This document shows, piece by piece, positions 1 to 64,000 of a DNA stretch of 64,000 nt (the stretch's first letter is position 1; each line of letters opens with the position of its first letter). Under the pieces are notes generated by a model. It searched no databases. It saw only the letters and a program-made list of their open reading frames with translations, and was not told where the DNA came from. This DNA comes from Phreatobacter sp. Its GTDB lineage: Bacteria > Pseudomonadota > Alphaproteobacteria > Rhizobiales > Phreatobacteraceae. The position numbers and the translations under genes were made by a program. Where the stretch lies: the NCBI RefSeq assembly GCF_027532945.1, contig NZ_JAPZTZ010000009.1, positions 124,001-188,000 of the forward strand, read 5' to 3'.

Positions 1-1148
1 TCAGCGGCAATGCCCGGACCCTCGTCGCTGATTTCCACCACCGCGCATTCGCCAACGCGGAACAACGCGATGGCGGCGGTCTCGCCATACTTGAGCGCGT
101 TGTCGACGATGTTCGTGACCGCACGGTCGATGTCGAGGGCCCGGCCGCGAACGGCGAGGCGCCCGGTCTCGACCATGGTCACGGGCTTGCCGACATCCTG
201 GTAGCGATCGGCGATCGTCTGCAGGAGGCTGTGCAGATCAAAGGTGGCTGACTGGCCCGTGCCGCGACCGTCGCGCAGATGACTGAGGGCGCTCTGGACC
301 ATTGCGTCCATCTGGTCGAGATCGGCCAGCATCCGTGCCTTTTCCGGCGTGTCCTCCAGCATCTCGGCGCGCAGGCGCAGCCGGGTGATCGGCGTGCGCA
401 GGTCGTGGCCGACGGCCGCGAGCGTACGCGTGCGGTCCTCCAAGAGCCGCGTGATGCGCTCCTGCATGCGGTTGATGGCCTTCGAGACGGTTCGGATCTC
501 CCGCGGTCCTGTCTCCGGCAGCGGCGTATGCGTGTCACCGCTGCCGTAGGCTTCCACCGTTGTCTCCATGGCCCGAAGCGGGCGCAGGAGGAACAGCGCC
601 GTCCACGTGCCGAGAAGACTGAGGATGAGCAGCAGGAAAATCGCGGTTCCGATCACCGCGCCGCCGAACCCGGGAGGCGCGCCAGGCGGTTGATCGAAGG
701 GCAGGGTGACCGCCACGACCGTTCCGTCGCTGAGGGTAACGGGGATGCGGACGCGGCGCGGGTCGTCGCTTTGCTCGGGGTCGGCGACGACAAGATTGCC
801 CCTGAGCAGGCGGCGCAGGTGCTGCGCCCGGGGATCCTGGGCGCGAGGCGACCCGCTCGTCTGTGCAAACGGATAGGTGAGGGTGAGGCCCGGCGAGGCC
901 TGGGCCATCCGCGCGATGAGGGCGGCTCTCTCGGCGAGCGGCGCGGCATCTAGCATTTGTACAAAGCCGGCCACGCGGCCTGTTGTCTCGGCTGGATGCT
1001 CCGGGGGAGGGCCACGGCGGATCGACACCACGGTGATGTAGACCGCGGCATGGAGCAGCAGAACCGACATCACGACCAGCAAAGCGATCTGTGCCGCGAT
1101 CCGGTCGGGCAGCAGGCGCGTCCAGAACCGGCCGCCCTCGCGCGCCAT
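1..1148 (-). CDS. Sensor histidine kinase, EnvZ-like (3' end cut by window edge)
   Basis: Inner-membrane histidine kinase expected to phosphorylate the regulator encoded just upstream. About 382 residues are visible. There is an N-terminal membrane segment (about residues 16-40), an extracytoplasmic part, a second membrane segment followed by a HAMP-like linker, then the H-box VGHDLRTPI with the phospho-acceptor at about His248. The N-box (NIVDNALKYGE) and the first glycine box (DEGPGIA) follow, and the window ends there, so the last part of the ATPase domain is missing. The ATG overlaps the regulator stop codon (TGATG), which indicates translational coupling. The stimulus cannot be told from sequence. 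Confidence 0.9.
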   Translation of the reverse strand, partial: MAREGGRFWTRLLPDRIAAQIALLVVMSVLLLHAAVYITVVSIRRGPPPEHPAETTGRVAGFVQMLDAAPLAERAALIARMAQASPGLTLTYPFAQTSGSPRAQDPRAQHLRRLLRGNLVVADPEQSDDPRRVRIPVTLSDGTVVAVTLPFDQPPGAPPGFGGAVIGTAIFLLLILSLLGTWTALFLLRPLRAMETTVEAYGSGDTHTPLPETGPREIRTVSKAINRMQERITRLLEDRTRTLAAVGHDLRTPITRLRLRAEMLEDTPEKARMLADLDQMDAMVQSALSHLRDGRGTGQSATFDLHSLLQTIADRYQDVGKPVTMVETGRLAVRGRALDIDRAVTNIVDNALKYGETAAIALFRVGECAVVEISDEGPGIAA

Positions 1149-1867
1149 CACGACGCCTCGACGTCCGGGGTGAACATATAGCCGCCGGAGCGCACCGTCT
1201 TGATGAAGTCCGGCCGCTGCGGGTCGGCCTCGATCTTGCGCCTCAGGCGCACCACCAGGATGTCGATGCTGCGCTCATTCGGCCCGGCAGCGCGGCCCTG
1301 CGTCAGGTCGATCAGCTGGTCGCGGCTGAGCACCCGGCCGGGCCGCTGGCAGAGCACCCGCAGCAGGTCGAATTCGCCGTCGGTCACCGAGACGCGGGCG
1401 CCTGACGGGTCGGTGATGGTGCGTCGAAGCGCGTCAAGGGTCCAGCCGTGAAAGCGGAAGAGGTGGGCGGCATCCGCGGGCAGCGTGTCCACAGGCCCCG
1501 ATGTCCGGCGCATCACCGCACGCACCCGCGCCAGCAGCTCACGCGCGGCGAAGGGCTTCACCAGATAGTCGTCGGCGCCGATCTCCAGGCCGATCACCCG
1601 GTCGACCTCCTCCCCCTTGGCCGAGACCATGATGATGGGGATCTGTCGCTGCGCCCGCAGGCGGCGGCAGATGGACAATCCGTCCTCCTGCGGCAGCATC
1701 ACGTCGAGGATGACGAGGTCGATGCGGCTGTCGGCAAGGATCCGGTCCATCTCGCGACCGTCACTCGCGGTGGAGACGCGGAACTCGTTGGCCTTGAGCA
1801 GACGCGCCATGAGGGCGCGAATCTCGCGGTCGTCCTCGACGATCAGAATGTGCGGCTCGGTGGACAT
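1148..1867 (-). CDS. OmpR/PhoB-family response regulator
   Basis: DNA-binding response regulator of 239 residues. The receiver domain covers about residues 1-120, with the acidic pair after HILIVEDD, the phosphorylation site Asp55 (VILDVMLP) and the conserved Lys in DDYLVKPF. The C-terminal winged-helix domain ends in the usual VRLRRKIE...VRSGGYMF pattern. I start at 1867 (MSTEPHILIV) because family proteins begin just before this strand; an ATG 31 codons upstream would add a basic, unrelated leader. It forms an operon with the histidine kinase and is divergent from the gene at 2053, a possible target. Confidence 0.93.
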   Translation of the reverse strand: MSTEPHILIVEDDREIRALMARLLKANEFRVSTASDGREMDRILADSRIDLVILDVMLPQEDGLSICRRLRAQRQIPIIMVSAKGEEVDRVIGLEIGADDYLVKPFAARELLARVRAVMRRTSGPVDTLPADAAHLFRFHGWTLDALRRTITDPSGARVSVTDGEFDLLRVLCQRPGRVLSRDQLIDLTQGRAAGPNERSIDILVVRLRRKIEADPQRPDFIKTVRSGGYMFTPDVEAS

Positions 1868-1899
1868 GGGCCGAGGATTAGGGGAGGCGGGCGGTGCCG

Positions 1900-1957
1900 G
1901 GAAACGCAAATTTGTTTCCGTCTGTTTCACGTCACGGGCTCGGAAATCAACTGAAAC
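1900..1957. promoter_or_regulatory. Candidate binding region for the OmpR-type regulator
   Basis: The gap between the divergent genes holds four GTTTC/GAAAC half-sites. GGAAAC (1900-1905) and GTTTCC (1914-1919) form an inverted repeat. GTTTC recurs at 1924-1928, exactly 10 bp after the copy at 1914, and an inverted copy lies at 1953-1957. Direct repeats spaced by one helical turn are typical of OmpR/PhoB-family sites. Assignment to the adjacent regulator is inference. Confidence 0.4.
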
Positions 1958-2052
1958 CAAGTGATACGTGCGAATAACGTCTCATTAAGCCTGCGGGCGC
2001 GTCCTCGTGGATGTCAGCGTACCCCTGCCACCGCCATCCACAGGAGGCTCCC

Positions 2053-2616
2053 ATGACGACGACGATTTCCTCGTCCTCGTACGGCATGCAGCGGCTGTCG
2101 CCGCGCGACATGCTGCAGAATACCCTCGCATCCCAGGTCGCGTCCGGCGCGGTCTCGTCCTCGGACGAGAGCGCGCTCTCCAACGCCCTGGACACCATCG
2201 ACCAGGCCATGAAGGCCGACCGCGGCTCGTTCTCCTCGACGCGCATGGCACCGCCATCTCCGGACGAGGCCAAGCAGAAGATCAGCGACCTGATCTCGCA
2301 GCAGGTCGAGGCCGGCACCCTCACCGAGGACCAGGCCAAGGAACTGCAGGAGGTCTTCGACAAGACCTTCTCCGGCGGCCCGCGTGGTCACGGCGGTCCC
2401 CATGGCGCCGGCGGTCCGCCCCCCGGCCCGCCGCCCGGCGAGGACGGCGACAGCAGCACGACCACTTTCACGATCACCACCAATGATTCGGCGGTCAGCA
2501 CGGCGCTGCAGGACTTCCTGAAGCAGCTTCAGGACAAGCTCGGCTCCGGCTACGGCACATCGGGTGAGGCGACCTCCGGCGCGACCACGTCCAAGCTCTT
2601 CGACGTCACCGCCTGA
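2053..2616 (+). CDS. Uncharacterised Gly/Pro/His-rich protein
   Basis: 187-residue protein that I do not recognise. The start at 2053 is chosen because a perfect AGGAGG lies at 2042-2047. The first 25 residues are Ser/Thr/Met-rich with no clear signal peptide. Residues about 25-110 look helical, with a segment (LISQQVEAGTLTEDQAKELQ) resembling EF-hand-like or DUF proteins that alternate acidic and helical stretches. A low-complexity Gly-His-Pro stretch follows (about 110-140), then a Ser/Thr-rich segment and a second helix (LQDFLKQLQDKL). It is divergent from the two-component operon, so regulation by that system is plausible. A secreted, metal-binding or cell-envelope role would be a guess. 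Confidence 0.75.
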   Translation: MTTTISSSSYGMQRLSPRDMLQNTLASQVASGAVSSSDESALSNALDTIDQAMKADRGSFSSTRMAPPSPDEAKQKISDLISQQVEAGTLTEDQAKELQEVFDKTFSGGPRGHGGPHGAGGPPPGPPPGEDGDSSTTTFTITTNDSAVSTALQDFLKQLQDKLGSGYGTSGEATSGATTSKLFDVTA

Positions 2617-2788
2617 TCGCTCGTCGACCCGCTCCAGGCCGTCGCGCTTGACCGGCGCGGCGGCCTTTTCGCGTCGCTTGTCCACCGCCGCGGGCGGGCA
2701 GGGCGGTCCAGTGCTTCCCATCGGCGGGAAAGGCGTCTATAGGGGCCGCTTAATCACGCGACCCGACGTTCAGGGTAGGCGGTTGCGG

Positions 2789-2823
2789 GAGGCTGGCTCT
2801 TGGGGAGTCCGGCCTCTTTTTTT
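2789..2823 (+). terminator. Terminator-like hairpin in the carB leader
   Basis: GAGGCTGG (2789-2796) pairs with CCGGCCTC (2809-2816), with one G-T pair, around a 12-nt loop, and is followed directly by seven T residues (2817-2823). It ends 47 nt before the carB ATG. A possible -10 (TCTATAGG) lies upstream near 2736, so the hairpin may sit inside the carB transcript and act as an attenuator; it could also simply terminate the upstream gene. Confidence 0.55.
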
Positions 2824-2870
2824 GCGCCGCGCGTCCCTGACCCAACGAGCCTTCCAAGGGCCGGAGCCTC

Positions 2871-6200
<3,330 letters not shown>

Positions 6201-6253
6201 TCCCGGCACTCTCCGGGACAGGGGCTGCCGGAAGGCGCTTCGCATAACAGGTG

Positions 6254-6296
6254 AAGGTTCGCGGGGCCGGCGTCCTCGGCCCGCGGACCTTTATTC
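6254..6296 (+). terminator. Hairpin between carB and greA
   Basis: AAGGTTCGCGGG (6254-6265) pairs with CCCGCGGACCTT (6280-6291), 12 bp with one G-T pair, followed by a weak T-rich tail (TATTC). It could end carB transcripts or lie in the greA leader, 31 nt before the greA ATG. Confidence 0.5.
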
Positions 6297-6322
6297 GTCA
6301 TTGAAAGGCAAGGGCGAGCATC

Positions 6323-6796
6323 ATGGAAAAGGTCCCGATGACCGTCGGCGGTTTCGCCAAGCTCGAAGCCGAGCTGAAGGAGCGCCAGCAGATCGAGCGC
6401 CCGCGCATCATCGCGGCGATCGCCGAGGCCCGTGCCCACGGCGACCTCTCGGAGAACGCCGAATATCATTCCGCCAAGGAGCAGCAGTCGCTCAACGAGG
6501 GGCGCATCCACGAGCTGGAGAGCCTCATCGCCCGCGCCGAGGTGATCGACGTCACCAAGCTCTCCGGCGAGACGGTGAAGTTCGGTGCCACGGTGAAGCT
6601 CGTCAACGAGGACACCGAGGAGGAGCGCGTCTGGCAGATCGTCGGCGACAGCGAGGCTGACGCCAAGGCCGGCCGCATCTCGATCTCCTCGCCGCTCGCC
6701 CGCGCCCTCATCGGCAAGAGGAAGGGGGCCACGGTCGAGGTGAACACCCCGAAGGGCCCGCAGAGCTATGAGGTCCTGGACGTTCGCTGGGGCTGA
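6323..6796 (+). CDS. greA: Transcription elongation factor GreA
   Basis: 157 residues, the family length. GreA enters the RNA polymerase secondary channel and stimulates cleavage of backtracked RNA. The N-terminal coiled-coil hairpin (about 1-75) carries the conserved tip ([18 protein letters not shown]) with the acidic pair that works at the polymerase active site. The C-terminal FKBP-like domain ends with the typical pattern [18 protein letters not shown]. It stands alone behind carB with a good terminator after it. Confidence 0.98.
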
Positions 6797-6825
6797 GGCC
6801 TGTCCGCACCGTCCCGGCATCGCAG

Positions 6826-6854
6826 CGGCGCCCCGACGGGCGCCGTTTCCTTTT
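6826..6854 (+). terminator. Terminator after greA
   Basis: CGGCGCCC (6826-6833), loop CGAC, then the perfect complement GGGCGCCG (6838-6845), followed by TTTCCTTTT. Confidence 0.75.
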
Positions 6855-6939
6855 CGGGCGCTGAAACATAGCGCCGTCCTGTCGCGTCAGGGTTGAAACG
6901 GCCAGCGGCGATCATCGGCACAGAACGATGGAGTGCCCG

Positions 6940-7887
6940 ATGACCCTTGCCCCGTCCCGCCGCGCCGTCCTAACGCTCGCCAGCGCCGGCTTCTTCATCC
7001 CCGTCACGGTCCTTGCCCAGGGAGCGGCGACACGCGCCCCGGCCGCGCCGGATGCCGAGCTCCAGGCCGCCATTGCCAAGTCCAACGCCTACACAGCGCT
7101 GATGAACCGGACGCTGCGGGCCATCGAGTCCTGGCAGCGCTACCGCAGCTGGGTGAACATCCAGCAGGGACCGACGGGCCGCGAACGCTATATCAGCTAC
7201 GGGCTCTACAGCCTCTACGACGTGCGCAGCGAGCTGGAGAAGGCGGAAGCCGCGACCGCCCAGGAACCGGCCATCCCCGATCTCGACGACGCCATGCGCC
7301 GCTACATCCAGTCCTATCGCGAGCTCGCCCCGCTCATCACCCGCGCCAACGGCTATTACGAGCGCAAGGACTACGAGGACGACCGCATGGCCCTCGGCCG
7401 CGAGCTGCACCGCCAGATGGTGCCGGCGGCGGAGGCCTTCCTGAAGGATCGCGCCGATGTCGAGGCGGCGATGAGGGTCTTTCGCACCGACCTCAACCGC
7501 CGCGAACTCGCCGACATCGAGCGTCGCGAGGGCCGGTCAGCGCGCTGGCACGTGCGCAACGTCCTCATCGCCGCCCGCGGCGTTATGGACTTGATGCCGA
7601 GCAACGACGCCCCGCGCGTCAACATGGCCGCCTTCGACGCCGCGATCGCCGCCTATGCCGCGGCGCTGCGCGAAATGGACAAGCTCAAGGAGACCGATCC
7701 GGACGGCGCCTCGATCATCGACAGCCAGGCGAGTTCCTGGCTCGGGAGCCTGCGCGAATATCGCCAGAAACTCGCTCGCGCCAATGGCGATGGCCGCCGT
7801 GCGGCGGGCCATGAATCCATGTGGATCGTCAACAATTACAACATGATGGTGTCGATGTCGGAAACCCGGCTGCGGACCCGGCGGTGA
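6940..7887 (+). CDS. YiiG-like DUF3829 secreted protein
   Basis: 315 residues starting at 6940, where GGAG lies 6 nt upstream; an in-frame ATG at 6928 is less likely. The N-terminus (SRRAVLTLASAGFFIPVTVLAQ) is a signal peptide, possibly Tat type. The core resembles E. coli YiiG and other DUF3829 proteins: an all-helical start with LNAYTxLMN-like and RYRSWVNIQQGPTGRERYISYGLY segments. The molecular role of the family is not known. It is followed by another exported protein but the 110-bp gap argues against tight coupling. Confidence 0.8.
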   Translation: MTLAPSRRAVLTLASAGFFIPVTVLAQGAATRAPAAPDAELQAAIAKSNAYTALMNRTLRAIESWQRYRSWVNIQQGPTGRERYISYGLYSLYDVRSELEKAEAATAQEPAIPDLDDAMRRYIQSYRELAPLITRANGYYERKDYEDDRMALGRELHRQMVPAAEAFLKDRADVEAAMRVFRTDLNRRELADIERREGRSARWHVRNVLIAARGVMDLMPSNDAPRVNMAAFDAAIAAYAAALREMDKLKETDPDGASIIDSQASSWLGSLREYRQKLARANGDGRRAAGHESMWIVNNYNMMVSMSETRLRTRR

Positions 7888-7998
7888 GGCGACCTGCCGC
7901 GCCTCACGCGCGATCACGCGGGGTTGAGCGGAGAGGCCCGGTCTGATGGACTGGGGGCCAGCGTTTGAGGTGAAGCTGCAGCACCCGGGAGCCCCGCC

Positions 7999-8352
7999 AT
8001 GCCGAACCGTCGCCATCTCGTCGCCGCCATCGCCGTTCTCGCCATGCCCGCCGCCGCGCTTGCCCATCACGGCTGGGGCGGCTTCGACACCTCCAAGGTG
8101 CTGGACCATACCGGTCCCGTGGCGCGCTCGACCTATGCCAATCCGCACGGCACGCTGTTCATGGTGAAGGACGGCGAGGAACTGACCATCGAGCTGGCGC
8201 CGACCTCCCGCATGCAGGCCCGCGGCCTTGCCGAGGGGGATGTCGCAGCGGGCAAGACCCTGCGCGTCTATGCCTATCAGAACCGCGGCAATCCCAAGGT
8301 CTACCGCGCCGAGTGGGTGGAGGTCGCAGGCCGCCGCGTCGAGCTCAGGTGA
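7999..8352 (+). CDS. DUF6152-like exported protein
   Basis: 117 residues with a clear Sec signal peptide (residues 1-22, cut after ALA). The mature protein starts with HHGWGGFDTSK and continues with a beta-rich body containing ANPHGTLFM, the pattern of small DUF6152 proteins. GGGAG lies 7 nt before the ATG. It converges with and overlaps the 3' end of the membrane-protein gene at 8345 by 8 bp. In other genomes such proteins often sit beside DUF6644-type membrane proteins, as here. Function is unknown; a periplasmic metal role is only a guess from the His-rich start. Confidence 0.75.
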   Translation: MPNRRHLVAAIAVLAMPAAALAHHGWGGFDTSKVLDHTGPVARSTYANPHGTLFMVKDGEELTIELAPTSRMQARGLAEGDVAAGKTLRVYAYQNRGNPKVYRAEWVEVAGRRVELR

Positions 8353-8818
8353 AGGCGATCCAGCGGCCAAGGCCAAGCGCCGCGAGCCAGCCTGCGAGCG
8401 ACACGGCGCCGGCGAACCGCGCATAGGGTCCGGGGCGCTCGCCCTCGTCGGGGAGGCGGCCGAGGAGGCTGAAGGCGATCGCGTTCAGGCTTGCGGCTGC
8501 GACGACCACAAGTTTCGCCCAGACGACGGGATTGGCGAAATACTCGCCGGGTCGTGCGGAGAGCAGCATCACCCCGGTCGCGAGCGACAGGGCGAGGCCC
8601 GTGGCGGCGACCCGCCGCAGCTGGTCCGCGGCAAGGCGGGGCAGGGCCGTGAGCCCCACCAGCCTCAGGTCAACGAGCAGGATCCCGCCGATGAGCAGGG
8701 CGAGCCCCAGCACGTGCAGGCCGGAGACCAGGGCATAGAGCGGCGACGACAGGGCGATGCCGCTGGCGCGGCCGAGTTCGGTGAGGAGGCCCGTCAGCGC
8801 CTCCACCGGATCAGCCAA
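8345..8818 (-). CDS. DUF6644-like integral membrane protein
   Basis: About 157 residues from a TTG start at 8818. The frame stays open further upstream, but that part lies entirely inside the GatB/YqeY gene, so I use TTG. Four hydrophobic helices are visible: around LYALVSGLHVLGLALLIGGILLV, RRVAATGLALSLATGVMLL, VWAKLVVVAAASLNAIAFSLL, and the C-terminal FAGAVSLAGWLAALGLGRW. The pattern fits DUF6644/DUF2214-type membrane proteins of unknown function. The first bases overlap the end of the upstream gene by 8 bp, suggesting coupling. Confidence 0.75.
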   Translation of the reverse strand: MADPVEALTGLLTELGRASGIALSSPLYALVSGLHVLGLALLIGGILLVDLRLVGLTALPRLAADQLRRVAATGLALSLATGVMLLSARPGEYFANPVVWAKLVVVAAASLNAIAFSLLGRLPDEGERPGPYARFAGAVSLAGWLAALGLGRWIAFT

Positions 8819-9263
8819 GCAGCTGCTTGACCAGCGGGCTCGCCTTGCCGAAATCCATCTGGCCGGCGAAGCGGCCTTTAAGCTCGCCCATGACCTTGCC
8901 CATGTCCTTGACGCCGGCCGCGCCGATCTCGGCGATGACGGCAGCGATGGCCGCCCTGGCCTCGGCCTCGTCCATCTGCTGCGGGAGATAGGCGCTGATG
9001 GTCGCGATCTCGGCATTTTCCTGGGCGGCGAGTTCGGGACGGTTGCCCTCCGTATAGAGGCGTGCGCTTTCCTGACGCTGCTTCACCATCTTCTGCAGCA
9101 GCTGGAGGATCTCGTCGTCGCTGAGCGGCTCCTTGCCATTGCCGCGGGCCTCGATGTCCTTGTCCTTCAGCGCCGACTGGATGAGGCGGATCGTCCCGAG
9201 ACGGCCCTTGTCACCGGCCTTCATGGCCTCCTTGACGTCGCTGGTGAAACGGTCGCGCAGCAT
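8811..9263 (-). CDS. GatB/YqeY domain protein
   Basis: 150 residues, the full length of the YqeY family. The domain is all-helical: an N-terminal helical bundle (MLRDRFTSDVKEAMKAGDKGRLGTIRLI) and a C-terminal part ending GKVMGELKGRFAGQMDFGKASPLVKQLL, which resembles the tail of GatB that contacts tRNA. The family is widespread but its function is poorly defined, and no GatCAB genes are near. In many alphaproteobacteria it is divergent from carA, as here. Confidence 0.92.
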   Translation of the reverse strand: MLRDRFTSDVKEAMKAGDKGRLGTIRLIQSALKDKDIEARGNGKEPLSDDEILQLLQKMVKQRQESARLYTEGNRPELAAQENAEIATISAYLPQQMDEAEARAAIAAVIAEIGAAGVKDMGKVMGELKGRFAGQMDFGKASPLVKQLLG

Positions 9264-9418
9264 GGGCTGTCTCCTGGCCGGGGGAAGGCCCGGCGCCGCA
9301 TGCGGCGAGGGGGCAGGGGCCTTCGGGGAATGGAACCGGCAGGTCGCAGGGGATTTTCACCGGGGCAGCGCCCCATTCCTTTTGACCGATGCCGAAGTCG
9401 CCGCTATGTAGGCGCCTC

Positions 9419-10612
9419 ATGACACACAGACAAGACGAATCCGGCTGGAGCGATCCCAAGCCGACCGCTTTGCTCGTCCTTGCGGACGGCACCGTGATCG
9501 AAGGACAGGGCCTCGGCGCCGAAGGCATTGCCGATGGCGAGGTCTGCTTCAACACCGCCATGACCGGCTACCAGGAGATCCTCACCGATCCCTCCTATGC
9601 CGGTCAGATCATCACCTTCACCTTCCCGCATATCGGCAATGTCGGTGCGAACGACGAGGATATCGAGACGGTCAACATGGCCGCCGCCTCAGGCGTCCGC
9701 GGCGTTGTGCTGAAGGCCGCCATCACCGATCCCTCGAGCTACCGCTCCAGCGGCCATTTCGACGCCTGGCTGAAGCGCCGCGGCATTGTCGGCCTCTCCG
9801 GCATCGATACCCGCGCGCTGACAGCGCTCATCCGCGAGAAGGGCATGCCCAACGCGGTGATCGCCCATTCGCCGACCGGGACCTTCGATATCGAGGCGCT
9901 GAAGCGTCGCGCCGCGGGGCTCCCGTCCATGGACGGCCTCGACCTCGTGCCCGGCGTGACCTCGTCGCAGCGCTATCCCTGGTCCGAGACGATCTGGGAG
10001 TGGAACGAGGGCTACGGCAAGGCTGGCGAGGGCCGCTTCCACGTGGTCGCGCTCGACTACGGCGTGAAGCGCAACATCCTGCGCCTGCTCGCCAATGCCG
10101 GCTGCCGCGTCACCGTCGTGCCGGCCAATGCCAGCGTCGAGGACGTGCTCGCCCTGAAGCCCGATGGCGTCTTCCTGTCGAATGGCCCCGGCGACCCGGC
10201 CGCGACCGGCGTCTACGCTGTGCCGGTCATCCGTGCGGTGCTCGAGAAGAAGATCCCGACCTTCGGCATCTGCCTCGGCCACCAGATGCTCGGCCTCGCT
10301 GTCGGCGCGAAAACCATGAAGATGCACCAGGGCCATCACGGGGCGAACCACCCGGTGAAGGACATGGATACCGGCAAGGTCGAGATCACCTCGATGAACC
10401 ATGGCTTCGCCGTGGACGAGGCGACGCTGCCGGCCAATGCCCGGCCGACCCATATCAGCCTCTTCGACGGATCGAATGCCGGCATTGCCCTGACGGACCG
10501 CCCGGCCTTCTCGGTGCAGTACCATCCCGAGGCGAGCCCCGGCCCGATGGACAGCCATTATCTCTTCGATCGCTTCGTCGCGATGATGGAGACCGCGAAG
10601 GCTGCGGCCTGA
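9419..10612 (+). CDS. carA: Carbamoyl-phosphate synthase small subunit (glutaminase)
   Basis: 397 residues. CarA hydrolyses glutamine and channels ammonia to CarB. The N-terminal CPSase domain covers about residues 15-160. The C-terminal class I amidotransferase domain carries the nucleophile Cys285 (FGICLGHQ) and the His369/Glu371 pair ([10 protein letters not shown]). I choose the ATG at 9419 because family proteins start just before [16 protein letters not shown]; an ATG 10 codons upstream is possible. A -10-like element (CTATGT) lies just upstream at about 9404. A strong terminator follows. Confidence 0.97.
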
Positions 10613-10711
10613 CGGGTGTCGGCGGCGTCCTGCGCCGCCCACTTGTCCACGTTATCCACAGGTTGCAATGGCTGCGGCGGCGTGTCGCCGTGTTGCAGCA
10701 AAGAAACGCGA

Positions 10712-10746
10712 AACGCCGCCCTGCCAGATGGTTGGGCGGCGTTCTT
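10712..10746. terminator. Terminator between carA and the RlpA-like gene
   Basis: AACGCCGCCC (10712-10721) and GGGCGGCGTT (10734-10743) form a perfect 10-bp stem with a 12-nt loop. The T-rich tail on the + strand and A-rich bases before the stem allow use by both convergent genes. Confidence 0.75.
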
Positions 10747-10776
10747 CATGTAAAATCCTCGCAGTGTGGCGTTATG

Positions 10777-11127
10777 TCAGTGCCGCGCGACACGCACCCG
10801 CCCGACACCGCGGTCGATGAGGCCGATCTGCCGCGCCGCGCCGCGCGAGACGTCGACGATCCGCCCGCGGACGAAGGGGCCGCGATCAACCACGGTGAGC
10901 ACGGCCGAGCGGCCATTGGCGAGATTGGTGACGGTGATCTTCGAGCCGCAGGGATAGGTGCGGTGGGCGGCGGTCATGGCCTCCGGATTGTGGCGGCCGC
11001 CACAGGCTGTGCGTCCGGGGAGCTGGTACCAGGAGGCGAGGCCCGTGCTATCGGCCAGGGCGGGGGTGAAGGGCGCAACGGCAAAAAACACCGTGCACAG
11101 CGCCGCGAGGCGCGTTCGGTTTGTCAT
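10777..11127 (-). CDS. RlpA-like septal ring lytic transglycosylase family protein
   Basis: 116 residues: a Sec signal peptide (1-25, cut after ALA) and a single double-psi beta-barrel domain. Visible motifs are STGLASWYQLPGRTACGG, the HRTYPCGSKITVTN strand and VVDRGPFVRGRIVDVSRGAA with the catalytic-type Asp. Well-studied RlpA proteins are longer and have a C-terminal SPOR domain for septal peptidoglycan; this one has none, so it may be a soluble periplasmic wall enzyme or binder. Confidence 0.88.
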   Translation of the reverse strand: MTNRTRLAALCTVFFAVAPFTPALADSTGLASWYQLPGRTACGGRHNPEAMTAAHRTYPCGSKITVTNLANGRSAVLTVVDRGPFVRGRIVDVSRGAARQIGLIDRGVGRVRVARH

Positions 11128-11361
11128 GATGATCTGTTTTCAGCTTTCGCGCGGCGAAGCCTGCGCGGGTGGGTTCCAGCGGCGCGGGCGTCTTCGCTCA
11201 CGGGCCGCCAAGCGGGACCCGCGCTGCTAAAGCCGAAATGAGACCAGAATGGGGCCCCGCCGCCCTTCCATGCGCGCGAAGGCCTCGACAGGCCCCGACG
11301 ACTGCGCATCATCGACGGAAGGGTCGCGCTTGCGGACCCTCAAGCGAAGGACAGCGGGACC

Positions 11362-12237
11362 ATGAGCGGAACCTGGCGCGTCGGCGACCTCACCATCCAC
11401 CGGATCGTCGAGCAGGAGGGCGCATTCCTCGACGCCTTCGACATGCTGCCGGGCCTGACACCGGAGCTGCTCGATCAGGAGCGGGGCTGGCTCGCCGCCG
11501 CCGGCGGGCTTGCGGCTGACGGGCGCCTGAGCCTTGCCTTCCAGACCTATGTCGTCCGTACGCCCCATCACGTCGTGCTGGTCGACAGTTGCATCGGCAA
11601 CGGCAAGCACCGGCCGACCCGTCCCGACTGGCACGAAAAGGCCGATACGCGCTTCATGGACGGGCTCGCAGCGGCAGGGCTTGGCGTCGGCGACATCGAC
11701 TACGTCTTCTGCACCCATCTCCATGCCGACCATGTCGGCTGGAACACCCGGCTGGAGGATGGCCGCTGGGTGCCGACCTTTCCGAAGGCGCGCTACGTCT
11801 TCGGCCGCGGGGAATACGACCACTGGCAGGCGGCCGATGCCAAGGCGCCGGTCTTTCCCTTCCGGGACAGCGTGCTGCCGGTGGTCGAAGCGGGGCGGGC
11901 GGAGCTCGTCGCCTCCGACCATGCCATTGGCGACCACATCCGCCTCCTGGCGACGCCCGGCCATACGCCGGGCCATGTCTCCGTCGCCTTCGGCAAGGGG
12001 CGGGACGAGGCGGTCGCCCCCGGCGACCTCATCCATTCGCCGCTCCAGGCGCGTTATCCCCAGCTCTCGACCAAGTTCGACGTCGATCAGGGGCTGGCGG
12101 CGGTGACCCGTCGCGGCTTCCTGGAGCGCTATTGCGACACCGAGACCCTTTGCTGCATGGCGCATTTCCCCTCGCCCTCGGTCGGGCGCATCACCCGCTG
12201 GGGCGAGGGTTTCGCTTGCAGTCCCGTGGATGTGTGA
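11362..12237 (+). CDS. Metallo-beta-lactamase-fold hydrolase
   Basis: 291 residues with all main metal-binding motifs of the fold: HLHADHVGW (His119, His121, Asp123, His124), ATPGHTPGH and PGDLIHSP. The sequence resembles the MBL hydrolases related to N-acyl-homoserine lactonases and lactamase-like thioesterases, but there is no signal peptide and I cannot assign a substrate. It stands alone, convergent with msrP 12 bp away, and divergent from the RlpA-like gene across 234 bp. Confidence 0.88.
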   Translation: MSGTWRVGDLTIHRIVEQEGAFLDAFDMLPGLTPELLDQERGWLAAAGGLAADGRLSLAFQTYVVRTPHHVVLVDSCIGNGKHRPTRPDWHEKADTRFMDGLAAAGLGVGDIDYVFCTHLHADHVGWNTRLEDGRWVPTFPKARYVFGRGEYDHWQAADAKAPVFPFRDSVLPVVEAGRAELVASDHAIGDHIRLLATPGHTPGHVSVAFGKGRDEAVAPGDLIHSPLQARYPQLSTKFDVDQGLAAVTRRGFLERYCDTETLCCMAHFPSPSVGRITRWGEGFACSPVDV

Positions 12238-12249
12238 GGGACCCGGGCC

Positions 12250-13209
12250 TCAGGCCCAGAGCCGCTCGCGCTCGCGGCCGCGATAGAGCGGCGCGACATA
12301 TTCACCGTAGCCGTTGAAGAGCTGGGTCGGCACGCGGCCGCCGCCGCCGATCAGCTCCTCCGTCGCCTGGCTCCACCGCGGATGGGCCACCGCCGGGTTC
12401 ACATTGGCCCAGAAGCCATACTCGCCGCCCTGCAGCCGCTCCCAGAAGCTCTGCGGGCGCTCCTCGGTGAAGGAGATGCGGACGATCGACTTCACCGACT
12501 TGAACCCGTACTTCCACGGCACGATGAGGCGCAGCGGCGCCCCGTGCTGCGGCGGCACCGGCTTGCCGTAGATGCCGGTGACGAGGATGGCGAGGTCATG
12601 GGCCGCCTCGTCGATCGTCAGTCCCTCGACATAGGGCCAGGAATACCAGGGCGAGCGCATCCCTGGCGCCCAGCTCTGGGTGTCGAAGGTCTCCATGCGG
12701 ACAAACTTCGCCGAGCCGAGAGGCTGGACCATGTCCATCAGCGCCTTGATGGGAAAGCCGGTCCAGGGAACGGTCATGCCCCAGGCCTCGACGCAGCGGA
12801 AGCGATAGACGCGCTCCTCCAGCGGCATGGCGCGGATGAGCTTGTCGATGTCGATCGTCTGTGGCTTCTCGACCAGGCCGTCGATCTTCACCGTCCAGGG
12901 CCGGATCGGCAGGGCCTGGGCGGCGCGCGCGATCTGCTTCGATGTGCCGAACTCGTAGAAATTGTTGTAGTTCGCGGCAACCTGCTCGGCAGTGAGCGGT
13001 CGCTCGACCTTGTAGGTCTCGTTGCGCCGCGCCGGATAGAGGTCGGCGGTCGGGTCGGCCGCGGCTTCCGCCGGCGTGCCGCCACCGAGCGTCGCGGCGG
13101 CCGCGAGGCCGGCGCTGGCCGCCATCACGCTGCGCCGCGACAGGAACGCCGCCTCCGGCGTCACCGCGCTCTCCGGCAATTCCCAGCCACGTCGGGACTT
13201 GATCAGCAT
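12250..13209 (-). CDS. msrP: Protein-methionine-sulfoxide reductase catalytic subunit MsrP
   Basis: 319 residues. MsrP (YedY) is a periplasmic molybdopterin enzyme that repairs oxidised methionines. A twin-arginine signal is present (LSRRSVMAASAGLAAAATL, about residues 23-45). The molybdenum ligand is Cys139 in YRFRCVEAWGM. Other family signatures are SWAPGMRSPWYSWPYVEGL and LIVPWKYGFKSVKSI. The usual haem membrane partner MsrQ is not next to it, so electrons must come from a gene elsewhere or another donor. Confidence 0.96.
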   Translation of the reverse strand: MLIKSRRGWELPESAVTPEAAFLSRRSVMAASAGLAAAATLGGGTPAEAAADPTADLYPARRNETYKVERPLTAEQVAANYNNFYEFGTSKQIARAAQALPIRPWTVKIDGLVEKPQTIDIDKLIRAMPLEERVYRFRCVEAWGMTVPWTGFPIKALMDMVQPLGSAKFVRMETFDTQSWAPGMRSPWYSWPYVEGLTIDEAAHDLAILVTGIYGKPVPPQHGAPLRLIVPWKYGFKSVKSIVRISFTEERPQSFWERLQGGEYGFWANVNPAVAHPRWSQATEELIGGGGRVPTQLFNGYGEYVAPLYRGRERERLWA

Positions 13210-13301
13210 CGGGGGGCTCCCTTCGTCATCTCTTCAGGCTATAGCCGCGCGCGTCCGCGACCAAATCACACCGTGGCGAGTCGCCGATTCCGGAGAACCT
13301 C

Positions 13302-13565
13302 GTGCTGCCGCCGACCCTCGTTCCCTATATCGGCCTCGCCGCGGCTTTCGTTACGACCTTCTGCTGGCTGCCGCAGGCCATCCGCATCATCCGCACCCGC
13401 GACACCAAGGCGATCTCGCTGCCCGCCTATGGCGCCTTCGCCTTCGGCATCGCCCTGTGGCTGGTCTATGGCATCTCGCTCGGCGACCTGCCGCTCATCC
13501 TGTCCAACACGGTGACGCTGGGCCTCCAGCTCACCATCGTCGGTCTCAAGATCAGATACGGGTAG
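13302..13565 (+). CDS. SemiSWEET-type sugar transporter
   Basis: 87 residues from a GTG start, the size of a bacterial SemiSWEET. Three membrane helices are visible (about 5-22, 38-57 and 62-82) with the PQ-loop motif CWLPQAIRIIRTRDTKAISL. Such proteins dimerise and let sugars pass through the inner membrane. It is read away from msrP; no sugar catabolic genes are nearby to suggest a substrate. Confidence 0.88.
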   Translation: MLPPTLVPYIGLAAAFVTTFCWLPQAIRIIRTRDTKAISLPAYGAFAFGIALWLVYGISLGDLPLILSNTVTLGLQLTIVGLKIRYG

Positions 13566-13627
13566 GTTCGCCGGACGGATCGGGATTGAAACGATCGACG
13601 GGCAGATGGTGCGGGCATGAGGCTGCC

Positions 13628-14035
13628 ATGCACACCACGCCCGTCCTGTCCCTCGCCGCTCTCGCCTTGCTGGTCGCAGCCGCTCCGGCGGCCGCCTGCA
13701 ATCCTGCCATGCCCGTGATCCGCTCCGACCGAGGCCTCGTCTTTTCCGCCGAGGCCTTCGCCCATCCCACCTGGCGCCAGCGCTCCGCCGACGGACGGAT
13801 GCGCACCTTCGGCCGGCAGATCTGGCGGGGGCGGATCGGCGGCCGCAGTGCCTATCTGACCTTCGACGAGATCCCCGGTACATCAGGGCCCAACCACTAT
13901 CTCGCCCATCGCCTCGACAGGGTGCCCGCGCCGCTGCGCTGGGAGCGGGCAGGGCGCTACGACCTCGGCGAGAGCTTCATCATACGCGGCGGACCGCTCG
14001 ACGGCGTCTGGACCGTCACCAACTGTAGGCCGTGA
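13628..14035 (+). CDS. Exported protein of unknown function
   Basis: 135 residues. A signal peptide (1-23) ends at AAAC, so it could also be a lipoprotein, but the residue three before Cys is not the usual Leu. The mature part has no motif that I recognise; it is rich in Trp, Arg and Gly with two further Cys-containing ends (CNPAMPVIRSDRG and TVTNCRP) that may form a disulfide. It follows the SemiSWEET gene by 62 bp. Confidence 0.65.
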   Translation: MHTTPVLSLAALALLVAAAPAAACNPAMPVIRSDRGLVFSAEAFAHPTWRQRSADGRMRTFGRQIWRGRIGGRSAYLTFDEIPGTSGPNHYLAHRLDRVPAPLRWERAGRYDLGESFIIRGGPLDGVWTVTNCRP

Positions 14036-14105
14036 CCGCCGCCTCAGCGGTGCTGCCGATGCCGGGTTCGTGCTACCGACGCACAGGTCTCCTGGAGATG
14101 TGCCG

Positions 14106-14465
14106 ATGCCCTGGCTGACGTCCCCCGCAGTCTCGCCCATCCTGCTGCTGCTCGCCTCGAACGTTTTCATGACCGTGGCGTGGTACGGTCACCTGAAGTT
14201 CAAGTCGGCGCCGCTCCTCGCGGTGATCCTAGTGAGCTGGGGCATCGCCTTTTTCGAGTACTGCCTCGCCGTTCCGGCGAACCGCATCGGCCACGAGGTC
14301 TACAGCGCCGCTGAGCTCAAGACGATCCAGGAGGTCATCACCCTCGTCGTCTTCGCCGTCTTTTCGGTGGTGGTTCTCAAGGAGCAGCTGTCATGGAACC
14401 ATGCCGTCGGTTTCGCGCTGATCGCAGCCGGGGCATTCTTCATCTTCCAGGGGAGGGGCGGATGA
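14106..14465 (+). CDS. DUF486 (DMT-like) membrane protein
   Basis: 119 residues with four membrane helices. The DUF486 pattern is clear: NVFMTVAWYGHLKF near the start, VSWGIAFFEYCLAVPANRIGH in the middle and LKTIQEVITLVVFAVFSV near the end. The family is related to small multidrug-type permeases but has no proven substrate. I start at 14106, which has a GGAG at about 14094; a start 12 codons earlier has no support. Its stop overlaps the next start (ATGA). Confidence 0.9.
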   Translation: MPWLTSPAVSPILLLLASNVFMTVAWYGHLKFKSAPLLAVILVSWGIAFFEYCLAVPANRIGHEVYSAAELKTIQEVITLVVFAVFSVVVLKEQLSWNHAVGFALIAAGAFFIFQGRGG

Positions 14466-15217
14466 GCGACTTTTCAAGCGGCATTGCCACGCTCGACGCC
14501 TATCTCGACGAGGGCTACGAGACCGTCACCGGCATGTCCTCGCGCTTCGCCGCGACCATTTGCGGCCATCTGCTGCGCCGGCAGACGGAAATGGGCATCC
14601 GCGGCTCGGTGGCCGAGATCGGCGCCTTCGAGGGCCGCTTCCTCATCGCCATGGGGCTGGCTCTGGCGCCCGGCGAGCACGCCTATGGCTTCGACATCTT
14701 CACCTGGCCGGACGACGGCGTCCTCGATCGCTTTCTCGCCAATGGCGCGCGCTGGGGGCTGACCGAGGACCGTTTCACCGCGCGCCCCTTCGACACAGGC
14801 ACCCTGTCACCGGACGAGTTTGCCGGCCTCACGGGCCGCCAGCCGCTGCGCTTCATCCATGTCGATGGCGACCATTCGCTGGAGGCGCTCACCCACGACT
14901 TGACGCTGGCCGCGGCCGCCCTGCATCCCCAGGGGCTGATCTGTCTCGATGACATGCTCCACCCCGGCTACCCGTTCCTGGTGGTGGCCGTCCACGCCTT
15001 CCTCACCGCCAACCCGCAGCTCTGCCTGATGTGCGTGATCGACCGCGAGGACATTGTCGCAGCGCCGAAATTCCTCATCTGCCGGCGTGACGCGGTCAGC
15101 CTCTACGAGACCGACCTGATGAGCCGCTTCGCGCCCCAGCACTTCATCCTCGGCGGCGATGCCATGGGCCATCATTGCGTGGTCCTGACGCCTCATCCGC
15201 GCATTGCAGACGTCTGA
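14462..15217 (+). CDS. Class I SAM-dependent methyltransferase
   Basis: 251 residues, start coupled to the DUF486 gene by ATGA. The SAM-binding motif I is in VAEIGAFEGRFLIAMGLAL, the acidic end of strand 2 in YGFDIFTWP, and the later motif in RFIHVDGDHSLEALTHDL and GLICLDDMLHPGYPF. This FIHVDGDHSYE-type pattern is typical of Methyltransf_24 proteins, often linked to polysaccharide or small-molecule methylation. Substrate unknown. Confidence 0.85.
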   Translation: MSDFSSGIATLDAYLDEGYETVTGMSSRFAATICGHLLRRQTEMGIRGSVAEIGAFEGRFLIAMGLALAPGEHAYGFDIFTWPDDGVLDRFLANGARWGLTEDRFTARPFDTGTLSPDEFAGLTGRQPLRFIHVDGDHSLEALTHDLTLAAAALHPQGLICLDDMLHPGYPFLVVAVHAFLTANPQLCLMCVIDREDIVAAPKFLICRRDAVSLYETDLMSRFAPQHFILGGDAMGHHCVVLTPHPRIADV

Positions 15218-15222
15218 GGCGG

Positions 15223-16362
15223 TCAGGCGCCCTGCGGCGCAAGGCGCAGGACCGCGCCGTCCCTGGCGTCGGTGAGGAGGTAGAGCGCCCCGTCCGGGCC
15301 CTGCTGCACATCGCGGAAGCGCTGGCCGACATTGCCGAGCAGACGCTCCTGGCGCACCACCGTCTCGCCGTCGAGCACCACCCGCACGAGCGTCTGGGCC
15401 GCCAGCGCGCTGACGAAGAGATTGCCGCGGAAGGCCGGCATGAGCGCGCCGGTGTAGAAGGCGATGCCGGCTGGCGCGATGGAGGGGGTCCAGTGGACCA
15501 GCGGCTGGACGAGGTCGGCCCGCTCCCGCAACCCGCCATTCACCGGCCGGCCATCGTAATGGGTGCCCCAGGAGATGAGCGGCCAGCCGTAATTGGCGCC
15601 GGCCTGCACGACATAAAGTCCGTCGCCGCCGCGCGGTCCGTGATTGCTGACCCAGAGGCGGCCGGTCTCAGGGTGCAGCGCCGCTCCCTGCACATTGCGC
15701 AGGCCGATGGCATGGATCGCCGGGTTCCAGCCCCGCGCCCCACCCGCATCCCCGGCGGTTGCGCCCTCGGCGGTGATCCTGACGATCTTGCCGAGCGTGT
15801 TGGCGCCGTTCTGGCTCTGGTCCATCTGGGTGAACCGTTCGCCGGTGGTCACGAAAAGGTGGCCGGTCCGGTCGAAGACGAGGCGCGAGCCGAAATGCAG
15901 GCGGCTGGCGATCGGCGGGTCCTGGCGCCAGATCGTGCGCCCCTCCTCGAGCGCCGCACCGGAGGCGGAGAGCCGGCCTCGGAACACCGCTGTCCCATTG
16001 GTGCCACCGCCGCGCGGCTCGGCGAAGCTCAGAAAGACCAGGCGGTCACGGGCAAAGGAGGGACTGAGCGCGATGCCGAGCAGGCCGCCCTGTCCCACCG
16101 CATCGACGGCAGGCGTGCCGGCAATGGGGGGACCGACAGTGCCGTCGCGGGTTACGAGCCGCAGCCGGCCCGGTCGTTCCGTGACGAGGCACCGTCCGTC
16201 GGGAAGGAAGGCGAGGCCCCAGGGATGTTCGAGGCCGCGGGCCAGCACTGTGGTCGTGATGTCCGCGGATTGCGCAGCGCCCAAACGCGGCGCAAAGGGT
16301 GCGGCACTGATGGCGATCGCACCGGCCAGCAGGCCACGACGATGCAGCCGGGCTCCGCCCAT
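15223..16362 (-). CDS. Soluble PQQ-type aldose sugar dehydrogenase
   Basis: 379 residues from an ATG at 16362. The N-terminus (LHRRGLLAGAIAISAAPFAPRLGAAQ) is an export signal, probably Tat. The six-bladed propeller carries family signatures GLEHPWGLAFLPDGRCLVTERPG, DAVGQGGLLGIALSP, GLRNVQGAALHPETGRLWVSNHGPRGGD and NYGWPLISWGTHYDG. Such enzymes oxidise aldoses in the periplasm with PQQ. No PQQ-synthesis genes are in the window. It lies 10 bp behind a small membrane-protein gene in one operon. Confidence 0.92.
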   Translation of the reverse strand: MGGARLHRRGLLAGAIAISAAPFAPRLGAAQSADITTTVLARGLEHPWGLAFLPDGRCLVTERPGRLRLVTRDGTVGPPIAGTPAVDAVGQGGLLGIALSPSFARDRLVFLSFAEPRGGGTNGTAVFRGRLSASGAALEEGRTIWRQDPPIASRLHFGSRLVFDRTGHLFVTTGERFTQMDQSQNGANTLGKIVRITAEGATAGDAGGARGWNPAIHAIGLRNVQGAALHPETGRLWVSNHGPRGGDGLYVVQAGANYGWPLISWGTHYDGRPVNGGLRERADLVQPLVHWTPSIAPAGIAFYTGALMPAFRGNLFVSALAAQTLVRVVLDGETVVRQERLLGNVGQRFRDVQQGPDGALYLLTDARDGAVLRLAPQGA

Positions 16363-16372
16363 GGCCGCCGCG

Positions 16373-16684
16373 TCAGGCGGCCAGCGGCGGATTTCTCCGC
16401 CGGTCGAAGCCCGCATAGCGGCGCAGGGCGGCAGCGAACAGCAGGGCGAGGCCGATCGTCAGCACCGCCACCGTCGCCGACAGGACCAGCGTCTCCTGGT
16501 CGACACCCTCCTCGAAAGTGGCGGGATCGAACAGTTCGGTGGTGATCGAGAAGCCGGCAACGACGAGCGCGATGAACAGGGCGGCGATCACGCCGACGGA
16601 GACGAGCATCGGCACGCGCGGCCGGCCCCGGGTGAAGCCGGGGCGGGGGGCGCCGATCCGAAACGACTGGGGCGAATGCAGCAT
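16373..16684 (-). CDS. Small two-helix membrane protein
   Basis: 103 residues with two hydrophobic helices (about 27-46 and 68-88) separated by an acidic loop (LFDPATFEEGVDQ). I do not recognise a family. It lies directly upstream of, and probably in one operon with, the sugar dehydrogenase, so a membrane electron-transfer or anchoring role is possible but not shown. Confidence 0.65.
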   Translation of the reverse strand: MLHSPQSFRIGAPRPGFTRGRPRVPMLVSVGVIAALFIALVVAGFSITTELFDPATFEEGVDQETLVLSATVAVLTIGLALLFAAALRRYAGFDRRRNPPLAA

Positions 16685-16928
16685 GTCTGACCTCGTCCGA
16701 ACCCATCACCGTCGCAGGTGCATCAATCCGAGAATCGATCGCACCGCAGCAGGGTCATCATCGCGAGAACAATGGTGGCAACACGGCGGTTCCCGGCGAA
16801 ATTGCGGCGCGCTCTCACGGCTGCGTGAAAGATGCCGCCGTCCGGCGGGCCTTCTGCACGGATCGCCAACCAGAGCTTAACCATGTGCAGGCATGATGAC
16901 GCCGTTGTCGTAGCGCGTGGAGTTCGAG

Positions 16929-17096
16929 ATGTCGCGTTGGGTTCTGTTCGCCGTCGCTGCGGCCTCCATCCTCCTCGCCCAGTTCGTCGACCGCGGATCG
17001 AAGGACCTCGCCCAGGAACTGCACGCGGCGCGTCCGCCCATCGTCGCCGACGATGCGATCATGACCGGTTCGGTGCGCCGCCCGCCCCAGCGCTGA
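16929..17096 (+). CDS. 55-residue membrane-anchored peptide
   Basis: Short ORF starting MSRWVLFAVAAASILLAQ and ending MTGSVRRPPQR. A single N-terminal hydrophobic segment (about 4-19) is followed by a charged segment with a helical stretch (SKDLAQELHAARP). GTGGAG lies about 7 nt before the ATG. It precedes the EF-G-like gene by 173 bp. No family recognised; coding status rests on the ribosome site and the membrane-like composition. Confidence 0.5.
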   Translation: MSRWVLFAVAAASILLAQFVDRGSKDLAQELHAARPPIVADDAIMTGSVRRPPQR

Positions 17097-17269
17097 CGCG
17101 GGTCTGCGCTCCCCCATCTCTGACGTTGCAGCGCGAGATACCGCCCTTGCGCCGGCGTGGCCGCGGCGCGACCATGGTGTCACGCGAGGTCCCGCAACAA
17201 GACCCTCCGTTTGGCCTGTCACTTCCGGGTCGACCTTCTCGCCCGGGCCCCGACACGAGGGGATGAGAC

Positions 17270-19330
17270 ATGGGCGACGACACGACCGGCAGCACGCCGT
17301 CGGGCAGAAGAGCATCGGGTCCACGGTGCATTGCGCTGGTGGGCCCGTTCCAGAGCGGCAAGACCACCCTGCTGGAGGCGATCCTCGAGCGCACCGGCGC
17401 GATCCCGCGCATGGGCTCGGTCGATACCGGCACGACGGTCTCCGACGCCTCGGCGGAAGCACGCCAGCTGCGCATGAGCGTCGAGGCGGGCTTTGCCAGC
17501 ACGGGGTTCATGGGTGACGACTACACATTCGTCGACTGTCCCGGCTCCATCGACGCCTTGCAGGACATGCGCGGCGTCCTGCCGGCGGTGGATGCGGCTG
17601 TGGTCGTCTGCGAGGCCGACGAGCGCAAGGTGCCGGCCCTCGGCGTCATCCTGCGGGAGCTTGAGGAGCGCGGCATTCCCCGCATCCTCTTCATCAACAA
17701 GATCGACAAGGCCTCGCGTCGCCTTCGCGAGGCGCTGCAGGTGCTCAGGCCGGCCTCCCGCGTGCCGCTCCTGCTGCGGCAGATCCCCATCTGGTCCAAT
17801 GGCATCGTCCGCGGCTTTGTCGACCTCGCGCTGGAACGGGCCTTCGTCTATCGCGAGCACGCGGCCTCCGAGGTGATCCCGCTCGACGGCGAGGATCTCG
17901 CCCGGGAGAAGGAGGCGCGCTTCTCCATGCTGGAGACGCTGGCCGATCACGACGACGAGCTGATGGAGAGCCTGCTCTCCGACCTCGAGCCGCCGCGCGA
18001 CCGGGTCTTCGACGATCTTGGCCGCGATCTCGCCGCCGGTCATGTTGTGCCGGTGCTCTTCGGCTCGGCTCTCCACACCAATGGCGTCCTGCGCCTGCTC
18101 AAGGCGCTGCGTCACGACGCGCCCGGCATCGAGGCGACCGCGAGGCGCCTTGGCGTCGGCGGGGAGGGGGCGAGCGCCCTGGTGATGAAGACCTTCCACA
18201 CGCTGCATGGCGGCAAGCTCTCGGTGGCGCGCGTTCTCTCGGGACGCCTTGCCGAGGGTGCCGTGCTGACCGGTGCCGCCGGACAGGCCGAGCGAACCTC
18301 GGGCCTTTTCCGCCTCTTCGGGCCGGGCACCGAGAAGCTGGCGGAAGCGCGGGCCGGCGACACCGTGGGCCTCGGCAAGCTCGACCATGTCGCCACCGGC
18401 GAAGTCCTGACGACGGCGCGAACCGTGCCGGCCGCGCCGGTGCTGGCGCCGCCGCAGCCGGTCATTGCCGTGGCGTTGGCGCCGCGCGACCGCAAGGACG
18501 ACGTCAAGCTCGGCTTAGCGCTGGCGAAGCTCCATGACGAAGACCCGTCGCTCGTGGTCAGCCATGGCGGCGACGGCGGCGAGATGGTTCTGGCGGGTCA
18601 GGGGGAGATGCAGCTGCGCGCCGCAATTGCGCGGCTGGCGAGCCGCTACGGCATCCAGGTGACCCAGGCGCGCCCCGTCATCGGCTATCGCGAGACCATC
18701 CGACGCAGCGCGACGGCAGTGCGCGGCCGCCACCGCAAGCAGTCGGGCGGCCACGGCCAGTTCGGCGATGTCGTGGTCGATGTCGCGCCGGGACCGCGCG
18801 GCGCGGGCTTCGTCTTCACCGACCGCATCGTCGGCGGCGTCATCCCGCGCCAGTACATCCCCGCGGTGCGCGACGGCATCGCGGACGCGCTGCGCAAGGG
18901 GCCGCTCGGTTTCCCCGTGGTCGACGTCGCCGTGACTCTGACCGATGGCAGTTTCCACGCGGTCGACAGCTCCGACATGGCCTTCCAGCAGGCCGGCCGC
19001 ATCGCCATCCAGGAGGCGCTCGCCACCTGCCAGCCGGTGCTGCTCGAACCGGTCCACCGGGTCGAGATCGCCGTGCCCTCCGAGGCGACCGCGCGGATCA
19101 ATGCCATCGTTGCGGCGCGGCGGGGCCAGATCCTCGGTTTCGACGCGCGGCCGGGATGGCCCGGCTGGGACTGCGTGGCGGCGCTGATGCCCGAGGCGGA
19201 GATCGGCGACCTCATCGTCGAGATCCGCTCGGCGACGGCAGGGGTCGGCAGCTACACCGCGGCCTTTGATCATCTGGCCGAACTGAACGGGCGCGAGGCC
19301 GATCGCATCGTTCAGGCGCGGGCGGCCTGA
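17270..19330 (+). CDS. EF-G-like translational GTPase with altered G3 motif
   Basis: 686 residues, close to EF-G in length and domain order: GTPase domain (about 18-270), domain II, then domains III-V (QLRAAIARLASRYG and the region around GHGQFGDVVVDVAPG to GVGSYTAAFDHL). The P-loop is GPFQSGKT (residues 25-32) and the guanine motif NKID is intact (FINKID). The G3 motif is DCPGSID, with Ser93 where translational GTPases have the catalytic His of D-x-P-G-H. This marks the paralogous EF-G-like branch found in alphaproteobacteria, not the housekeeping FusA. Function is undefined. No ribosomal protein genes are near. Confidence 0.9.
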   Translation: MGDDTTGSTPSGRRASGPRCIALVGPFQSGKTTLLEAILERTGAIPRMGSVDTGTTVSDASAEARQLRMSVEAGFASTGFMGDDYTFVDCPGSIDALQDMRGVLPAVDAAVVVCEADERKVPALGVILRELEERGIPRILFINKIDKASRRLREALQVLRPASRVPLLLRQIPIWSNGIVRGFVDLALERAFVYREHAASEVIPLDGEDLAREKEARFSMLETLADHDDELMESLLSDLEPPRDRVFDDLGRDLAAGHVVPVLFGSALHTNGVLRLLKALRHDAPGIEATARRLGVGGEGASALVMKTFHTLHGGKLSVARVLSGRLAEGAVLTGAAGQAERTSGLFRLFGPGTEKLAEARAGDTVGLGKLDHVATGEVLTTARTVPAAPVLAPPQPVIAVALAPRDRKDDVKLGLALAKLHDEDPSLVVSHGGDGGEMVLAGQGEMQLRAAIARLASRYGIQVTQARPVIGYRETIRRSATAVRGRHRKQSGGHGQFGDVVVDVAPGPRGAGFVFTDRIVGGVIPRQYIPAVRDGIADALRKGPLGFPVVDVAVTLTDGSFHAVDSSDMAFQQAGRIAIQEALATCQPVLLEPVHRVEIAVPSEATARINAIVAARRGQILGFDARPGWPGWDCVAALMPEAEIGDLIVEIRSATAGVGSYTAAFDHLAELNGREADRIVQARAA

Positions 19331-19357
19331 GATCACCGCACTGCAGCATGAAAAAAG

Positions 19358-19383
19358 GGCCGGGCTCCAGGAGCCCGGCCTTA
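19358..19383 (+). terminator. Terminator after the EF-G-like gene
   Basis: GGCCGGGCTC (19358-19367), loop CAG, then the perfect complement GAGCCCGGCC (19371-19380), followed by TTA. Six A residues before the stem would serve as a T-run on the opposite strand. Confidence 0.8.
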
Positions 19384-19858
19384 TGAGTTTCGGCTTCCGA
19401 TGATGAACACCTGGAAGCCGCCTTCCAGAGGGGAACGCCGACAGCGACGCATGGGTCACAGGGAGGGCGTGACCCGGAATAAAGCTATCGACCGCCCGAA
19501 GATGGCGCGTTCGTGTGCAGCGCACAACCGGAAGGCCTGCATGGCTGGCTCGCCCCTGCCGCACGTCTCGGCAGGCTGCCCTCAGTTTGGGCACAATTAA
19601 CGGTGGGGCGACGGCCCCTTCAGCCGATCCGTGTGGATAAGGATGACGCTCCGATTGCAGCCGGATGACGAATCCAAGATCGATGGGCGCGTCAGTAGGC
19701 AGCGCCGTCGTCCTGCGTTAGGGTTTCTGACAAGGATCGATTCGAGCAATCGAATCAAACGCTTGGCGCTCCCTCGCGGGGCGCTTGGCCGCCGGTCCCT
19801 TGTCAGGTTGCGTCCCGTCGCGTCTGTCCGACATCCGAGCGAACCGCACGGGGGCGGA
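19384..19858. other. Gene-free region with two perfect hairpins
   Basis: 475 bp without a convincing gene; a 66-codon open frame at 19400 is basic, Cys/Met-scattered and lacks a ribosome site. It holds GGGTCAC (19453-19459) with GTGACCC (19469-19475), 9-nt loop, and GATTCGA (19739-19745) with TCGAATC (19750-19756), loop GCAA. It probably contains the promoter of the YbjN gene; a small RNA is possible but not shown. Confidence 0.5.
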
Positions 19859-20362
19859 ATGTCCTTGATCGATATCGAAACGACCGACCGTCAGGTCAAC
19901 CCCGTCGACCTCGTCGAGGATCTGGCGGCCGTCAACGAATGGACCTTCGACAGGTCCGGGGATGACGAGATCACCCTCTCGGTGACCGGACGCTGGGCCG
20001 ACTATCATGCCTCCTTCACATGGATGGACGACATCGAGTCGTTGCACCTGGCCTGCGCCTTCGACCTGAAGGTGCCGGAGCGGCGGCGCGCCGAGGTGAA
20101 GGACCTGATCCAGCTGATCAACGAGCAGCTCTGGCTCGGCCATTTCGACCTCTGGCCCCAGGAGGGGGTGGTGATGTTCCGCCACGCCCTGCTGCTGGCC
20201 GGTGGGGCAGAAGCCTCCGGCCGGCAGTGCGAGGCCCAGCTGGACGCGGCGATGGAAGCCTGCGACCGCTACTATCAGGCCTTCCAGTTCGTGGTCTGGG
20301 CCGGCAAGTCGGCGCGCGAGGCGATGGACTCGGCGCTGTTCGAGACCGCCGGGGAGGCGTGA
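19859..20362 (+). CDS. YbjN domain protein
   Basis: 167 residues starting at 19859 (GGGGGCGG just before). The YbjN fold pattern is present: an alternating strand-helix protein with WTFDRSGDDEITLSVTGRWADYHASFTW, a central LHLACAFDLKVPERRRAEVKDLIQLINEQLWLGHFDLW segment and the C-terminal helix with AMEACDRYYQAFQFVVWAGKSA. Related to type III secretion chaperone-like folds; its role in alphaproteobacteria is unknown. It lies 50 bp before proC and may share its transcript, a common pairing in this group. Confidence 0.88.
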   Translation: MSLIDIETTDRQVNPVDLVEDLAAVNEWTFDRSGDDEITLSVTGRWADYHASFTWMDDIESLHLACAFDLKVPERRRAEVKDLIQLINEQLWLGHFDLWPQEGVVMFRHALLLAGGAEASGRQCEAQLDAAMEACDRYYQAFQFVVWAGKSAREAMDSALFETAGEA

Positions 20363-20401
20363 CAGGCGCGGATCGCGCGGCTATCGGTGGGCGGTCAGTC
20401 C

Positions 20402-20446
20402 CCGAGGTCGCCATGTCCGAGGGCGCCAAGTCCGAGGTCGTCATGT
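20402..20446 (+). repeat. Three tandem 15-bp repeats over the proC start
   Basis: Units at 20402-20416, 20417-20431 and 20432-20446 share the pattern CCGAGGnCGnCAnGT. Units 1 and 3 each contain a GAGG ribosome-binding element followed by an ATG; unit 2 has AAG in place of ATG. In the protein this gives a near repeat of five residues (MSEGA, KSEVV, MSASS). Confidence 0.8.
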
Positions 20447-21294
20447 CCGCTTCATCCGCCACGCCGTCCATCGCCACCCTCGCCGATTTCACCGGCCACG
20501 TCGTCCTCGTCGGCGCCGGCCAGATGGGCGGCGCGCTGCTGCGCGGCTGGCTATCCCATGGACTGGCCCCGGCCCGGGTCACCATCATCGACCCCCGCCC
20601 GCCCGCCAATATCCAGGCGGTCATCGACGCCCACGGCATCACCCTCGACCCGGTCTCGCCGGCCGTCGCCGATGTGCTGATCGTCGCGGTGAAGCCGCAG
20701 ATCGCCGACGAAGTCATGCCTTTGGTGCGCCACGTCGTCGGACCGCAGACGGTCGTCGTCTCCGTCATGGCCGGCAAGACCATCGCCCGGCTGGAGCAGG
20801 TCTTCGGCGCGACGACCGCCGTCGTCCGCACCATCCCCAACACGCCGGCCGCCGTCGGCCGCGGCATCACCGGGGCGGCCGCCAACGCCCATGTCACGGG
20901 CGCGCAGCGATCGGCCGTCGAGCGCCTGCTCTCCGCCGTGGGGCGGGTCGAATGGCTCGCGCGCGAGGACTGGATCGACATCGTCACGGCGGTCTCCGGT
21001 TCAGGCCCCGCCTATGTTTTCTTCCTCGCCGAGACGCTCGCCCGCGCCGGCGCTGCGGCCGGTCTGCCGTCTGAGCTCGCCGCGCGCCTCGCCCGCGCCA
21101 CCGTCGAGGGCGCCGGGGAGCTCATGTTCCGGTCGCCCGACATCGAGCCGGCCACCTTGCGCCAGAACGTGACCTCGCCGAACGGCACCACCCACGCCGC
21201 GCTGCAGGTGCTGATGGGCCCGCATGGCATCGACGTGGCCTTCATGGAGGCCATTGCTGCGGCGACGAAACGCTCGCGGGAACTGGCGGGCTGA
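20413..21294 (+). CDS. proC: Pyrroline-5-carboxylate reductase
   Basis: 293 residues from the ATG at 20413, or 283 from the equally placed ATG at 20443; both carry the same repeat-borne ribosome site. The enzyme reduces pyrroline-5-carboxylate to proline with NAD(P)H. The Rossmann motif is HVVLVGAGQMGGALLRGW, followed by VAVKPQIADEV, RTIPNTPAAVGRGITG and the catalytic-domain signature AVSGSGPAYVFFLAETL. The C-terminus has the typical LRQNVTSPNGTTHAAL. Length without the repeat segment matches the family. Confidence 0.96.
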   Translation: MSEGAKSEVVMSASSATPSIATLADFTGHVVLVGAGQMGGALLRGWLSHGLAPARVTIIDPRPPANIQAVIDAHGITLDPVSPAVADVLIVAVKPQIADEVMPLVRHVVGPQTVVVSVMAGKTIARLEQVFGATTAVVRTIPNTPAAVGRGITGAAANAHVTGAQRSAVERLLSAVGRVEWLAREDWIDIVTAVSGSGPAYVFFLAETLARAGAAAGLPSELAARLARATVEGAGELMFRSPDIEPATLRQNVTSPNGTTHAALQVLMGPHGIDVAFMEAIAAATKRSRELAG

Positions 21295-21337
21295 GCGCGG
21301 CGTCCTATCTTCAGGGGCAGGACACCAGGAGACCGCC

Positions 21338-22090
21338 ATGACCGACGTCAACCCGTCCGATGCCTCCGCCGCCACGCCGCGCGACGCCATCATCTCCGCC
21401 TTCATGGACCTCGTCGGTGAACGCGGTTGGGACCAGGCCTCGCTCGCCGACATCGCCGAGCGCTCCGGCCAGGGCCTCGGCACGATCCGCGCCCATTTCC
21501 GCTCGCGTATGGCGATCCTCGAGGCGTATGTGGCGGGAATCGATCGCGCCGTGCTCGACGGCATCGACGCGGACCTCGCCGACCAGGACACCAAGGAGCG
21601 TCTCTTCGACGTGCTGATGCGGCGTCTCGACCTGCTCACGCCGCAGAAAGCCGCCATCCGCGCGCTGTCCAAGGCGGCGATGCGCGATCCCGGCCTTGCT
21701 CTCGCGCTCAACGGCCTTGCCGTGCAGTCCCAGCGCTGGATGCTGGCCGCAGCCGGCGTCGATGTGAACGGGGCAGGCGGCATGATCCGCGCCCAGGGCA
21801 TCGCGGTGGCTTTCGCCAAGGTCGTCCAGACTTGGCTCGAGGATGACGACCCGGCGCTCGCCCGCACGATGCGCGTGCTCGACGAACAGCTCGTCAAGGC
21901 GGGCCGGGCGGCGCGGACCCTGACATCGGTCGAGCAGCTGACGCGCCCATTGAAGAGCCTTCTCTGCGCGCCGCTGGCCTTCGGCCGCCGCCGCCGGAAG
22001 GACGGGTGGGACGAACCGAGCCGCTCCGGCGAGGATGGTCCGGGCTGGCGGGGCGACGATTTCCGCGATCCCCGCGTCACGCCGGTCTGA
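21338..22090 (+). CDS. TetR-family transcriptional regulator
   Basis: 250 residues from the ATG at 21338, which has AGGAG 9 nt upstream. The N-terminal helix-turn-helix is clear (AIISAFMDLVGERGWDQASLADIAERSGQGLGTIRAHFRSRMAILEAY, about residues 15-60). The long C-terminal ligand domain is helical and ends in a basic, low-complexity tail (FGRRRRKDGWDEP). The C-terminal part recalls COQ9-like TetR proteins, but I would not assign a ligand. It follows proC by 43 bp and may share its transcript. Confidence 0.85.
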   Translation: MTDVNPSDASAATPRDAIISAFMDLVGERGWDQASLADIAERSGQGLGTIRAHFRSRMAILEAYVAGIDRAVLDGIDADLADQDTKERLFDVLMRRLDLLTPQKAAIRALSKAAMRDPGLALALNGLAVQSQRWMLAAAGVDVNGAGGMIRAQGIAVAFAKVVQTWLEDDDPALARTMRVLDEQLVKAGRAARTLTSVEQLTRPLKSLLCAPLAFGRRRRKDGWDEPSRSGEDGPGWRGDDFRDPRVTPV

Positions 22091-22143
22091 GTCTGACAGC
22101 TTCGACCACGCCCCGCTTGACCGAAGAGCGGCGCGCGCCCTAG

Positions 22144-22169
22144 CCGTGGGATGACGCCTTATCCCACGG
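22144..22169 (+). promoter_or_regulatory. csaA: Hairpin at the csaA ribosome-binding site
   Basis: CCGTGGGAT (22144-22152) and ATCCCACGG (22161-22169) form a perfect 9-bp stem with an 8-nt loop. The stem ends at the GGAG element (22168-22171) that should serve the ATG at 22178, so the structure could hide the ribosome site. Confidence 0.6.
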
Positions 22170-22177
22170 AGCGACCC

Positions 22178-22537
22178 ATGCTTGCCGCCGGCCCGCCGAG
22201 CCCGCCCATCAGCTTCGATGATTTCATGAAGGTCGATATCCGCATCGGCCGCATCGTCGAGGCGCAGCCCTTTCCCGAGGCGCGCAAGCCGGCCATCAAG
22301 CTGGTCATCGATTTCGGCGAGCCGATCGGCCGGAAGAAGTCCTCGGCCCAGATCACCCGGCACTACCAGCCGGAGACGCTCGTCGGCCGGCAGGTCCTCG
22401 CGGTGGTGAATTTCCCGCCGCGGCAGATCGGCAAGTTCATGTCCGAGGTCCTGACCCTCGGCGTGCCGGACGCCGAGGGCGAGGTCGTGCTCATCGGTCC
22501 CGGCCATGAGGTGCCGGAGGGCGGGCGCCTGTTCTGA
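22178..22537 (+). CDS. csaA: tRNA-binding protein CsaA
   Basis: 119 residues. The whole protein is one OB-fold tRNA-binding domain related to the C-terminus of bacterial PheT/MetG: FDDFMKVDIRIGRIVEAQPFPEARKPAIKL, then KKSSAQITRHY and GRQVLAVVNFPPRQIGKFMSEVL. CsaA is described as a tRNA- and peptide-binding, chaperone-like dimer. An in-frame ATG at 22151 lies inside the leader hairpin and would add nine residues; I prefer 22178 on family length. See the hairpin feature for possible translational control. Confidence 0.93.
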   Translation: MLAAGPPSPPISFDDFMKVDIRIGRIVEAQPFPEARKPAIKLVIDFGEPIGRKKSSAQITRHYQPETLVGRQVLAVVNFPPRQIGKFMSEVLTLGVPDAEGEVVLIGPGHEVPEGGRLF

Positions 22538-22552
22538 CGCCCGCGCCTGTCG

Positions 22553-23587
22553 TCAGCGGATCGGCGGGGCGTATTGCAGGCCGCCCTTGTTCCACAGCGC
22601 GTTGAGGCCGCGGGCGATGCCGAGGCGCGAGCCGGCGCCGAGGTTGCGGTCGAAGCTCTCGCCGTAATTGCCCACGTGGCGCATGATGCGCACGACCCAA
22701 TCGCGGCTGAGGCCGAGCGCCTCGCCGAAATTGCCCTCGGCGCCGAGCACGCGGCGGATCTCGGGATTGGCCGACTGCAGCATCTGGTCGAGATTGCCGC
22801 GGGTGATGTTGAGCTCCTCGGCGGTCACCATGGCGAAGTGGGTCCACTTCACGATGTCGAACCACTGGTCGTCGCCGTGACGCACCACCGGGCCGAGCGG
22901 CTCCTTGGAGATGATGTCCGGCAGGACCATGTGGTCGTCGGGCTTGGCGAGGCTGAGGCGCTGCGAATAGACGCCCGACGCATCGGTGGTGAAGACGTCG
23001 CAGCGGCCGGATTCATAGGCCTTCAGCGTTTCATCGGCCGTGTTGAACACCACCGGCTCGTAGCGCATGCTGTTGCTGCGGAAATAGTCGGCGACGTTGA
23101 GTTCGGTGGTGGTGCCGGTCTGCACGCAGACGGAGGCGCCGGAGAGTTCGCGGGCGGTCCTCACGTTCAGCGACTTGCGCACCATGAAGCCCTGGCCGTC
23201 ATAATAGTTGATGCCCGCGAAGTTCAGGCCGAGCGCCGTGTCGCGCTGCAGCGTCCAGGTGGTGACGCGGGAGAGCACATCGACCTCACCGGACTGCAAG
23301 GCTGTAAAGCGGTCCTTCGCCGAGAGCGGCGAATAGCGCACCTTGCTGGGGTCATTGAAGATCGCCGCGGCGAGGGCGCGGCACAGGTCCACGTCGAGGC
23401 CGGTCCAGGTGCCGGCGCTGTCGGGCTGCGAGAAACCCGCAAGGCTGGGGCTGACACCGCATTTCACGGCACCGGCGCTCTGAATGTTCCGCAGCGTTGC
23501 ACCCGACGTCTGGGCGAGCGCCGGGCCGGCGGCCGCTCCCATGCCGAGGGCCGCGGCGAGCGCGAGGGAGGAGACGATCCGTTTCAT
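22553..23587 (-). CDS. Amino-acid ABC transporter substrate-binding protein, AapJ/BztA-like
   Basis: 344 residues with a Sec signal peptide (1-25, cut after ALAQ). Periplasmic binding protein of the general L-amino-acid family: CGVSPSLAGFSQPDSAGTWTGLDVDLCRALAAAIF is the ligand-binding start, followed by RFTALQSGEVDVLSR and GCVCVQTGTTTEL-like ASVCVQTGTTTELN. It corresponds to AapJ of rhizobia. No permease or ATPase genes follow, so it must work with a transporter encoded elsewhere, or has become a separate receptor. Confidence 0.93.
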   Translation of the reverse strand: MKRIVSSLALAAALGMGAAAGPALAQTSGATLRNIQSAGAVKCGVSPSLAGFSQPDSAGTWTGLDVDLCRALAAAIFNDPSKVRYSPLSAKDRFTALQSGEVDVLSRVTTWTLQRDTALGLNFAGINYYDGQGFMVRKSLNVRTARELSGASVCVQTGTTTELNVADYFRSNSMRYEPVVFNTADETLKAYESGRCDVFTTDASGVYSQRLSLAKPDDHMVLPDIISKEPLGPVVRHGDDQWFDIVKWTHFAMVTAEELNITRGNLDQMLQSANPEIRRVLGAEGNFGEALGLSRDWVVRIMRHVGNYGESFDRNLGAGSRLGIARGLNALWNKGGLQYAPPIR

Positions 23588-23729
23588 GGGTACTGCTTTC
23601 CGCTCTGGATGGTTGTCGTTGTGGCGGTCGCCGCGATCCGTCCGGCCCCCGCTCCGGAACGCAGCCTATCAGGGGGTGCGACAAAAGCGACAGATCGGGC
23701 GCATCCCCGATCCGCTTGGCGCACCAACG

Positions 23730-23752
23730 AAAAAAGCCGGGCTGAGCCCGGC
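23730..23752 (-). terminator. Terminator after ilvE
   Basis: On the minus strand GCCGGGC, loop TCA, GCCCGGC (perfect 7-bp stem, 23736-23752) is followed by six T residues. It ends the leftward ilvE transcript 31 bp after its stop. Confidence 0.85.
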
Positions 23753-23782
23753 CTTTCGTCATGTCGGTAAGGGAAGAGAACC

Positions 23783-24670
23783 TCAGGCTGCGGCCGCCTT
23801 CGGCGTCACTTCCGCCGTGTAATCGTCCAGGATGGTCTTGGACATGTTGCCGGGCGTGTAGCGATAGGGGCCGATCTCGGAGACCGGGGTCACCTCCGCG
23901 GCGGTGCCGGTGATGAAGCACTCGTTGAAGCTCGACAGCTCCTCCGGCATGATCCGGCGCTCGATCACCTCGAAACCGCGCTTCTTGCACAGGTCGATGA
24001 CCGTGCGACGGGTGATGCCGTCGAGGAAGCAGTCGGCGGTCGGGGTGTGGACCTGGCCGTCCTTGATGAAGAAGACGTTGGCGCCGGTGCACTCGGCGAC
24101 GCGGCCCTGCCAGTCGAACATCAGCGCGTCGGCATAGCCCTTCTTCTCGGCCCGATGCTTGGAGATCGTGCAGATCATGTAGAGCCCGGCCGCCTTGGAG
24201 GTGGAGGGCGCGGTCGCCGGGTCAGGCCGGCGGAAATCGGCGATGTCGAGGCGGATGCCCTTCATCTTGGTCGCCGGGTCGAAATAGCTCGGCCATTCCC
24301 AGGTGGCGATGGCGAGGTGGATCGTGTTGTGCTGGGCCGAGACACCCATCATCTCCGAGCCACGCCAGGCGATCGGGCGCACATAGGCGTCGGTCTGGCC
24401 GTTGGCCTTCAGCGTCGCCATCTTCGCCGCGTCGATCTCCTCGACGGAGAAGGGGATCTCGAAGTCGAGAAGCTCGGCGGACTTGCGCAGACGGGCCGAA
24501 TGCTCGGTCGACTTGTAGATCACGCCGCCATAGGCCCGCTCGCCCTCGAAGACGGCGGAGGCGTAGTGCAGGCCGTGGGTCAGCACGTGAACCTGGGCGC
24601 TGCGCCAGGGGACGAGCTTACCGTCCATCCAGATATAGCCGTCGCGGTCGTGGAACGGGACGAGGGACAT
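23783..24670 (-). CDS. ilvE: Branched-chain amino-acid aminotransferase
   Basis: 295 residues. Class IV PLP enzyme that makes Leu, Ile and Val from their keto acids with glutamate. The PLP lysine is Lys159 (SKAAGLY) and the cofactor-phosphate region is in AECTGANVFF and ITRRTVIDLC. The start at 24670 follows a strong GGAGGA element 4 nt upstream; an open frame further upstream is not homologous. It is divergent from the petP-petR pair, an arrangement seen in related alphaproteobacteria. Confidence 0.96.
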   Translation of the reverse strand: MSLVPFHDRDGYIWMDGKLVPWRSAQVHVLTHGLHYASAVFEGERAYGGVIYKSTEHSARLRKSAELLDFEIPFSVEEIDAAKMATLKANGQTDAYVRPIAWRGSEMMGVSAQHNTIHLAIATWEWPSYFDPATKMKGIRLDIADFRRPDPATAPSTSKAAGLYMICTISKHRAEKKGYADALMFDWQGRVAECTGANVFFIKDGQVHTPTADCFLDGITRRTVIDLCKKRGFEVIERRIMPEELSSFNECFITGTAAEVTPVSEIGPYRYTPGNMSKTILDDYTAEVTPKAAAA

Positions 24671-24851
24671 GTCTTCCTCCTGTACTCTCCAGGCATCTCG
24701 GGGGTCCGCGCGCGACTTTTGCGAAGCGGGCCGGGTCCGGCTAACCTTGTCATGCGAGAAGCGGCGCTGCGCGACGATTCCCGATGGGTGAGCAGCCTTT
24801 GGGTACGATCGTTTCGTGAATGCGAGCGGATGAGTAACAATCGGCATCGAA

Positions 24852-24872
24852 TATGTCAACATGGCTGACATA
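24852..24872. promoter_or_regulatory. petP: Perfect palindrome over the petP start codon
   Basis: TATGTCA (24852-24858), seven bases, then the exact inverse TGACATA (24866-24872). The petP ATG (24861-24863) lies in the spacer. The size and symmetry fit a MarR-family operator, so autorepression of petP-petR is the simplest reading. Inference; no binding data. Confidence 0.6.
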
Positions 24873-25454
24873 AATGTCTCGCCGGCCCGGGGCCGGTCCG
24901 GAACGGGCGCGCCGGGATCGGCGCTGGGATCGGGGCAGGGTGCAGCCCAGGGCGGGGCGGCGGACGGGGGCGCGCGCGACCCCGCCTACGATCTCATCGA
25001 ACTGATGTTCTTCGCCTATCGCGATTTCGTCGGCGATCCCGACCACGTGCTGGAGCGCTATCAGTTCGGCCGGGCTCACCACCGCGTCCTGCACTTCGTC
25101 TACCGCCATCCGGAGATCCGGGTGGCCGACCTCCTCGACATCCTCAAGATCACCAAGCAGTCGCTGGCGCGGGTGCTCAAGGAGCTGATCGAGCAGGGCT
25201 TCATCCAGCAGAAGGAGGGGCAGGTGGACCGCCGCCAGCGCCTCCTCGCCGTCACCGAGAAGGGCAGGGCCCTGGCGCTGGAACTCGCCCGTCTTCAGAC
25301 TGAGCGCTTCGCCCGCGCCATCGCCCAGTCCGGTACGACGCGTGACCAGGCGGTGCGCTTCCTCTATGCGATGATCGACCCCGAGAGCCGCGAGGACGTG
25401 ACGCGGATGATCACCCAGGCCGACCGCGCGCTGGCGCGCACGAAGGAGCGGTGA
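24861..25454 (+). CDS. petP: MarR-family regulator, PetP-like
   Basis: 197 residues. A Gly/Ala-rich leader of about 38 residues precedes the winged-helix domain: HHRVLHFVYRHPEIRVADLLDILKITKQSLARVLKELIEQGFIQQKEGQVDRRQRLLAVTEKGRAL has the MarR recognition helix and the DxR wing. In Rhodobacter, petP and petR form a two-gene operon needed for cytochrome bc1 expression; the same order and coupling here is my reason for the symbol. The stop overlaps the petR start (TGATG). Confidence 0.85.
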   Translation: MADINVSPARGRSGTGAPGSALGSGQGAAQGGAADGGARDPAYDLIELMFFAYRDFVGDPDHVLERYQFGRAHHRVLHFVYRHPEIRVADLLDILKITKQSLARVLKELIEQGFIQQKEGQVDRRQRLLAVTEKGRALALELARLQTERFARAIAQSGTTRDQAVRFLYAMIDPESREDVTRMITQADRALARTKER

Positions 25455-26182
25455 TGCCGACCCCCGCCCCCGCAAAAGCCCCCGCCGACGACGCGCCGCA
25501 CCTGCTGATCGTCGACGACGACCGGGTGATCCGCCAGACACTGGCACGCTATCTCACCAACAATGGCTACCGCGTCACCACCGCCGAACATGCCAAAGCC
25601 GCCCGCAAGCGGCTTGATGGCTTCACCTTCGACCTCGTCATCCTCGATGTGATGATGCCGGGCGAGACCGGCTTCGACCTCGCCAAGGCGATCCGCGCCG
25701 GCAGCGCAGGGCCGATGGCGGATCTGCCGATCCTCATGCTCACCGCCCGCTCGGACCTGTCCGACCGCCTCACCGGGCTCGAGCTCGGCGCCGACGACTA
25801 TCTGCCCAAGCCCTTCGAGCCGCGCGAACTTCTGCTGCGCATCGGCGGCATCCTGCGCCGCGCCATGCCGGCGCCGCAGCCTGTCGTCGAGGCGGTGCGC
25901 TTCGGCGATTTCCATTTCCACATCGGCCGCCTCGAGCTGAAGAAGGGCGAGGAGGTCATCCGCCTCACCGATCGCGAGAAGGAGATGCTGCGCATCCTCG
26001 CGGTGAAGCCCGGCGAGACCGTGCCGCGCTACGATCTCGCAGCGCCCGGCGGCGACATCAACGAGCGGACGGTCGATGTCCAGGTGAACCGCCTGCGGCG
26101 CAAGATCGAGATCGATCCTGCCAACCCGCTTCATCTCCAGACGGTGCGCGGCATCGGATACCGCCTCATCGCCACGCCCTGA
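25454..26182 (+). CDS. petR: OmpR-family response regulator, PetR-like
   Basis: 242 residues. Receiver domain with LLIVDDDRVIRQ, phospho-acceptor Asp65 (VILDVMMPGE), and DDYLPKPFEPRELLLRI, a signature of PetR-type regulators. The winged-helix domain ends LHLQTVRGIGYRLI. There is no histidine kinase beside it; instead it is coupled to a MarR protein, as in the petPR operon of Rhodobacter. The ATG at 25454 overlaps the petP stop; a GTG at 25451 is an alternative. Confidence 0.87.
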   Translation: MPTPAPAKAPADDAPHLLIVDDDRVIRQTLARYLTNNGYRVTTAEHAKAARKRLDGFTFDLVILDVMMPGETGFDLAKAIRAGSAGPMADLPILMLTARSDLSDRLTGLELGADDYLPKPFEPRELLLRIGGILRRAMPAPQPVVEAVRFGDFHFHIGRLELKKGEEVIRLTDREKEMLRILAVKPGETVPRYDLAAPGGDINERTVDVQVNRLRRKIEIDPANPLHLQTVRGIGYRLIATP

Positions 26183-26281
26183 TGGGGCACGCCGGGTGCG
26201 AAACAGAGTTCGACACGGCGAGCCGAGCCACTGAAACACGGGCGTGACCCTTTGGCGCCGAACCATTTCATGGGGGATTCC

Positions 26282-27682
26282 ATGTCCATGGACGACAACG
26301 GGTGGAACGCCGGACCGGCGGACACCAGCACCGAAACCACCGCAGACGGCGACAGCACGACCGAACATGTCGGCTTTCTCGAGCGGCTCTGGCAGTCGAT
26401 CACCGGCATTCTGATCGGCCTCGCTCTCATCGCCGCGACGGTCTGGGGCATCTTCTGGAACGAGGGCAGGGCCATCGGCACCACCCGCGCCCTGAACGAG
26501 GGCGCCGGCGTCACCGTCACCGTCCCGGCAACCCGGGTCGATGCCGCTAACGAGGGCACGCTCGTTCATGTCAGCGGCGACTTGCGGTCGAACGGCACGC
26601 TCGCCGACAGCGATTTCGCCATCTCCTCCAATGCCGTGCGCCTCGTCCGCAAGGTCGAGATGTACCAGTGGAAGGAGGAGCAGCGGACCGAGACGCGCAG
26701 CAATGCCGGCGGCTCGCAAACGCGCACCACGACTTACGAATATTCCCGCGTCTGGTCGGACCGGCCGATCGATTCGAGCCGCTTCCGTCGCCGCGACGGC
26801 CACGAAAACCCGGCCATGCCGGTGACCGGCCGCAGCCAGACCGCGCCGAACGCCACGCTCGGTGCCTTCCGGGCGGAGAGCCGCGTGGTCGGCCTTTTCG
26901 GGTCGAGCGCCGATCAGAAGCTCGAGGTCACCGACGCCCAGCTCACCGCCTTCCAGCGCCGCCTCGGCGCGCAGGCGCGCCTGAACGACGGCGGGGTCTA
27001 TGTCGGCTATGACGCCGCCAACCCGGTGATCGGCGACATGCGCATCACCTATGCCGTCCTGCCGGAAGGCGCGGCCACCGTCGTCGCCCGCCAGGTGGGC
27101 CAGGGCTTCGGTCCCTACCAGGCCTCAAACGGCCGCGAGGTCTTCCTCGGCGAGATGGGGGCAAAGAGCGCCCAGGAGCTCTACAAGCACGCCCACGAGG
27201 CCAACAGCATCCTCACCTGGATCCTCCGGGCTGTGGCGCTGCTGGTCATGTGGATCGGCTTCAACCTGATCCTCCGGCCCTTTGTCGTGCTCGCCGACGT
27301 CATCCCGCTGCTCGGCTCCGCCATGGCTGCCGGTGCCGGCATCGTCGCCCTCGCCCTGACGCTCGTCGTCGCCCTGCCGACCTTTGCCATCGCCTGGTTC
27401 TGGCACCGGCCGGTCCTGTCGATCGCGCTGATCGTCGCGGGCCTCGCCGGCGCCTATGGCCTCAAGCTCCTCGGCGAGCGTCGGCGGCCAGCGCCACGAC
27501 GGCCGACCGCGGCTCCGGCCCCTGCCGGCCTCGGCGGGCAGCAGGGGTGGCCGCCGCAGGCTCCCGCGCCGCAGGGCTGGCAGCAACAGCCGCAGGCGCC
27601 GCAGGGCTGGGGCCAGCCGGCGCCGCAGCAGCCCTCTGGCTTCCTCAACGTGCCGCAAGGGCTGAGGCCCGGCCAGCAGTGA
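26282..27682 (+). CDS. TMEM43-family membrane protein
   Basis: 466 residues. Bacterial homologue of the eukaryotic inner-nuclear-membrane protein TMEM43 (LUMA): an N-terminal membrane helix (about 42-60, ITGILIGLALIAATVWGIFWNEGRA), a large extracytoplasmic domain with VEMYQWKEEQ and FRAESRVVGLFGS, and three C-terminal helices (about 305-400). The C-terminus is a Gln/Pro/Trp-rich low-complexity tail. Function in bacteria is unknown. The start at 26282 has a G-run 8 nt upstream. A strong terminator follows. Confidence 0.88.
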   Translation: MSMDDNGWNAGPADTSTETTADGDSTTEHVGFLERLWQSITGILIGLALIAATVWGIFWNEGRAIGTTRALNEGAGVTVTVPATRVDAANEGTLVHVSGDLRSNGTLADSDFAISSNAVRLVRKVEMYQWKEEQRTETRSNAGGSQTRTTTYEYSRVWSDRPIDSSRFRRRDGHENPAMPVTGRSQTAPNATLGAFRAESRVVGLFGSSADQKLEVTDAQLTAFQRRLGAQARLNDGGVYVGYDAANPVIGDMRITYAVLPEGAATVVARQVGQGFGPYQASNGREVFLGEMGAKSAQELYKHAHEANSILTWILRAVALLVMWIGFNLILRPFVVLADVIPLLGSAMAAGAGIVALALTLVVALPTFAIAWFWHRPVLSIALIVAGLAGAYGLKLLGERRRPAPRRPTAAPAPAGLGGQQGWPPQAPAPQGWQQQPQAPQGWGQPAPQQPSGFLNVPQGLRPGQQ

Positions 27683-27703
27683 GTTGAGGTCGCTGAAATG
27701 ACA

Positions 27704-27733
27704 AACGCCCGGCTGAAAAGGCCGGGCGTTTTT
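27704..27733 (+). terminator. Terminator after the TMEM43-like gene
   Basis: AACGCCCGGC (27704-27713), 7-nt loop, perfect complement GCCGGGCGTT (27721-27730), followed by TTT. A-rich bases before the stem may also help stop the convergent quinone-oxidoreductase gene. Confidence 0.85.
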
Positions 27734-27755
27734 GCTTCTGGTGGAGGTCGATGCC

Positions 27756-28730
27756 TCAGGGCAGCAGGATGATCGACCCTGTGGTCTTGCGGCCGGCGAG
27801 GTCCTTGTGGGCCTTGGCCGCGTCCTTCAGCAGGTACTCCTGCGGCTTCTGGATCTTTACCGTGCCGTCCGCCACCACCGCGAAGACATCCTTGGCATTG
27901 GCCAGGAGCTCCTTGCGGGTGGCGATGTAGTGATAGAGGCCGGGGCGCGTCAGCGAGGCCGACTTCGCCGCCAGCGCGGTCGGCGGGAACGGATCGGGCG
28001 CCCCGGAGGCCGTGCCGAAGAGCACGAGATGGCCGCGCACGGCGAGGCATTCCAGCGACTTGGCGAAGGTATCCTTGCCGACGCCGTCATAGACGACCTG
28101 CACCCCCTTGCCGCCGGTGATCTCCATCACTTTCGCGACGAAATCCTCCTGGGTGTAGATGATCGGGAACTTGCAGCCGTTCTTCTTGGCCAGCGCCGCC
28201 TTCTCCTCGCTGGAGGTGGTGCCAATGACGGTGCAGCCCAGCGCCTTGGCCCACTGGCAGAGCCACAGGCCCATACCACCGGCCGCGGCATGGACGAGAA
28301 TGGTGTCGCCCTTCTTGACCGCATGGGTCTCCTTCAGGAGATAGCGGGCCGTCATGCCCTGCAGCATGATGGCGGCGGCCGTCTTGTCGTCGATGGCCTT
28401 CGGAATCTTGACGAGCTGGGCCGCCGGAATGAGCCGCTTCTCGGCATAGGAGCCGGGCGGCCCGCCCGCATAGGCGACCCGATCGCCGAAGGCCACCTCG
28501 GTGACACCGGGGCCGACGGCCTCGACGACGCCTGCCGCCTCCATGCCGATGCCATGCGGCAGGGCCGGGAGCTTGTAGAGGCCGCTGCGGAAATAGACAT
28601 CGATGAAGTTCACGCCGATCGCGGTGTGGCGCACATAGGCCTCGCCCGGCCCCGGCGGTTTCAGCTGGACGTCCTCATAGACCATCGCATCCGGCCCGCC
28701 GGGTTTGTGGATGCGGATCGCCTTCACCAT
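27756..28730 (-). CDS. Quinone oxidoreductase (QOR, medium-chain dehydrogenase)
   Basis: 324 residues, a zinc-free medium-chain reductase of the quinone oxidoreductase/zeta-crystallin group. The NADPH-binding motif is AAAGGMGLWLCQWAKALG and the family start is AIRIHKPGGPDAMVYEDV. GVNFIDVYFRSGLY and DRVAYAGGPPGSYAE match QorA. It reduces quinones by one electron in studied members. Stands alone. Confidence 0.93.
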   Translation of the reverse strand: MVKAIRIHKPGGPDAMVYEDVQLKPPGPGEAYVRHTAIGVNFIDVYFRSGLYKLPALPHGIGMEAAGVVEAVGPGVTEVAFGDRVAYAGGPPGSYAEKRLIPAAQLVKIPKAIDDKTAAAIMLQGMTARYLLKETHAVKKGDTILVHAAAGGMGLWLCQWAKALGCTVIGTTSSEEKAALAKKNGCKFPIIYTQEDFVAKVMEITGGKGVQVVYDGVGKDTFAKSLECLAVRGHLVLFGTASGAPDPFPPTALAAKSASLTRPGLYHYIATRKELLANAKDVFAVVADGTVKIQKPQEYLLKDAAKAHKDLAGRKTTGSIILLP

Positions 28731-28920
28731 GTCGTGCCTCTTGCCCTGTCCGCCGGACTGAACCGGCCCCTAACCCGATGATTCCGTTGTAATGCCTCGG
28801 GCCCTCCGGCGTCGATGGCCTTGTTGCCGGCGAAGGGTGCGCGGCTTGCGACCCGCCGCCACGCCCTGGCCTTCATGCGATGGGAACGGGACTTGCGTAG
28901 AAGGAGGCAAGGAGCACCCC

Positions 28921-30015
28921 ATGCTGTCCCGTCGCGAAACGATCCTGTCCGCGTTGCGCGCCACCACCGGCTTTGCCGTGGCGGCCTCGTCCCCCTTCGG
29001 GACGCTGATCGCCGGCGAGGCTGCCGCCCAGCCGGCCGGCGGCGTGCGCCTGCCGCTCGGCGCTGCGGTGCGCGACGATCCGCTGGAGAAGGAGGCGGAC
29101 TACCGCGCCGCCATCATCCGCCATTGCACCCAGATCGTCGGCGAGGGGGGGCTCAAATGGTACGACCTGCGGCCGAGCCGCGAGCGTTTCGTTTATGACC
29201 GCCCCGACCGCCAGCTCGCCTTCGCCACCGCCAACGGCATGACGCTGCGCGGCCACACGCTCGTCTGGTACGGCGCCATGCCGGACTGGACCAAGTCCAT
29301 CTCCTCCGCCGCCGAGGCCGAGCGCGAGATGGTCGGCCATATCGAGCAGGTGATGGGCCGCTATCGCGGGCGGATCAAGAGCTGGGACGTGGTCAACGAG
29401 GCGATCCCCGACGAACCGGCGAGCCGCTCCGACATCCGCCCGTCGATCTGGCAGCAGCGCCTCGGCGAAAGCCACATCGCGCTCGCGCTCAGGACTGCCG
29501 CGCGGGTGGATCCGCAGGCCCAGCTCGTCATCAACGAATACGACATCGAGTTCGTCGGACCCCGCTTCCGCCGCAAGCGCGAGGCCTTCCTGCGCCTCCT
29601 GCGCGACCTCAAGCTGCGCAACGTGCCGCTCCATGCCGTTGGCCTGCAGGGGCATCTGCGGGCCGAGATCCCCATCGACAAGGAGGGGCTGTCGGCCTTC
29701 ATCTCAGAATGCAGGACCATGGGCCTCCAGGTCCTTGTCACCGAACTCGACGTTGTCGACGAGAAGCTGCCCGGTCCGCCGGAGGTGCGCGATATCCTTG
29801 CGGCTTCGCGCGTCTATGACTTCCTCGACGCGGTGCGCGCCGGCTCGCCGATCGACTCGATCCTCACCTGGGGCATCACCGACCGCTACACCTGGGTTCC
29901 GCTTTATTTCAAACGGGCCGATGGCCTGGAGAACCGGCCCTTGCCGCTTGACCGCGACTATCGCCCCAAACCGATGCTGACGGTGATCGAGCACTTCCTG
30001 CGGGATCGCCGCTGA
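28921..30015 (+). CDS. GH10-family glycosidase (endo-1,4-beta-xylanase-like)
   Basis: 364 residues with a twin-arginine signal (LSRRETILSALRATTGFAVAA; cut near residue 36). GH10 catalytic residues are intact: acid/base Glu160 in WDVVNEAI and nucleophile Glu275 in VTELDVVD; GHTLVWYGAMPDW and GLQGHL also fit. GH10 enzymes cut beta-1,4-xylan. Here the gene starts the EPS region and its stop overlaps the flippase ATG, so it probably trims or turns over the cell's own polysaccharide rather than plant xylan. AGGAGG lies upstream of the ATG. Confidence 0.9.
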   Translation: MLSRRETILSALRATTGFAVAASSPFGTLIAGEAAAQPAGGVRLPLGAAVRDDPLEKEADYRAAIIRHCTQIVGEGGLKWYDLRPSRERFVYDRPDRQLAFATANGMTLRGHTLVWYGAMPDWTKSISSAAEAEREMVGHIEQVMGRYRGRIKSWDVVNEAIPDEPASRSDIRPSIWQQRLGESHIALALRTAARVDPQAQLVINEYDIEFVGPRFRRKREAFLRLLRDLKLRNVPLHAVGLQGHLRAEIPIDKEGLSAFISECRTMGLQVLVTELDVVDEKLPGPPEVRDILAASRVYDFLDAVRAGSPIDSILTWGITDRYTWVPLYFKRADGLENRPLPLDRDYRPKPMLTVIEHFLRDRR

Positions 30016-31439
30016 TGCTTATCCGTCAGACCTCCACCTACATGGTCGCCCATGGCACGTCCGCCGCCCTGGGCTTCCTGTCGGTGATCCTCTTCACCCG
30101 GCTGTTGTCACCCGCCGAATACGGCATCTATGTCGTGGCTTTGTCGGTCGCCGGGATCATCTCGGCGCTGCTCTTCACCTGGGTGCGGCTGTCGGTCCTG
30201 CGCTTCGAGTCGGAAGGGGAGGCGACCGACATCCGCCTCACGGCGCTCGCCGCCTATCTCGTCTCGGTCCTGACCCTGCCAGCGGCGCTCATCGCCACGG
30301 TCTGGTTCGCCCATGTTCCGCTCGACAAGGCGCTGGCTGCCATCCTCCTTGCCGCAGCGCTCGGCCTGTTCGAACTCGGTCAGGAGATCCTGCGCGCGCG
30401 GCTCGATTCCACCTCCTATATGCGGGCGACCGTCGTTCGCGCCTTCGCGGCGCTCGGCATCTCCTATGGCCTGGTGCAGATGGGCTGGGGTGGCTTCGGC
30501 CTCGTCGCCGGCGTTGCCGGTGGCTATATCATCGCTGCCGCCCTGTTTTCGCCCTGGGTCTGGCAGGGACCGCGCAAGCCTTTCGACCGCGTGACATTTC
30601 GCACCATGCTCGGCTTCGGCATTCCCATGGCCATGTCGGGCGGCGTCTTCGCCTTCCATTCCGCGCTGGACCGGCTGCTTGTGGCCTATCTGCTCGGCGA
30701 TGCCGCCGCCGGCGTTTATGGCGCTGCCGCTGACCTCGTCCGCCAGATCATCCTCTTTCCGGCGCTGTCGGTGGCTTCGGCCATCGTCCCGCTGGCCATC
30801 CGTTCGCTGGCGGAGGATGGCGTCGAGGCGGCCGATGCCCATCTCACCCGCAGCGGCGAATTGCTGCTCGCGGTGGTCATGCCGGCCGTCGTCGGCCTCG
30901 CCATCGTCGCCCCGCATTTCGCCGCGCTCATCCTAGGGCCCGACTTCCGCGACACGGCCGCGACGCTGATCCCGATCCTCGTCTTCGCCTGGCTGTTCCA
31001 GACCATCTCGCAGCAATTCGTTCAGGTGAGCTTCCACCTCGCCAAGAAGCCCTCGCTCATGGTCGCCCATGGCACGGCAATCCTGGTGGTCAATGTCATT
31101 GCCATGGCGCTGCTGGTGCCGCGCTTCGGTCTCATCGGCGCCGCCTGGTCGCTCGTCATCGCCGAGGCGGCGGGTGTCGTTGCCGGCTATCTGCTGTCGC
31201 AGAAGGCCCATCCGCTGCCGCTCGCCTGGCGGCCGGTGGCGCGCGTGATTGCGGCCGTGGCGATCATGGCGGCACCGACAGCCCTGCTCGACCGGGCGCT
31301 GCCGGACGGCGGATTTGTCACCTTCGCCGCAACTGTCCTGGTCGGGGTCATCGCCTATGCGCTGGCCGCCCTCGCGCTCGATATCGCGGGCATCCGCACG
31401 GCGCTGATGGAGCGACTGCGACCGGCCGCGCAGGGCTGA
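30015..31439 (+). CDS. Wzx-type polysaccharide flippase
   Basis: 474 residues with 12-14 predicted membrane helices, in the MATE-like oligosaccharidyl-lipid flippase superfamily. It should move lipid-linked repeat units across the inner membrane. Family features: the start YMVAHGTSAALGFLSVILFTRLLSPAEYGIYVVAL and the central FRTMLGFGIPMAMSGGVFAFHSALDRLLVAYLLGDAAAGVYGAA. The TGATG overlap with the GH10 gene ties the two together in one transcript. Confidence 0.92.
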   Translation: MLIRQTSTYMVAHGTSAALGFLSVILFTRLLSPAEYGIYVVALSVAGIISALLFTWVRLSVLRFESEGEATDIRLTALAAYLVSVLTLPAALIATVWFAHVPLDKALAAILLAAALGLFELGQEILRARLDSTSYMRATVVRAFAALGISYGLVQMGWGGFGLVAGVAGGYIIAAALFSPWVWQGPRKPFDRVTFRTMLGFGIPMAMSGGVFAFHSALDRLLVAYLLGDAAAGVYGAAADLVRQIILFPALSVASAIVPLAIRSLAEDGVEAADAHLTRSGELLLAVVMPAVVGLAIVAPHFAALILGPDFRDTAATLIPILVFAWLFQTISQQFVQVSFHLAKKPSLMVAHGTAILVVNVIAMALLVPRFGLIGAAWSLVIAEAAGVVAGYLLSQKAHPLPLAWRPVARVIAAVAIMAAPTALLDRALPDGGFVTFAATVLVGVIAYALAALALDIAGIRTALMERLRPAAQG

Positions 31440-31486
31440 GGCCCAGCCAGCGTCGCCAGTTTCGCCATCGACAAGGGGAACGGCGT

Positions 31487-32749
31487 TCAGGCGTCCCAGC
31501 GCACGGCTGCGACGTGCTGGGCGAGATCGGCATCGGTCTCGTGCCGTGCCGGATCGAACGCCTCGCGGCCCATCCGCTCATATTTCCAGCTGTCGCTGAT
31601 CTCGCGAAAATGGCGGTAGCTGAATTCCTGCGTCATCAGCCGCGAGGCCACATGGCCGCCGATGGAATGGATCTTCCACTGCTGCCCATCGGCGATGCGA
31701 TGGGGCACCAGCGTCCATTTCGGCGGGCATCGATCCGCGTCGACGGTCAGCACGCCGAGCTTGCGCACAGGGCGCTCGCGGCGCGTGACCGTGTAGTCCT
31801 TGTGGCGACGACCGGGACGGGCCGGCGGCGGCTCCAGGCCCTCAAGGCCGATCACCCAGCGGCCGGCATAGCGCAGCACGCCCGTCGGCGAGGCTTCCGC
31901 GGCAGCAAACAGGCTACGCCCGCGAAGGGGCAGGATGAATTCGTCCACGTCGGAGCATTGGACGCTCGCCGCCGCCTCGAGGAAGCGCCGGCGACCATGC
32001 TCCCAGACGCCATGCTGGCCGAAATCGGAATCCCACCAGCGTGTCGCGTCCCAGCCTTGGGGGCCGAACTTGTAGGGCCAGTCGACCACCCGCACCGCCG
32101 CGATCCCATCGAGCCCCGCGATGGCCTCGGCGAGCTCGTCCGGGCGATAGCGCGTCGAGCCGTTGTCGTAGATCAGCACCGCGTCGGCGCCATGGATGTC
32201 CCGGGAAAAGCGCACCCAGTCGAGGATCCAGGCGATGTCGTTGTTGCGGGACTGGGTGAACATCACCCGGCGACCGGCGAAGATGTCGACCTCGCTCGGC
32301 TGCACGGTGATCTCCACCGTGCCGAAGGATGCGGTCAGGACGAGGCGCTCGGTGCCCTGCGGGGCCGTCACATGCACCTGGCCGTGGCGGTCGAGCTCGC
32401 GGATCTCGAAGGGGCAATCGGCGCCGGAGGGCAGGGCGGTGATGCGCGCCATGTCCATCGCCGGCTTGAGGTTGAGGAATGGGGGCCCGAGCAGCACGAT
32501 ACGGCCGCGCGAGCCGAAAAATGCGTCGTAGAATAGCGTCTCGGCGTCGAACTTGTCGCCATAATCGGCCTCGCGCGCCTCGACCGGGCGCGGCGCTTCG
32601 CGGCGCGCCCGCGAGAAGGTCGGCAGCGATGTCGCCACCGGACGCAACACCTCGACGCGCGCGGCATGACGGATCACGGATGTATCCCCCTTGGTCGCCG
32701 GACCTTGGAATGGCGAGCGCGCCGGTGTCAAAGACGCCGCGGCGGTCAT
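31487..32749 (-). CDS. Glycosyltransferase, GT92/Glyco_tranf_2_4-like
   Basis: 420 residues starting at 32749, coupled by ATGA to the upstream WecG-type gene. The glycosyltransferase part starts near residue 180: VMFTQSRNNDIAWILDWVRF, then HGADAVLIYDNGST and the metal-binding CSDVDEFILPL (DxD-type). The N-terminal 180 residues contain a beta-rich segment of unknown role. It is cytoplasmic without membrane helices. It should add a sugar to the EPS repeat unit; the sugar cannot be told. Confidence 0.8.
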   Translation of the reverse strand: MTAAASLTPARSPFQGPATKGDTSVIRHAARVEVLRPVATSLPTFSRARREAPRPVEAREADYGDKFDAETLFYDAFFGSRGRIVLLGPPFLNLKPAMDMARITALPSGADCPFEIRELDRHGQVHVTAPQGTERLVLTASFGTVEITVQPSEVDIFAGRRVMFTQSRNNDIAWILDWVRFSRDIHGADAVLIYDNGSTRYRPDELAEAIAGLDGIAAVRVVDWPYKFGPQGWDATRWWDSDFGQHGVWEHGRRRFLEAAASVQCSDVDEFILPLRGRSLFAAAEASPTGVLRYAGRWVIGLEGLEPPPARPGRRHKDYTVTRRERPVRKLGVLTVDADRCPPKWTLVPHRIADGQQWKIHSIGGHVASRLMTQEFSYRHFREISDSWKYERMGREAFDPARHETDADLAQHVAAVRWDA

Positions 32750-33582
32750 GACGACCGCGTGGCCATCAGCCAGATGGCCTTCGGGTTGGTGACGGCATAG
32801 CGCCAGAACAGGCGGCGCGGCTCCAGCCAGATGCGGAAGGCCCATTCGAGGGACGCCCGCTGCATCCAGTCCGGAGCCCGGCGGTTGGTGCCGGACAGGA
32901 AATTGAACAGGCCGCCCGAGGTCTTGATCATCCCGACATGGGTGAGCCGGTGGGCGAAGCGCGCCACGAAGCGCTGCTCATGCGGCACGCCCATGGCGAG
33001 CCAGAGGATGTCGGGCGCCAGCGCGTCGATCTCGGCGACCTTCGCCTCCAGCGCCTCGCCCTTCAGGAAACCGTGGTGATGACCGACCAGCCGCAGGCGC
33101 GGATAGGCGGCCCGGACATTGGCGACGGCCTTCTCGACCTCCTCGGGCGTGGCGCCAAGCAGGTAGAAGGTCGTGCCGCCGTCCTCGGCGCGGCGGGCAA
33201 CGTCATGGAACAGGTCGGTCGTGGCGACGCGCTCGGGCAGGGCCATGCGGCAGCGGTAGCGGGAGGCGAGGACGAGCGGCTGTCCGTCGGCAACGATCTG
33301 GTCGGCCATGCCGATCAGGCCGGCGAGCTCCGGATCGGATGAGGCTCGGGCGATCACCTCGCCATTGGCCGAGGTCAAGTAGAGCGGCCTGCGGCCACGC
33401 GGCCGCTCGCGCGCCGCACGGATCATCCAGTCGGCGGTCGCGGCCCGGTCGAGCACGGCGATGGGCAGGCCGCCGACCGTGACGGTCGGGATCGCGGCGA
33501 AGGCCTCATCGAAGGCCTCGGTCGCCGCGATGGGGGACGGCGCGCTCGGGGCGGTACCGGTTATCGCCATGGGACCGCTCAC
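32746..33582 (-). CDS. WecG/TagA/CpsF-type glycosyltransferase (GT26)
   Basis: 278 residues from a GTG start that overlaps the preceding stop; an ATG at 33570 is an alternative. GT26 signatures are clear: LYLTSANGEVIARASSDPELAGLIGMADQIVADGQPLV, YLLGATPEEVEKAVANVRAAYPRL and LWLAMGVPHEQRFVARF, GLFNFLSGTNRRAPDWMQRASLEWAFRIWLEP. These enzymes transfer ManNAc(A) or glucuronic-acid-type sugars to lipid-linked acceptors. It is embedded in the wzz / glycosyltransferase operon. Confidence 0.93.
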   Translation of the reverse strand: MSGPMAITGTAPSAPSPIAATEAFDEAFAAIPTVTVGGLPIAVLDRAATADWMIRAARERPRGRRPLYLTSANGEVIARASSDPELAGLIGMADQIVADGQPLVLASRYRCRMALPERVATTDLFHDVARRAEDGGTTFYLLGATPEEVEKAVANVRAAYPRLRLVGHHHGFLKGEALEAKVAEIDALAPDILWLAMGVPHEQRFVARFAHRLTHVGMIKTSGGLFNFLSGTNRRAPDWMQRASLEWAFRIWLEPRRLFWRYAVTNPKAIWLMATRSS

Positions 33583-35069
33583 TGGACGAGCCGGGCGAGC
33601 GGCGCACGGGTCACCGGCTCCGCGGCACGGCGACGGACGGGCGCCGGGCCGGCGCCACCGCGCAGCAGGGCGGCGAGGAGGGCGAGACCGACGCCGAGGC
33701 CGCCGCCGAGCACTTGGCCGGCCATTGCCATCACTACGCCGCGCGGCGGGAAGACACGATCCCGCGGCGGCTGGGCGACCGTGATGATGCGGGCATTGTT
33801 GGTGTCGACGCGCTCGAGCTCGCCCGTCTCGCGGGAGCGGGCGAGGAAGGCCTGGAGCAGGTTGCGGTTCACATCCACCTCGCGCTGCAACTCGCGCAGC
33901 TGGACGAAGGCCTGGCCGGCATCGGAGGTCTGGCGCGACAGGTCGTCGACGAGACGCCGCTGGGCGGCCTCCGCCGAGCGGGCGCGGTCGAGCTCGGCCC
34001 GCGCGGCCTGGGCGATGCGGCCGAGTTCCTCGGTGATGGCGCGATCGAGGTCGGAGACCTGCGCCTGGGCGTTGCGAACGACGGGATGGCGCGGACCGAA
34101 CTCGGTCTGCACGTCGGCAAGGCGGCGGCGCGCCTCGGCCTGCTGGCCACGCAGCGCGGCGATCGTCGGCGAGAGCACCGCCTCGGGCAGGGCGCCGGCC
34201 TGGCTGGCGACGCGCAGCGACGCCTGGATCTGCTCCTGGCGTGCCTGTGCCTCCGAGACACGGGCCTGGGCCTGGGCGAGCTGGGTGTTGGCATCGGTCA
34301 GCTGCTGCTCGGAAACGAGCTGCGTGCGGGTGCCGAACAGGCCGTTGCGGCGGCGGAAATCCTCCACCCGCTCCTCGGCGCTCCGCACCCGGGTGCGCAG
34401 CTCGTCAAGACGGTTGGTGAGGGACTGCGTGGCGCGGCGGGCCGCATCGGCACGGGCGGCCGTCTGGCTGTCGATATAGGCGTGGGCGACGGCATTGGCG
34501 AGGCGCGCGGCCTTGTCCGGATCGGCGGCGCGGACGGTCACCTCAATAACGAAGGTGCGCTCGGGCCGGCGGACGATGACGCGGTCGTAAAGGGCGTTGA
34601 GGGCGAGCCGCTCGCGCTGCTCGAGGCTTTCCTCGCTCGTCCGACCCATGCCGAAGGACTTGAGCAGGCCGACGGCCCAGGACGCGCCGCCCTGGCCGTT
34701 GAACTCGGGATCTTCGGTCAGCCGCTCGCTGTCGATGACCCGCGACAGCACGCTCTGCGAGGTGACGATGCGCGCCTGGCTCTCGACAAAGTTGATGGCG
34801 GTGTTGGAATCCTGCTGGCGCGGGGTCAGCTCGTTGTCGAAGACCTGCAGGCCGCGGGGATCGACGAAGATCTGTGCCGTCGAGACGAAGCGCGGCGTCA
34901 TGACACGCGAGGCGCCGTAGGCGAGAACGCCGCCGATGACGGCGAGCAGCACGATGGCAAGCCAGTAGCGCATCACCTCGCCGATGAGGCCGGGAGACGC
35001 GGCGGCTGGCCGCGTGGCGGCTGCGGCAGGAGCGGGGGCGGGATTATCCGGACGACCGTCGTCATACAT
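33579..35069 (-). CDS. Wzz/GumC-type polysaccharide co-polymerase without kinase domain
   Basis: 496 residues. Two membrane helices flank a long periplasmic coiled coil: VMRYWLAIVLLAVIGGVLAYGASRVM (about 32-57) and VVMAMAGQVLGGGLGVGLALLAALL (about 446-470). The Wzz N-terminal pattern (RFVSTAQIFVDPRGLQV) and the proline-rich stretch before the second helix (QPPRDRVFPPRG) are present. There is no cytoplasmic Walker-type tyrosine-kinase domain, unlike ExoP-type proteins. It sets polysaccharide chain length. GGAG lies upstream of the ATG. Confidence 0.92.
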   Translation of the reverse strand: MYDDGRPDNPAPAPAAAATRPAAASPGLIGEVMRYWLAIVLLAVIGGVLAYGASRVMTPRFVSTAQIFVDPRGLQVFDNELTPRQQDSNTAINFVESQARIVTSQSVLSRVIDSERLTEDPEFNGQGGASWAVGLLKSFGMGRTSEESLEQRERLALNALYDRVIVRRPERTFVIEVTVRAADPDKAARLANAVAHAYIDSQTAARADAARRATQSLTNRLDELRTRVRSAEERVEDFRRRNGLFGTRTQLVSEQQLTDANTQLAQAQARVSEAQARQEQIQASLRVASQAGALPEAVLSPTIAALRGQQAEARRRLADVQTEFGPRHPVVRNAQAQVSDLDRAITEELGRIAQAARAELDRARSAEAAQRRLVDDLSRQTSDAGQAFVQLRELQREVDVNRNLLQAFLARSRETGELERVDTNNARIITVAQPPRDRVFPPRGVVMAMAGQVLGGGLGVGLALLAALLRGGAGPAPVRRRAAEPVTRAPLARLVQ

Positions 35070-35188
35070 GGCGATGTTGTCTCCTGGATCGTCCGGGAAG
35101 GTGCCGTGGCGCCCGTCCCGGATCGGAACACGTGAACTCTGTCGCTTTCCTCCTGCGCAAGGACGGGACCACGCCGCCCTGTGCCATT

Positions 35189-35995
35189 TCAGACGATGCC
35201 GCAGCGGTCGAGGGCCTCAGCCACCGGCATGATGGCGATACCCCGGTCGAGTGCGCCGGCGACCGTCGCCTCCAGGATCCGCGCTGTCGTGCCAAAGGGG
35301 GTCGGGGTATCGCAGACGTCGTGGGTGAATAGGACGAGCCAACCGCCGTCCCGCGCCAGCCGGTCGAGCCAGGCATCCATCGACACCGCCGCCAGCGACC
35401 GCTCGCTGATCTCAACCGACTTCAGGAAATCGAGGTCCGTGCGGCCCGCATTGATGCCGGCCATGACCGAGCGGCTCGCCCGCACGGTGCGCGACAGCCA
35501 GCGCTTCTGCGGCAGCCCGCAGATTCCATAGGGATAGGCGTAGGATTCATTGGACAGGCTGGGCACGAGCCGGCGCAAGGCTGCGCGATTGGCGGCGAGG
35601 TCTGCCGCGAAGTCGCCGGCCGTCATGGCCGCGGCCGGGCGATGGGCATGGCCGTGCAGCGCCATCTCGTGGCCGCGCGATGCGAGGTCCATCACCGCGT
35701 CCGCCCCCGCCACGGTCCACAGGTCGCTGTGGCGCTCGAACAGGCCGGAGGCCACGTAGAAGGTGCCGCGAACCCCGTGCGCCTCGAGAATGCGGCCGCC
35801 CTCGGTGCCGGCCGTGCGCGGAAAATCGTCGAAGGTGATGGACAGGATGGGCCTGTCGGGTCGGATGTCGCCGGTGCGGAAGGCGATGCGGCGGCCCACC
35901 GCGTGGTTGATCCGCGCGAGGAGCCCGCCATCGCGGGCCGATGTCGCATCGTCGGGGCCGATCGCCGCGGCTTGAGCCGCTGTTTGGACCGGCAT
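35189..35995 (-). CDS. Polysaccharide deacetylase (NodB-type)
   Basis: 268 residues from the ATG at 35995. NodB-homology domain of carbohydrate esterase family 4: motif 1 TFDDF (Asp56, Asp57) and motif 2 with metal ligands His114 and His118 (LHGHAHRP), then YAYPYGICG and VLFTHDVCD for later motifs. No signal peptide is seen, so it may act in the cytoplasm on precursors, or the start lies elsewhere. It heads the leftward deacetylase-wzz-GT26-GT operon and probably removes acetyl groups from the EPS. Confidence 0.9.
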   Translation of the reverse strand: MPVQTAAQAAAIGPDDATSARDGGLLARINHAVGRRIAFRTGDIRPDRPILSITFDDFPRTAGTEGGRILEAHGVRGTFYVASGLFERHSDLWTVAGADAVMDLASRGHEMALHGHAHRPAAAMTAGDFAADLAANRAALRRLVPSLSNESYAYPYGICGLPQKRWLSRTVRASRSVMAGINAGRTDLDFLKSVEISERSLAAVSMDAWLDRLARDGGWLVLFTHDVCDTPTPFGTTARILEATVAGALDRGIAIMPVAEALDRCGIV

Positions 35996-36073
35996 CGTCG
36001 GGTGTCCTTGCGTCAAATTGAAATCCCTCGCCCAGAGGCCGTGAGCGCATCTGACCTGTTTTCGCACAGTTTA

Positions 36074-36086
36074 CGGTACGTTACCG
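36074..36086. promoter_or_regulatory. Inverted repeat in the divergent EPS promoter region
   Basis: CGGTA, CGT, TACCG between the divergent deacetylase and GT2 genes (gap 35996-36237). The centre CGT flanked by GGTA and TACC recalls the longer repeat before the carrier-protein operon at 48839, though the spacing differs. Confidence 0.35.
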
Positions 36087-36237
36087 GACTGGCGCGATAA
36101 CATCAGCAATGGGTGCGCCAACGCCGTCGTCGCTGTGACCCCGGGACGGCAAGGACCTTGCTCCGACAGGCGCAGATCGCCCCGAACCGGTGCTTTGCGC
36201 GCCAGTTCTGAACCAGGATGGAACGGTGACCCTCGCC

Positions 36238-37233
36238 ATGTCCCGCGACGAGACGTCCACCACGCCGCCCGCTGCCCCGGTGCGCAGCCCGCTCCTCGAT
36301 GCCGCCGCCGTGCGCGCCGTCGTCGTCGTGCCAACCTTCCGGCGGCCAGTGATGTTGGATGAGACACTGGCCTCGCTGGCTGCTCAGCGCACGGCGCGCG
36401 CATTCGCGGTCGTGGTGGTGGAGAACGAGGCCGTCGGCCGCGAGGGCCTGGCCGTCGCCGGCCGCTGGCTTGCCGGCGGTTCCCTGGAAGGCGAGGCCAT
36501 CGTTGAGACGGCGCAGGGCAATGTCCACGCGATCAATGCTGGCTTCGCCCACGCCCTCGCCAGCTTCCCGGGCGCGACCCATATCCTGATGATGGATGAC
36601 GACGAGGTCGCGACTCCCGACTGGCTGGACCTGATGGTCGCCGCGGCCGAGCGCGAGGATGCCGATGTCGTCGGCGGGCCGGTTGTGCCGCGTTTCCGCG
36701 CCGAAGCACCGTCCGTGCTCCGCCATCATCCCGTCTTCTGGCCGAGCCATCATCGTACCGGCCCGGTGCCGATGATCTATGGCACCGGCAATTGCCTGAT
36801 GCATCGCCGTGTCTTCGAGCGCCTTGGCGCCAAACCACTCGACACACGGTTCAACTTCCTCGGCGGCGGTGACATGGACTTCTTCACCCGCTGCCGCCTC
36901 GCGGGCTTCCGCTCCTGGTGGGTGGAGGAGGCGCTGATCACCGAGACGGTGCCGGCCGAGCGTGCCCGGATCGCCTGGGTGTTGAAGCGCGGCCTGCGCA
37001 TCGGCTCGATCAACCGCGCCGTCGACCTGAAGCGGGCCGGCGAGGCCGGCCGCTGGAAGATCCTCGCCAAGGACGTCGCCATCGTGCCGCTGGCCTTCGC
37101 CCGCGCCACGCTCACGCTGCTGCGCACCGGCAATCCGGTGGTTGCCGCCCATCCGCTCGCCGTGTCGGCGGGGCGGATCGGAGCCTGGTTCGGGGTCGAG
37201 CAGCAGCCCTACAAGGCCGGAGCCACCACGTGA
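36238..37233 (+). CDS. Family 2 glycosyltransferase
   Basis: 331 residues. GT-A fold with VVVVPTFRRPVMLDETLASLAAQ at the nucleotide-sugar site, the DxD motif in ILMMDDDEVATPDWL, and FNFLGGGDMDFFTRCRLAGF near the acceptor region (ED-like motif). Soluble or membrane-associated through the C-terminal hydrophobic stretch. First gene of the rightward GT2 - ligase - GT4 operon; its stop overlaps the next GTG start (GTGA). I use 36238 because the residues before it are not homologous to GT2 proteins. Confidence 0.92.
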   Translation: MSRDETSTTPPAAPVRSPLLDAAAVRAVVVVPTFRRPVMLDETLASLAAQRTARAFAVVVVENEAVGREGLAVAGRWLAGGSLEGEAIVETAQGNVHAINAGFAHALASFPGATHILMMDDDEVATPDWLDLMVAAAEREDADVVGGPVVPRFRAEAPSVLRHHPVFWPSHHRTGPVPMIYGTGNCLMHRRVFERLGAKPLDTRFNFLGGGDMDFFTRCRLAGFRSWWVEEALITETVPAERARIAWVLKRGLRIGSINRAVDLKRAGEAGRWKILAKDVAIVPLAFARATLTLLRTGNPVVAAHPLAVSAGRIGAWFGVEQQPYKAGATT

Positions 37234-38543
37234 GCGTCCTGTCCAGCCCCCGGCTCATCCGCCTGCCGACGGAGGACCTAGCCGAGTTGATGCGCTGGGG
37301 CCGCCTGGCGGTCTTTGCCGGCACGCTGCTCCTCGCCTGGATTACGCTTGAGCCTTTCGCCGACCTGACGAGCACCGATGTGCTCGAACTCGCCACCGGC
37401 CGCGACGGCGCCACCTATCTCGCCTATGGCCTGCTCGCGGCAGCCGGCATGGCCATCGTGCTGCTGACCCAGCCGCGGCTGCTGGCGAGCCTTCTCCATC
37501 CGCTGTGGATCCTGCTCGGTGCCTGGCTCTGCGTGACCGTCGTCACATCGGCCGATCCGAACCTGTCGATGAAGCGGCTGATCCTCTTCTTCCTGCTGGC
37601 CCTTCTGTGCGCGACGTTGTTCCTGATGCCGCGCGGGCGCAAGCAACTGGCGCTCTTGCTCGTGGTCGCGGCGGGCGTGGTCACCGCGCTCTCGCTGGTC
37701 GGCGTGGCGCTGATGCCGGAACTCTCCATTCACCAGGCAACGGATGTGGGCGAGCCGCAGCTCGCCGGTGACTGGCGCGGCATCTTCGCCCACAAGAACA
37801 CCACCGGCGCCATCTTCGCGATGATCATCTTCATGATGATCTTCGCCATCCGTGCCGGCTATGCCGTCGCAGCTGGACCGATTCTCGCGGCCTCCGTGCT
37901 GATCGTCGCCATGTCGGGTGCCAAGAGCTCCACCATGCTCTTTGTCGGCGCCATGCTCATCGCCATCCTGGTCCAGCGGATCCGCAGCGGATTCATCGTC
38001 GGCACCATCGCTTTCGCTCCGCTTGTCGTGCTGTCGGTGCTTGGCCCCGGTTCCGTGGTCAGCGACGCGATCGCAGGCGTGGTGCAGAAGCTTCCCTTCG
38101 ATGCGACCTTCACCGGGCGCGCCGACATCTGGGAACTGGCCCTCGAGAAGATCGCCGAACGGCCGCTGACCGGCTGGGGCTATCAGGCCTACTGGGCGCT
38201 GGAGAGCACCCGGTTCGGCCAGGAGGACACCACCCAGTGGGCCGGCCACGCCGCCCATGCGCATAACGGCTATATCGATGCGGCGCTCAATATGGGCCTG
38301 CCCGGCCTCGCCCTGACGCTCATCGTCTTCGTCATCATGCCGCTGCGCAACTATCTGGCCGCCCGTCGCGGCGGCGCGGATCCCGCACTGCTGCTCATGC
38401 TCATGCAGATCTGGCTGTTCGGCGTCTACCTGTCGGTGATGGAGAGCTTCATGTACCTGCGCTTCCATCCGACCTGGATCACCTTCCTCTTCGCGGTCTT
38501 CGGCCTGCACTATCTCGCGAGGCGGCCGCATGTCGCGTCCTGA
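37230..38543 (+). CDS. Wzy/O-antigen ligase-type membrane protein
   Basis: 437 residues from a GTG start overlapping the GT2 stop. About 11 membrane helices. The Wzy_C signature region is visible: FTGRADIWELALEKIAERPLTGWGYQAYW, then AHAHNGYIDAALNMGLPGLAL with the His expected in the periplasmic loop. It should polymerise EPS repeat units or ligate the polysaccharide; the two functions cannot be told apart by sequence. Confidence 0.9.
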   Translation: MSVLSSPRLIRLPTEDLAELMRWGRLAVFAGTLLLAWITLEPFADLTSTDVLELATGRDGATYLAYGLLAAAGMAIVLLTQPRLLASLLHPLWILLGAWLCVTVVTSADPNLSMKRLILFFLLALLCATLFLMPRGRKQLALLLVVAAGVVTALSLVGVALMPELSIHQATDVGEPQLAGDWRGIFAHKNTTGAIFAMIIFMMIFAIRAGYAVAAGPILAASVLIVAMSGAKSSTMLFVGAMLIAILVQRIRSGFIVGTIAFAPLVVLSVLGPGSVVSDAIAGVVQKLPFDATFTGRADIWELALEKIAERPLTGWGYQAYWALESTRFGQEDTTQWAGHAAHAHNGYIDAALNMGLPGLALTLIVFVIMPLRNYLAARRGGADPALLLMLMQIWLFGVYLSVMESFMYLRFHPTWITFLFAVFGLHYLARRPHVAS

Positions 38544-39591
38544 CGCGCCGGCCCGGCTGGACGTCCTTGTCTCCGAGACGGCCGCGCCCTGCGGCGTCGA
38601 GGCGTTTGCCCGCCGCCTCGCGGCGACCGCCGGCGACCGCGCCGCAACGCGCCCGCTTGGCACCGAACCGCCGGCGGAGGCCGGCGTGCTGGTGCTGAAC
38701 CTGCCTGTGGTCGCCTGGAAGAAGCGCCTCGTGGAGCCGATCACGGCTGCGGGGCGGGCTCGCGCTGCCGGTCGCCCGGTGCTCATCGTGCTGCATGAAT
38801 GGGCCGATCTCGACTGGAAGCGGCGGGCGAGCTACGCGCCGCTGCTGCCGCTGGCCTCCGCGATTCTGTTCTCCTCGCCCGAGGTTGCCGCGCAATTCGC
38901 CGCAAGCCCGCAATCCCGCCTCGCGCCGAAGCGGCGTGGCATCGTGCCCATTCCGCCGAACGTCATCCTGCCCGAGCACCTGCCCGAGACGGAACTGAGC
39001 CGGCTCATGGCCGCCGAGCGCCACCGTGGCCGGCTTGTGCTTGGCCATTTCGGCTCGATCTATCCGCGCAAGCAATCGGCCCAGATCCTCGACCTGACGG
39101 CGACGCTGGTCCAACGCGGGGCCGACCCCTTCGCCATCTTCCTTGGCTCCTTCGTCAAGGGGCAGGACGACGTGGAAGGCGATTTCCGCGCCCGCGCCAG
39201 GGCCCTCGGCGTCGAGGATCGAATCCATGTCAGCGGCTATATCGCCGATGACGCCGACCTCTTCGCCGCTTTCGCCGAAGTCGACGTCTTCGCCTATCTC
39301 TTCGCCGAAGGCCTCACCAGCCGGCGCGGCAGTGTCCTGGCCTGCGCCATGTCCGGCCGTCCGGTGGTCGTGAACGCGCCGGAGACGGCGGGGGCCTTCG
39401 ACCACCACCCGACCTATCGTCGTCTGCTCGACGAGGGGCGGCTGAGGCTGGTTCCAACCCATGCCGGGCTCCATGAGGTCGCCGAGGCCATCGAGGCCGC
39501 CGCCGCTGCGCCACGCTCGCCGGGCCAGCTTGATGTCGAGAGCGCCTGGCGCGATGCGCTCGCGGCCCTCGACGCGGTTCTCGCCGCCTGA
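38530..39591 (+). CDS. GT4-type glycosyltransferase
   Basis: 353 residues, overlapping the previous gene by 14 bp. GT-B fold: the C-terminal domain has LVLGHFGSIYPRKQ, DRIHVSGYIADDADLFAAFAEVDVF and the donor-site Glu in ADEGLTSRRGSVLACAMSGRPVV-like AEGLTSRRGSVLACAMSGRPVV. Near the N-terminus the acceptor domain is short and divergent. Last gene of the rightward EPS operon, followed by a terminator. Confidence 0.87.
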   Translation: MSRPDAPARLDVLVSETAAPCGVEAFARRLAATAGDRAATRPLGTEPPAEAGVLVLNLPVVAWKKRLVEPITAAGRARAAGRPVLIVLHEWADLDWKRRASYAPLLPLASAILFSSPEVAAQFAASPQSRLAPKRRGIVPIPPNVILPEHLPETELSRLMAAERHRGRLVLGHFGSIYPRKQSAQILDLTATLVQRGADPFAIFLGSFVKGQDDVEGDFRARARALGVEDRIHVSGYIADDADLFAAFAEVDVFAYLFAEGLTSRRGSVLACAMSGRPVVVNAPETAGAFDHHPTYRRLLDEGRLRLVPTHAGLHEVAEAIEAAAAAPRSPGQLDVESAWRDALAALDAVLAA

Positions 39592-39618
39592 GCCGATCCT
39601 GCAACTCCTGACACGACG

Positions 39619-39648
39619 AAGGCCGCGGATTGCTCCGCGGCCTTTTTC
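39619..39648 (+). terminator. Terminator after the GT4 gene
   Basis: AAGGCCGCGG (39619-39628), loop ATTGCT, perfect complement CCGCGGCCTT (39635-39644), followed by three more T residues. Confidence 0.85.
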
Positions 39649-39670
39649 GGTCGGCGCTGGCCACGAACCT

Positions 39671-41113
39671 TCAGAAGGCATTGTCGTAGGCTTTGCGTGA
39701 GAAGACCGTGCGGAACAGGATCTCGATGTCGAGCAGGATCGACCAGTTGTCGATGTAGAACAGGTCGTGCTCGACGCGCGCCTTCATCTTGGCGTCAGTG
39801 TCGGTCTCGCCGCGCAGGCCATGGACCTGCGCCCAGCCGGTGATGCCCGGCTTGACGTTGTGGCGACGGGCATAGAGGGCGATGCGCTCGTCGAACTCGC
39901 GGTCATGGGCGATGGCGTGGGGACGCGGTCCCACCAGCGACATCTGCCCGGCCAGCACATTGAGCAGCTGCGGCAGCTCGTCGAGATTCCAGCGGCGCAG
40001 CACGCGGCCGACGCGGGTCACGCGCTGGTCGTTGCGGGTGGCCTGACGCACCACGTCGCCGTCGTCCATGACGGTCATGGTGCGGAACTTCACGATCTGG
40101 AACTCGCGCTGGTTGAAGCCGAGGCGGCGCTGGCGGAACAGCACCGGGCCGGGGCTGTCCAGCTTGATGGCGAGGGCGATGAGCATCAGCACCGGCGTGA
40201 ACATGAACAGGGCGAAGGAGCCGAGCGCGAGGTCGAGGGCGCGCTTCAGCGTCACCTCGCCGGCCGTCAGCGGCGACCGGCCGAGCTGCAGGCTGGCGAT
40301 GCCGCCGGCCTTGGCGATGTGGATGTCCTGGAAGCGGTCGAAGATGCGCTCGGGGCCGAGATGGATGGTCACCGGGATGCGCATGAACCCATCGACCAGC
40401 CGGTCAATCGTCTCGGTCTCCGACCAGGGCACGATGATCAGCACGTCGTCGAGCTGCATGTCGCGCGCCTGGCTGGCGATGCGGGCAATGTCGTCGCGGC
40501 TGACCGGGCCGCCGGCGGGGGCGAGCAGGCCCGTGCCAGCGATGTGCATGCCGGCATTCCACGGCTGGTAGCGCATGGCGAAGGCGGTCACGTCCTCCTC
40601 GCGGCCGACCAGCATGACCCGGCGCGCCGGGATGATGCCGATCTTCGAGCCGAGGGTCATCATCCGGCGGGCCGCGCCGCGGGCGATGAAGATGGCCGGC
40701 AGGCCGAGGACGAAGCTGAGCGTGACCGCGACACGCGAGAAGTTCTCGGTGGTCTTGGTGGCGAATGCGAAGGCGATGAGAATGACGAAGGTGGCGCTCC
40801 AGAGGGTCAGCGTCGTGCCGAAATCGCGGCGCACGCCGACATAATGGCCGATCTGGTACTGGCCGCGTACGGCATTGAGCAGCACGAAGGTGCTGGCCAG
40901 CACCGCCGCGAGCGCAACTTGCGACTGCGAGGTCCACCATTCGCCGCTCGATGCGCGGGCATAGAGGACGGAGATCAGGAAGGAAGCGCCGGCGATGACC
41001 ATCCAGTCGATGGCGCCGGTGGCGAGTTTGAGCGCGAACCGCGTCCAGGCATAGCCGCCACGGTTGCGGCGGGTGATGGCGCCTGCGGCGAGATCCAGTT
41101 CCTTCAGCGTCAT
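39671..41113 (-). CDS. WcaJ-type undecaprenyl-phosphate sugar phosphotransferase
   Basis: 480 residues from the ATG at 41113. It starts EPS synthesis by moving a hexose-1-phosphate onto undecaprenyl phosphate. Four to five membrane helices fill the N-terminal half with a CoA-binding-like domain (RRVMLVGREEDV). The catalytic C-terminal domain is typical of the polyprenyl glycosylphosphotransferases: KRALDLALGSFALFMFTPVLMLIALAIKLDSPGPVLFRQRRLG, FRTM, NLDELPQLLNVLAGQMSLVGPRPH and GITGWAQVHGLRG. It lies 82 bp behind the double-hydrolase gene and is probably the last gene of the carrier-protein operon. Confidence 0.95.
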   Translation of the reverse strand: MTLKELDLAAGAITRRNRGGYAWTRFALKLATGAIDWMVIAGASFLISVLYARASSGEWWTSQSQVALAAVLASTFVLLNAVRGQYQIGHYVGVRRDFGTTLTLWSATFVILIAFAFATKTTENFSRVAVTLSFVLGLPAIFIARGAARRMMTLGSKIGIIPARRVMLVGREEDVTAFAMRYQPWNAGMHIAGTGLLAPAGGPVSRDDIARIASQARDMQLDDVLIIVPWSETETIDRLVDGFMRIPVTIHLGPERIFDRFQDIHIAKAGGIASLQLGRSPLTAGEVTLKRALDLALGSFALFMFTPVLMLIALAIKLDSPGPVLFRQRRLGFNQREFQIVKFRTMTVMDDGDVVRQATRNDQRVTRVGRVLRRWNLDELPQLLNVLAGQMSLVGPRPHAIAHDREFDERIALYARRHNVKPGITGWAQVHGLRGETDTDAKMKARVEHDLFYIDNWSILLDIEILFRTVFSRKAYDNAF

Positions 41114-41195
41114 GGCGAGGTGCCTCGTGCCATTCTGCGGCAGCTCTGTCCCGGGCGGGGACGCTGTCGCAGGGTCGCACTGATCCTTGCAGGCC

Positions 41196-42920
41196 TCATG
41201 CCGCGTCGCTCCCTCGCGCCATCCCGCGTCGCCTGACGAGGGCACTGACGCGGTCCACGACGGTCCGCCGCGCCTGCGGCGGCGTCATGTCGTGGTCCGC
41301 CGCCGGCACCACCGTGATCGGTGGAATGCCCTGGCGGAGGAGCCAGCGTCCGCCGCTGCCGAAATGCAGGGAGAGATCGCCAAGCCCGGCGTCGTTCTCC
41401 GAGAAGATGAGGTCCATTGCGACACGCCGTTGTGACAGCGCGCGCATGAGCAGGCGCGCCTGCCGCGTCTGCTCGGAGGGGCGGATCGCGGCGACACGCT
41501 GGCCGATCCGCCGGCTGAACTCGCGGACGAGGGGCAGGACCTTGCGCTCGCCGGTGAGGATGCGCTTCCAGGCGCGCGCCTCGAACACCTTGCCGGCATA
41601 GCTGGAGGCTAGCGGATAGGCCGAGGCGATGGCCTCCTCGACGGTCTCGCCGGGACGCCAGACGAAGCGCTGGATGTTGACGAGGATCAGCCCGCTGATG
41701 CGCGGGTCGGCCGCAGCATGGTTAAGGGCGAGATAGGCGCCGGAGCAGGCGCCGAGCATCGTCAGCTCGCCATAGCCTCGGGCGGCGATCAGGTCGACGC
41801 CGTCGGTGACCTGGCTCGCATTGGCGGGGTGGTAGAGGACGGCGTCCACCGTGTCAGGGGCGCCCGGCCTGTCGCGGCCATCGCCGATGCCGGCGAGGTC
41901 CATGCGCAGCGAAGCGACGCCCTGGGCGGCGAGTTCGCGCGCCAGAAGCACGCCGGAGCGGGCCCAGCCGACATGCGAATTGCGGCCGGCATTGACGATG
42001 ATGAGGGCCGGCTGGCCCTCGGCGGGCACATTCGGCTCGCACAGGACGCCGAACAGCCGCCCGGCCTCGCCGAAGACGACGGCTTCCTCGGTGAAGCCCG
42101 GACCGGAGAGGCGCGCCGGCTCGAGCGGTTCGGCCGGGCGCAGCGTCCGGGCCGGAAGGGTGTCGAGCCAATCGCCCGCGCGCGCGATCACCTCATGCGG
42201 CGTCGTCGCCATGGTCGGGCTCAGCGAGATCGCCTCGAAGCCGCTGACGGGTTCGATAGCGAGGTCCTGGCGCGCCGGCCAGCTCGTCGCCAGCGACGTG
42301 GCGTCGGCGGCGCCGGGCCGGTGGAGGACCAGCGTCGGCACGGCAGGCGGCACCTGCCGTCCAAGATCGACGGTGCGGATCGCCGCCAGGGTCTCGTTGG
42401 TGGTGGTCAGGCCGGCAATGAGCAGCCCGTCCTCGGTTGCCGTGGCGTCGGGATCGAGGCGTGCGCCCTCGGCGAGGGCGCGGGCGGTCAGGGCGAGTTC
42501 GCGCGCATAGACGCGTCCCTTGACCACGGGATCGAGCAGCATCAGGCCGGCGAAGCTCTCACAGCCCGTGGCCGCAAGCGTCGCGATGGCCGCACCGAAA
42601 CGCAGCCCGCCCATCACGATGCCTGAGGCACCGCCCTTTGCGACGAGGAAAGAGGCGGCTGCGCGCGCAGCACCCACCCACGCATCGAGGCGTCCGGGAT
42701 CCGAGTCGGAGCCGAGCGAATCCGCCGTGCCCGGCAGGTCGAAGCAGAGCACCGCATGGCCCCGTTCGGCGAGGCTTTCCGCGAGGATCCGCAGGCTCTT
42801 CGTGGCGGCCAGCGCTTCGACGCCATGCGGCGGCACCAGGACGACGCCAAGGCCCGAGGCGCGGGAGGCGTCGGGTCGGTGCAGTTTGCCGAGGAGCCCG
42901 TTGAAGGTGACCGGAATCAT
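41196..42920 (-). CDS. Tandem alpha/beta-hydrolase protein with altered nucleophiles
   Basis: 574 residues forming two consecutive alpha/beta-hydrolase units. Unit 1 (about 1-255): VVLVPPHGVEAL as oxyanion strand, then the nucleophile elbow G-L-R107-F-G, where Arg replaces Ser. Unit 2 (about 275-574): IIVNAGRNSHVGWARSGVLLA, then the elbow G-A-C392-S-G with a Cys nucleophile, followed by Asp510 (FSENDAG) and His543 (PAADHDMTP). Unit 1 therefore looks catalytically dead and unit 2 a Cys-type hydrolase or acyltransferase, as in dienelactone hydrolases and the hydrolases linked to exosortase clusters. The ATGA overlap couples it to the GH2 gene. Confidence 0.88.
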   Translation of the reverse strand: MIPVTFNGLLGKLHRPDASRASGLGVVLVPPHGVEALAATKSLRILAESLAERGHAVLCFDLPGTADSLGSDSDPGRLDAWVGAARAAASFLVAKGGASGIVMGGLRFGAAIATLAATGCESFAGLMLLDPVVKGRVYARELALTARALAEGARLDPDATATEDGLLIAGLTTTNETLAAIRTVDLGRQVPPAVPTLVLHRPGAADATSLATSWPARQDLAIEPVSGFEAISLSPTMATTPHEVIARAGDWLDTLPARTLRPAEPLEPARLSGPGFTEEAVVFGEAGRLFGVLCEPNVPAEGQPALIIVNAGRNSHVGWARSGVLLARELAAQGVASLRMDLAGIGDGRDRPGAPDTVDAVLYHPANASQVTDGVDLIAARGYGELTMLGACSGAYLALNHAAADPRISGLILVNIQRFVWRPGETVEEAIASAYPLASSYAGKVFEARAWKRILTGERKVLPLVREFSRRIGQRVAAIRPSEQTRQARLLMRALSQRRVAMDLIFSENDAGLGDLSLHFGSGGRWLLRQGIPPITVVPAADHDMTPPQARRTVVDRVSALVRRRGMARGSDAA

Positions 42921-45382
42921 GCGGCGTGCTCGTAGGCGACGGGATGGCTGTTGAGGGCCGTGACCCGGCCCCCCGTGGCGGCGGGCGAGCCATGCCGCCG
43001 CACCAGCGGCACGACGCGGGTCTCGCCGGGGGCGAGGCAGAAGCCCTCGTCGGTCGCGCGGAAGGCCGGGTCCTCGACGGTGACGGCATGGGCGAAACGG
43101 TCGGCGACGAGGACGAGCGCTAGGCCGGCTTCGCCATGGACAGCCTTGGCCGAGAGGCCGATCTCGCCGGGTGCGACGGCGCAGCCCGGCAGGACATGGC
43201 TCGCCTCGGCGAGAAGCTCTCCCGTCGACGGGTCGTGAAGCCGGGCGAGCGTCGCCCCATGCGCGCGAGGCCCGAAACGGTAGGCATGCGCGACATCGAA
43301 GAAGCGACCGAAAAGCGCGTGGCTCGACAGGCTGATGGCCTCACCGGCGGCGAGCGTCAGGTCGCGTTCGGCACGGGCGAGGGGATGGGGGCCCTCGCCA
43401 TAGGACGCCAGTGTCAGCCGCACCGCGCGCGTCTCGCGCGTCTCGTTGACGAGGTGGACGCCGAGACCGTTCAGCCCCTCATCGGTGAGGCCGAGATGCA
43501 GCGGACGGAAGGCACGGCGCAGGGCGTGCCATGTCGATTTTGGCTCACCCAGCTGGTCGATGAGGCCCCAGCCCGCGCCCGGCTTCATGTCGGCGAGGAG
43601 CCAGACGAGGCCACCCCGGCAGCGCGATCCGGCCCGGCGCCACTCGGCGAAGACGGCCTCCATGAGGATGGCGGGAGCGGCGCGGCCGAGCGCCAGCCAG
43701 CGTTCCGGGTCCGATGCGCGCAACGTCGCCGGATCGACGCCGAAGAGCGTACCGACATAATGGTCGCGGACGTCCTCGAAATCCCAGTCGGCGCCGGCAT
43801 CGCGCGGCACACCGGAGGACCAACGGGCCGTATCGGCGGGATCCATGCCCTGGAGGGCCAGGGAAGTGGCGGAGGGAACGGCCGCGAAGGCGAGGCATTC
43901 GGAGGCGAAGCGCACATCCGACCGACGCGCATCCTCGATGGGGCGGCGATAGGCGCCGACGCCGAAATAGTGGGTCACGCCGGCATCGGTGACGAAGGGC
44001 AGGGCGCCCCCCCAGGGCGTATGCGGGACATAGGCCGCCTGCGGCGCAAGATCAGCGACGAGCTCCGGCAGGCGCGCCTCGAAAAAGGGCATGGCGGCCT
44101 GATCGGGCTTGAGGCCAAGCATGGTCGCCTGCTGCGCCATCTCGCTGCCGCCACACACGACGGCCAGCGACGGCGAGCCCGCGAGCCGGCCAAGGAGATG
44201 CTGCACCTCCGCCTCGACTAGGGCGCGAAACGCCGGATCCTCGGTCGGATAGTCGAAATTCGCGAAGGGCAGGTCGTGCCAGACCAGCAGGCCCAGCTCG
44301 TCGCAGGCCGAATGGAACGCCAGGCTCTCCGGTCCCATTGTGCCGGAGAGGCGGATCATGGTCATGCCGGCATCGCGGGCGAGTTTCAGCAGCGGCCGCG
44401 GATCGGCGACGCCCGGCGCTGCCGGGTCCGGCGGTGTCCACGACGCGCCGCGGCAGAAGACCGGCACGCCGTTGATGACGAGGCCGAAGCCCTGGCCATC
44501 GGGACTGCGATCGACGGCGAGCGTCCGGAAACCGACGCAGCCCTCATCGATGATGCGACCACCGATGCGAAGCTGCACGCCATGCATCGCAGGCTCGCCA
44601 AGGCCGTTCGGCCACCACGGCGCCACATCGGCAACCAGCAGCCGGCCCGCATGGGCGTTGTCGTCGCCCGGATGCAGCGCCTCGGAACGGCCGGCACACA
44701 GCACCTCGACCGCGCTGTCCACGGGCCGGTCGAAAGTCACCGCGACATCGAGCACACCGTCGCCACCCACAAGCTGCGCATGGAGCCTCAGCGACACCAG
44801 GCGCGCGGCACCGGTCTCCGGCAATACAAGGACATCCTGCCAAGGACCGATCACCGCGACCTCCGGCGACCAGCCGGGCATGTGGCCGAGCGTGGTTGTG
44901 CGGATGAGCCGCAGCGTGCCGGGCTGGATCATCATCGGGCGCCAGCGGGCCCGCGGGCCCTTGGCCGCGCCAAGAACCGGGTTCAGCGCCGGGAAACGGA
45001 TGGCGATGGCATGGCGACCGGCCGGGCAGGCGATAACGGTCGGCACATACATGGACGCGATGGTCGCGGCCGGAACACCGTCAAGGAAGATCTCCGCAGG
45101 CGCGGTCAGCCCCTCGAACCGGATCGTCGCCGGTGCATCGAGAACGACGTCGCGGCGATACCAGACATCGAGGTCATGCAGCCCGGAGGCAGTGCCAGGC
45201 GAAAGGCGTCCTGCGGCGATCAACGCCTGCTCGGCCGTGCCGGGGACAGCGGCTGCGATCCAGTCGGCTGCTGCCGCAAGGCCCTCGGGTGTCGTCGCCG
45301 ATCCTGCCGCAACGACCGCCATGAGCCAGTCCGCGGCGAGCGGCACGGCGGGCGCGTGCGTGTCGTGGCGAACCGGATCCAT
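42917..45382 (-). CDS. GH2 beta-mannosidase-like glycosidase
   Basis: 821 residues. Beta-mannosidase domain plan: sugar-binding jelly roll (about 20-190), immunoglobulin-like domain, then the TIM barrel from about 300 (VINGVPVFCRGASWTPPD). The acid/base Glu414 is in CGGSEMAQQ and the probable nucleophile Glu495 in RFASECLAF. No signal peptide, so it acts in the cytoplasm or its export is unusual. In the middle of a carrier-protein/EPS operon it may act on lipid-linked sugars or on a glycoside made by the cluster. Coupled to the downstream hydrolase by ATGA. Confidence 0.88.
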   Translation of the reverse strand: MDPVRHDTHAPAVPLAADWLMAVVAAGSATTPEGLAAAADWIAAAVPGTAEQALIAAGRLSPGTASGLHDLDVWYRRDVVLDAPATIRFEGLTAPAEIFLDGVPAATIASMYVPTVIACPAGRHAIAIRFPALNPVLGAAKGPRARWRPMMIQPGTLRLIRTTTLGHMPGWSPEVAVIGPWQDVLVLPETGAARLVSLRLHAQLVGGDGVLDVAVTFDRPVDSAVEVLCAGRSEALHPGDDNAHAGRLLVADVAPWWPNGLGEPAMHGVQLRIGGRIIDEGCVGFRTLAVDRSPDGQGFGLVINGVPVFCRGASWTPPDPAAPGVADPRPLLKLARDAGMTMIRLSGTMGPESLAFHSACDELGLLVWHDLPFANFDYPTEDPAFRALVEAEVQHLLGRLAGSPSLAVVCGGSEMAQQATMLGLKPDQAAMPFFEARLPELVADLAPQAAYVPHTPWGGALPFVTDAGVTHYFGVGAYRRPIEDARRSDVRFASECLAFAAVPSATSLALQGMDPADTARWSSGVPRDAGADWDFEDVRDHYVGTLFGVDPATLRASDPERWLALGRAAPAILMEAVFAEWRRAGSRCRGGLVWLLADMKPGAGWGLIDQLGEPKSTWHALRRAFRPLHLGLTDEGLNGLGVHLVNETRETRAVRLTLASYGEGPHPLARAERDLTLAAGEAISLSSHALFGRFFDVAHAYRFGPRAHGATLARLHDPSTGELLAEASHVLPGCAVAPGEIGLSAKAVHGEAGLALVLVADRFAHAVTVEDPAFRATDEGFCLAPGETRVVPLVRRHGSPAATGGRVTALNSHPVAYEHAA

Positions 45383-45389
45383 GGGGTCC

Positions 45390-46403
45390 TCAGGAGGCGG
45401 CGCGCACCAGCGGCCGCGTCTCGGCTGCGGGGAAGCGGAAGGCCGCCGCGAGGCTCTCCATGAGGGCGTCGTAATGGTCGGCGACCTCGGCCAGAGCCGG
45501 GGCGAGCGCGTCGTATTTCTTGCGCGCCAGCGCCCGCGCCAGCAGGAACTGGAAGGTCTTCATCCCGTTCGCCATGGCCGCGCAGCGCGCGATGGCAGGA
45601 TCGAGGCCGGCTACGCCCTGCCGCCCGAGCCAGCCGAGATGGGCGCCGAGCAGGGCGATGTTGGCGCCGAACTGACGGGCCGAGTTGAAGGCATAGGGGT
45701 GGAACGAGCAGGGCGGCTGCGTCGCCAGCCAGGCAAGATCGGACGGCAGGGCTTCCGCATAGGCGCGCACCGGGTTGCGCGTCGGTCGGCGCGCCCAGTG
45801 CCCGGCGAGGCGGGCGAGAGCGGCCTCCTTCAGCGCCCGGCCGGAGAGGCCCGGGCCTGCGATCTTCACGAACTCGGTATAGGGCGGCAGCACCGGTGTC
45901 GGCACGGAGCCAAAGCCGAGGGCCTGCTCGACATCCTCGCCCGCCATCTCGAAGTAGCCGGCATTGTGGAAATAGCCGAGGCTCGCCGTGGCGCGGTCGA
46001 AGCGGTTGACCGCGATCGTCGTCTTCGAATGGTCGACCCGATAGGTCACGCCCTTGGTGTCCGGCAGGAAATGCGCGTCGACCTCGACGAGCACCAGCCG
46101 GCCGCGGGCGACCTGCTCCTCGATGTGATCGACCAGCGGCCGGTAGATCGACAGCTCCTGCAGGTCGAGGCCGAACAGGCTGTCGAGATCGCCGTTCGGC
46201 ATCTTGAAGAAGGTGAACTGGTCGCCCTCGAAATCCTGCGCCAGCGTCATGCCCAGCCCCGCCTCCGGCTCGCGGCCGAGGGCGTGGAGGACCTCGATGA
46301 GGAGGTCGGTGTGGCAGTTGGTCTCCGGCCAGGCCACGGCCGCGTCATGCAGCGCATGACGGGCGTGGGTGGCGGCGGTGAGATGGGGCAGGACGGCCTT
46401 CAT
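45390..46403 (-). CDS. DUF1839 protein, BtrH-like fold candidate
   Basis: 337 residues of the DUF1839 family, which is regularly found next to amino acid:carrier-protein ligases. Near the N-terminus Cys30-His31 (NCHTDLLIEVLHALG) is followed by VLVEVDAHFLPDT (Asp109, His111) and RVDHSKTTIAV (His125). Cys - VD-x-x-x-LP - His order matches BtrH, the papain-like enzyme that moves an amino-acyl group from a carrier protein to an antibiotic. I infer, not more, that this protein is the aminoacyl transferase of the cluster. The C-terminal half is helical. It lies 4 bp behind the ligase gene. Confidence 0.88.
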   Translation of the reverse strand: MKAVLPHLTAATHARHALHDAAVAWPETNCHTDLLIEVLHALGREPEAGLGMTLAQDFEGDQFTFFKMPNGDLDSLFGLDLQELSIYRPLVDHIEEQVARGRLVLVEVDAHFLPDTKGVTYRVDHSKTTIAVNRFDRATASLGYFHNAGYFEMAGEDVEQALGFGSVPTPVLPPYTEFVKIAGPGLSGRALKEAALARLAGHWARRPTRNPVRAYAEALPSDLAWLATQPPCSFHPYAFNSARQFGANIALLGAHLGWLGRQGVAGLDPAIARCAAMANGMKTFQFLLARALARKKYDALAPALAEVADHYDALMESLAAAFRFPAAETRPLVRAAS

Positions 46404-46407
46404 GGGA

Positions 46408-47325
46408 TCACAGGCCCAGCGTCTGGCGCAGCGAGGCCGGCCAGCGCTTCACATTCGTGCCGTAGTGCTTGAGCAGGGCGAGGATCACCCGCTCGTGGCC
46501 GAAGCCGACACAGGCCGTGTGCGCCACTTCGCCATCGGACGTGGTGAGGCCGAAGGTCTTGCCGAAATGGTCCTGGTGATAGTTGAAGGAGAGGCAGGCC
46601 GTGGGCTTCTCCTCGCTCTCGATGGCGATGAGCAGCTCGAACTTCAGCCGCTGGTCACGCTGGTTGACCGCCAGCATCTTCCCCGTCCGGCCGAAGAAGG
46701 GATCGTTGGCGACATCGACGGTGAACGGCAGGCCGAGCTCGCCGATCAGCGCCTGGCCGCGCTCGAGCCAGGAGGCGCGGAACTCGGTCACCTGGTCCGG
46801 GGTGCCCATGCGCACATATTCGCGCATGCGGAAGAACTGCTGGCGCGCCGGGTCCTGCGAGGGCTCGTGGCGGAAGCAGTAGGAGAGCAGGTCGAACAGG
46901 CGGCCCTCGGCGGGCAAGTCGCCGCGCTTGGCCGCCGTCGGATAGAGCGGATAGCAGGCGGCCGGCGTCAGCACGATCTCGCTGGCCTTCTGGCCGGCCG
47001 TCCAGTCGCCGCCCTGTTCGATGGTCTGCAGCAGGCTGACATGGTCGGCCGGGTTGCCGCAGAAGCAGTGCACCGTGCCGGCGAGCTGCGGGAAGCTCTT
47101 CATGTAGCCGGACTTCTCGAAGATCGAGCGGGCCATGGCCGGCGGGAAGCGCACGACCTCGGCCTCGTCGGCGGCGCCGTAGCGGCTGACGAGGGCCTGG
47201 AAGCCGTCGCCAATGGCCTCGAACAGGCCAGAGCGGCCATAGAGGCCGTCCACGCCGGTCTCGATCAGCAGGCCCTGGTCGAACAGGTCGTCGAGGAACG
47301 TCTTGGTCTCGGTCTTGTCGAGCAT
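46408..47325 (-). CDS. Amino acid:carrier-protein ligase (class II aaRS-like)
   Basis: 305 residues, start at 47325 (MLDKTET). Homologue of the SerRS-like enzymes from Bradyrhizobium and Agrobacterium that lack the tRNA-binding domain and charge a carrier protein with glycine or alanine. The class II core is visible: motif 2 region [12 protein letters not shown] with a Glu (169), and motif 3 [16 protein letters not shown] (Cys272, Arg279). Together with Cys124 (TPAACYPLY) these give the Cys/Glu/Cys zinc set of the family. There is no N-terminal tRNA-binding arm. It stands between the acyl-CoA-dehydrogenase-like gene (4 bp) and DUF1839. Confidence 0.93.
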
Positions 47326-47329
47326 CGCG

Positions 47330-48523
47330 TCAGTCCTCCAGGTCGGTGTCGAGGCGCGACATGAGGAGCATGGTCGCGGTGTTTGAAAGGATGCGGTCAT
47401 TGGCGATCATCAGCGGCGCCGACAGGATGTCGCGCAGCTGGCGGCCGATGGAGAAGGGATTGGCGTTCTTGTAGCCCTGGATGCCGACGATGGTCAGCGC
47501 CTCCTGGACCAGGGCGACGGCGCGGCGCGAGGCCTCGACCTTCACGGCGTTCATCGCCACCGCGAAGGCCATCGAGTTGATGGCCGCGTCGTCGTGGCGG
47601 GCGGCCTCGAAGCGGGCGATGCCGTCACGCACCAGGGTCTTAAGGCCGGCGAGTTCTGCGGCGGCAGCTGCAAGGCGCGCGGCGCCCGGCGGCACCGCAT
47701 TCGGCATGCGGCGGGCGGCCTGGCGGACGCTCGCCTGCGCCTTCGACAGCGCCGAACCGGCGATGCCGAACCAGAGAGCGGCCCAGAACAGGTGCGAGCT
47801 CGCCAGCATGGACTGCGCGGCGATCTCGGCGAAGGGCTTGGGGAAGACCTGCTCGGCGGGCACGGTCGCAGCCAGCTTGAAGCCGTGCGAGGTGGTGCCG
47901 CGCATGCCGAGCGTGTCCCAGGTCGAGGTCTGTTCGAGGCTCGCCTGATGCTTCTCGATGACGACCATGACCTGGTCGGACGAGGCGGCGTCGGGCGCCC
48001 GGCGGGCGGTCGCGAGGATCGCGTCGGCATCGAGGCCGTAGGAGATGACGGTCGCGTCCTTCTCGATGCGGACATTGTCGCCATCGGGCACGATGGAGCA
48101 GATGGAGTTGCGCAGATCGCCGCCAATGCCGGCCTCGGTCGTCGCCGAGCCGAGCAGGAGCTGCTTCTCAGCCACCTTCTGCATGAAGGCACGATGCCAG
48201 TCGCTGTCGAGCCCGTGATGGACGAGGCTCGACGCCTTGATCTGGTGCATGGCGAAGACCATGCCGGAGGCCGAGCAGGCCGCACCCAGCGTGGTGCAGA
48301 TCTGCGCGATATCGGCGAAGTCAGCGCCTTCACCGCCGAGATGGGCCGGAATCATGATGCCGAGGAGGCGCTCCTCGCGCATGGCGTCGACCGCCTCGCG
48401 GGGAAAGCGGGGGTCGCGGTCCACCGCATCCGCATGCGCGGCGGCGACGGTCGCGACGCGCTTGGCGCGGGCGATGAGGGCCGCGGTGCGCGGGGTGGCA
48501 TCGGGTTCCGACCGGTCCAGCAT
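47330..48523 (-). CDS. Acyl-CoA-dehydrogenase-like flavoprotein
   Basis: 397 residues with the acyl-CoA dehydrogenase fold: [24 protein letters not shown] (N-terminal helical domain), [15 protein letters not shown] (flavin-binding strand, usually TEPxxGSD), [15 protein letters not shown] and a C-terminal helical domain ending [22 protein letters not shown]. The usual TEPGAGSD is replaced by TEAGIGGDL, so the substrate site differs. Related proteins accompany aa:carrier-protein ligases and may oxidise the carrier-bound amino acid, as ACAD-like enzymes do to prolyl carriers in pyrrole synthesis. It lies 3 bp behind the carrier gene. Confidence 0.9.
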
Positions 48524-48526
48524 GGC

Positions 48527-48778
48527 TCAGGCTCCGACCTTCTCGCCCTTCAGCTCTTCGAGAGCGGCAGTGATCGAGGCGATGGAGGAGAAAAGCCGGC
48601 GGTTCAGCATCCGCTCGGGGAATTCGATGTCGAAGGCTTCCTCCAGCGCCAGCATGAGCTGGACGGAGCCGAAGGAGGTCATCCCGGCCTCGTAGAGGTC
48701 GCTGGCGTCGACGAGACCGTCCACGCCGCCCGGCAGCTCCACCGTGCGGGCGATGATCTCTCTGACCTGACTGTTCAT
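48527..48778 (-). CDS. Acyl carrier protein of the aa:CP ligase system
   Basis: 83 residues, acidic and four-helical. The phosphopantetheine site is Ser35 in AGMTSFGSVQLML, matching the D-S-L pattern of carrier proteins with Thr-Ser-Phe. Helix 2-like ALEEAFDIEFPERMLN and the terminal SSIASITAALEEL are typical. AGGAG lies 9 nt upstream of the ATG at 48778. First gene of the operon running to 39671. It needs a phosphopantetheinyl transferase from elsewhere. Confidence 0.93.
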   Translation of the reverse strand: MNSQVREIIARTVELPGGVDGLVDASDLYEAGMTSFGSVQLMLALEEAFDIEFPERMLNRRLFSSIASITAALEELKGEKVGA

Positions 48779-49288
48779 TTCGGATCGCTCCTGTGGGCGA
48801 TCCCCGTTCCCGAGGATCGATGTGATACATTTGAACGAGGTAATCAACGTTTGATTACCGCTAGCGTTAACCGCGGAACCTTCGGCTGGATGCCAGAAAC
48901 ACCGTGTTACCGTTGCGTGAGCACGCCGGTGGCCAGGGCCTGTTTCCAGTCGAGACAGCGCGGTGCTGTCGGGATGTCCTGTGCAAGATGGACGCCGCCG
49001 TCCTGAGGGGCCGAACGCAGTCATTTTCGCCGGTCTGACGGCTCTTTTTCCGCGGTCTGGCCAGACAGGCACGGGCCGTTAAGACCTCATCAACGATGAT
49101 CTGTGCCAAAATGGCGAGATACCATCCTTCAGGCCGGGTATGGCTCCACTGTGTCGCCATGTCTGCGCAACGTGGGACATCTGCGGCCACCCGGGGTCGT
49201 GCCTGACGTCGAATCCGGGCAAGGTTGGTCGGGCCGAACGCGATGGCTCCATGGCGTTCTCGGCCGATTTCATCAAAGCGATTTTCAC
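48779..49288. other. Gene-free divergent region before the carrier-protein operon and the diguanylate cyclase
   Basis: 510 bp. It must contain the leftward operon promoter and the rightward cyclase promoter. The only exact structure that I see is the repeat at 48839. An open frame from 49103 in frame with the cyclase is low in homology-like features and probably leader. Confidence 0.55.
48839..48859. promoter_or_regulatory. Candidate operator before the carrier-protein operon
   Basis: GGTAATCAA (48839-48847), centre CGT, then the exact inverse TTGATTACC (48851-48859). It lies 60 bp upstream of the carrier-protein ATG, where a -10/-35 region is expected. AT-rich and perfectly symmetric in a GC-rich genome, so likely a repressor or activator site. 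The regulator is not in this operon. Confidence 0.6.
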
Positions 49289-50563
49289 ATGTCGGGCATC
49301 CTTCTCCTGCTGGCGCAGTCGGTCGTCTACTTCACCGTCATGGCAGCACTATTTCGCGGCCGATCCGTCCTCGGCCTTGGCGCCTTCTTTTGCGCCCTCG
49401 GCGTGATGCATTTCCTCGAGACCTATCTCGCAGCCGTTTTCTTCATCGAGCTGCCTTTCGGTTTGATCTCGCCGGGTTCGACCGTTCTTTTCTCCGGCAA
49501 GCTCGCCATCATCCTGCTGTTCTACATCCGCGAGGATGCGGAGGCGGTGCGCCAGCCCATCTACGGCCTGCTCATCGGCAATTTCCTGATGGTGGCGCTG
49601 GTCGCCATGCTGCGGCTGTCGGGCCCGCCCGTATCGCTGCCGGGCTACAATCCGGACCTCGCGCTGATCGACCAGATGGGCCTGCTGATGGTGTGGGGCA
49701 CGACGCTGCTCTTCATCGACGCCATCGCGCTCATCCTCATCTATGAGCGCCTGCGCGGGCTTCTCGCGCGGTCCCTGGTGGTCAGGGCCTGGCTGAGCCT
49801 TGCCATCATCCTCACCTTCGACCAGGTCGCCTTTTTCGTAGGCCTCCATTGGGTGACGGGAACGCCCTGGAGCGCGCTGTTCGGCGGCTGGATCGCCAAG
49901 ATGGGGGCGGCTGTCGTCTATGCCGCCTGCATCGGCATCTATCTGGCGGTCTTCGAGCGCAAGGCGGAGGAGACGGCGCCGCAACCGCTGGCCGACATCT
50001 TCCACAAGCTCACCTACCGGCACAAATACGAAGTCCTGCTCGGCGCGACGAGCCGGGATGCGCTGACTGGCGCCTTGACGCGCGAGCGCTTCACGGCGCT
50101 CGCCCCCGCCATGCTGGCCCAGGCCATCGACAGCGGCAGGCCGTGCAGCCTGCTGATGATCGATGCCGATCATTTCGAGCAGATCAACGACAGCCTGGGT
50201 CACATTGCCGGTGACGCCGTCTTGCGGCGGATCGTCGAGACTATCCGCGGCCACATTCGCGCCGACGATCGCCTCTTCCGCTATGGCGGCGAGGAGTTCG
50301 TCATCCTCGCCCCCGACCTCGCGGCCACAGCTGCCCGGATGACGGCGGAGCGTATTCGCCAGGCGGTCGCGGAGGCGCTAGCCGATGCGGGCGCCCCCGC
50401 GCCGACCATCAGCGTCGGCGTGGCGACGGCGCCGGACGAGGGAAGGGGCCTGGAGGTCCTGCTGCGGCCGGCGGATTCGCGGCTCTATGAAGCCAAGCGC
50501 CTCGGCCGCAACCGGGTGGTCGCGGGGCCAGCCTTGGATGACGCCAGAGCGACGATGTCGTGA
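49289..50563 (+). CDS. Membrane diguanylate cyclase (7TM GGDEF)
   Basis: 424 residues from the ATG at 49289. Residues about 1-225 form six to seven membrane helices like the VUT_1-type sensor domain. The GGDEF domain (about 255-415) has an intact active site GGEEF (333-337) preceded by an inhibitory I-site RADD (Arg324, Asp327) five residues upstream, so it should make c-di-GMP and be product-inhibited. It is divergent from the carrier-protein/EPS operon; control of EPS by c-di-GMP is a reasonable idea, not shown. Confidence 0.9.
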   Translation: MSGILLLLAQSVVYFTVMAALFRGRSVLGLGAFFCALGVMHFLETYLAAVFFIELPFGLISPGSTVLFSGKLAIILLFYIREDAEAVRQPIYGLLIGNFLMVALVAMLRLSGPPVSLPGYNPDLALIDQMGLLMVWGTTLLFIDAIALILIYERLRGLLARSLVVRAWLSLAIILTFDQVAFFVGLHWVTGTPWSALFGGWIAKMGAAVVYAACIGIYLAVFERKAEETAPQPLADIFHKLTYRHKYEVLLGATSRDALTGALTRERFTALAPAMLAQAIDSGRPCSLLMIDADHFEQINDSLGHIAGDAVLRRIVETIRGHIRADDRLFRYGGEEFVILAPDLAATAARMTAERIRQAVAEALADAGAPAPTISVGVATAPDEGRGLEVLLRPADSRLYEAKRLGRNRVVAGPALDDARATMS

Positions 50564-50588
50564 AAAGGGGCCGGGCAATCCGGCCGTT

Positions 50589-50665
50589 TGGTAGCGGGAG
50601 GCAGAGTCGAACTGCCGACCTCAGGGTTATGAATCCTGCGCTCTCACCAACTGAGCTACCCCGCC
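50589..50665 (-). tRNA. tRNA-Met (CAU), elongator type
   Basis: 77 nt with encoded CCA. Acceptor GGCGGGG pairs with TCCCGCT (two G-T pairs), so it is not an initiator, which has an unpaired C1. D-arm GCTC/GAGC, anticodon loop TTCATAA with CAT, T-arm GGCAG TTCGACT CTGCC. The anticodon stem CAGGA/CCCTG has one A-C mismatch at positions 31-39. Confidence 0.95.
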
Positions 50666-50821
50666 CCAAAGGGGCCGCAGGACCGGTGAACCAGCCTTGC
50701 GAGAGCGCGGATATAAGGTCCGGGCTCAAGGGGTGTCAAGACGATCGCCGTGGCTTCTTCCACCGATCGTCGGGGCGGCCCGGCAAACCGCTCGCCGGGG
50801 TTTGAGACTGCCGTTGTGCTG

Positions 50822-51454
50822 TCAGCCGCCGGCCTTCTTGAAGCGGACCAGGGTGAACAGCCCGCCGAAACCCGCCGGCTTCTTCTCGACCATGGTCAGC
50901 TCCTTTTCGCCCATGACGCGCTCGAAGGAGAAGTCGGGATGCCAGCCGAGCTTGTCGCCGAAGGGCGCAGCGGCCTTTTCGATGAGGGCGCGGATGCCGC
51001 CCTCGGCCGCAAAATGATTGACCAAGATGACTTCGCCGCCGGGCTTGCAGACCCGGTTGAGCTCGGCCATCACGCCTTCCGGGTCCGGCACCACGGTGAT
51101 CAGGTACATGGCGACGACGCAGTCGAAGCTGGCATCCCCGAAAGCGAGGCGGCCGGCATCCATCTGCAGGATGCCCTCGACATTGGAGAGGCCCTCGTCC
51201 ACCCGCTTGCGGGCGATTTTCAGCATGTCGAAGGACAGGTCGAGGCCGATGACGCGGCAATCCTTGCCATAATCGGGCAGGGCGATGCCGGTGCCGACGC
51301 CGACCTCGAGGATACGCCCGCCGACGCGCGTCGCGGCGGCCACCGCCGCCTTGCGGCCGGTCGTGGTGATGCGGCCGAAAATCGGATCGTAGATCGGCGC
51401 CCAGCGGGCATAGGCCTTCTGGATGGATTGGGCGTCGAGTTCAGCGGCTTGCAT
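50822..51454 (-). CDS. pmtA: Phosphatidylethanolamine N-methyltransferase, PmtA-like
   Basis: 210 residues. SAM-dependent methyltransferase with motif I LEVGVGTGIALPDY and GLDLSFDMLKIARKR for the ribose site. The N-terminus QSIQKAYARWAPIYDPIFG is the signature of the Rhodobacter/Sinorhizobium-type PmtA, which converts phosphatidylethanolamine to phosphatidylcholine. DAASFDCV and FKKAG tail also fit. It is 11 bp behind mnmA and probably in one transcript. Confidence 0.85.
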   Translation of the reverse strand: MQAAELDAQSIQKAYARWAPIYDPIFGRITTTGRKAAVAAATRVGGRILEVGVGTGIALPDYGKDCRVIGLDLSFDMLKIARKRVDEGLSNVEGILQMDAGRLAFGDASFDCVVAMYLITVVPDPEGVMAELNRVCKPGGEVILVNHFAAEGGIRALIEKAAAPFGDKLGWHPDFSFERVMGEKELTMVEKKPAGFGGLFTLVRFKKAGG

Positions 51455-51465
51455 CGCAACCCCGG

Positions 51466-52635
51466 TCAGATCGTGGCCTGGAGAGTGGTGGGAACGGCCG
51501 CGGGACGCAGGTCCTGCCGGCGGCGGATGAAGCCGCCGCCGAGGACGCGCGCCGCGCCCGAAACGCCGTCATAAAGAACGCAGGCCTGGCCCGGCGCGAC
51601 GCCGTCCTCGCCGTCGAGCAGCTCGACCTCCGGCGTCCCATCGACCATGCGCAGCAGCGCCGGGCGTGGCGGACGGGTCGAGCGCACCCGGGCATGACAG
51701 GCGAGGGCCTCGCCATTGGCAGGCAGGGCATCGCCCAGCCAGTTGAATTCACGCAGGCCGATCCGGTGGGTCGCCAGCGCCTCGCGCGGGCCGACGATCA
51801 CCTGCCGGCGCGCTGCATCGAGCCCGACCACATAGAGGGGCTCCGCCGCCGCGATGCCGATGCCGCGGCGCTGGCCGACCGTGAAGCGCATCACCCCGTC
51901 GTGTCGGCCAAGCACCCGCCCGTCGACATGGACGATCTCGCCCGCCTCGGCCGCTTCCGGCTTCAGCTTCTCGACGATCGAGGTGTAGCGGCCGGTCGGC
52001 ACAAAGCAGATGTCCTGGCTGTCGGCCTTGTCGGCGATGGCGAGGCCGAAGCGGCGGGCATGCTCGCGCGTCTCCGGCTTGGTCATGCCGCCGAGAGGAA
52101 AGCGCAGCAGGTCGAGCTGCTCGGGCGTGGTGGCGAAGAGGAAATAGCTCTGGTCGCGGTCGGCATCCACCGGCTGGTAGAGCGCGCGGCGGCCGGAGGG
52201 CAGGGCGCGGCTCGCGACATAATGGCCGGTCGCCAGGGCGTCGGCGCCGAGATCCCGGGCGGTTGCCAAAAGGTCGGTGAACTTCACGTGGCGATTGCAG
52301 TCGATGCAGGGGATCGGCGTCTCGCCATCGGCATAGGACTGGGCGAAGCGGTCGATGACCGCCGCCTTGAACCGCTCCTCGTAGTCGAGGACGTAGTGCG
52401 GAATGCCGAGCCGCTCGGCGACGCGGCGGGCGTCGTGGATGTCCTGGCCGGCGCAGCAGGCGCCCTTGCGGTGAATGGCGGCACCGTGGTCGTAGAGCTG
52501 CAGCGTCACGCCGACGACGTCGTAGCCCTGCTCGGCCATGAGGCCGGCAACGACCGAGGAATCGACGCCGCCCGACATCGCGACGACGACACGCGTCGCG
52601 GAAGGCGGCTTGGCGATGTCGAGGCTGTTCCGCAT
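51466..52635 (-). CDS. mnmA: tRNA-specific 2-thiouridylase MnmA
   Basis: 389 residues from the ATG at 52635. It makes the 2-thio group of U34 in tRNAs for Lys, Glu and Gln. The PP-loop SGGVDSS (21-27) and the CxxC-type pair at Cys110/Cys113 (IPCIDCN) are intact; the second catalytic Cys is in [20 protein letters not shown] and the C-terminal beta domain complete the fold. A -10-like TATATAG lies upstream at about 52660. Confidence 0.96.
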
Positions 52636-52739
52636 GCGATCCGACGTCAGGTGAATGCCGCTATATAGGCGGTGCGACGATCCGCGCAAAGCGGTGATGG
52701 CGTCTTGTGGCAGTCACCCGCCGGGGCTAAACGCCGCCC

Positions 52740-53429
52740 ATGGCTCCCCGCTACGCTCTCTATGCCGCGCCCGCTCCCGACAGCCCGCTCTGGCGCTTCG
52801 GCTCCTCCATCATCGGCTACGATGCGGCGGCGGCCGTCGACATGGCCATTCCGGCCGCTTCGCCCTGCGATTCCGCCGATTGGATGGCGCTGACCGAAGA
52901 GCCGCGCCGCTACGGTTTCCACGGTACGCTGAAGGCGCCGTTCGCGCTCGCCGAGGGGGAAAACGAGGCCGGGCTCATCGAGGCGGTCATGCTCTTCGCG
53001 GAACGGCGGCGCGCTTTCACGGTGCCGCGGCTGGAGGTTGCGCTTCTCAAGGCCTTCGTCGCCCTTGTGCCGGCCGAGCCCTCCGAGCCGCTTCTCACGC
53101 TCGCCGCCGACTGCGTCCGCCATTTCGACCGGTTCCGCGCGCCACTGTCGGAAGCGGACATGGCGCGCCGGCTGAAGGCGCCGCTCACCGAGCGGCAGAA
53201 GGCCCATCTCGATGCCTTCGGCTATCCCTACATCTTCGAGGACTTCCGCTTCCACATGACCCTGACGGGCGCGCTGCCCGAGGAGCGACGCGAGGCGATC
53301 CGCGCTGCCCTCGCGGGCCAGTATGTGCCGGTGGCCGCGCCGCTTTCCATCGACGCGCTCTGCCTGTTCAAACAGGCGGATCGGGCAGGGCGGTTCACCA
53401 TCCTCGCGCGCTTCCCCTTCGAGGGCTGA
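52740..53429 (+). CDS. DUF1045 (2H phosphoesterase-like) protein
   Basis: 229 residues. The two H-x-T/S motifs of 2H phosphoesterases are present: FHGTLKAPF and FHMTLTG. The start [25 protein letters not shown] is typical of DUF1045, usually found in phosphonate operons (TIGR03223 type). No phn gene is near, so here it serves an unknown RNA or small-molecule cyclic-phosphate step, or works with distant phn genes. Confidence 0.88.
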
Positions 53430-53524
53430 CCGCCCGACCGTCTTGCCTTGCCGGGGAGCCTCGCTTAAGCCCGCAACGGCGGTTTCGCCGCGAGAATCCG
53501 CGGCGCGCAGACGGCAGGGCGACC

Positions 53525-54814
53525 ATGCACGACATTCGCTGGATCAGGGACAATCCGCAGGCCTTCGATGCCGCGCTCGTGGCGCGCGGGCGTGAGCCGC
53601 TGGCCTCGTCCCTCATCGCGCTGGATGATGCCCGCAAGTCTGCCGTCTCGACCCTCCAGGCCGCCCAGGAGCGCCGCAACGCCGCCTCCAAGGAGATCGG
53701 CCAGGCCATGGGCCAGAAGGACATGGTCCGCGCCGACGCGCTGAAGGCCGAGGTCGCGGCCCTCAAGGACCGCATGGCCGAGGCCGAGGCGACCGAGAAG
53801 GCGGCGAGCGCCGACCTGACCGCCGCGCTCGAGGTCATCCCCAACATGCCGCTCGCCGACGTGCCGGTGGGTGCGGACGAGACCGGCAATGTCGAGCGTC
53901 ACCGCTTCGGCACGCCGCGTGTCATCGCCGCGCCGAAAGAGCATTTCGAACTAGGCGAGGCTCTCGGCCAGATGGATTTCGAGGCGGCGGCCAAGCTCTC
54001 CGGCGCCCGCTTCGTGGTGCTCAAGAGCAAGCTCGCCCGCATGGAGCGCGCGCTCGCCCAGTTCATGCTGGACCTGCACACCGACACGCATGGCTATACG
54101 GAAGTGAACCCGCCGGTCCTGGTGAAGGATCCCGCCGTTTACGGCACGGGCCAGCTGCCCAAGGCGGCCGAGGACATGTTCGTCACCCGCGAGGGGCTCT
54201 GGCTCACCCCCACTGCCGAGGTGACGCTGACCAATCTCGTCGCCCAGGAGATCGTCGCCGAGGACGCGCTGCCGATGCGCCTGACCGCGGCCACCCAGTG
54301 CTTCCGCTCCGAGGCGGGCGCCGCTGGCCGCGACACCCGCGGCATGCTGCGCCAGCACCAGTTCCTGAAAGTCGAGCTCGTGTCGATCACCACGCCCGAC
54401 GAGGCGATCAACGAGCATGAGCGCATGCTCGCCTGCGCCGAGGAGGTGCTGAAGCGGCTCGACCTGCATTACCGCGTCGTCACCCTCTGCACCGGCGATA
54501 TGGGCTTCTCGGCCCGCAAGACCTACGACATCGAGGTGTGGCTGCCCGGCCAGCAGGCCTTCCGCGAGATTTCGTCCTGCTCGGTCTGCGGTGATTTCCA
54601 GGCCCGCCGGATGAATGCGCGCTATCGTCCCAAGGCGACCGACAACAAGCAGCCGGCCCCGCAATTCGTCCACACGCTGAACGGTTCGGGAACCGCGGTT
54701 GGCCGCGCCCTCATCGCCGTGATGGAGACCTACCAGCAGGACGGTGGCGCCATTGCCGTGCCGGCCGTGCTCCAGCCCTATATGGGCGGCCTCACCCTCA
54801 TCGAGAAAGCCTGA
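53525..54814 (+). CDS. serS: Seryl-tRNA synthetase
   Basis: 429 residues. N-terminal coiled-coil arm (about 30-110) that contacts tRNA, then the class II core: [11 protein letters not shown] (motif 1), [29 protein letters not shown] (motif 2) and [21 protein letters not shown] (motif 3). Length and order are standard. Its stop overlaps the surE start (TGATG), giving serS-surE-pcm. It is the true SerRS, distinct from the aa:CP ligase at 46408. Confidence 0.98.
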
Positions 54815-55596
54815 TGCGCATCCTTGTCACCAATGACGACGGCATCCACGCGCCGGGCCTTCTCGCGGCCGAGCGCATTGCCCGCACGTTGTCCGACGAT
54901 GTCTGGGTCGTCGCGCCGGAGACCGACCAGTCCGGCGTGTCGCATTCGCTCTCGCTCAACGATCCGCTGCGCCTGCGCGAGGTCGGTGAGAAGCGCTATG
55001 CGGTGAAGGGCACGCCCACTGACTGCGTCATCATGGCGGTGAAGCACATCATGGCGGGGGAGGGGCCTGATCTCGTCCTCTCCGGCGTCAACCGCGGCCA
55101 GAATGTCGCCGAGGATGTCGGCTATTCCGGCACCATCGCCGGCGCCATGGAGGGCACAATCCTCGGCATTCCCTCGGTGGCCCTGTCGCAGTCCTACGGT
55201 CCGGAGAGCCGGCACAACGTCCATTACGAGACCGCCGAGGCCCACGCGCCCGGCATCATCCGCACCATTCTTGAAGAGGGGCTGCGGCCCGGCTCGCTCA
55301 TCAATGTCAATTTCCCCAACCGCAGCCCCGACCAGGTCCGCGGCATCCGCGTCACGGCGCAGGGCCGGCGCGACCAGGAGATCCTGACCATCGACCCGCG
55401 CCACGATGGCCGCGGCAATCCCTATTACTGGATCGCCTTCGTGCGGAACCGCCACCGGATCGAGAACGGCACCGACCTCTGGGCCCTCGCCGAGGGTTAT
55501 GTCTCGGTGACGCCTCTCGAAATCAACATGACTGACGAGGTGACCATGACGCGGCTTGCCGCTGTCTTCGCCGGCGACCGGGCGCCGGGAACCTGA
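54814..55596 (+). CDS. surE: 5'/3'-nucleotidase SurE
   Basis: 260 residues. SurE is a metal-dependent nucleotidase linked to stationary-phase survival. Visible family motifs: ILVTNDDGIHAPGL with the metal ligands Asp8 and Asp9, VAPETDQSGVSHSLSL, KGTPTDCV, LSGVNRGQNVAEDVGYSGTIAGAMEG. Coupled to serS by TGATG and followed 9 bp later by pcm, the classical surE-pcm order. Confidence 0.97.
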   Translation: MRILVTNDDGIHAPGLLAAERIARTLSDDVWVVAPETDQSGVSHSLSLNDPLRLREVGEKRYAVKGTPTDCVIMAVKHIMAGEGPDLVLSGVNRGQNVAEDVGYSGTIAGAMEGTILGIPSVALSQSYGPESRHNVHYETAEAHAPGIIRTILEEGLRPGSLINVNFPNRSPDQVRGIRVTAQGRRDQEILTIDPRHDGRGNPYYWIAFVRNRHRIENGTDLWALAEGYVSVTPLEINMTDEVTMTRLAAVFAGDRAPGT

Positions 55597-55605
55597 GGGC
55601 GGGCG

Positions 55606-56253
55606 ATGAACGCGGCGCCGGGACCGGATCACTTTCGGGCAGCCGCCGCTTTCGTCCTCATGTTGCGGCAGGCGGGACTGTCCGACCGCCGCGTGCTCAA
55701 CGCCATGGAGCAGGTGCCGCGGGTGCCCTTCCTCGAGGAGGCGCATTTCGCCCTCGCTGACGAGGACGTGGCCCTGCCCATCGCCATGGGCCAGAACGTG
55801 CTGCGCCCGACGCTCATCGCGTCGATGCTGGACGCGCTCGATGTCGCGCCGCACCACCGCGTGCTGCAGATCGGCACCGGCTCGGGCTATACCGCGGCCA
55901 TCCTCGGCCGCCTCGCCAAGGAGGTCGTGACGGTGGAGCGCTGGCGCACGCTCGCTGACCAGGCCCATCTACGCCTGCGTGCGCTCGGCTACGATATGGT
56001 CGAGACCATCTTTGGCGACGGTTTCGACGGCTTCGCCCAGCGCGCGCCCTATGACCGCATTCTGCTGACCTGTGCGGTCTCCGATCCGCCGCCGCACCTT
56101 CTCGCCCAGCTGGCGCCCGATGGCGTGATGGTGGTGCCGCTCACTGCAGGTGTCGTGGTCCGGACCGGCAAAGCCGACAGCCATGCCAGCCGCAACGCCT
56201 TCGCAGTGGCGCAGGTCGACCCGGCCGTCCACGGCGTTGCCCGGCGTTTGTGA
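55606..56253 (+). CDS. pcm: Protein-L-isoaspartate O-methyltransferase
   Basis: 215 residues. It repairs isoaspartyl residues in old proteins using SAM. Motif I VLQIGTGSGYTAAIL, post-motif VERWRTLADQAHLRLRALGY, and LAMGQNVLRPTLIASML-like IAMGQNVLRPTLIASML, YDRILLTCAVSDPPPHLLAQL. The order surE-pcm-nlpD matches enterobacteria. Confidence 0.95.
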   Translation: MNAAPGPDHFRAAAAFVLMLRQAGLSDRRVLNAMEQVPRVPFLEEAHFALADEDVALPIAMGQNVLRPTLIASMLDALDVAPHHRVLQIGTGSGYTAAILGRLAKEVVTVERWRTLADQAHLRLRALGYDMVETIFGDGFDGFAQRAPYDRILLTCAVSDPPPHLLAQLAPDGVMVVPLTAGVVVRTGKADSHASRNAFAVAQVDPAVHGVARRL

Positions 56254-56350
56254 AAAAGGCCCACCCCAGGGGCAGCGCGACAACCGAAACTTAACCTGAA
56301 CAGGTCATAAATCTCACCTGTCAGTGGTTGTGTACCGCGTGAGTGTCGCC

Positions 56351-57943
56351 ATGGGTCTCCGTACCGTCTCCGGCTTGTCCCGGGCCGTCGTTGTGATTGC
56401 GGTCTCCGGGCTCGGCGCCGCCTGCAGCTCCGATGTGGCGCGCTTCGACGAAAATCCCTTCCGCTCCAGCCAGGTCGCCAGCGCGCCGCAGCCGAGCGTC
56501 TCGGCGGCTCCGGTCGCCGCGGTGGAGAGCCAGCCGCTGCCCTCCCGCGACTTCGTCGTGACCTCGCCTCCGCCGGCCACGGCCCAGGGCGGCTCGCCCT
56601 TCGGCCAGGGCGGCGACCCCGGCATGACCACCGGCACGGTCACACCGCGTTCCACCTTCGGCTCCTCCAACCCGCAGACGCCCGCCGTGCGCCAAATGGC
56701 CATGGGCCAGACGACTGCTGGCGGTCCTGTGTCAACCGGCCGGGGCGGCTGGTCTTCGACCGGCGGGACGGCCATCCGCGCGGCCGCCGGCGATACGCCG
56801 GAAGGGCTATCGCGGCGCTACGGCGTGCCCGCCGCCGCGATCGCGCAGGCCAATGGCATTGCCGGCAACCAGGCGTTCGCCGCAGGTCAGAACGTCATCA
56901 TCCCCACCTATTCCGTGGCCAATGCCAGCCAGGCCGCCGCAGCCCCGGTTGCCGCCGCGGCGCGCCCGGCGACGGACCTCGTCCGCCAGCCGGCCGATGC
57001 GCCTCAGCGGGCCCAGGCGCCGGCTGTATCGGCCGCCCGGACCGCGGCCGTTGCGCCCGCCCCGCAGCAGGGCCGCATGAACTGGCAGGCTGGCGCTCAG
57101 CCGACCGCCGCAACACCCGCTCCGACGGCTGCCGCCGCTCCGCGCCCTGCCCAGGCGACCCGCGGCACGCACACGGTGACCGGTGGCGAGACGCTCGCCG
57201 GTGTCGCCCGCCGTTATGGCGTGCCGCGCGACCAGCTTGCCGCCGCCAACAGCCTGCAGCCCGGCCAGGCGCTGCGCACCGGCCAGGTTCTGCGCCTTCC
57301 CGCGGTGCAGGCCTCGACGCCGGCTGCCACCCGCCAGGCCGCCGCGGCTCCGGTTCCGGCTCCCGCCGCCGCTCCGGTCGCTCGCCGCGAGCAGGCCCAG
57401 CGCGCCGTCGCCGAGGCCCAGGCGACGCCGGCTGGTCGCCAGGCCGATCCGCAGCCGACCGCCGCCATCCCGTCGCAGGCCACCATCACCCAGTCTGCCG
57501 CTCAGCCCTCGGCCGCAGCGGCCGCCGAAACCGCCTCTGCCAATGCCGAGGCCCCGGCCCGCGCCGCCAATGCCGAGCCGCAGTTCCGCTGGCCGGTGCG
57601 CGGGCGGGTGGTCGCTGGCTTCCGTGCCGGCACCAATGACGGCATCAAGCTCTCGGTTCCGCAGGGCACGCCGGTCAAGGCCGCCGAGGATGGCGTCGTC
57701 GCCTATGCCGGCAACGAGCTGCGCGGCTACGGCAACCTGGTGCTGGTGCGCCATTCCAATGGCTACGTCACGGCCTACGCCCACAACTCGACGATCGCGG
57801 TACGGCGCGGCGAGCAGGTGCGTCGCGGCCAGACCATCGCTGCCGCGGGCCAGACCGGCAACGTCTCGTCGCCGCAGCTCCACTTCGAGATCCGCCGCGG
57901 CGCGACGCCGGTCGATCCGATGACCTTCCTCGGTTCGAACTGA
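56351..57943 (+). CDS. NlpD/DipM-like LysM-LytM lipoprotein
   Basis: 530 residues. Lipoprotein signal with a lipobox (SGLGAAC), two LysM repeats (about 145-190: AAAGDTPEGLSRRYGVPAAAIAQANG, and 275-325: HTVTGGETLAGVARRYGVPRDQLAAAN), Ala/Pro-rich linkers and a C-terminal M23/LytM domain. The domain is degenerate: the H-x-G-x-D motif reads N-D-G-I-K and the H-x-H motif reads Q-L-H, so zinc cannot bind normally. This is the pattern of amidase activators (NlpD, EnvC, DipM), and the surE-pcm neighbourhood supports NlpD. rpoS is absent, as in most alphaproteobacteria. Confidence 0.9.
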   Translation: MGLRTVSGLSRAVVVIAVSGLGAACSSDVARFDENPFRSSQVASAPQPSVSAAPVAAVESQPLPSRDFVVTSPPPATAQGGSPFGQGGDPGMTTGTVTPRSTFGSSNPQTPAVRQMAMGQTTAGGPVSTGRGGWSSTGGTAIRAAAGDTPEGLSRRYGVPAAAIAQANGIAGNQAFAAGQNVIIPTYSVANASQAAAAPVAAAARPATDLVRQPADAPQRAQAPAVSAARTAAVAPAPQQGRMNWQAGAQPTAATPAPTAAAAPRPAQATRGTHTVTGGETLAGVARRYGVPRDQLAAANSLQPGQALRTGQVLRLPAVQASTPAATRQAAAAPVPAPAAAPVARREQAQRAVAEAQATPAGRQADPQPTAAIPSQATITQSAAQPSAAAAAETASANAEAPARAANAEPQFRWPVRGRVVAGFRAGTNDGIKLSVPQGTPVKAAEDGVVAYAGNELRGYGNLVLVRHSNGYVTAYAHNSTIAVRRGEQVRRGQTIAAAGQTGNVSSPQLHFEIRRGATPVDPMTFLGSN

Positions 57944-58023
57944 GACACAGACTTTCCCGGCTCGTCCGGACACGACTAGTCGATCGGTCCTCTCCTGCGA
58001 CCTCCAAGGGACCGGTCATATTC

Positions 58024-58058
58024 GGGGCGGCACGGCGGTGCCGCCCCACTTCTTTTTT
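58024..58058 (+). terminator. Terminator after the NlpD-like gene
   Basis: GGGGCGGCAC (58024-58033), loop GGCG, perfect complement GTGCCGCCCC (58038-58047), then ACTTCTTTTTT. Confidence 0.88.
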
Positions 58059-58064
58059 GAAAGA

Positions 58065-58940
58065 TCAGGCCTCGAGGCGGACGCCGAGCCGTCCCGCGAG
58101 GTCCTGGACGAACTGCCAGGCGACGCGGCCGGAGCGCGAGCCGCGCGTCGTCGCCCATTCCAGCGCCTCGGCGCGCATCGTGTCGGCGTCCGCCTTCAGG
58201 CCGAAATGCTCCGCATAGCCCTGGACCATGGCGAGGTACTCGTCCTGGCTGCACTTGTGGAAGCCGAGCCAGAGACCGAAGCGGTCCGACAGCGACACCT
58301 TCTCCTCGACTGCCTCGCCGGGATTGATCGCGGTGGAGCGCTCGTTTTCCATCATGTCGCGCGGCAGGAGATGCCGGCGGTTCGACGTGGCGTAGAAGAT
58401 GACATTGTCCGGACGGCCCTCGATGCCGCCTTCCAGCACGGCCTTCAGGGACTTGTAGGACGTGTCGTCGTGGTCGAACGACAGGTCGTCGCAGAAGACG
58501 ATGAAGCGCAGGTCCGTGGTTCGCACCATGGCCATCAGATCCGGCAGGCTCTCAATGTCCTCGCGGTGGATCTCGACCAGCTTGAGATTGGCGCTGAGGC
58601 CTGACGCGACCCTCTGGCGGTTGACCGTCGCATGGGCGGCCTTGACGAGCGAGGACTTGCCCATGCCGCGTGAGCCCCAGAGCAGCGCGTTATTGGCCGG
58701 CAGCCCCTCGGCGAAGCGCCTGGTGTTCTCGATCAGCGTGTCGCGCGCCCGGTCGATGCCCTTGAGCAGAACCATCTCCACGCGGTTCACCCGCGGCACG
58801 GCGTCGAGCCGCGGCCCGGCCGGGTTCCACACATAGGCGTCGGCGGCGGCGAAGTCCGGTGCCGGCGGGGCAGGCGGGGCGAGACGCTCGAGCGCGGTGG
58901 CGATGCGTTCAAGCAGCGCATGGGAAAGGGGATCGGACAC
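58065..58940 (-). CDS. DUF815 ATP-binding protein
   Basis: 291 residues from a GTG start at 58940, with GGAGG about 6 nt upstream. P-loop ATPase: Walker A LLWGSRGMGKSSLV, Walker B FIVFCDDLSFD, arginine-finger region SDRFGLWLGF. The DUF815 family is an AAA+-like group of unknown function. The end IDARARDTLIENT near residue 85 is a helical linker. Convergent with the NlpD-like gene. Confidence 0.9.
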   Translation of the reverse strand: MSDPLSHALLERIATALERLAPPAPPAPDFAAADAYVWNPAGPRLDAVPRVNRVEMVLLKGIDRARDTLIENTRRFAEGLPANNALLWGSRGMGKSSLVKAAHATVNRQRVASGLSANLKLVEIHREDIESLPDLMAMVRTTDLRFIVFCDDLSFDHDDTSYKSLKAVLEGGIEGRPDNVIFYATSNRRHLLPRDMMENERSTAINPGEAVEEKVSLSDRFGLWLGFHKCSQDEYLAMVQGYAEHFGLKADADTMRAEALEWATTRGSRSGRVAWQFVQDLAGRLGVRLEA

Positions 58941-59174
58941 AGCTTGCCTCCGGCGACGGTCGCGGTCCCATGCACCAGCGTTCCGGCCTGCGCAACCGGA
59001 CCACTGGAAAGACAGCCGCGCGCGGTCTACATGGGGCTTTCCGTCGGCGCCTCCGCGACCTTTCGTTGCGGGGGCATGGCGGCATCGTTGCATTCGACGC
59101 CTTCGTGGCTATAGTCCGCGCCGAAATTCCGCCCTGCTGCACCTCCGAGCGGGGCCTTCCCACGAGGATCCTTC

Positions 59175-59504
59175 ATGTTCATCACTCCGGCCTTCGCCCA
59201 GACCGGTGCGGGCGGCACCAACGACATCCTGATGTCGATGCTGCCCTTCATCCTGATCTTCATCATCATGTATTTCCTGATCCTGCGTCCCCAGCAGAAG
59301 AAGGTGAAGATGCATCAGGAGATGATCGGCAACCTGCGGCGCGGCGACCAGGTGACGCTGTCGGGCGGCCTGATCGGCCGGATCACCAAGGTGGTCGACG
59401 ATACGACGATCGAGCTCGAAATCGCCGACAACGTACGTGTCCGCGCCGCCAAGCAGTTCGTTTCGGAGCTGCGCTCGAAGAGCGAACCCGCCGACGAGAA
59501 GTGA
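59175..59504 (+). CDS. yajC: Preprotein translocase subunit YajC
   Basis: 109 residues. One N-terminal membrane helix (PFILIFIIMYFLILRPQQKK, about 24-44) and a cytoplasmic beta domain with RRGDQVTLSGGLIGRITKVVDD. It associates with SecDF. The first residues (MFITPAFAQTGAGG) are the usual YajC start. Promoter expected in the 234 bp upstream. Confidence 0.97.
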   Translation: MFITPAFAQTGAGGTNDILMSMLPFILIFIIMYFLILRPQQKKVKMHQEMIGNLRRGDQVTLSGGLIGRITKVVDDTTIELEIADNVRVRAAKQFVSELRSKSEPADEK

Positions 59505-59552
59505 AGCCACTCCGCACCGGCCTGACGGCCGACAGCCGAGGATGACCGATCG

Positions 59553-61169
59553 ATGCTGAGCTTCACCCGCTGGAAGGCGACGCTGATTCTCATGACCGCC
59601 TTCGCGGTCATGCTGCTGGCGACGCCGAACCTCATGCCGCAGTCTTGGGTGGACAAGCTGCCGCGCGCGCTCCGCACCCACATGACGCTCGGCCTCGACC
59701 TCCAGGGCGGCGTCGACCTGCGCCTGCAGGTCGATTCGGACGAGGTGCGGCGGACCTTGCTGGAGCACCTGCGTGACGACGTGCGCCGCGTGCTGCGCGA
59801 CGCCCGCCTGCAGGTCCAGAACATCGGCTTCCAGGGCAATGCGGTCGTGGTGCGCCTGCGGGAGGGCCAGAACGGCGACCTCGCTCTCACCGAGCTGCGC
59901 AAGATCCCGCAGGCCATCGGCGGCGCCTTCTCCACCACCGGCCAGTTTGATTCCGAAGTGTCGCGCTCCGGCGATGTTTTCACCGTCGCGGCCACCGATG
60001 CCGGCATCCGTGACAAGATCTCTCGCGCCGTGACCCAGTCCATCGAGGTGGTTCGCCGCCGTATCGACCAGCTTGGCACCACCGAACCGGTGATCCAGCG
60101 CCAGGGCCTCGACCGCATTCTGCTGCAGGTGCCGGGTGAGAAAGATCCGCGCCGCCTGAAGGACATCCTTGGCCAGACCGCAAAGCTGGAATTCCGCTTG
60201 GTCGACCAGTCGATGACTCCGGAGCAGGCGATTTCGGGCCGCCCGCCCGCGGACAGCGCCATCCTCTACGAGGAGGTCAAGGAGGGGAATCGCGTCGTCC
60301 AGCAGATTCCCTACGTGATCCAGCGCCGCGTCATCGTCTCCGGCGAGGAGCTGATCGACGCCCAGGCCGCCTTCAACGCCCAGCAGGCCGAATGGGTGGT
60401 GAGCTTCCGCTTCAATGCCTCAGGCGGCCGCAAGTTCGCCCAGACCACCACCGAGAACGTCAACCGGCCCTTCGCCATCGTTCTCGACAACAAGGTGATC
60501 TCGGCTCCCTTGATCCGTGAGCCGATCCTCGGCGGTTCGGGCCAGATTTCCGGGCGCTTCACGGCCGAGAGTTCGGCGAATCTTGCGCTGCTGCTGCGTG
60601 CCGGCGCGCTGCCCGCGCCGCTGACCGTGGTCGAGGAGCGCACCGTCGGCGCCTCGCTCGGTCAGGATTCGATCACCTCGGGCACCCGCGCCGCCATCAT
60701 CGGCTCGATCTTCGTGCTGGTCTATATCTTTGCGACCTATGGCCTTTTCGGCCTCTTCGCCAACATCGCCGTCATCGTGAACGTCGTCATGATGTTCGGC
60801 CTGCTCAGCCTCATTGGCGCGACGCTGACGCTGCCGGGCATCGCCGGCATCGTGCTGACCGTCGGTATGGCGGTCGATTCGAACGTCCTGATCTTCGAGC
60901 GCATCCGCGAGGAGAGCCGCGCCGGCCGAAGCGTCATCGCCTCCATCGATGGCGGTTTCACCAAGGCGATGGGCACCATCATGGATGCCAACGTCACCCA
61001 GCTTCTCACCTCCATCATCCTGTTCTTCCTGGGAACCGGACCTGTGAAGGGTTTCGCGCTGACGCTCGGCCTCGGCATCATCACCACCATGTTCACCGCC
61101 ATCACCTTTACACGCTACCTCGTCGTGCTGTGGCTGCGCTGGTTCAAGCCGGCGCGGGTGCCGATGTGA
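59553..61169 (+). CDS. secD: Protein translocase subunit SecD
   Basis: 538 residues. RND-type membrane protein that uses the proton gradient to pull exported proteins through SecYEG. Six membrane helices; signature TLGLDLQGGVDLRLQVD after helix 1, RRIDQLGTTEPVIQRQGLDRILLQVPG in the P1 head, and GLFANIAVIVNVVMM...GIVLTVGMAVDSNVLIFERIREE in the RND core. Confidence 0.98.
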   Translation: MLSFTRWKATLILMTAFAVMLLATPNLMPQSWVDKLPRALRTHMTLGLDLQGGVDLRLQVDSDEVRRTLLEHLRDDVRRVLRDARLQVQNIGFQGNAVVVRLREGQNGDLALTELRKIPQAIGGAFSTTGQFDSEVSRSGDVFTVAATDAGIRDKISRAVTQSIEVVRRRIDQLGTTEPVIQRQGLDRILLQVPGEKDPRRLKDILGQTAKLEFRLVDQSMTPEQAISGRPPADSAILYEEVKEGNRVVQQIPYVIQRRVIVSGEELIDAQAAFNAQQAEWVVSFRFNASGGRKFAQTTTENVNRPFAIVLDNKVISAPLIREPILGGSGQISGRFTAESSANLALLLRAGALPAPLTVVEERTVGASLGQDSITSGTRAAIIGSIFVLVYIFATYGLFGLFANIAVIVNVVMMFGLLSLIGATLTLPGIAGIVLTVGMAVDSNVLIFERIREESRAGRSVIASIDGGFTKAMGTIMDANVTQLLTSIILFFLGTGPVKGFALTLGLGIITTMFTAITFTRYLVVLWLRWFKPARVPM

Positions 61170-61194
61170 CCGGCCGGCAGGGAGACTGAAGACC

Positions 61195-62160
61195 GTGCGC
61201 CTGCTGCGACTCATTCCGGACGACACGAAGTTCGGCTTCATGCGGTTCCGGCCGATTGCCTTCGGCATCTCGGCCTTCATCGCCGCCGCGACCATCATCG
61301 GCTTCCTGACGATCGGCCTGAACATCGGCATCGACTTCAAGGGCGGTACGCTCGTCGAGCTGCAGACCAAGCAGGGCAATGCCAATCTCAGCGAGCTGCG
61401 CACGCGCCTGCAGTCCGCCAATGTCGGTGACGTCCAGCTGCAGGAGTTCGGCGGTCCGAACCTCGTGATGCTGCGCTACGGCGAGCAGCCCGGTGGCGAG
61501 CAGGGCCAGCAGGCGGCCCTGCGCCGCGTGACGGCCCTGATCGATGCGGACTATGAGATCCGCCGCACCGAGGTCGTGGGTCCCACCGTCTCGGCCGAGC
61601 TGGTGCAGATGTCGGTCATCGGCGTCCTGCTGTCGATTCTGGCAGTCCTTGTCTATCTCTGGTTCCGCTTCGAATGGCAGTTCGCCGTCGCGGCCATGAT
61701 CGCCACGCTGCACGACGTCACGGCCATCATGGCCTTCTACATCTTCACACAGTCGGACTTCGACATCACCTCGATCGCCTCGGTGCTGACCATCATCGGC
61801 TATTCGCTGAACGACACCGTTGTGGTGTTCGATCGCATCCGCGAAATGATGCGCAAGCACAAGAAGATGCCGGTGGCCGAGCTGCTCGACATCGCCATCA
61901 ACTCGACCCTGTCGCGCACCACCATCACCGCGACGACGACCTTCCTCGCGCTGCTCGGCCTGTTCTTCTTCGGCGGCGAGGTGATCCAGGGCTTCACTGC
62001 CTCGATGCTGGTCGGTGTCGTGATCGGCACCTATTCGTCGATCTTCATTGCTGCGCCGATCCTGATCTATCTCGGCCTGCGCACCGGCGGCTTCGGCGCC
62101 ACGCGCCAGGACGAAGATGAGGGCGAGGCCGCCAAGGCGGCGGCCAAGGCCCGGGCCTGA
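61195..62160 (+). CDS. secF: Protein translocase subunit SecF
   Basis: 321 residues from a GTG start, 25 bp after secD. Six helices; FLTIGLNIGIDFKGGTLVELQT, GPTVSAEL, and the RND core SVLTIIGYSLNDTVVVFDRIREMMRK with the membrane Asp. Acidic C-terminal tail (DEDEGEAAKAAAKA). Stop is one base before the next GTG. Confidence 0.98.
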   Translation: MRLLRLIPDDTKFGFMRFRPIAFGISAFIAAATIIGFLTIGLNIGIDFKGGTLVELQTKQGNANLSELRTRLQSANVGDVQLQEFGGPNLVMLRYGEQPGGEQGQQAALRRVTALIDADYEIRRTEVVGPTVSAELVQMSVIGVLLSILAVLVYLWFRFEWQFAVAAMIATLHDVTAIMAFYIFTQSDFDITSIASVLTIIGYSLNDTVVVFDRIREMMRKHKKMPVAELLDIAINSTLSRTTITATTTFLALLGLFFFGGEVIQGFTASMLVGVVIGTYSSIFIAAPILIYLGLRTGGFGATRQDEDEGEAAKAAAKARA

Positions 62161-62161
62161 C

Positions 62162-62560
62162 GTGGCACGCGGTGAGCCGATCCGCGTTCTCCACGACGGC
62201 TTCGTCCCCGGCCGCTTCGCCATCGACGCCTATGGGCGGGGCGGTTTTCGCTTTGCCGAGATGAGCCATCGCGGCTCGATCCTGGCGCTGCCCTCCGGCA
62301 TTCTTGCATGGCCGGTCGTATCTGCCGGCGAGATCACCGCTGACACGCTCGACAAGGTTGTCGCCGAACGGGCGGCGATCGACGTGCTGTTGCTCGGCAC
62401 CGGGGCAAGCCCCGTTGCGGTCGACGACGCCTTGCGGTGGGTCCTGCGTGACGCCGGCATCGGCCTCGACGTCATGGCGACGGGCGCTGCGGCGCGCACC
62501 TACAACATCATGCTCGGTGAAAACCGCAGGGTCGCCGCCGCTCTCGTGGCGGTGGATTGA
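62162..62560 (+). CDS. Mth938-like (DUF498) protein, NDUFAF3 homologue
   Basis: 132 residues from a GTG immediately after secF. Mth938-like fold: RFAIDAYGRGGFRFAEMSHRGSILALPSGILAWPV, then IDVLLLGTGASPVAV, VMATGAAARTYNIMLGENRRVAAALVA. Mitochondrial NDUFAF3, a complex I assembly factor, belongs to this family, and its bacterial relatives are known to sit beside secDF-yajC. Function in bacteria is unproven. Followed by the NDUFAF6-like gene. Confidence 0.92.
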   Translation: MARGEPIRVLHDGFVPGRFAIDAYGRGGFRFAEMSHRGSILALPSGILAWPVVSAGEITADTLDKVVAERAAIDVLLLGTGASPVAVDDALRWVLRDAGIGLDVMATGAAARTYNIMLGENRRVAAALVAVD

Positions 62561-62566
62561 GCCGTC

Positions 62567-63451
62567 ATGGCGGTTCCGCCCCGTCCTGAGGCGCTCGCTG
62601 CCGCCTTCGCGCATTGCGACACGGCGGTGCGCCAGGGTGACAAGGACCGCTGGCTGGCGAGCCTCTTCGCCCCCGAATCCCGGCGCCCCGATCTCCTCGC
62701 GCTCTATGCCTTCAACCTCGAAGTGGCCTCCGTGCGCGAGCGCGTCCGCGAGGCGCTGCCGGGCGAGGTGAGGCTGCAATGGTGGCGGGATGTGCTCGAG
62801 GGAGCGGGCCGTGGGGATGTGCAGTCGCACCCCGTGGCAGCCGCGCTCCTCGATGTCGTGACGCGGCATCGTCTGCCGGTGGCACCGTTCGTCGCGCTGA
62901 TCGATGCCAGGGTGGCCGACCTATACGACGATCTGCTCCCCACCGTCGGTGATCTCGAAGGCTATTGCGGCGAGACGAGTTCGGCAGTCATGCAGATGGC
63001 CGCACTGGTCCTCTCCGAGGGTGACGAGCCACGCTCCGCGGATGTCGCCGGTCATGCCGGCATTGCCTATGCGGTGACGGGAATGCTGCGCAGCTTCGCG
63101 CCTCTCGCCGCAGCCGGGCGCATGCAACTCCCGGCCGACATGCTTGAGGCACAGGGCATCACGCGCGACGACATCGTCGCACGGCGGAACCCGGAGGCGG
63201 TGAGGGCGGTGTGGGTGGCAGCCATCGCGTTGGCGCGTCGCCATCTCACGACGGCCGAGGCAGCTCTCGGGAGCGCGGATTCGCGGTGCCTTGCGGCCTT
63301 TGCCGGGCTGGCGACGGTCGGGCCAATGCTCGACCGTCTTTCACGGCATGACGATCCCTACGCGCTGGCACCCGACCTGCCGCAATGGCGGCGGCAATGG
63401 GCCATGTGGCGCTGGGCGCGGCGCTGGGCGCGGCTTGAACGCCGCGCCTGA
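62567..63451 (+). CDS. Squalene/phytoene-synthase-like protein, NDUFAF6 type
   Basis: 294 residues of the trans-prenyltransferase fold, but without the Asp-rich motifs: the first site reads YAFNLEVASVRERV (residue 47 on, no D-x-x-x-D) and the second reads TGMLRSFAPLAAAGRMQLP where synthases have LRD-x-x-x-D. QWWRDVLEG is typical of the NDUFAF6 branch. I therefore call it a non-catalytic homologue of the complex I assembly factor, not a carotenoid or hopanoid enzyme. It stands next to the NDUFAF3 homologue. Confidence 0.9.
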   Translation: MAVPPRPEALAAAFAHCDTAVRQGDKDRWLASLFAPESRRPDLLALYAFNLEVASVRERVREALPGEVRLQWWRDVLEGAGRGDVQSHPVAAALLDVVTRHRLPVAPFVALIDARVADLYDDLLPTVGDLEGYCGETSSAVMQMAALVLSEGDEPRSADVAGHAGIAYAVTGMLRSFAPLAAAGRMQLPADMLEAQGITRDDIVARRNPEAVRAVWVAAIALARRHLTTAEAALGSADSRCLAAFAGLATVGPMLDRLSRHDDPYALAPDLPQWRRQWAMWRWARRWARLERRA

Positions 63452-63454
63452 TCG

Positions 63455-63619
63455 TCAGGCGGCGTCGGCCACCTTGCGGGCGATGTACTCGATCTCGCCG
63501 CGCTGGAAGCCAAGATCGGCGAGCGCGCGGTCATCGAGCTGGGTCAGCTCCTCGCGGGTGCGCAGATAGACGATATGGGCCTTGAAACGGGCGACAAGGG
63601 CGTTGAGCAGGTACAGCAT
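63455..63619 (-). CDS. DUF1127 small basic protein
   Basis: 54 residues from the ATG at 63619: MLYLLNALVARFKAHIVYLRTREELTQLDDRALADLGFQRGEIEYIARK is the full DUF1127 (YjiS-like) pattern. An ATG at 63673 would add 18 residues but these lie in a hairpin-rich leader. Such small proteins bind RNA or regulate phosphate and carbon metabolism in rhizobia and Agrobacterium. Convergent with the NDUFAF6-like gene (3 bp). Confidence 0.88.
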   Translation of the reverse strand: MLYLLNALVARFKAHIVYLRTREELTQLDDRALADLGFQRGEIEYIARKVADAA

Positions 63620-63643
63620 GGCGGACAACCTCGAACGGACGGC

Positions 63644-63665
63644 GATCGTTCGTTCGCGAACGATC
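63644..63665 (-). promoter_or_regulatory. Hairpin in the DUF1127 leader
   Basis: GATCGTTCG and CGAACGATC form a perfect 9-bp stem with a 4-nt loop (CGAA on the transcribed strand), ending 24 nt before the ATG at 63619. Possible mRNA-stability or small-RNA control site. If translation starts at 63673 instead, it lies in the coding region. Confidence 0.5.
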
Positions 63666-63754
63666 TGGCGCATACATAGTCATTATGCTGCAGTTGCGAG
63701 ATGAGAAATTGTGCACCGCAGCTATGCCGTGGGCACATGGGCCGTGAAAGGCAA

Positions 63755-64000
63755 TTAACCAAGCGCCGCCAAGGCGATGAAGGTCGCGACACCGGCCCCC
63801 AGCGCAAGCGCCGAGACCCCGGCGAACACGATGCCGAAACGCCCCGAGCCGAGGGCCAGTCCATAGGCGGCCTTGGCGACCGTGTTCGCGGCGATGGCGA
63901 CCAGCATGGCGAGCGCCGCCACCTCGACGTTGAGACCCTTGCCGGCAAGGCCTGCGGCAGTGATGACCGGCGCGTCGACATCGGCGAGGCCTGAGAGGGC
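63755..64000 (-). CDS. MgtC/SapB-type DUF4010 membrane protein (5' part outside the window)
   Basis: The last 81 residues are visible, ending in TAA. LSGLADVDAPVITAAGLAG followed by VAALAMLVAIAANTVAKAAYGLALG matches the C-terminal DUF4010 region of MgtC/SapB-like membrane proteins. Two or three membrane helices are seen. The N-terminus lies beyond position 64000. Function of the DUF4010 group is not known. Confidence 0.78.
   Translation of the reverse strand, partial: ALSGLADVDAPVITAAGLAGKGLNVEVAALAMLVAIAANTVAKAAYGLALGSGRFGIVFAGVSALALGAGVATFIALAALG

Follow-up and report, generated by a model that had tools for sequence, protein, structure and literature searches.

Amino acid:[carrier protein] ligases such as Bll0957 and Atu2573 are described together with their carriers (PDB 3mey, 4h2w and 2jq4), and the accessible part of PMC9437257 discusses only the ligase and the carrier of such systems. 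No statement on the end product of these ligases was found in the literature searched (one limited library, limited terms). A SerRS-paralogue neighbourhood with the same ligase, a carrier (ACP), a redox enzyme, a conserved protein, a glycosidase and saccharide genes was reported by Iyer and Aravind in 2010, and their note in proof predicted essentially the reaction considered here, the transfer of an amino acid to the amine of a sugar, with Atu2574 as the example (PMC2922099). From its description there as a tightly linked conserved ORF, we infer that Atu2574 is a DUF1839 protein. Because of this prediction, sugar aminoacylation is not a new idea, and the novelty that the preliminary description of this DNA had attached to an aminoacylation route for a polysaccharide does not hold. 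The accessible part of the 2010 note gives a prediction without experiment, and it contains neither a tandem hydrolase nor a Wzx/Wzy/WcaJ locus, papain-fold relatives or statistics; the tandem hydrolase link, the co-occurrence statistics and the DUF1839 fold match presented below were not found in the same limited library with limited terms either. A further related system is that of the lincosamide condensing enzymes CcbD and LmbD (PDB 7yn2, 9dkr), which couple an aminosugar with the amino acid loaded on a carrier, in an antibiotic pathway; according to the accessible part of PMC12945683, CcbD uses a Cys-His-Glu triad to move carrier-bound proline to the amine of a thiooctose.

The window analysed here, a stretch of 64,000 nucleotides from Phreatobacter sp., contains every linked gene type that the accessible part of PMC2922099 names. 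Seven genes were confirmed on the minus strand in the order described previously: carrier protein (CP), acyl-CoA-dehydrogenase-fold flavoenzyme, ligase, DUF1839 protein, GH2 glycosidase, tandem alpha/beta hydrolase and WcaJ-type transferase, with successive gaps of 3, 4, 4, 7, −4 and 82 bp according to their coordinates. Three terminator-like sites were predicted between positions 38400 and 49200, none of them on the minus strand, but the chance expectation is also three, so this observation carries little weight. We read the first six genes as one pathway that decorates an exopolysaccharide (EPS) repeat unit with an amino acid, and assign this reading a probability of roughly 0.6.

The CP gene (48527–48778, minus strand) encodes a PRK07081-family protein that matches PF00550 and exceeds the NF005480 cut-off (102.7 bits against 72), with 4h2w_C and 2jq4 (Atu2571) as its PDB relatives. 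Ser35, pointed out earlier, is the site of phosphopantetheine attachment and is retained in all 107 alignment rows. This cognate carrier gene lies two genes upstream of the SerRS-like, PRK07080-family ligase gene (46408–47325 from the ATG, minus strand; the longest ORF reaches 47400), the product of which exceeds the curated NF005479 cut-off (492.3 bits against 357) and matches PDB 4h2w (E = 1.8e-98) and 3mey (Bll0957; E = 4.1e-96). Cys124, Glu169 and Cys272 (numbered from the ATG), the residues to which attention had been drawn before and which we take to be zinc-binding, are invariant across 125 rows, and Bll0957 has the same Cys/Glu/Cys set at the aligned positions. The locus shares the ligase family, the invariant C/E/C set and the cognate carrier family with the Bll0957 and Atu2573 systems, and the ligase would charge the CP with glycine or alanine, as the literature reports for its relatives.

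The gene between them (47330–48523, minus strand) encodes the flavoenzyme, with PF02771 and PF00441 above and PF02770 below cut-off. Its assignment to the acyl-CoA dehydrogenase family would fit a true alpha,beta-dehydrogenase, the product of which, a dehydroamino acid or an imine, would be released as a keto acid, and a polysaccharide would not be the acceptor. The top PDB match by sequence, 7p98, is indeed named a dehydrogenase, and prolyl-carrier-protein dehydrogenase appears among the NCBIfam matches, far below its cut-off (33.8 bits against 650). We nevertheless regard this alternative as very improbable: positions 243 and 373, the usual sites of the two catalytic Glu residues in known enzymes, hold no acid in 121 rows (S, A, T or C at 243; I or V at 373), glycine has no beta carbon, and DUF1839 would be left without a role. 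To judge by its residues, the flavoenzyme is probably not a classical dehydrogenase; His244 is invariant in the 121 rows. In the proposed EPS-decorating pathway it would oxidise or hydroxylate the CP-bound amino acid.

The DUF1839 gene (45390–46403, minus strand) encodes a protein with a strong PF08893 match (369.7 bits against a cut-off of 22.5; E = 1.6e-110) and a predicted papain fold (AF2 model, pLDDT 87.1). All 19 PDB matches that Foldseek returned for this model with E ≤ 0.001 were AziU3, CtaG or CcbD, with ordinary proteases ranking behind them. The CcbD chains matched at E values of 4.6e-5 to 5.6e-4 with a probability of 1.00 and TM-scores of 0.50–0.57; AziU3 (E = 1.3e-9) and CtaG outrank CcbD, and the TM-scores to the three are moderate (0.50–0.64). 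AziU3 acts in a small-molecule antibiotic pathway and is not known to form amides. The DUF1839 sequence profile matched no AziU3, CtaG or CcbD PDB chain up to an E value of 10, and the likeness to CcbD and LmbD consists of the predicted fold and of putative catalysis by Cys, next to the proposed reaction. Cys30 is conserved in 110 and His125 in all of 112 rows. The published DUF1839 triad, C(T/S)H, sits in a different arrangement from that of CcbD/LmbD, and its Ser is replaced by Ala (column 110) in the window protein and 19 others of the 112 rows. On the strength of the modelled fold and the conserved residues, DUF1839 is likely an aminoacyl-CP:aminosugar transferase: in a ping-pong reaction like that of CcbD, Cys30 would accept the aminoacyl group and hand it on to an aminosugar amine, giving an amide. 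Passing the loaded amino acid to the EPS unit had been suggested before, with no such role for DUF1839; the structure prediction supports the transfer to a sugar and narrows the question to this one enzyme.

The fold matches also suit a different product. The module could make a small amino-acid-derived molecule (a signal, a lipid or a peptide-like metabolite) outside the polysaccharide, with DUF1839 forming its amide and the EPS genes being mere frequent neighbours, perhaps co-regulated; in the accessible parts of the sources, two of the closest structural matches, CcbD and CtaG, belong to small-molecule antibiotic pathways. The distribution of the genes speaks against this. Of 297 genomes surveyed in the order, 48 have DUF1839 and the very same 48 have the tandem hydrolase, so that hydrolase presence equals DUF1839 presence exactly, and all 48 carry the ligase; each of the two is found in 21 of 122 genera. 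The five-gene core recurs more often than by chance, being complete in 30 of the 40 ligase-centred stretches examined and in 76 of 80 named loci (the best 80 of 487 relatives), and in 34 of the 43 DUF1839 genomes examined no more than 20 kb separate the hydrolase from the ligase. The ligase itself exceeds its cut-off in 63 genomes of the order, 15 of them with neither DUF1839 nor the hydrolase, so the ligase has a further use as well. One genus, g83, is mixed, with the ligase in all five genomes, DUF1839 and hydrolase in two and neither in the other three.

A conserved glycosidase likewise suits a sugar substrate rather than a small molecule. The GH2 gene (42917–45382, minus strand) scores below the PF22666 cut-off (24.7 bits against 27), and its product matches PDB beta-mannosidases (2vjx and others) at E = 5.5e-36; Glu414 and Glu495, kept in 107 of 107 rows, are presumably the catalytic pair, assigned by motif. 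The tandem hydrolase (41196–42920, minus strand) combines a TIGR03101-like, hydr2-like N half, with Arg107 at the nucleophile position, and a TIGR03100-like, hydr1-like C half with Cys392-Asp510-His543, all three kept in 94 of 94 rows. Both halves stay below the specific cut-offs (TIGR03100, 116.1 bits against 168.45; TIGR03101, 74.3 against 202.75), and the structural matches of the AF2 model (pLDDT 86.3) are alpha/beta hydrolases. In the weakest steps of the proposed pathway, this Cys-nucleophile hydrolase and the mannosidase-like GH2 enzyme may act on the sugar unit before it is flipped, trimming, proofreading or completing it on the cytosolic side.

The same hydrolase pair, Arg first and Cys second, is found near an acyl-activating ligase in loci that carry the genes named for exosortase A systems (hydrolases 1 and 2 with ligase TIGR03098). 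There the hydrolases are separate genes, whereas here they are fused in one, and the loading enzyme there is presumably adenylation-type, while the one in the window is SerRS-like. The nucleophile position held Cys in 14 of 14 hydr1-type sequences and Arg in 10 of 12 sorted as hydr2-type, a pattern observed here rather than a published definition, which the tandem hydrolase fits (R107, C392). The scanned window proteins yielded no exosortase (EpsH) or PEP-CTERM protein, and the words hydrolase, ligase, acyl carrier and decarboxylase do not occur in the main text, the accessible part, of the 2006 exosortase paper (PMC1569441). Tentatively, the pair of an inactive half or partner and a Cys-nucleophile alpha/beta hydrolase might be a common core of CP-dependent EPS decoration that works with three different loading enzymes: an NRPS-like protein (G253, L240), the ligase that takes its name from exosortase A loci, and SerRS-like aa:CP ligases as in the window. 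In that case a single mechanism would yield polysaccharides decorated with aminoacyl or acyl amides at exosortase EPS loci as well as at the window locus, and the aa:CP ligases would have an EPS aminosugar amide as their product. The analysis names the Cys hydrolase as a co-occurring partner and may also give a way into the exosortase-named ligase and hydrolases.

The tie between the ligase module and EPS synthesis, proposed from this one locus, proved real and general. An EPS panel gave matches of at least 100 bits in 13 of 30 core stretches and in 0 of 40 same-genome control stretches; at 40 bits the counts were 18 of 30 and 1 of 40. Since the panel had partly been built from ligase flanks, the test was repeated with independent Pfam models in 43 of the 48 DUF1839 genomes (all but G227, G249, G263, G279 and G295). 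At a distance of up to 25 kb, Pfam Wzz accompanied the hydrolase in at least 30 of the 43 (1.1 expected) and the ligase in at least 23 (1.0 expected), and WecG was near the hydrolase in 31 (0.65 expected) and near the ligase in 22 (0.6 expected), all expectations assuming even placement and ignoring relatedness. Among the matches listed, Wzz was near neither gene in 13 of the 43. The controls and the independent models led us to set aside a chance neighbourhood, and the enrichment of Wzz and WecG across genomes makes the EPS link general; uniqueness to this genome, named at the outset as the outcome that would speak against the proposal, is not what the neighbourhood survey found.

The hydrolase keeps this company in most of the 43 genomes even when remote from the core: in the nine genomes in which it is distant from the ligase, Pfam Wzz was near it in at least seven, and in every one of the nine, custom models picked up EPS genes (at least 40 bits) surrounding one copy of the hydrolase. 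Moreover, a single ORF encodes both the hydrolase and a Wzx flippase in 22 loci, although the neighbourhood gene calls, made by codon bias, are rough and some ORFs are longer than real genes; curated models recognised both parts in L080, G023 and G281. Even though 17 of the 30 core stretches had no EPS match of at least 100 bits, so that the core stands apart from EPS genes in several genomes, we consider a small-molecule product unlikely.

The flippase-hydrolase ORF also hints at a lipid-linked substrate, and the aminoacyl group could go to a lipid carrier or membrane glycolipid instead of the EPS unit, as with MprF-type enzymes or the Dlt system. The latter carries out the D-alanylation of teichoic acids; as proposed here, an amino acid is activated, carried on a DltC-like protein and given to a surface polymer, but the host here is Gram-negative. 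The CP does match DltC weakly (NF003464, 30.6 bits against a cut-off of 68). However, the scan of window proteins, which covered a subset of the window genes, gave no MBOAT, DltB/DltD-type or MprF-type transferase, and DUF1839 resembles soluble carrier-dependent enzymes, which makes such an acceptor quite improbable. If EPS decoration is the right reading, the task of aa:CP ligases in the six-gene module is to equip a surface sugar with an amino acid; EPS charge and hydrogen bonding would then change, and with them adhesion and biofilm behaviour.

In the window, the EPS genes comprise a Wzx-type, HfsF-like flippase (30015–31439, plus strand; PF13440 above cut-off, NF050818 176.7 bits against 700), a WecG/TagA/CpsF glycosyltransferase (32746–33582, minus; PF03808, E = 4.6e-52), a Wzz/EPS transport chain-length protein (33579–35069, minus; PF02706 and PF13807 above cut-off, TIGR01005 192.2 bits against 411.7), an HfsH-like polysaccharide deacetylase (35189–36067, minus; PF01522, NF050820 155.4 bits against 400), a Wzy-type polymerase or O-antigen ligase family protein (36918–38543, plus; PF04932, E = 1.2e-17) and a GT4-type glycosyltransferase (38530–39591, plus; PF13692, E = 9.1e-5, below cut-off). 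The deacetylase, where present, would free an amine. As a core member it was rejected: in a survey of 34 of the 48 DUF1839 genomes it was near the module only in the five genus genomes examined and in G087, which leaves the source of the amine unexplained in most.

The seventh gene of the run (39671–41113 from the ATG, minus strand; longest ORF from 41245) encodes a WcaJ-type undecaprenyl-phosphate sugar-1-phosphate transferase (PF02397; TIGR03023, 425 bits against 410.75), which would start the unit that Wzx, Wzy and Wzz then export and polymerise. WcaJ and Wzz were searched for in 57 of the 63 ligase genomes (all but the five named above and G106). The adjacency of WcaJ to the module, as described earlier, stands for this genome and for all nine genomes of the genus examined, this one included, but not as a general rule, with 0 of 34 other DUF1839 genomes examined showing it among the matches listed. 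WcaJ was accordingly rejected as a general core member, its adjacency being limited to the genus and an unrelated family, in which it recurs in three of four DUF1839 genomes (Pfam-checked in one). One genome of that family, G588, has WcaJ about 120 bp ahead of the CP gene and also carries Wzc and ManC nearby.

Reading of the open reading frames and matches to family models confirmed the seven minus-strand genes of the preliminary description, with coordinates, order, strand and spacing all as proposed: a carrier protein (CP), an acyl-CoA-dehydrogenase-like flavoenzyme, a SerRS-like amino acid:carrier-protein (aa:CP) ligase, DUF1839, a GH2 glycosidase, a tandem hydrolase and WcaJ. A scan whose overall total was no higher than chance found no terminator-like sites on their strand, and the genes may be co-transcribed. 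In this 4.13 Mb genome they are surrounded by an EPS locus encoding GT4, Wzy, an HfsH-like deacetylase, Wzz, WecG, an HfsF-like Wzx and a GH10 protein. The gene of the last, a xylanase-family member (window 28792–30015, plus strand), stands immediately before the Wzx gene. A 452-residue ORF inside the locus (31487–32845, minus strand) has no Pfam or NCBIfam match; our impression is that it resembles a GT92-type glycosyltransferase. Divergent from the carrier gene, with its start about 325 bp away, lies a VUPS-GGDEF diguanylate cyclase gene (49103–50563, plus strand), which might place the locus under c-di-GMP control. Among the best 80 of 487 relatives, Phreatobacter MAGs provide the nearest named loci (ligase identity up to 92%). 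At the position of the VUPS-GGDEF gene, loci L032 and L034, from two of the closest relatives, carry related genes.

Across 297 genomes of the order, the ligase scored above cut-off in 63, DUF1839 (PF08893) was present in 48, and relatives of the window's tandem hydrolase were likewise found in 48. The latter two genome sets are identical and lie inside the 63 ligase genomes. The presence line for the hydrolase is not arbitrary, because the weakest best-per-genome match still has an E-value of 7.7e-51. The same searches found neither DUF1839 nor the hydrolase in the remaining 15 ligase genomes. All 10 of these that were fetched contain both flavoenzyme and ligase; the carrier model gave weak matches (37–45 bits) on the opposite strand in eight and no match in two. 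We regard such ligase–flavoenzyme loci as a second use of aa:CP ligases. Loci L119, L133, L142, L145, L146 and others are of this kind, with no DUF1839, GH2 or hydrolase and a carrier that is weak, divergent or not found; L142 and L146 gave the impression of sulfhydrylase-like genes nearby.

Among the best 80 of the 487 relatives in named loci, 77 have DUF1839 and 76 have all five core genes (CP, flavoenzyme, ligase, DUF1839 and GH2). In a phylum-wide sample, DUF1839 occurred in 16 of 398 genomes, 12 from the order and 4 from one other family, f109. The core is whole in all four f109 genomes, and hydrolase relatives are present in G588, G584 and G521, with none in those G516 stretches that were fetched. 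Genes for EF-P, a class II synthetase resembling EpmA (PF00152) and a radical SAM protein, which we guess to be EpmB-like, lie upstream of the carrier gene in roughly 30 of the named loci. They stand approximately 2.7–4.5 kb before the ligase in L050, L057, L065–L067, L080 and other Rhizobium-like loci, bringing two unusual synthetase paralogues close together.

Forty stretches centred on the ligase, of which 30 contain DUF1839 and 10 do not, were set against 40 control stretches from the same genomes. Matches to the EPS panel of at least 100 bits occurred in 13 of 30, 3 of 10 and 0 of 40, respectively, and matches of at least 40 bits in 18, 4 and 1. Since this panel was derived in part from ligase flanks, independent Pfam models served as a second test, covering 43 of the 48 DUF1839 genomes, with expected counts that place genes at random and ignore kinship. 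At a distance of up to 25 kb, Wzz (PF02706) accompanied the ligase in at least 23 of the 43 (expected 1.0) and the hydrolase in at least 30 (expected 1.1). WecG (PF03808) was near the ligase in 22 (expected 0.6) and near the hydrolase in 31, spanning all nine families among the 43 (expected 0.65). The Wzz test also covered 14 of the 15 ligase genomes that lack DUF1839, and at least 4 of these had Wzz within 25 kb of the ligase (expected 0.4). Hydrolase and ligase are no more than 20 kb apart in 34 of the 43 genomes; in the nine where they are remote, Pfam placed Wzz near the hydrolase in at least seven, and in every one of them our own models found EPS genes (at least 40 bits) flanking one copy of the hydrolase. 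Against the link, Wzz was near neither gene in 13 of the 43 among the matches listed, and WecG was not near the hydrolase in 12. No EPS match of at least 100 bits surrounded three second hydrolase copies (L197, L201, L209) or the hydrolase of G203, whose stretch (L203) ends at a contig end. Matches to the HfsH-like deacetylase, which could supply a free amine, occurred in 9 of 34 DUF1839 genomes and near the module, that is, the core with the tandem hydrolase, only in five genus genomes and G087.

The preliminary description had tied the ligase to EPS through the WcaJ gene and its neighbours. The survey bore out the wider part of this: the EPS link of the module is general across families and extends beyond WcaJ adjacency, which proved to be limited to the genus and f109. 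The WcaJ model (PF02397) has a match no more than 8 kb from the ligase in each of nine genus genomes, the window's own included (three further genus genomes stand outside this count). Among the matches listed, the 34 other DUF1839 genomes have none within 20 kb of the ligase; G015, which lacks DUF1839, has one at 15.9 kb. In f109, WcaJ-type genes are near the CP gene in three of four genomes, with that of G588 confirmed by Pfam (E 1.2e-67) and accompanied by Wzc and ManC on the same stretch. With both groups showing it, this proximity of WcaJ is likely to have evolved on more than one occasion. In 22 loci, 20 of them named Rhizobium-like, the hydrolase is fused to a Wzx-like part in a single ORF of about 1115 residues, both parts of which curated models recognised in L080, G023 and G281. 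As far as the searched literature shows, this flippase–hydrolase ORF is new, as are the statistics that tie the module to EPS genes in different families. The idea of transferring an amino acid to a polysaccharide, put forward as novel in the preliminary description, is not, since it was essentially predicted in passages of Iyer and Aravind 2010 (PMC2922099). The acceptor would be an aminosugar of the EPS unit.

The tandem hydrolase resembles hydrolases named for exosortase A systems, its N half matching TIGR03101 (hydr2) and its C half TIGR03100 (hydr1), both below cut-off. The ligase named for the same systems, TIGR03098, was above cut-off in at least 28 of 398 genomes. From these, 19 loci were taken for inspection, together with a locus of the window's genome that scored close to the cut-off; all were chosen by the ligase model alone. 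A hydrolase-model match (E no greater than 1e-4) was present in 15 of the 19, as an adjacent pair in ten and singly in five, and absent from L243, L246, L249 and L258. The near-cut-off ligase (G000:C34:10888–12375, locus L261; 576.9 bits against 592.35) had no such match in the surrounding 20 kb.

The Cys392-Asp510-His543 set of the window hydrolase is kept in 94 of 94 aligned rows, which, as in all conservation counts here, include close relatives. Among hydr1-type proteins, that of G253 included, the Cys392 and Asp510 columns hold Cys and Asp in 14 of 14, and the His543 column holds His in eight and a gap in six. Arg occupies the Arg107 column in 10 of 12 sequences sorted as hydr2-type, the other two being mis-sorted hydr1-type; within the order, the N half has Gly in 68 and Arg in 26 of 94 rows. 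G253, a ligase genome without DUF1839, has at L240:11792–19808 separate hydr2 and hydr1 genes, with Arg and Cys at the nucleophile position, after a 2050-residue gene judged NRPS-like by reading its translation. L241, the next stretch fetched, has a WcaJ-like match. The hydrolase pair therefore accompanies three kinds of loading enzyme, SerRS-like, TIGR03098 and NRPS-like, and on this basis a bolder, less probable reading would make it a shared core of carrier-dependent EPS decoration; the association is a correlation, not a mechanism. Likewise new in the searched literature are the co-occurrence of the tandem hydrolase and its set of catalytic residues. We infer roles for the hydrolase and GH2 in this decoration, presumably at a cytosolic site.

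Conservation extends to the carrier Ser35 (107 of 107 rows), the C/E/C set of the ligase (125 rows) and GH2 Glu414 and Glu495 (107 of 107). In 121 rows, the flavoenzyme has no acid at either usual base position. Its best PDB match by sequence is named a short-chain acyl-CoA dehydrogenase, and the list also includes DnmZ, a nitrososynthase and DszC-type desulfurisation enzymes. Judged from sequence, oxygenation would fit better than desaturation, and the amino acid presumed to be loaded by the ligase, presumably Gly or Ala, might be oxidised at this step.

A 2023 survey (PMC10318531) assigned the DUF1839 family to the papain-like superfamily, gave its triad as C(T/S)H and guessed at acyl-CoA-dependent glycan processing. 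Our AF2 model (pLDDT 87.1, pTM 0.88) was compared with the PDB, and all 19 matches with E no greater than 0.001 were chains of AziU3, CtaG or CcbD (TM-scores 0.50–0.64), with ordinary papain-like proteins ranking behind (E at least 0.019). AziU3, the best match, is an azinomycin enzyme that is not known to form an amide. The DUF1839 sequence profile retrieved none of the three, so that the likeness lies in the predicted fold, whereas sequence likeness was not detected. As far as the searched literature shows, this match to CcbD-type enzymes is new. CcbD loads carrier-bound proline onto its Cys and passes it to a thiooctose amine (PMC12945683), and the account of CtaG in PMC6772006 makes it a peptidyl transferase that acts between carrier-bound groups. 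DUF1839 may similarly form an amide. Cys30 of DUF1839 is present in 110 of 112 rows. The remaining two are from G588 and G521, whose DUF1839 copy within the core has Gln or Arg for the putative catalytic Cys; each of these genomes has a second DUF1839 gene that keeps the Cys (L230:9401–10378 and L230:14235–15494; L232, L239).
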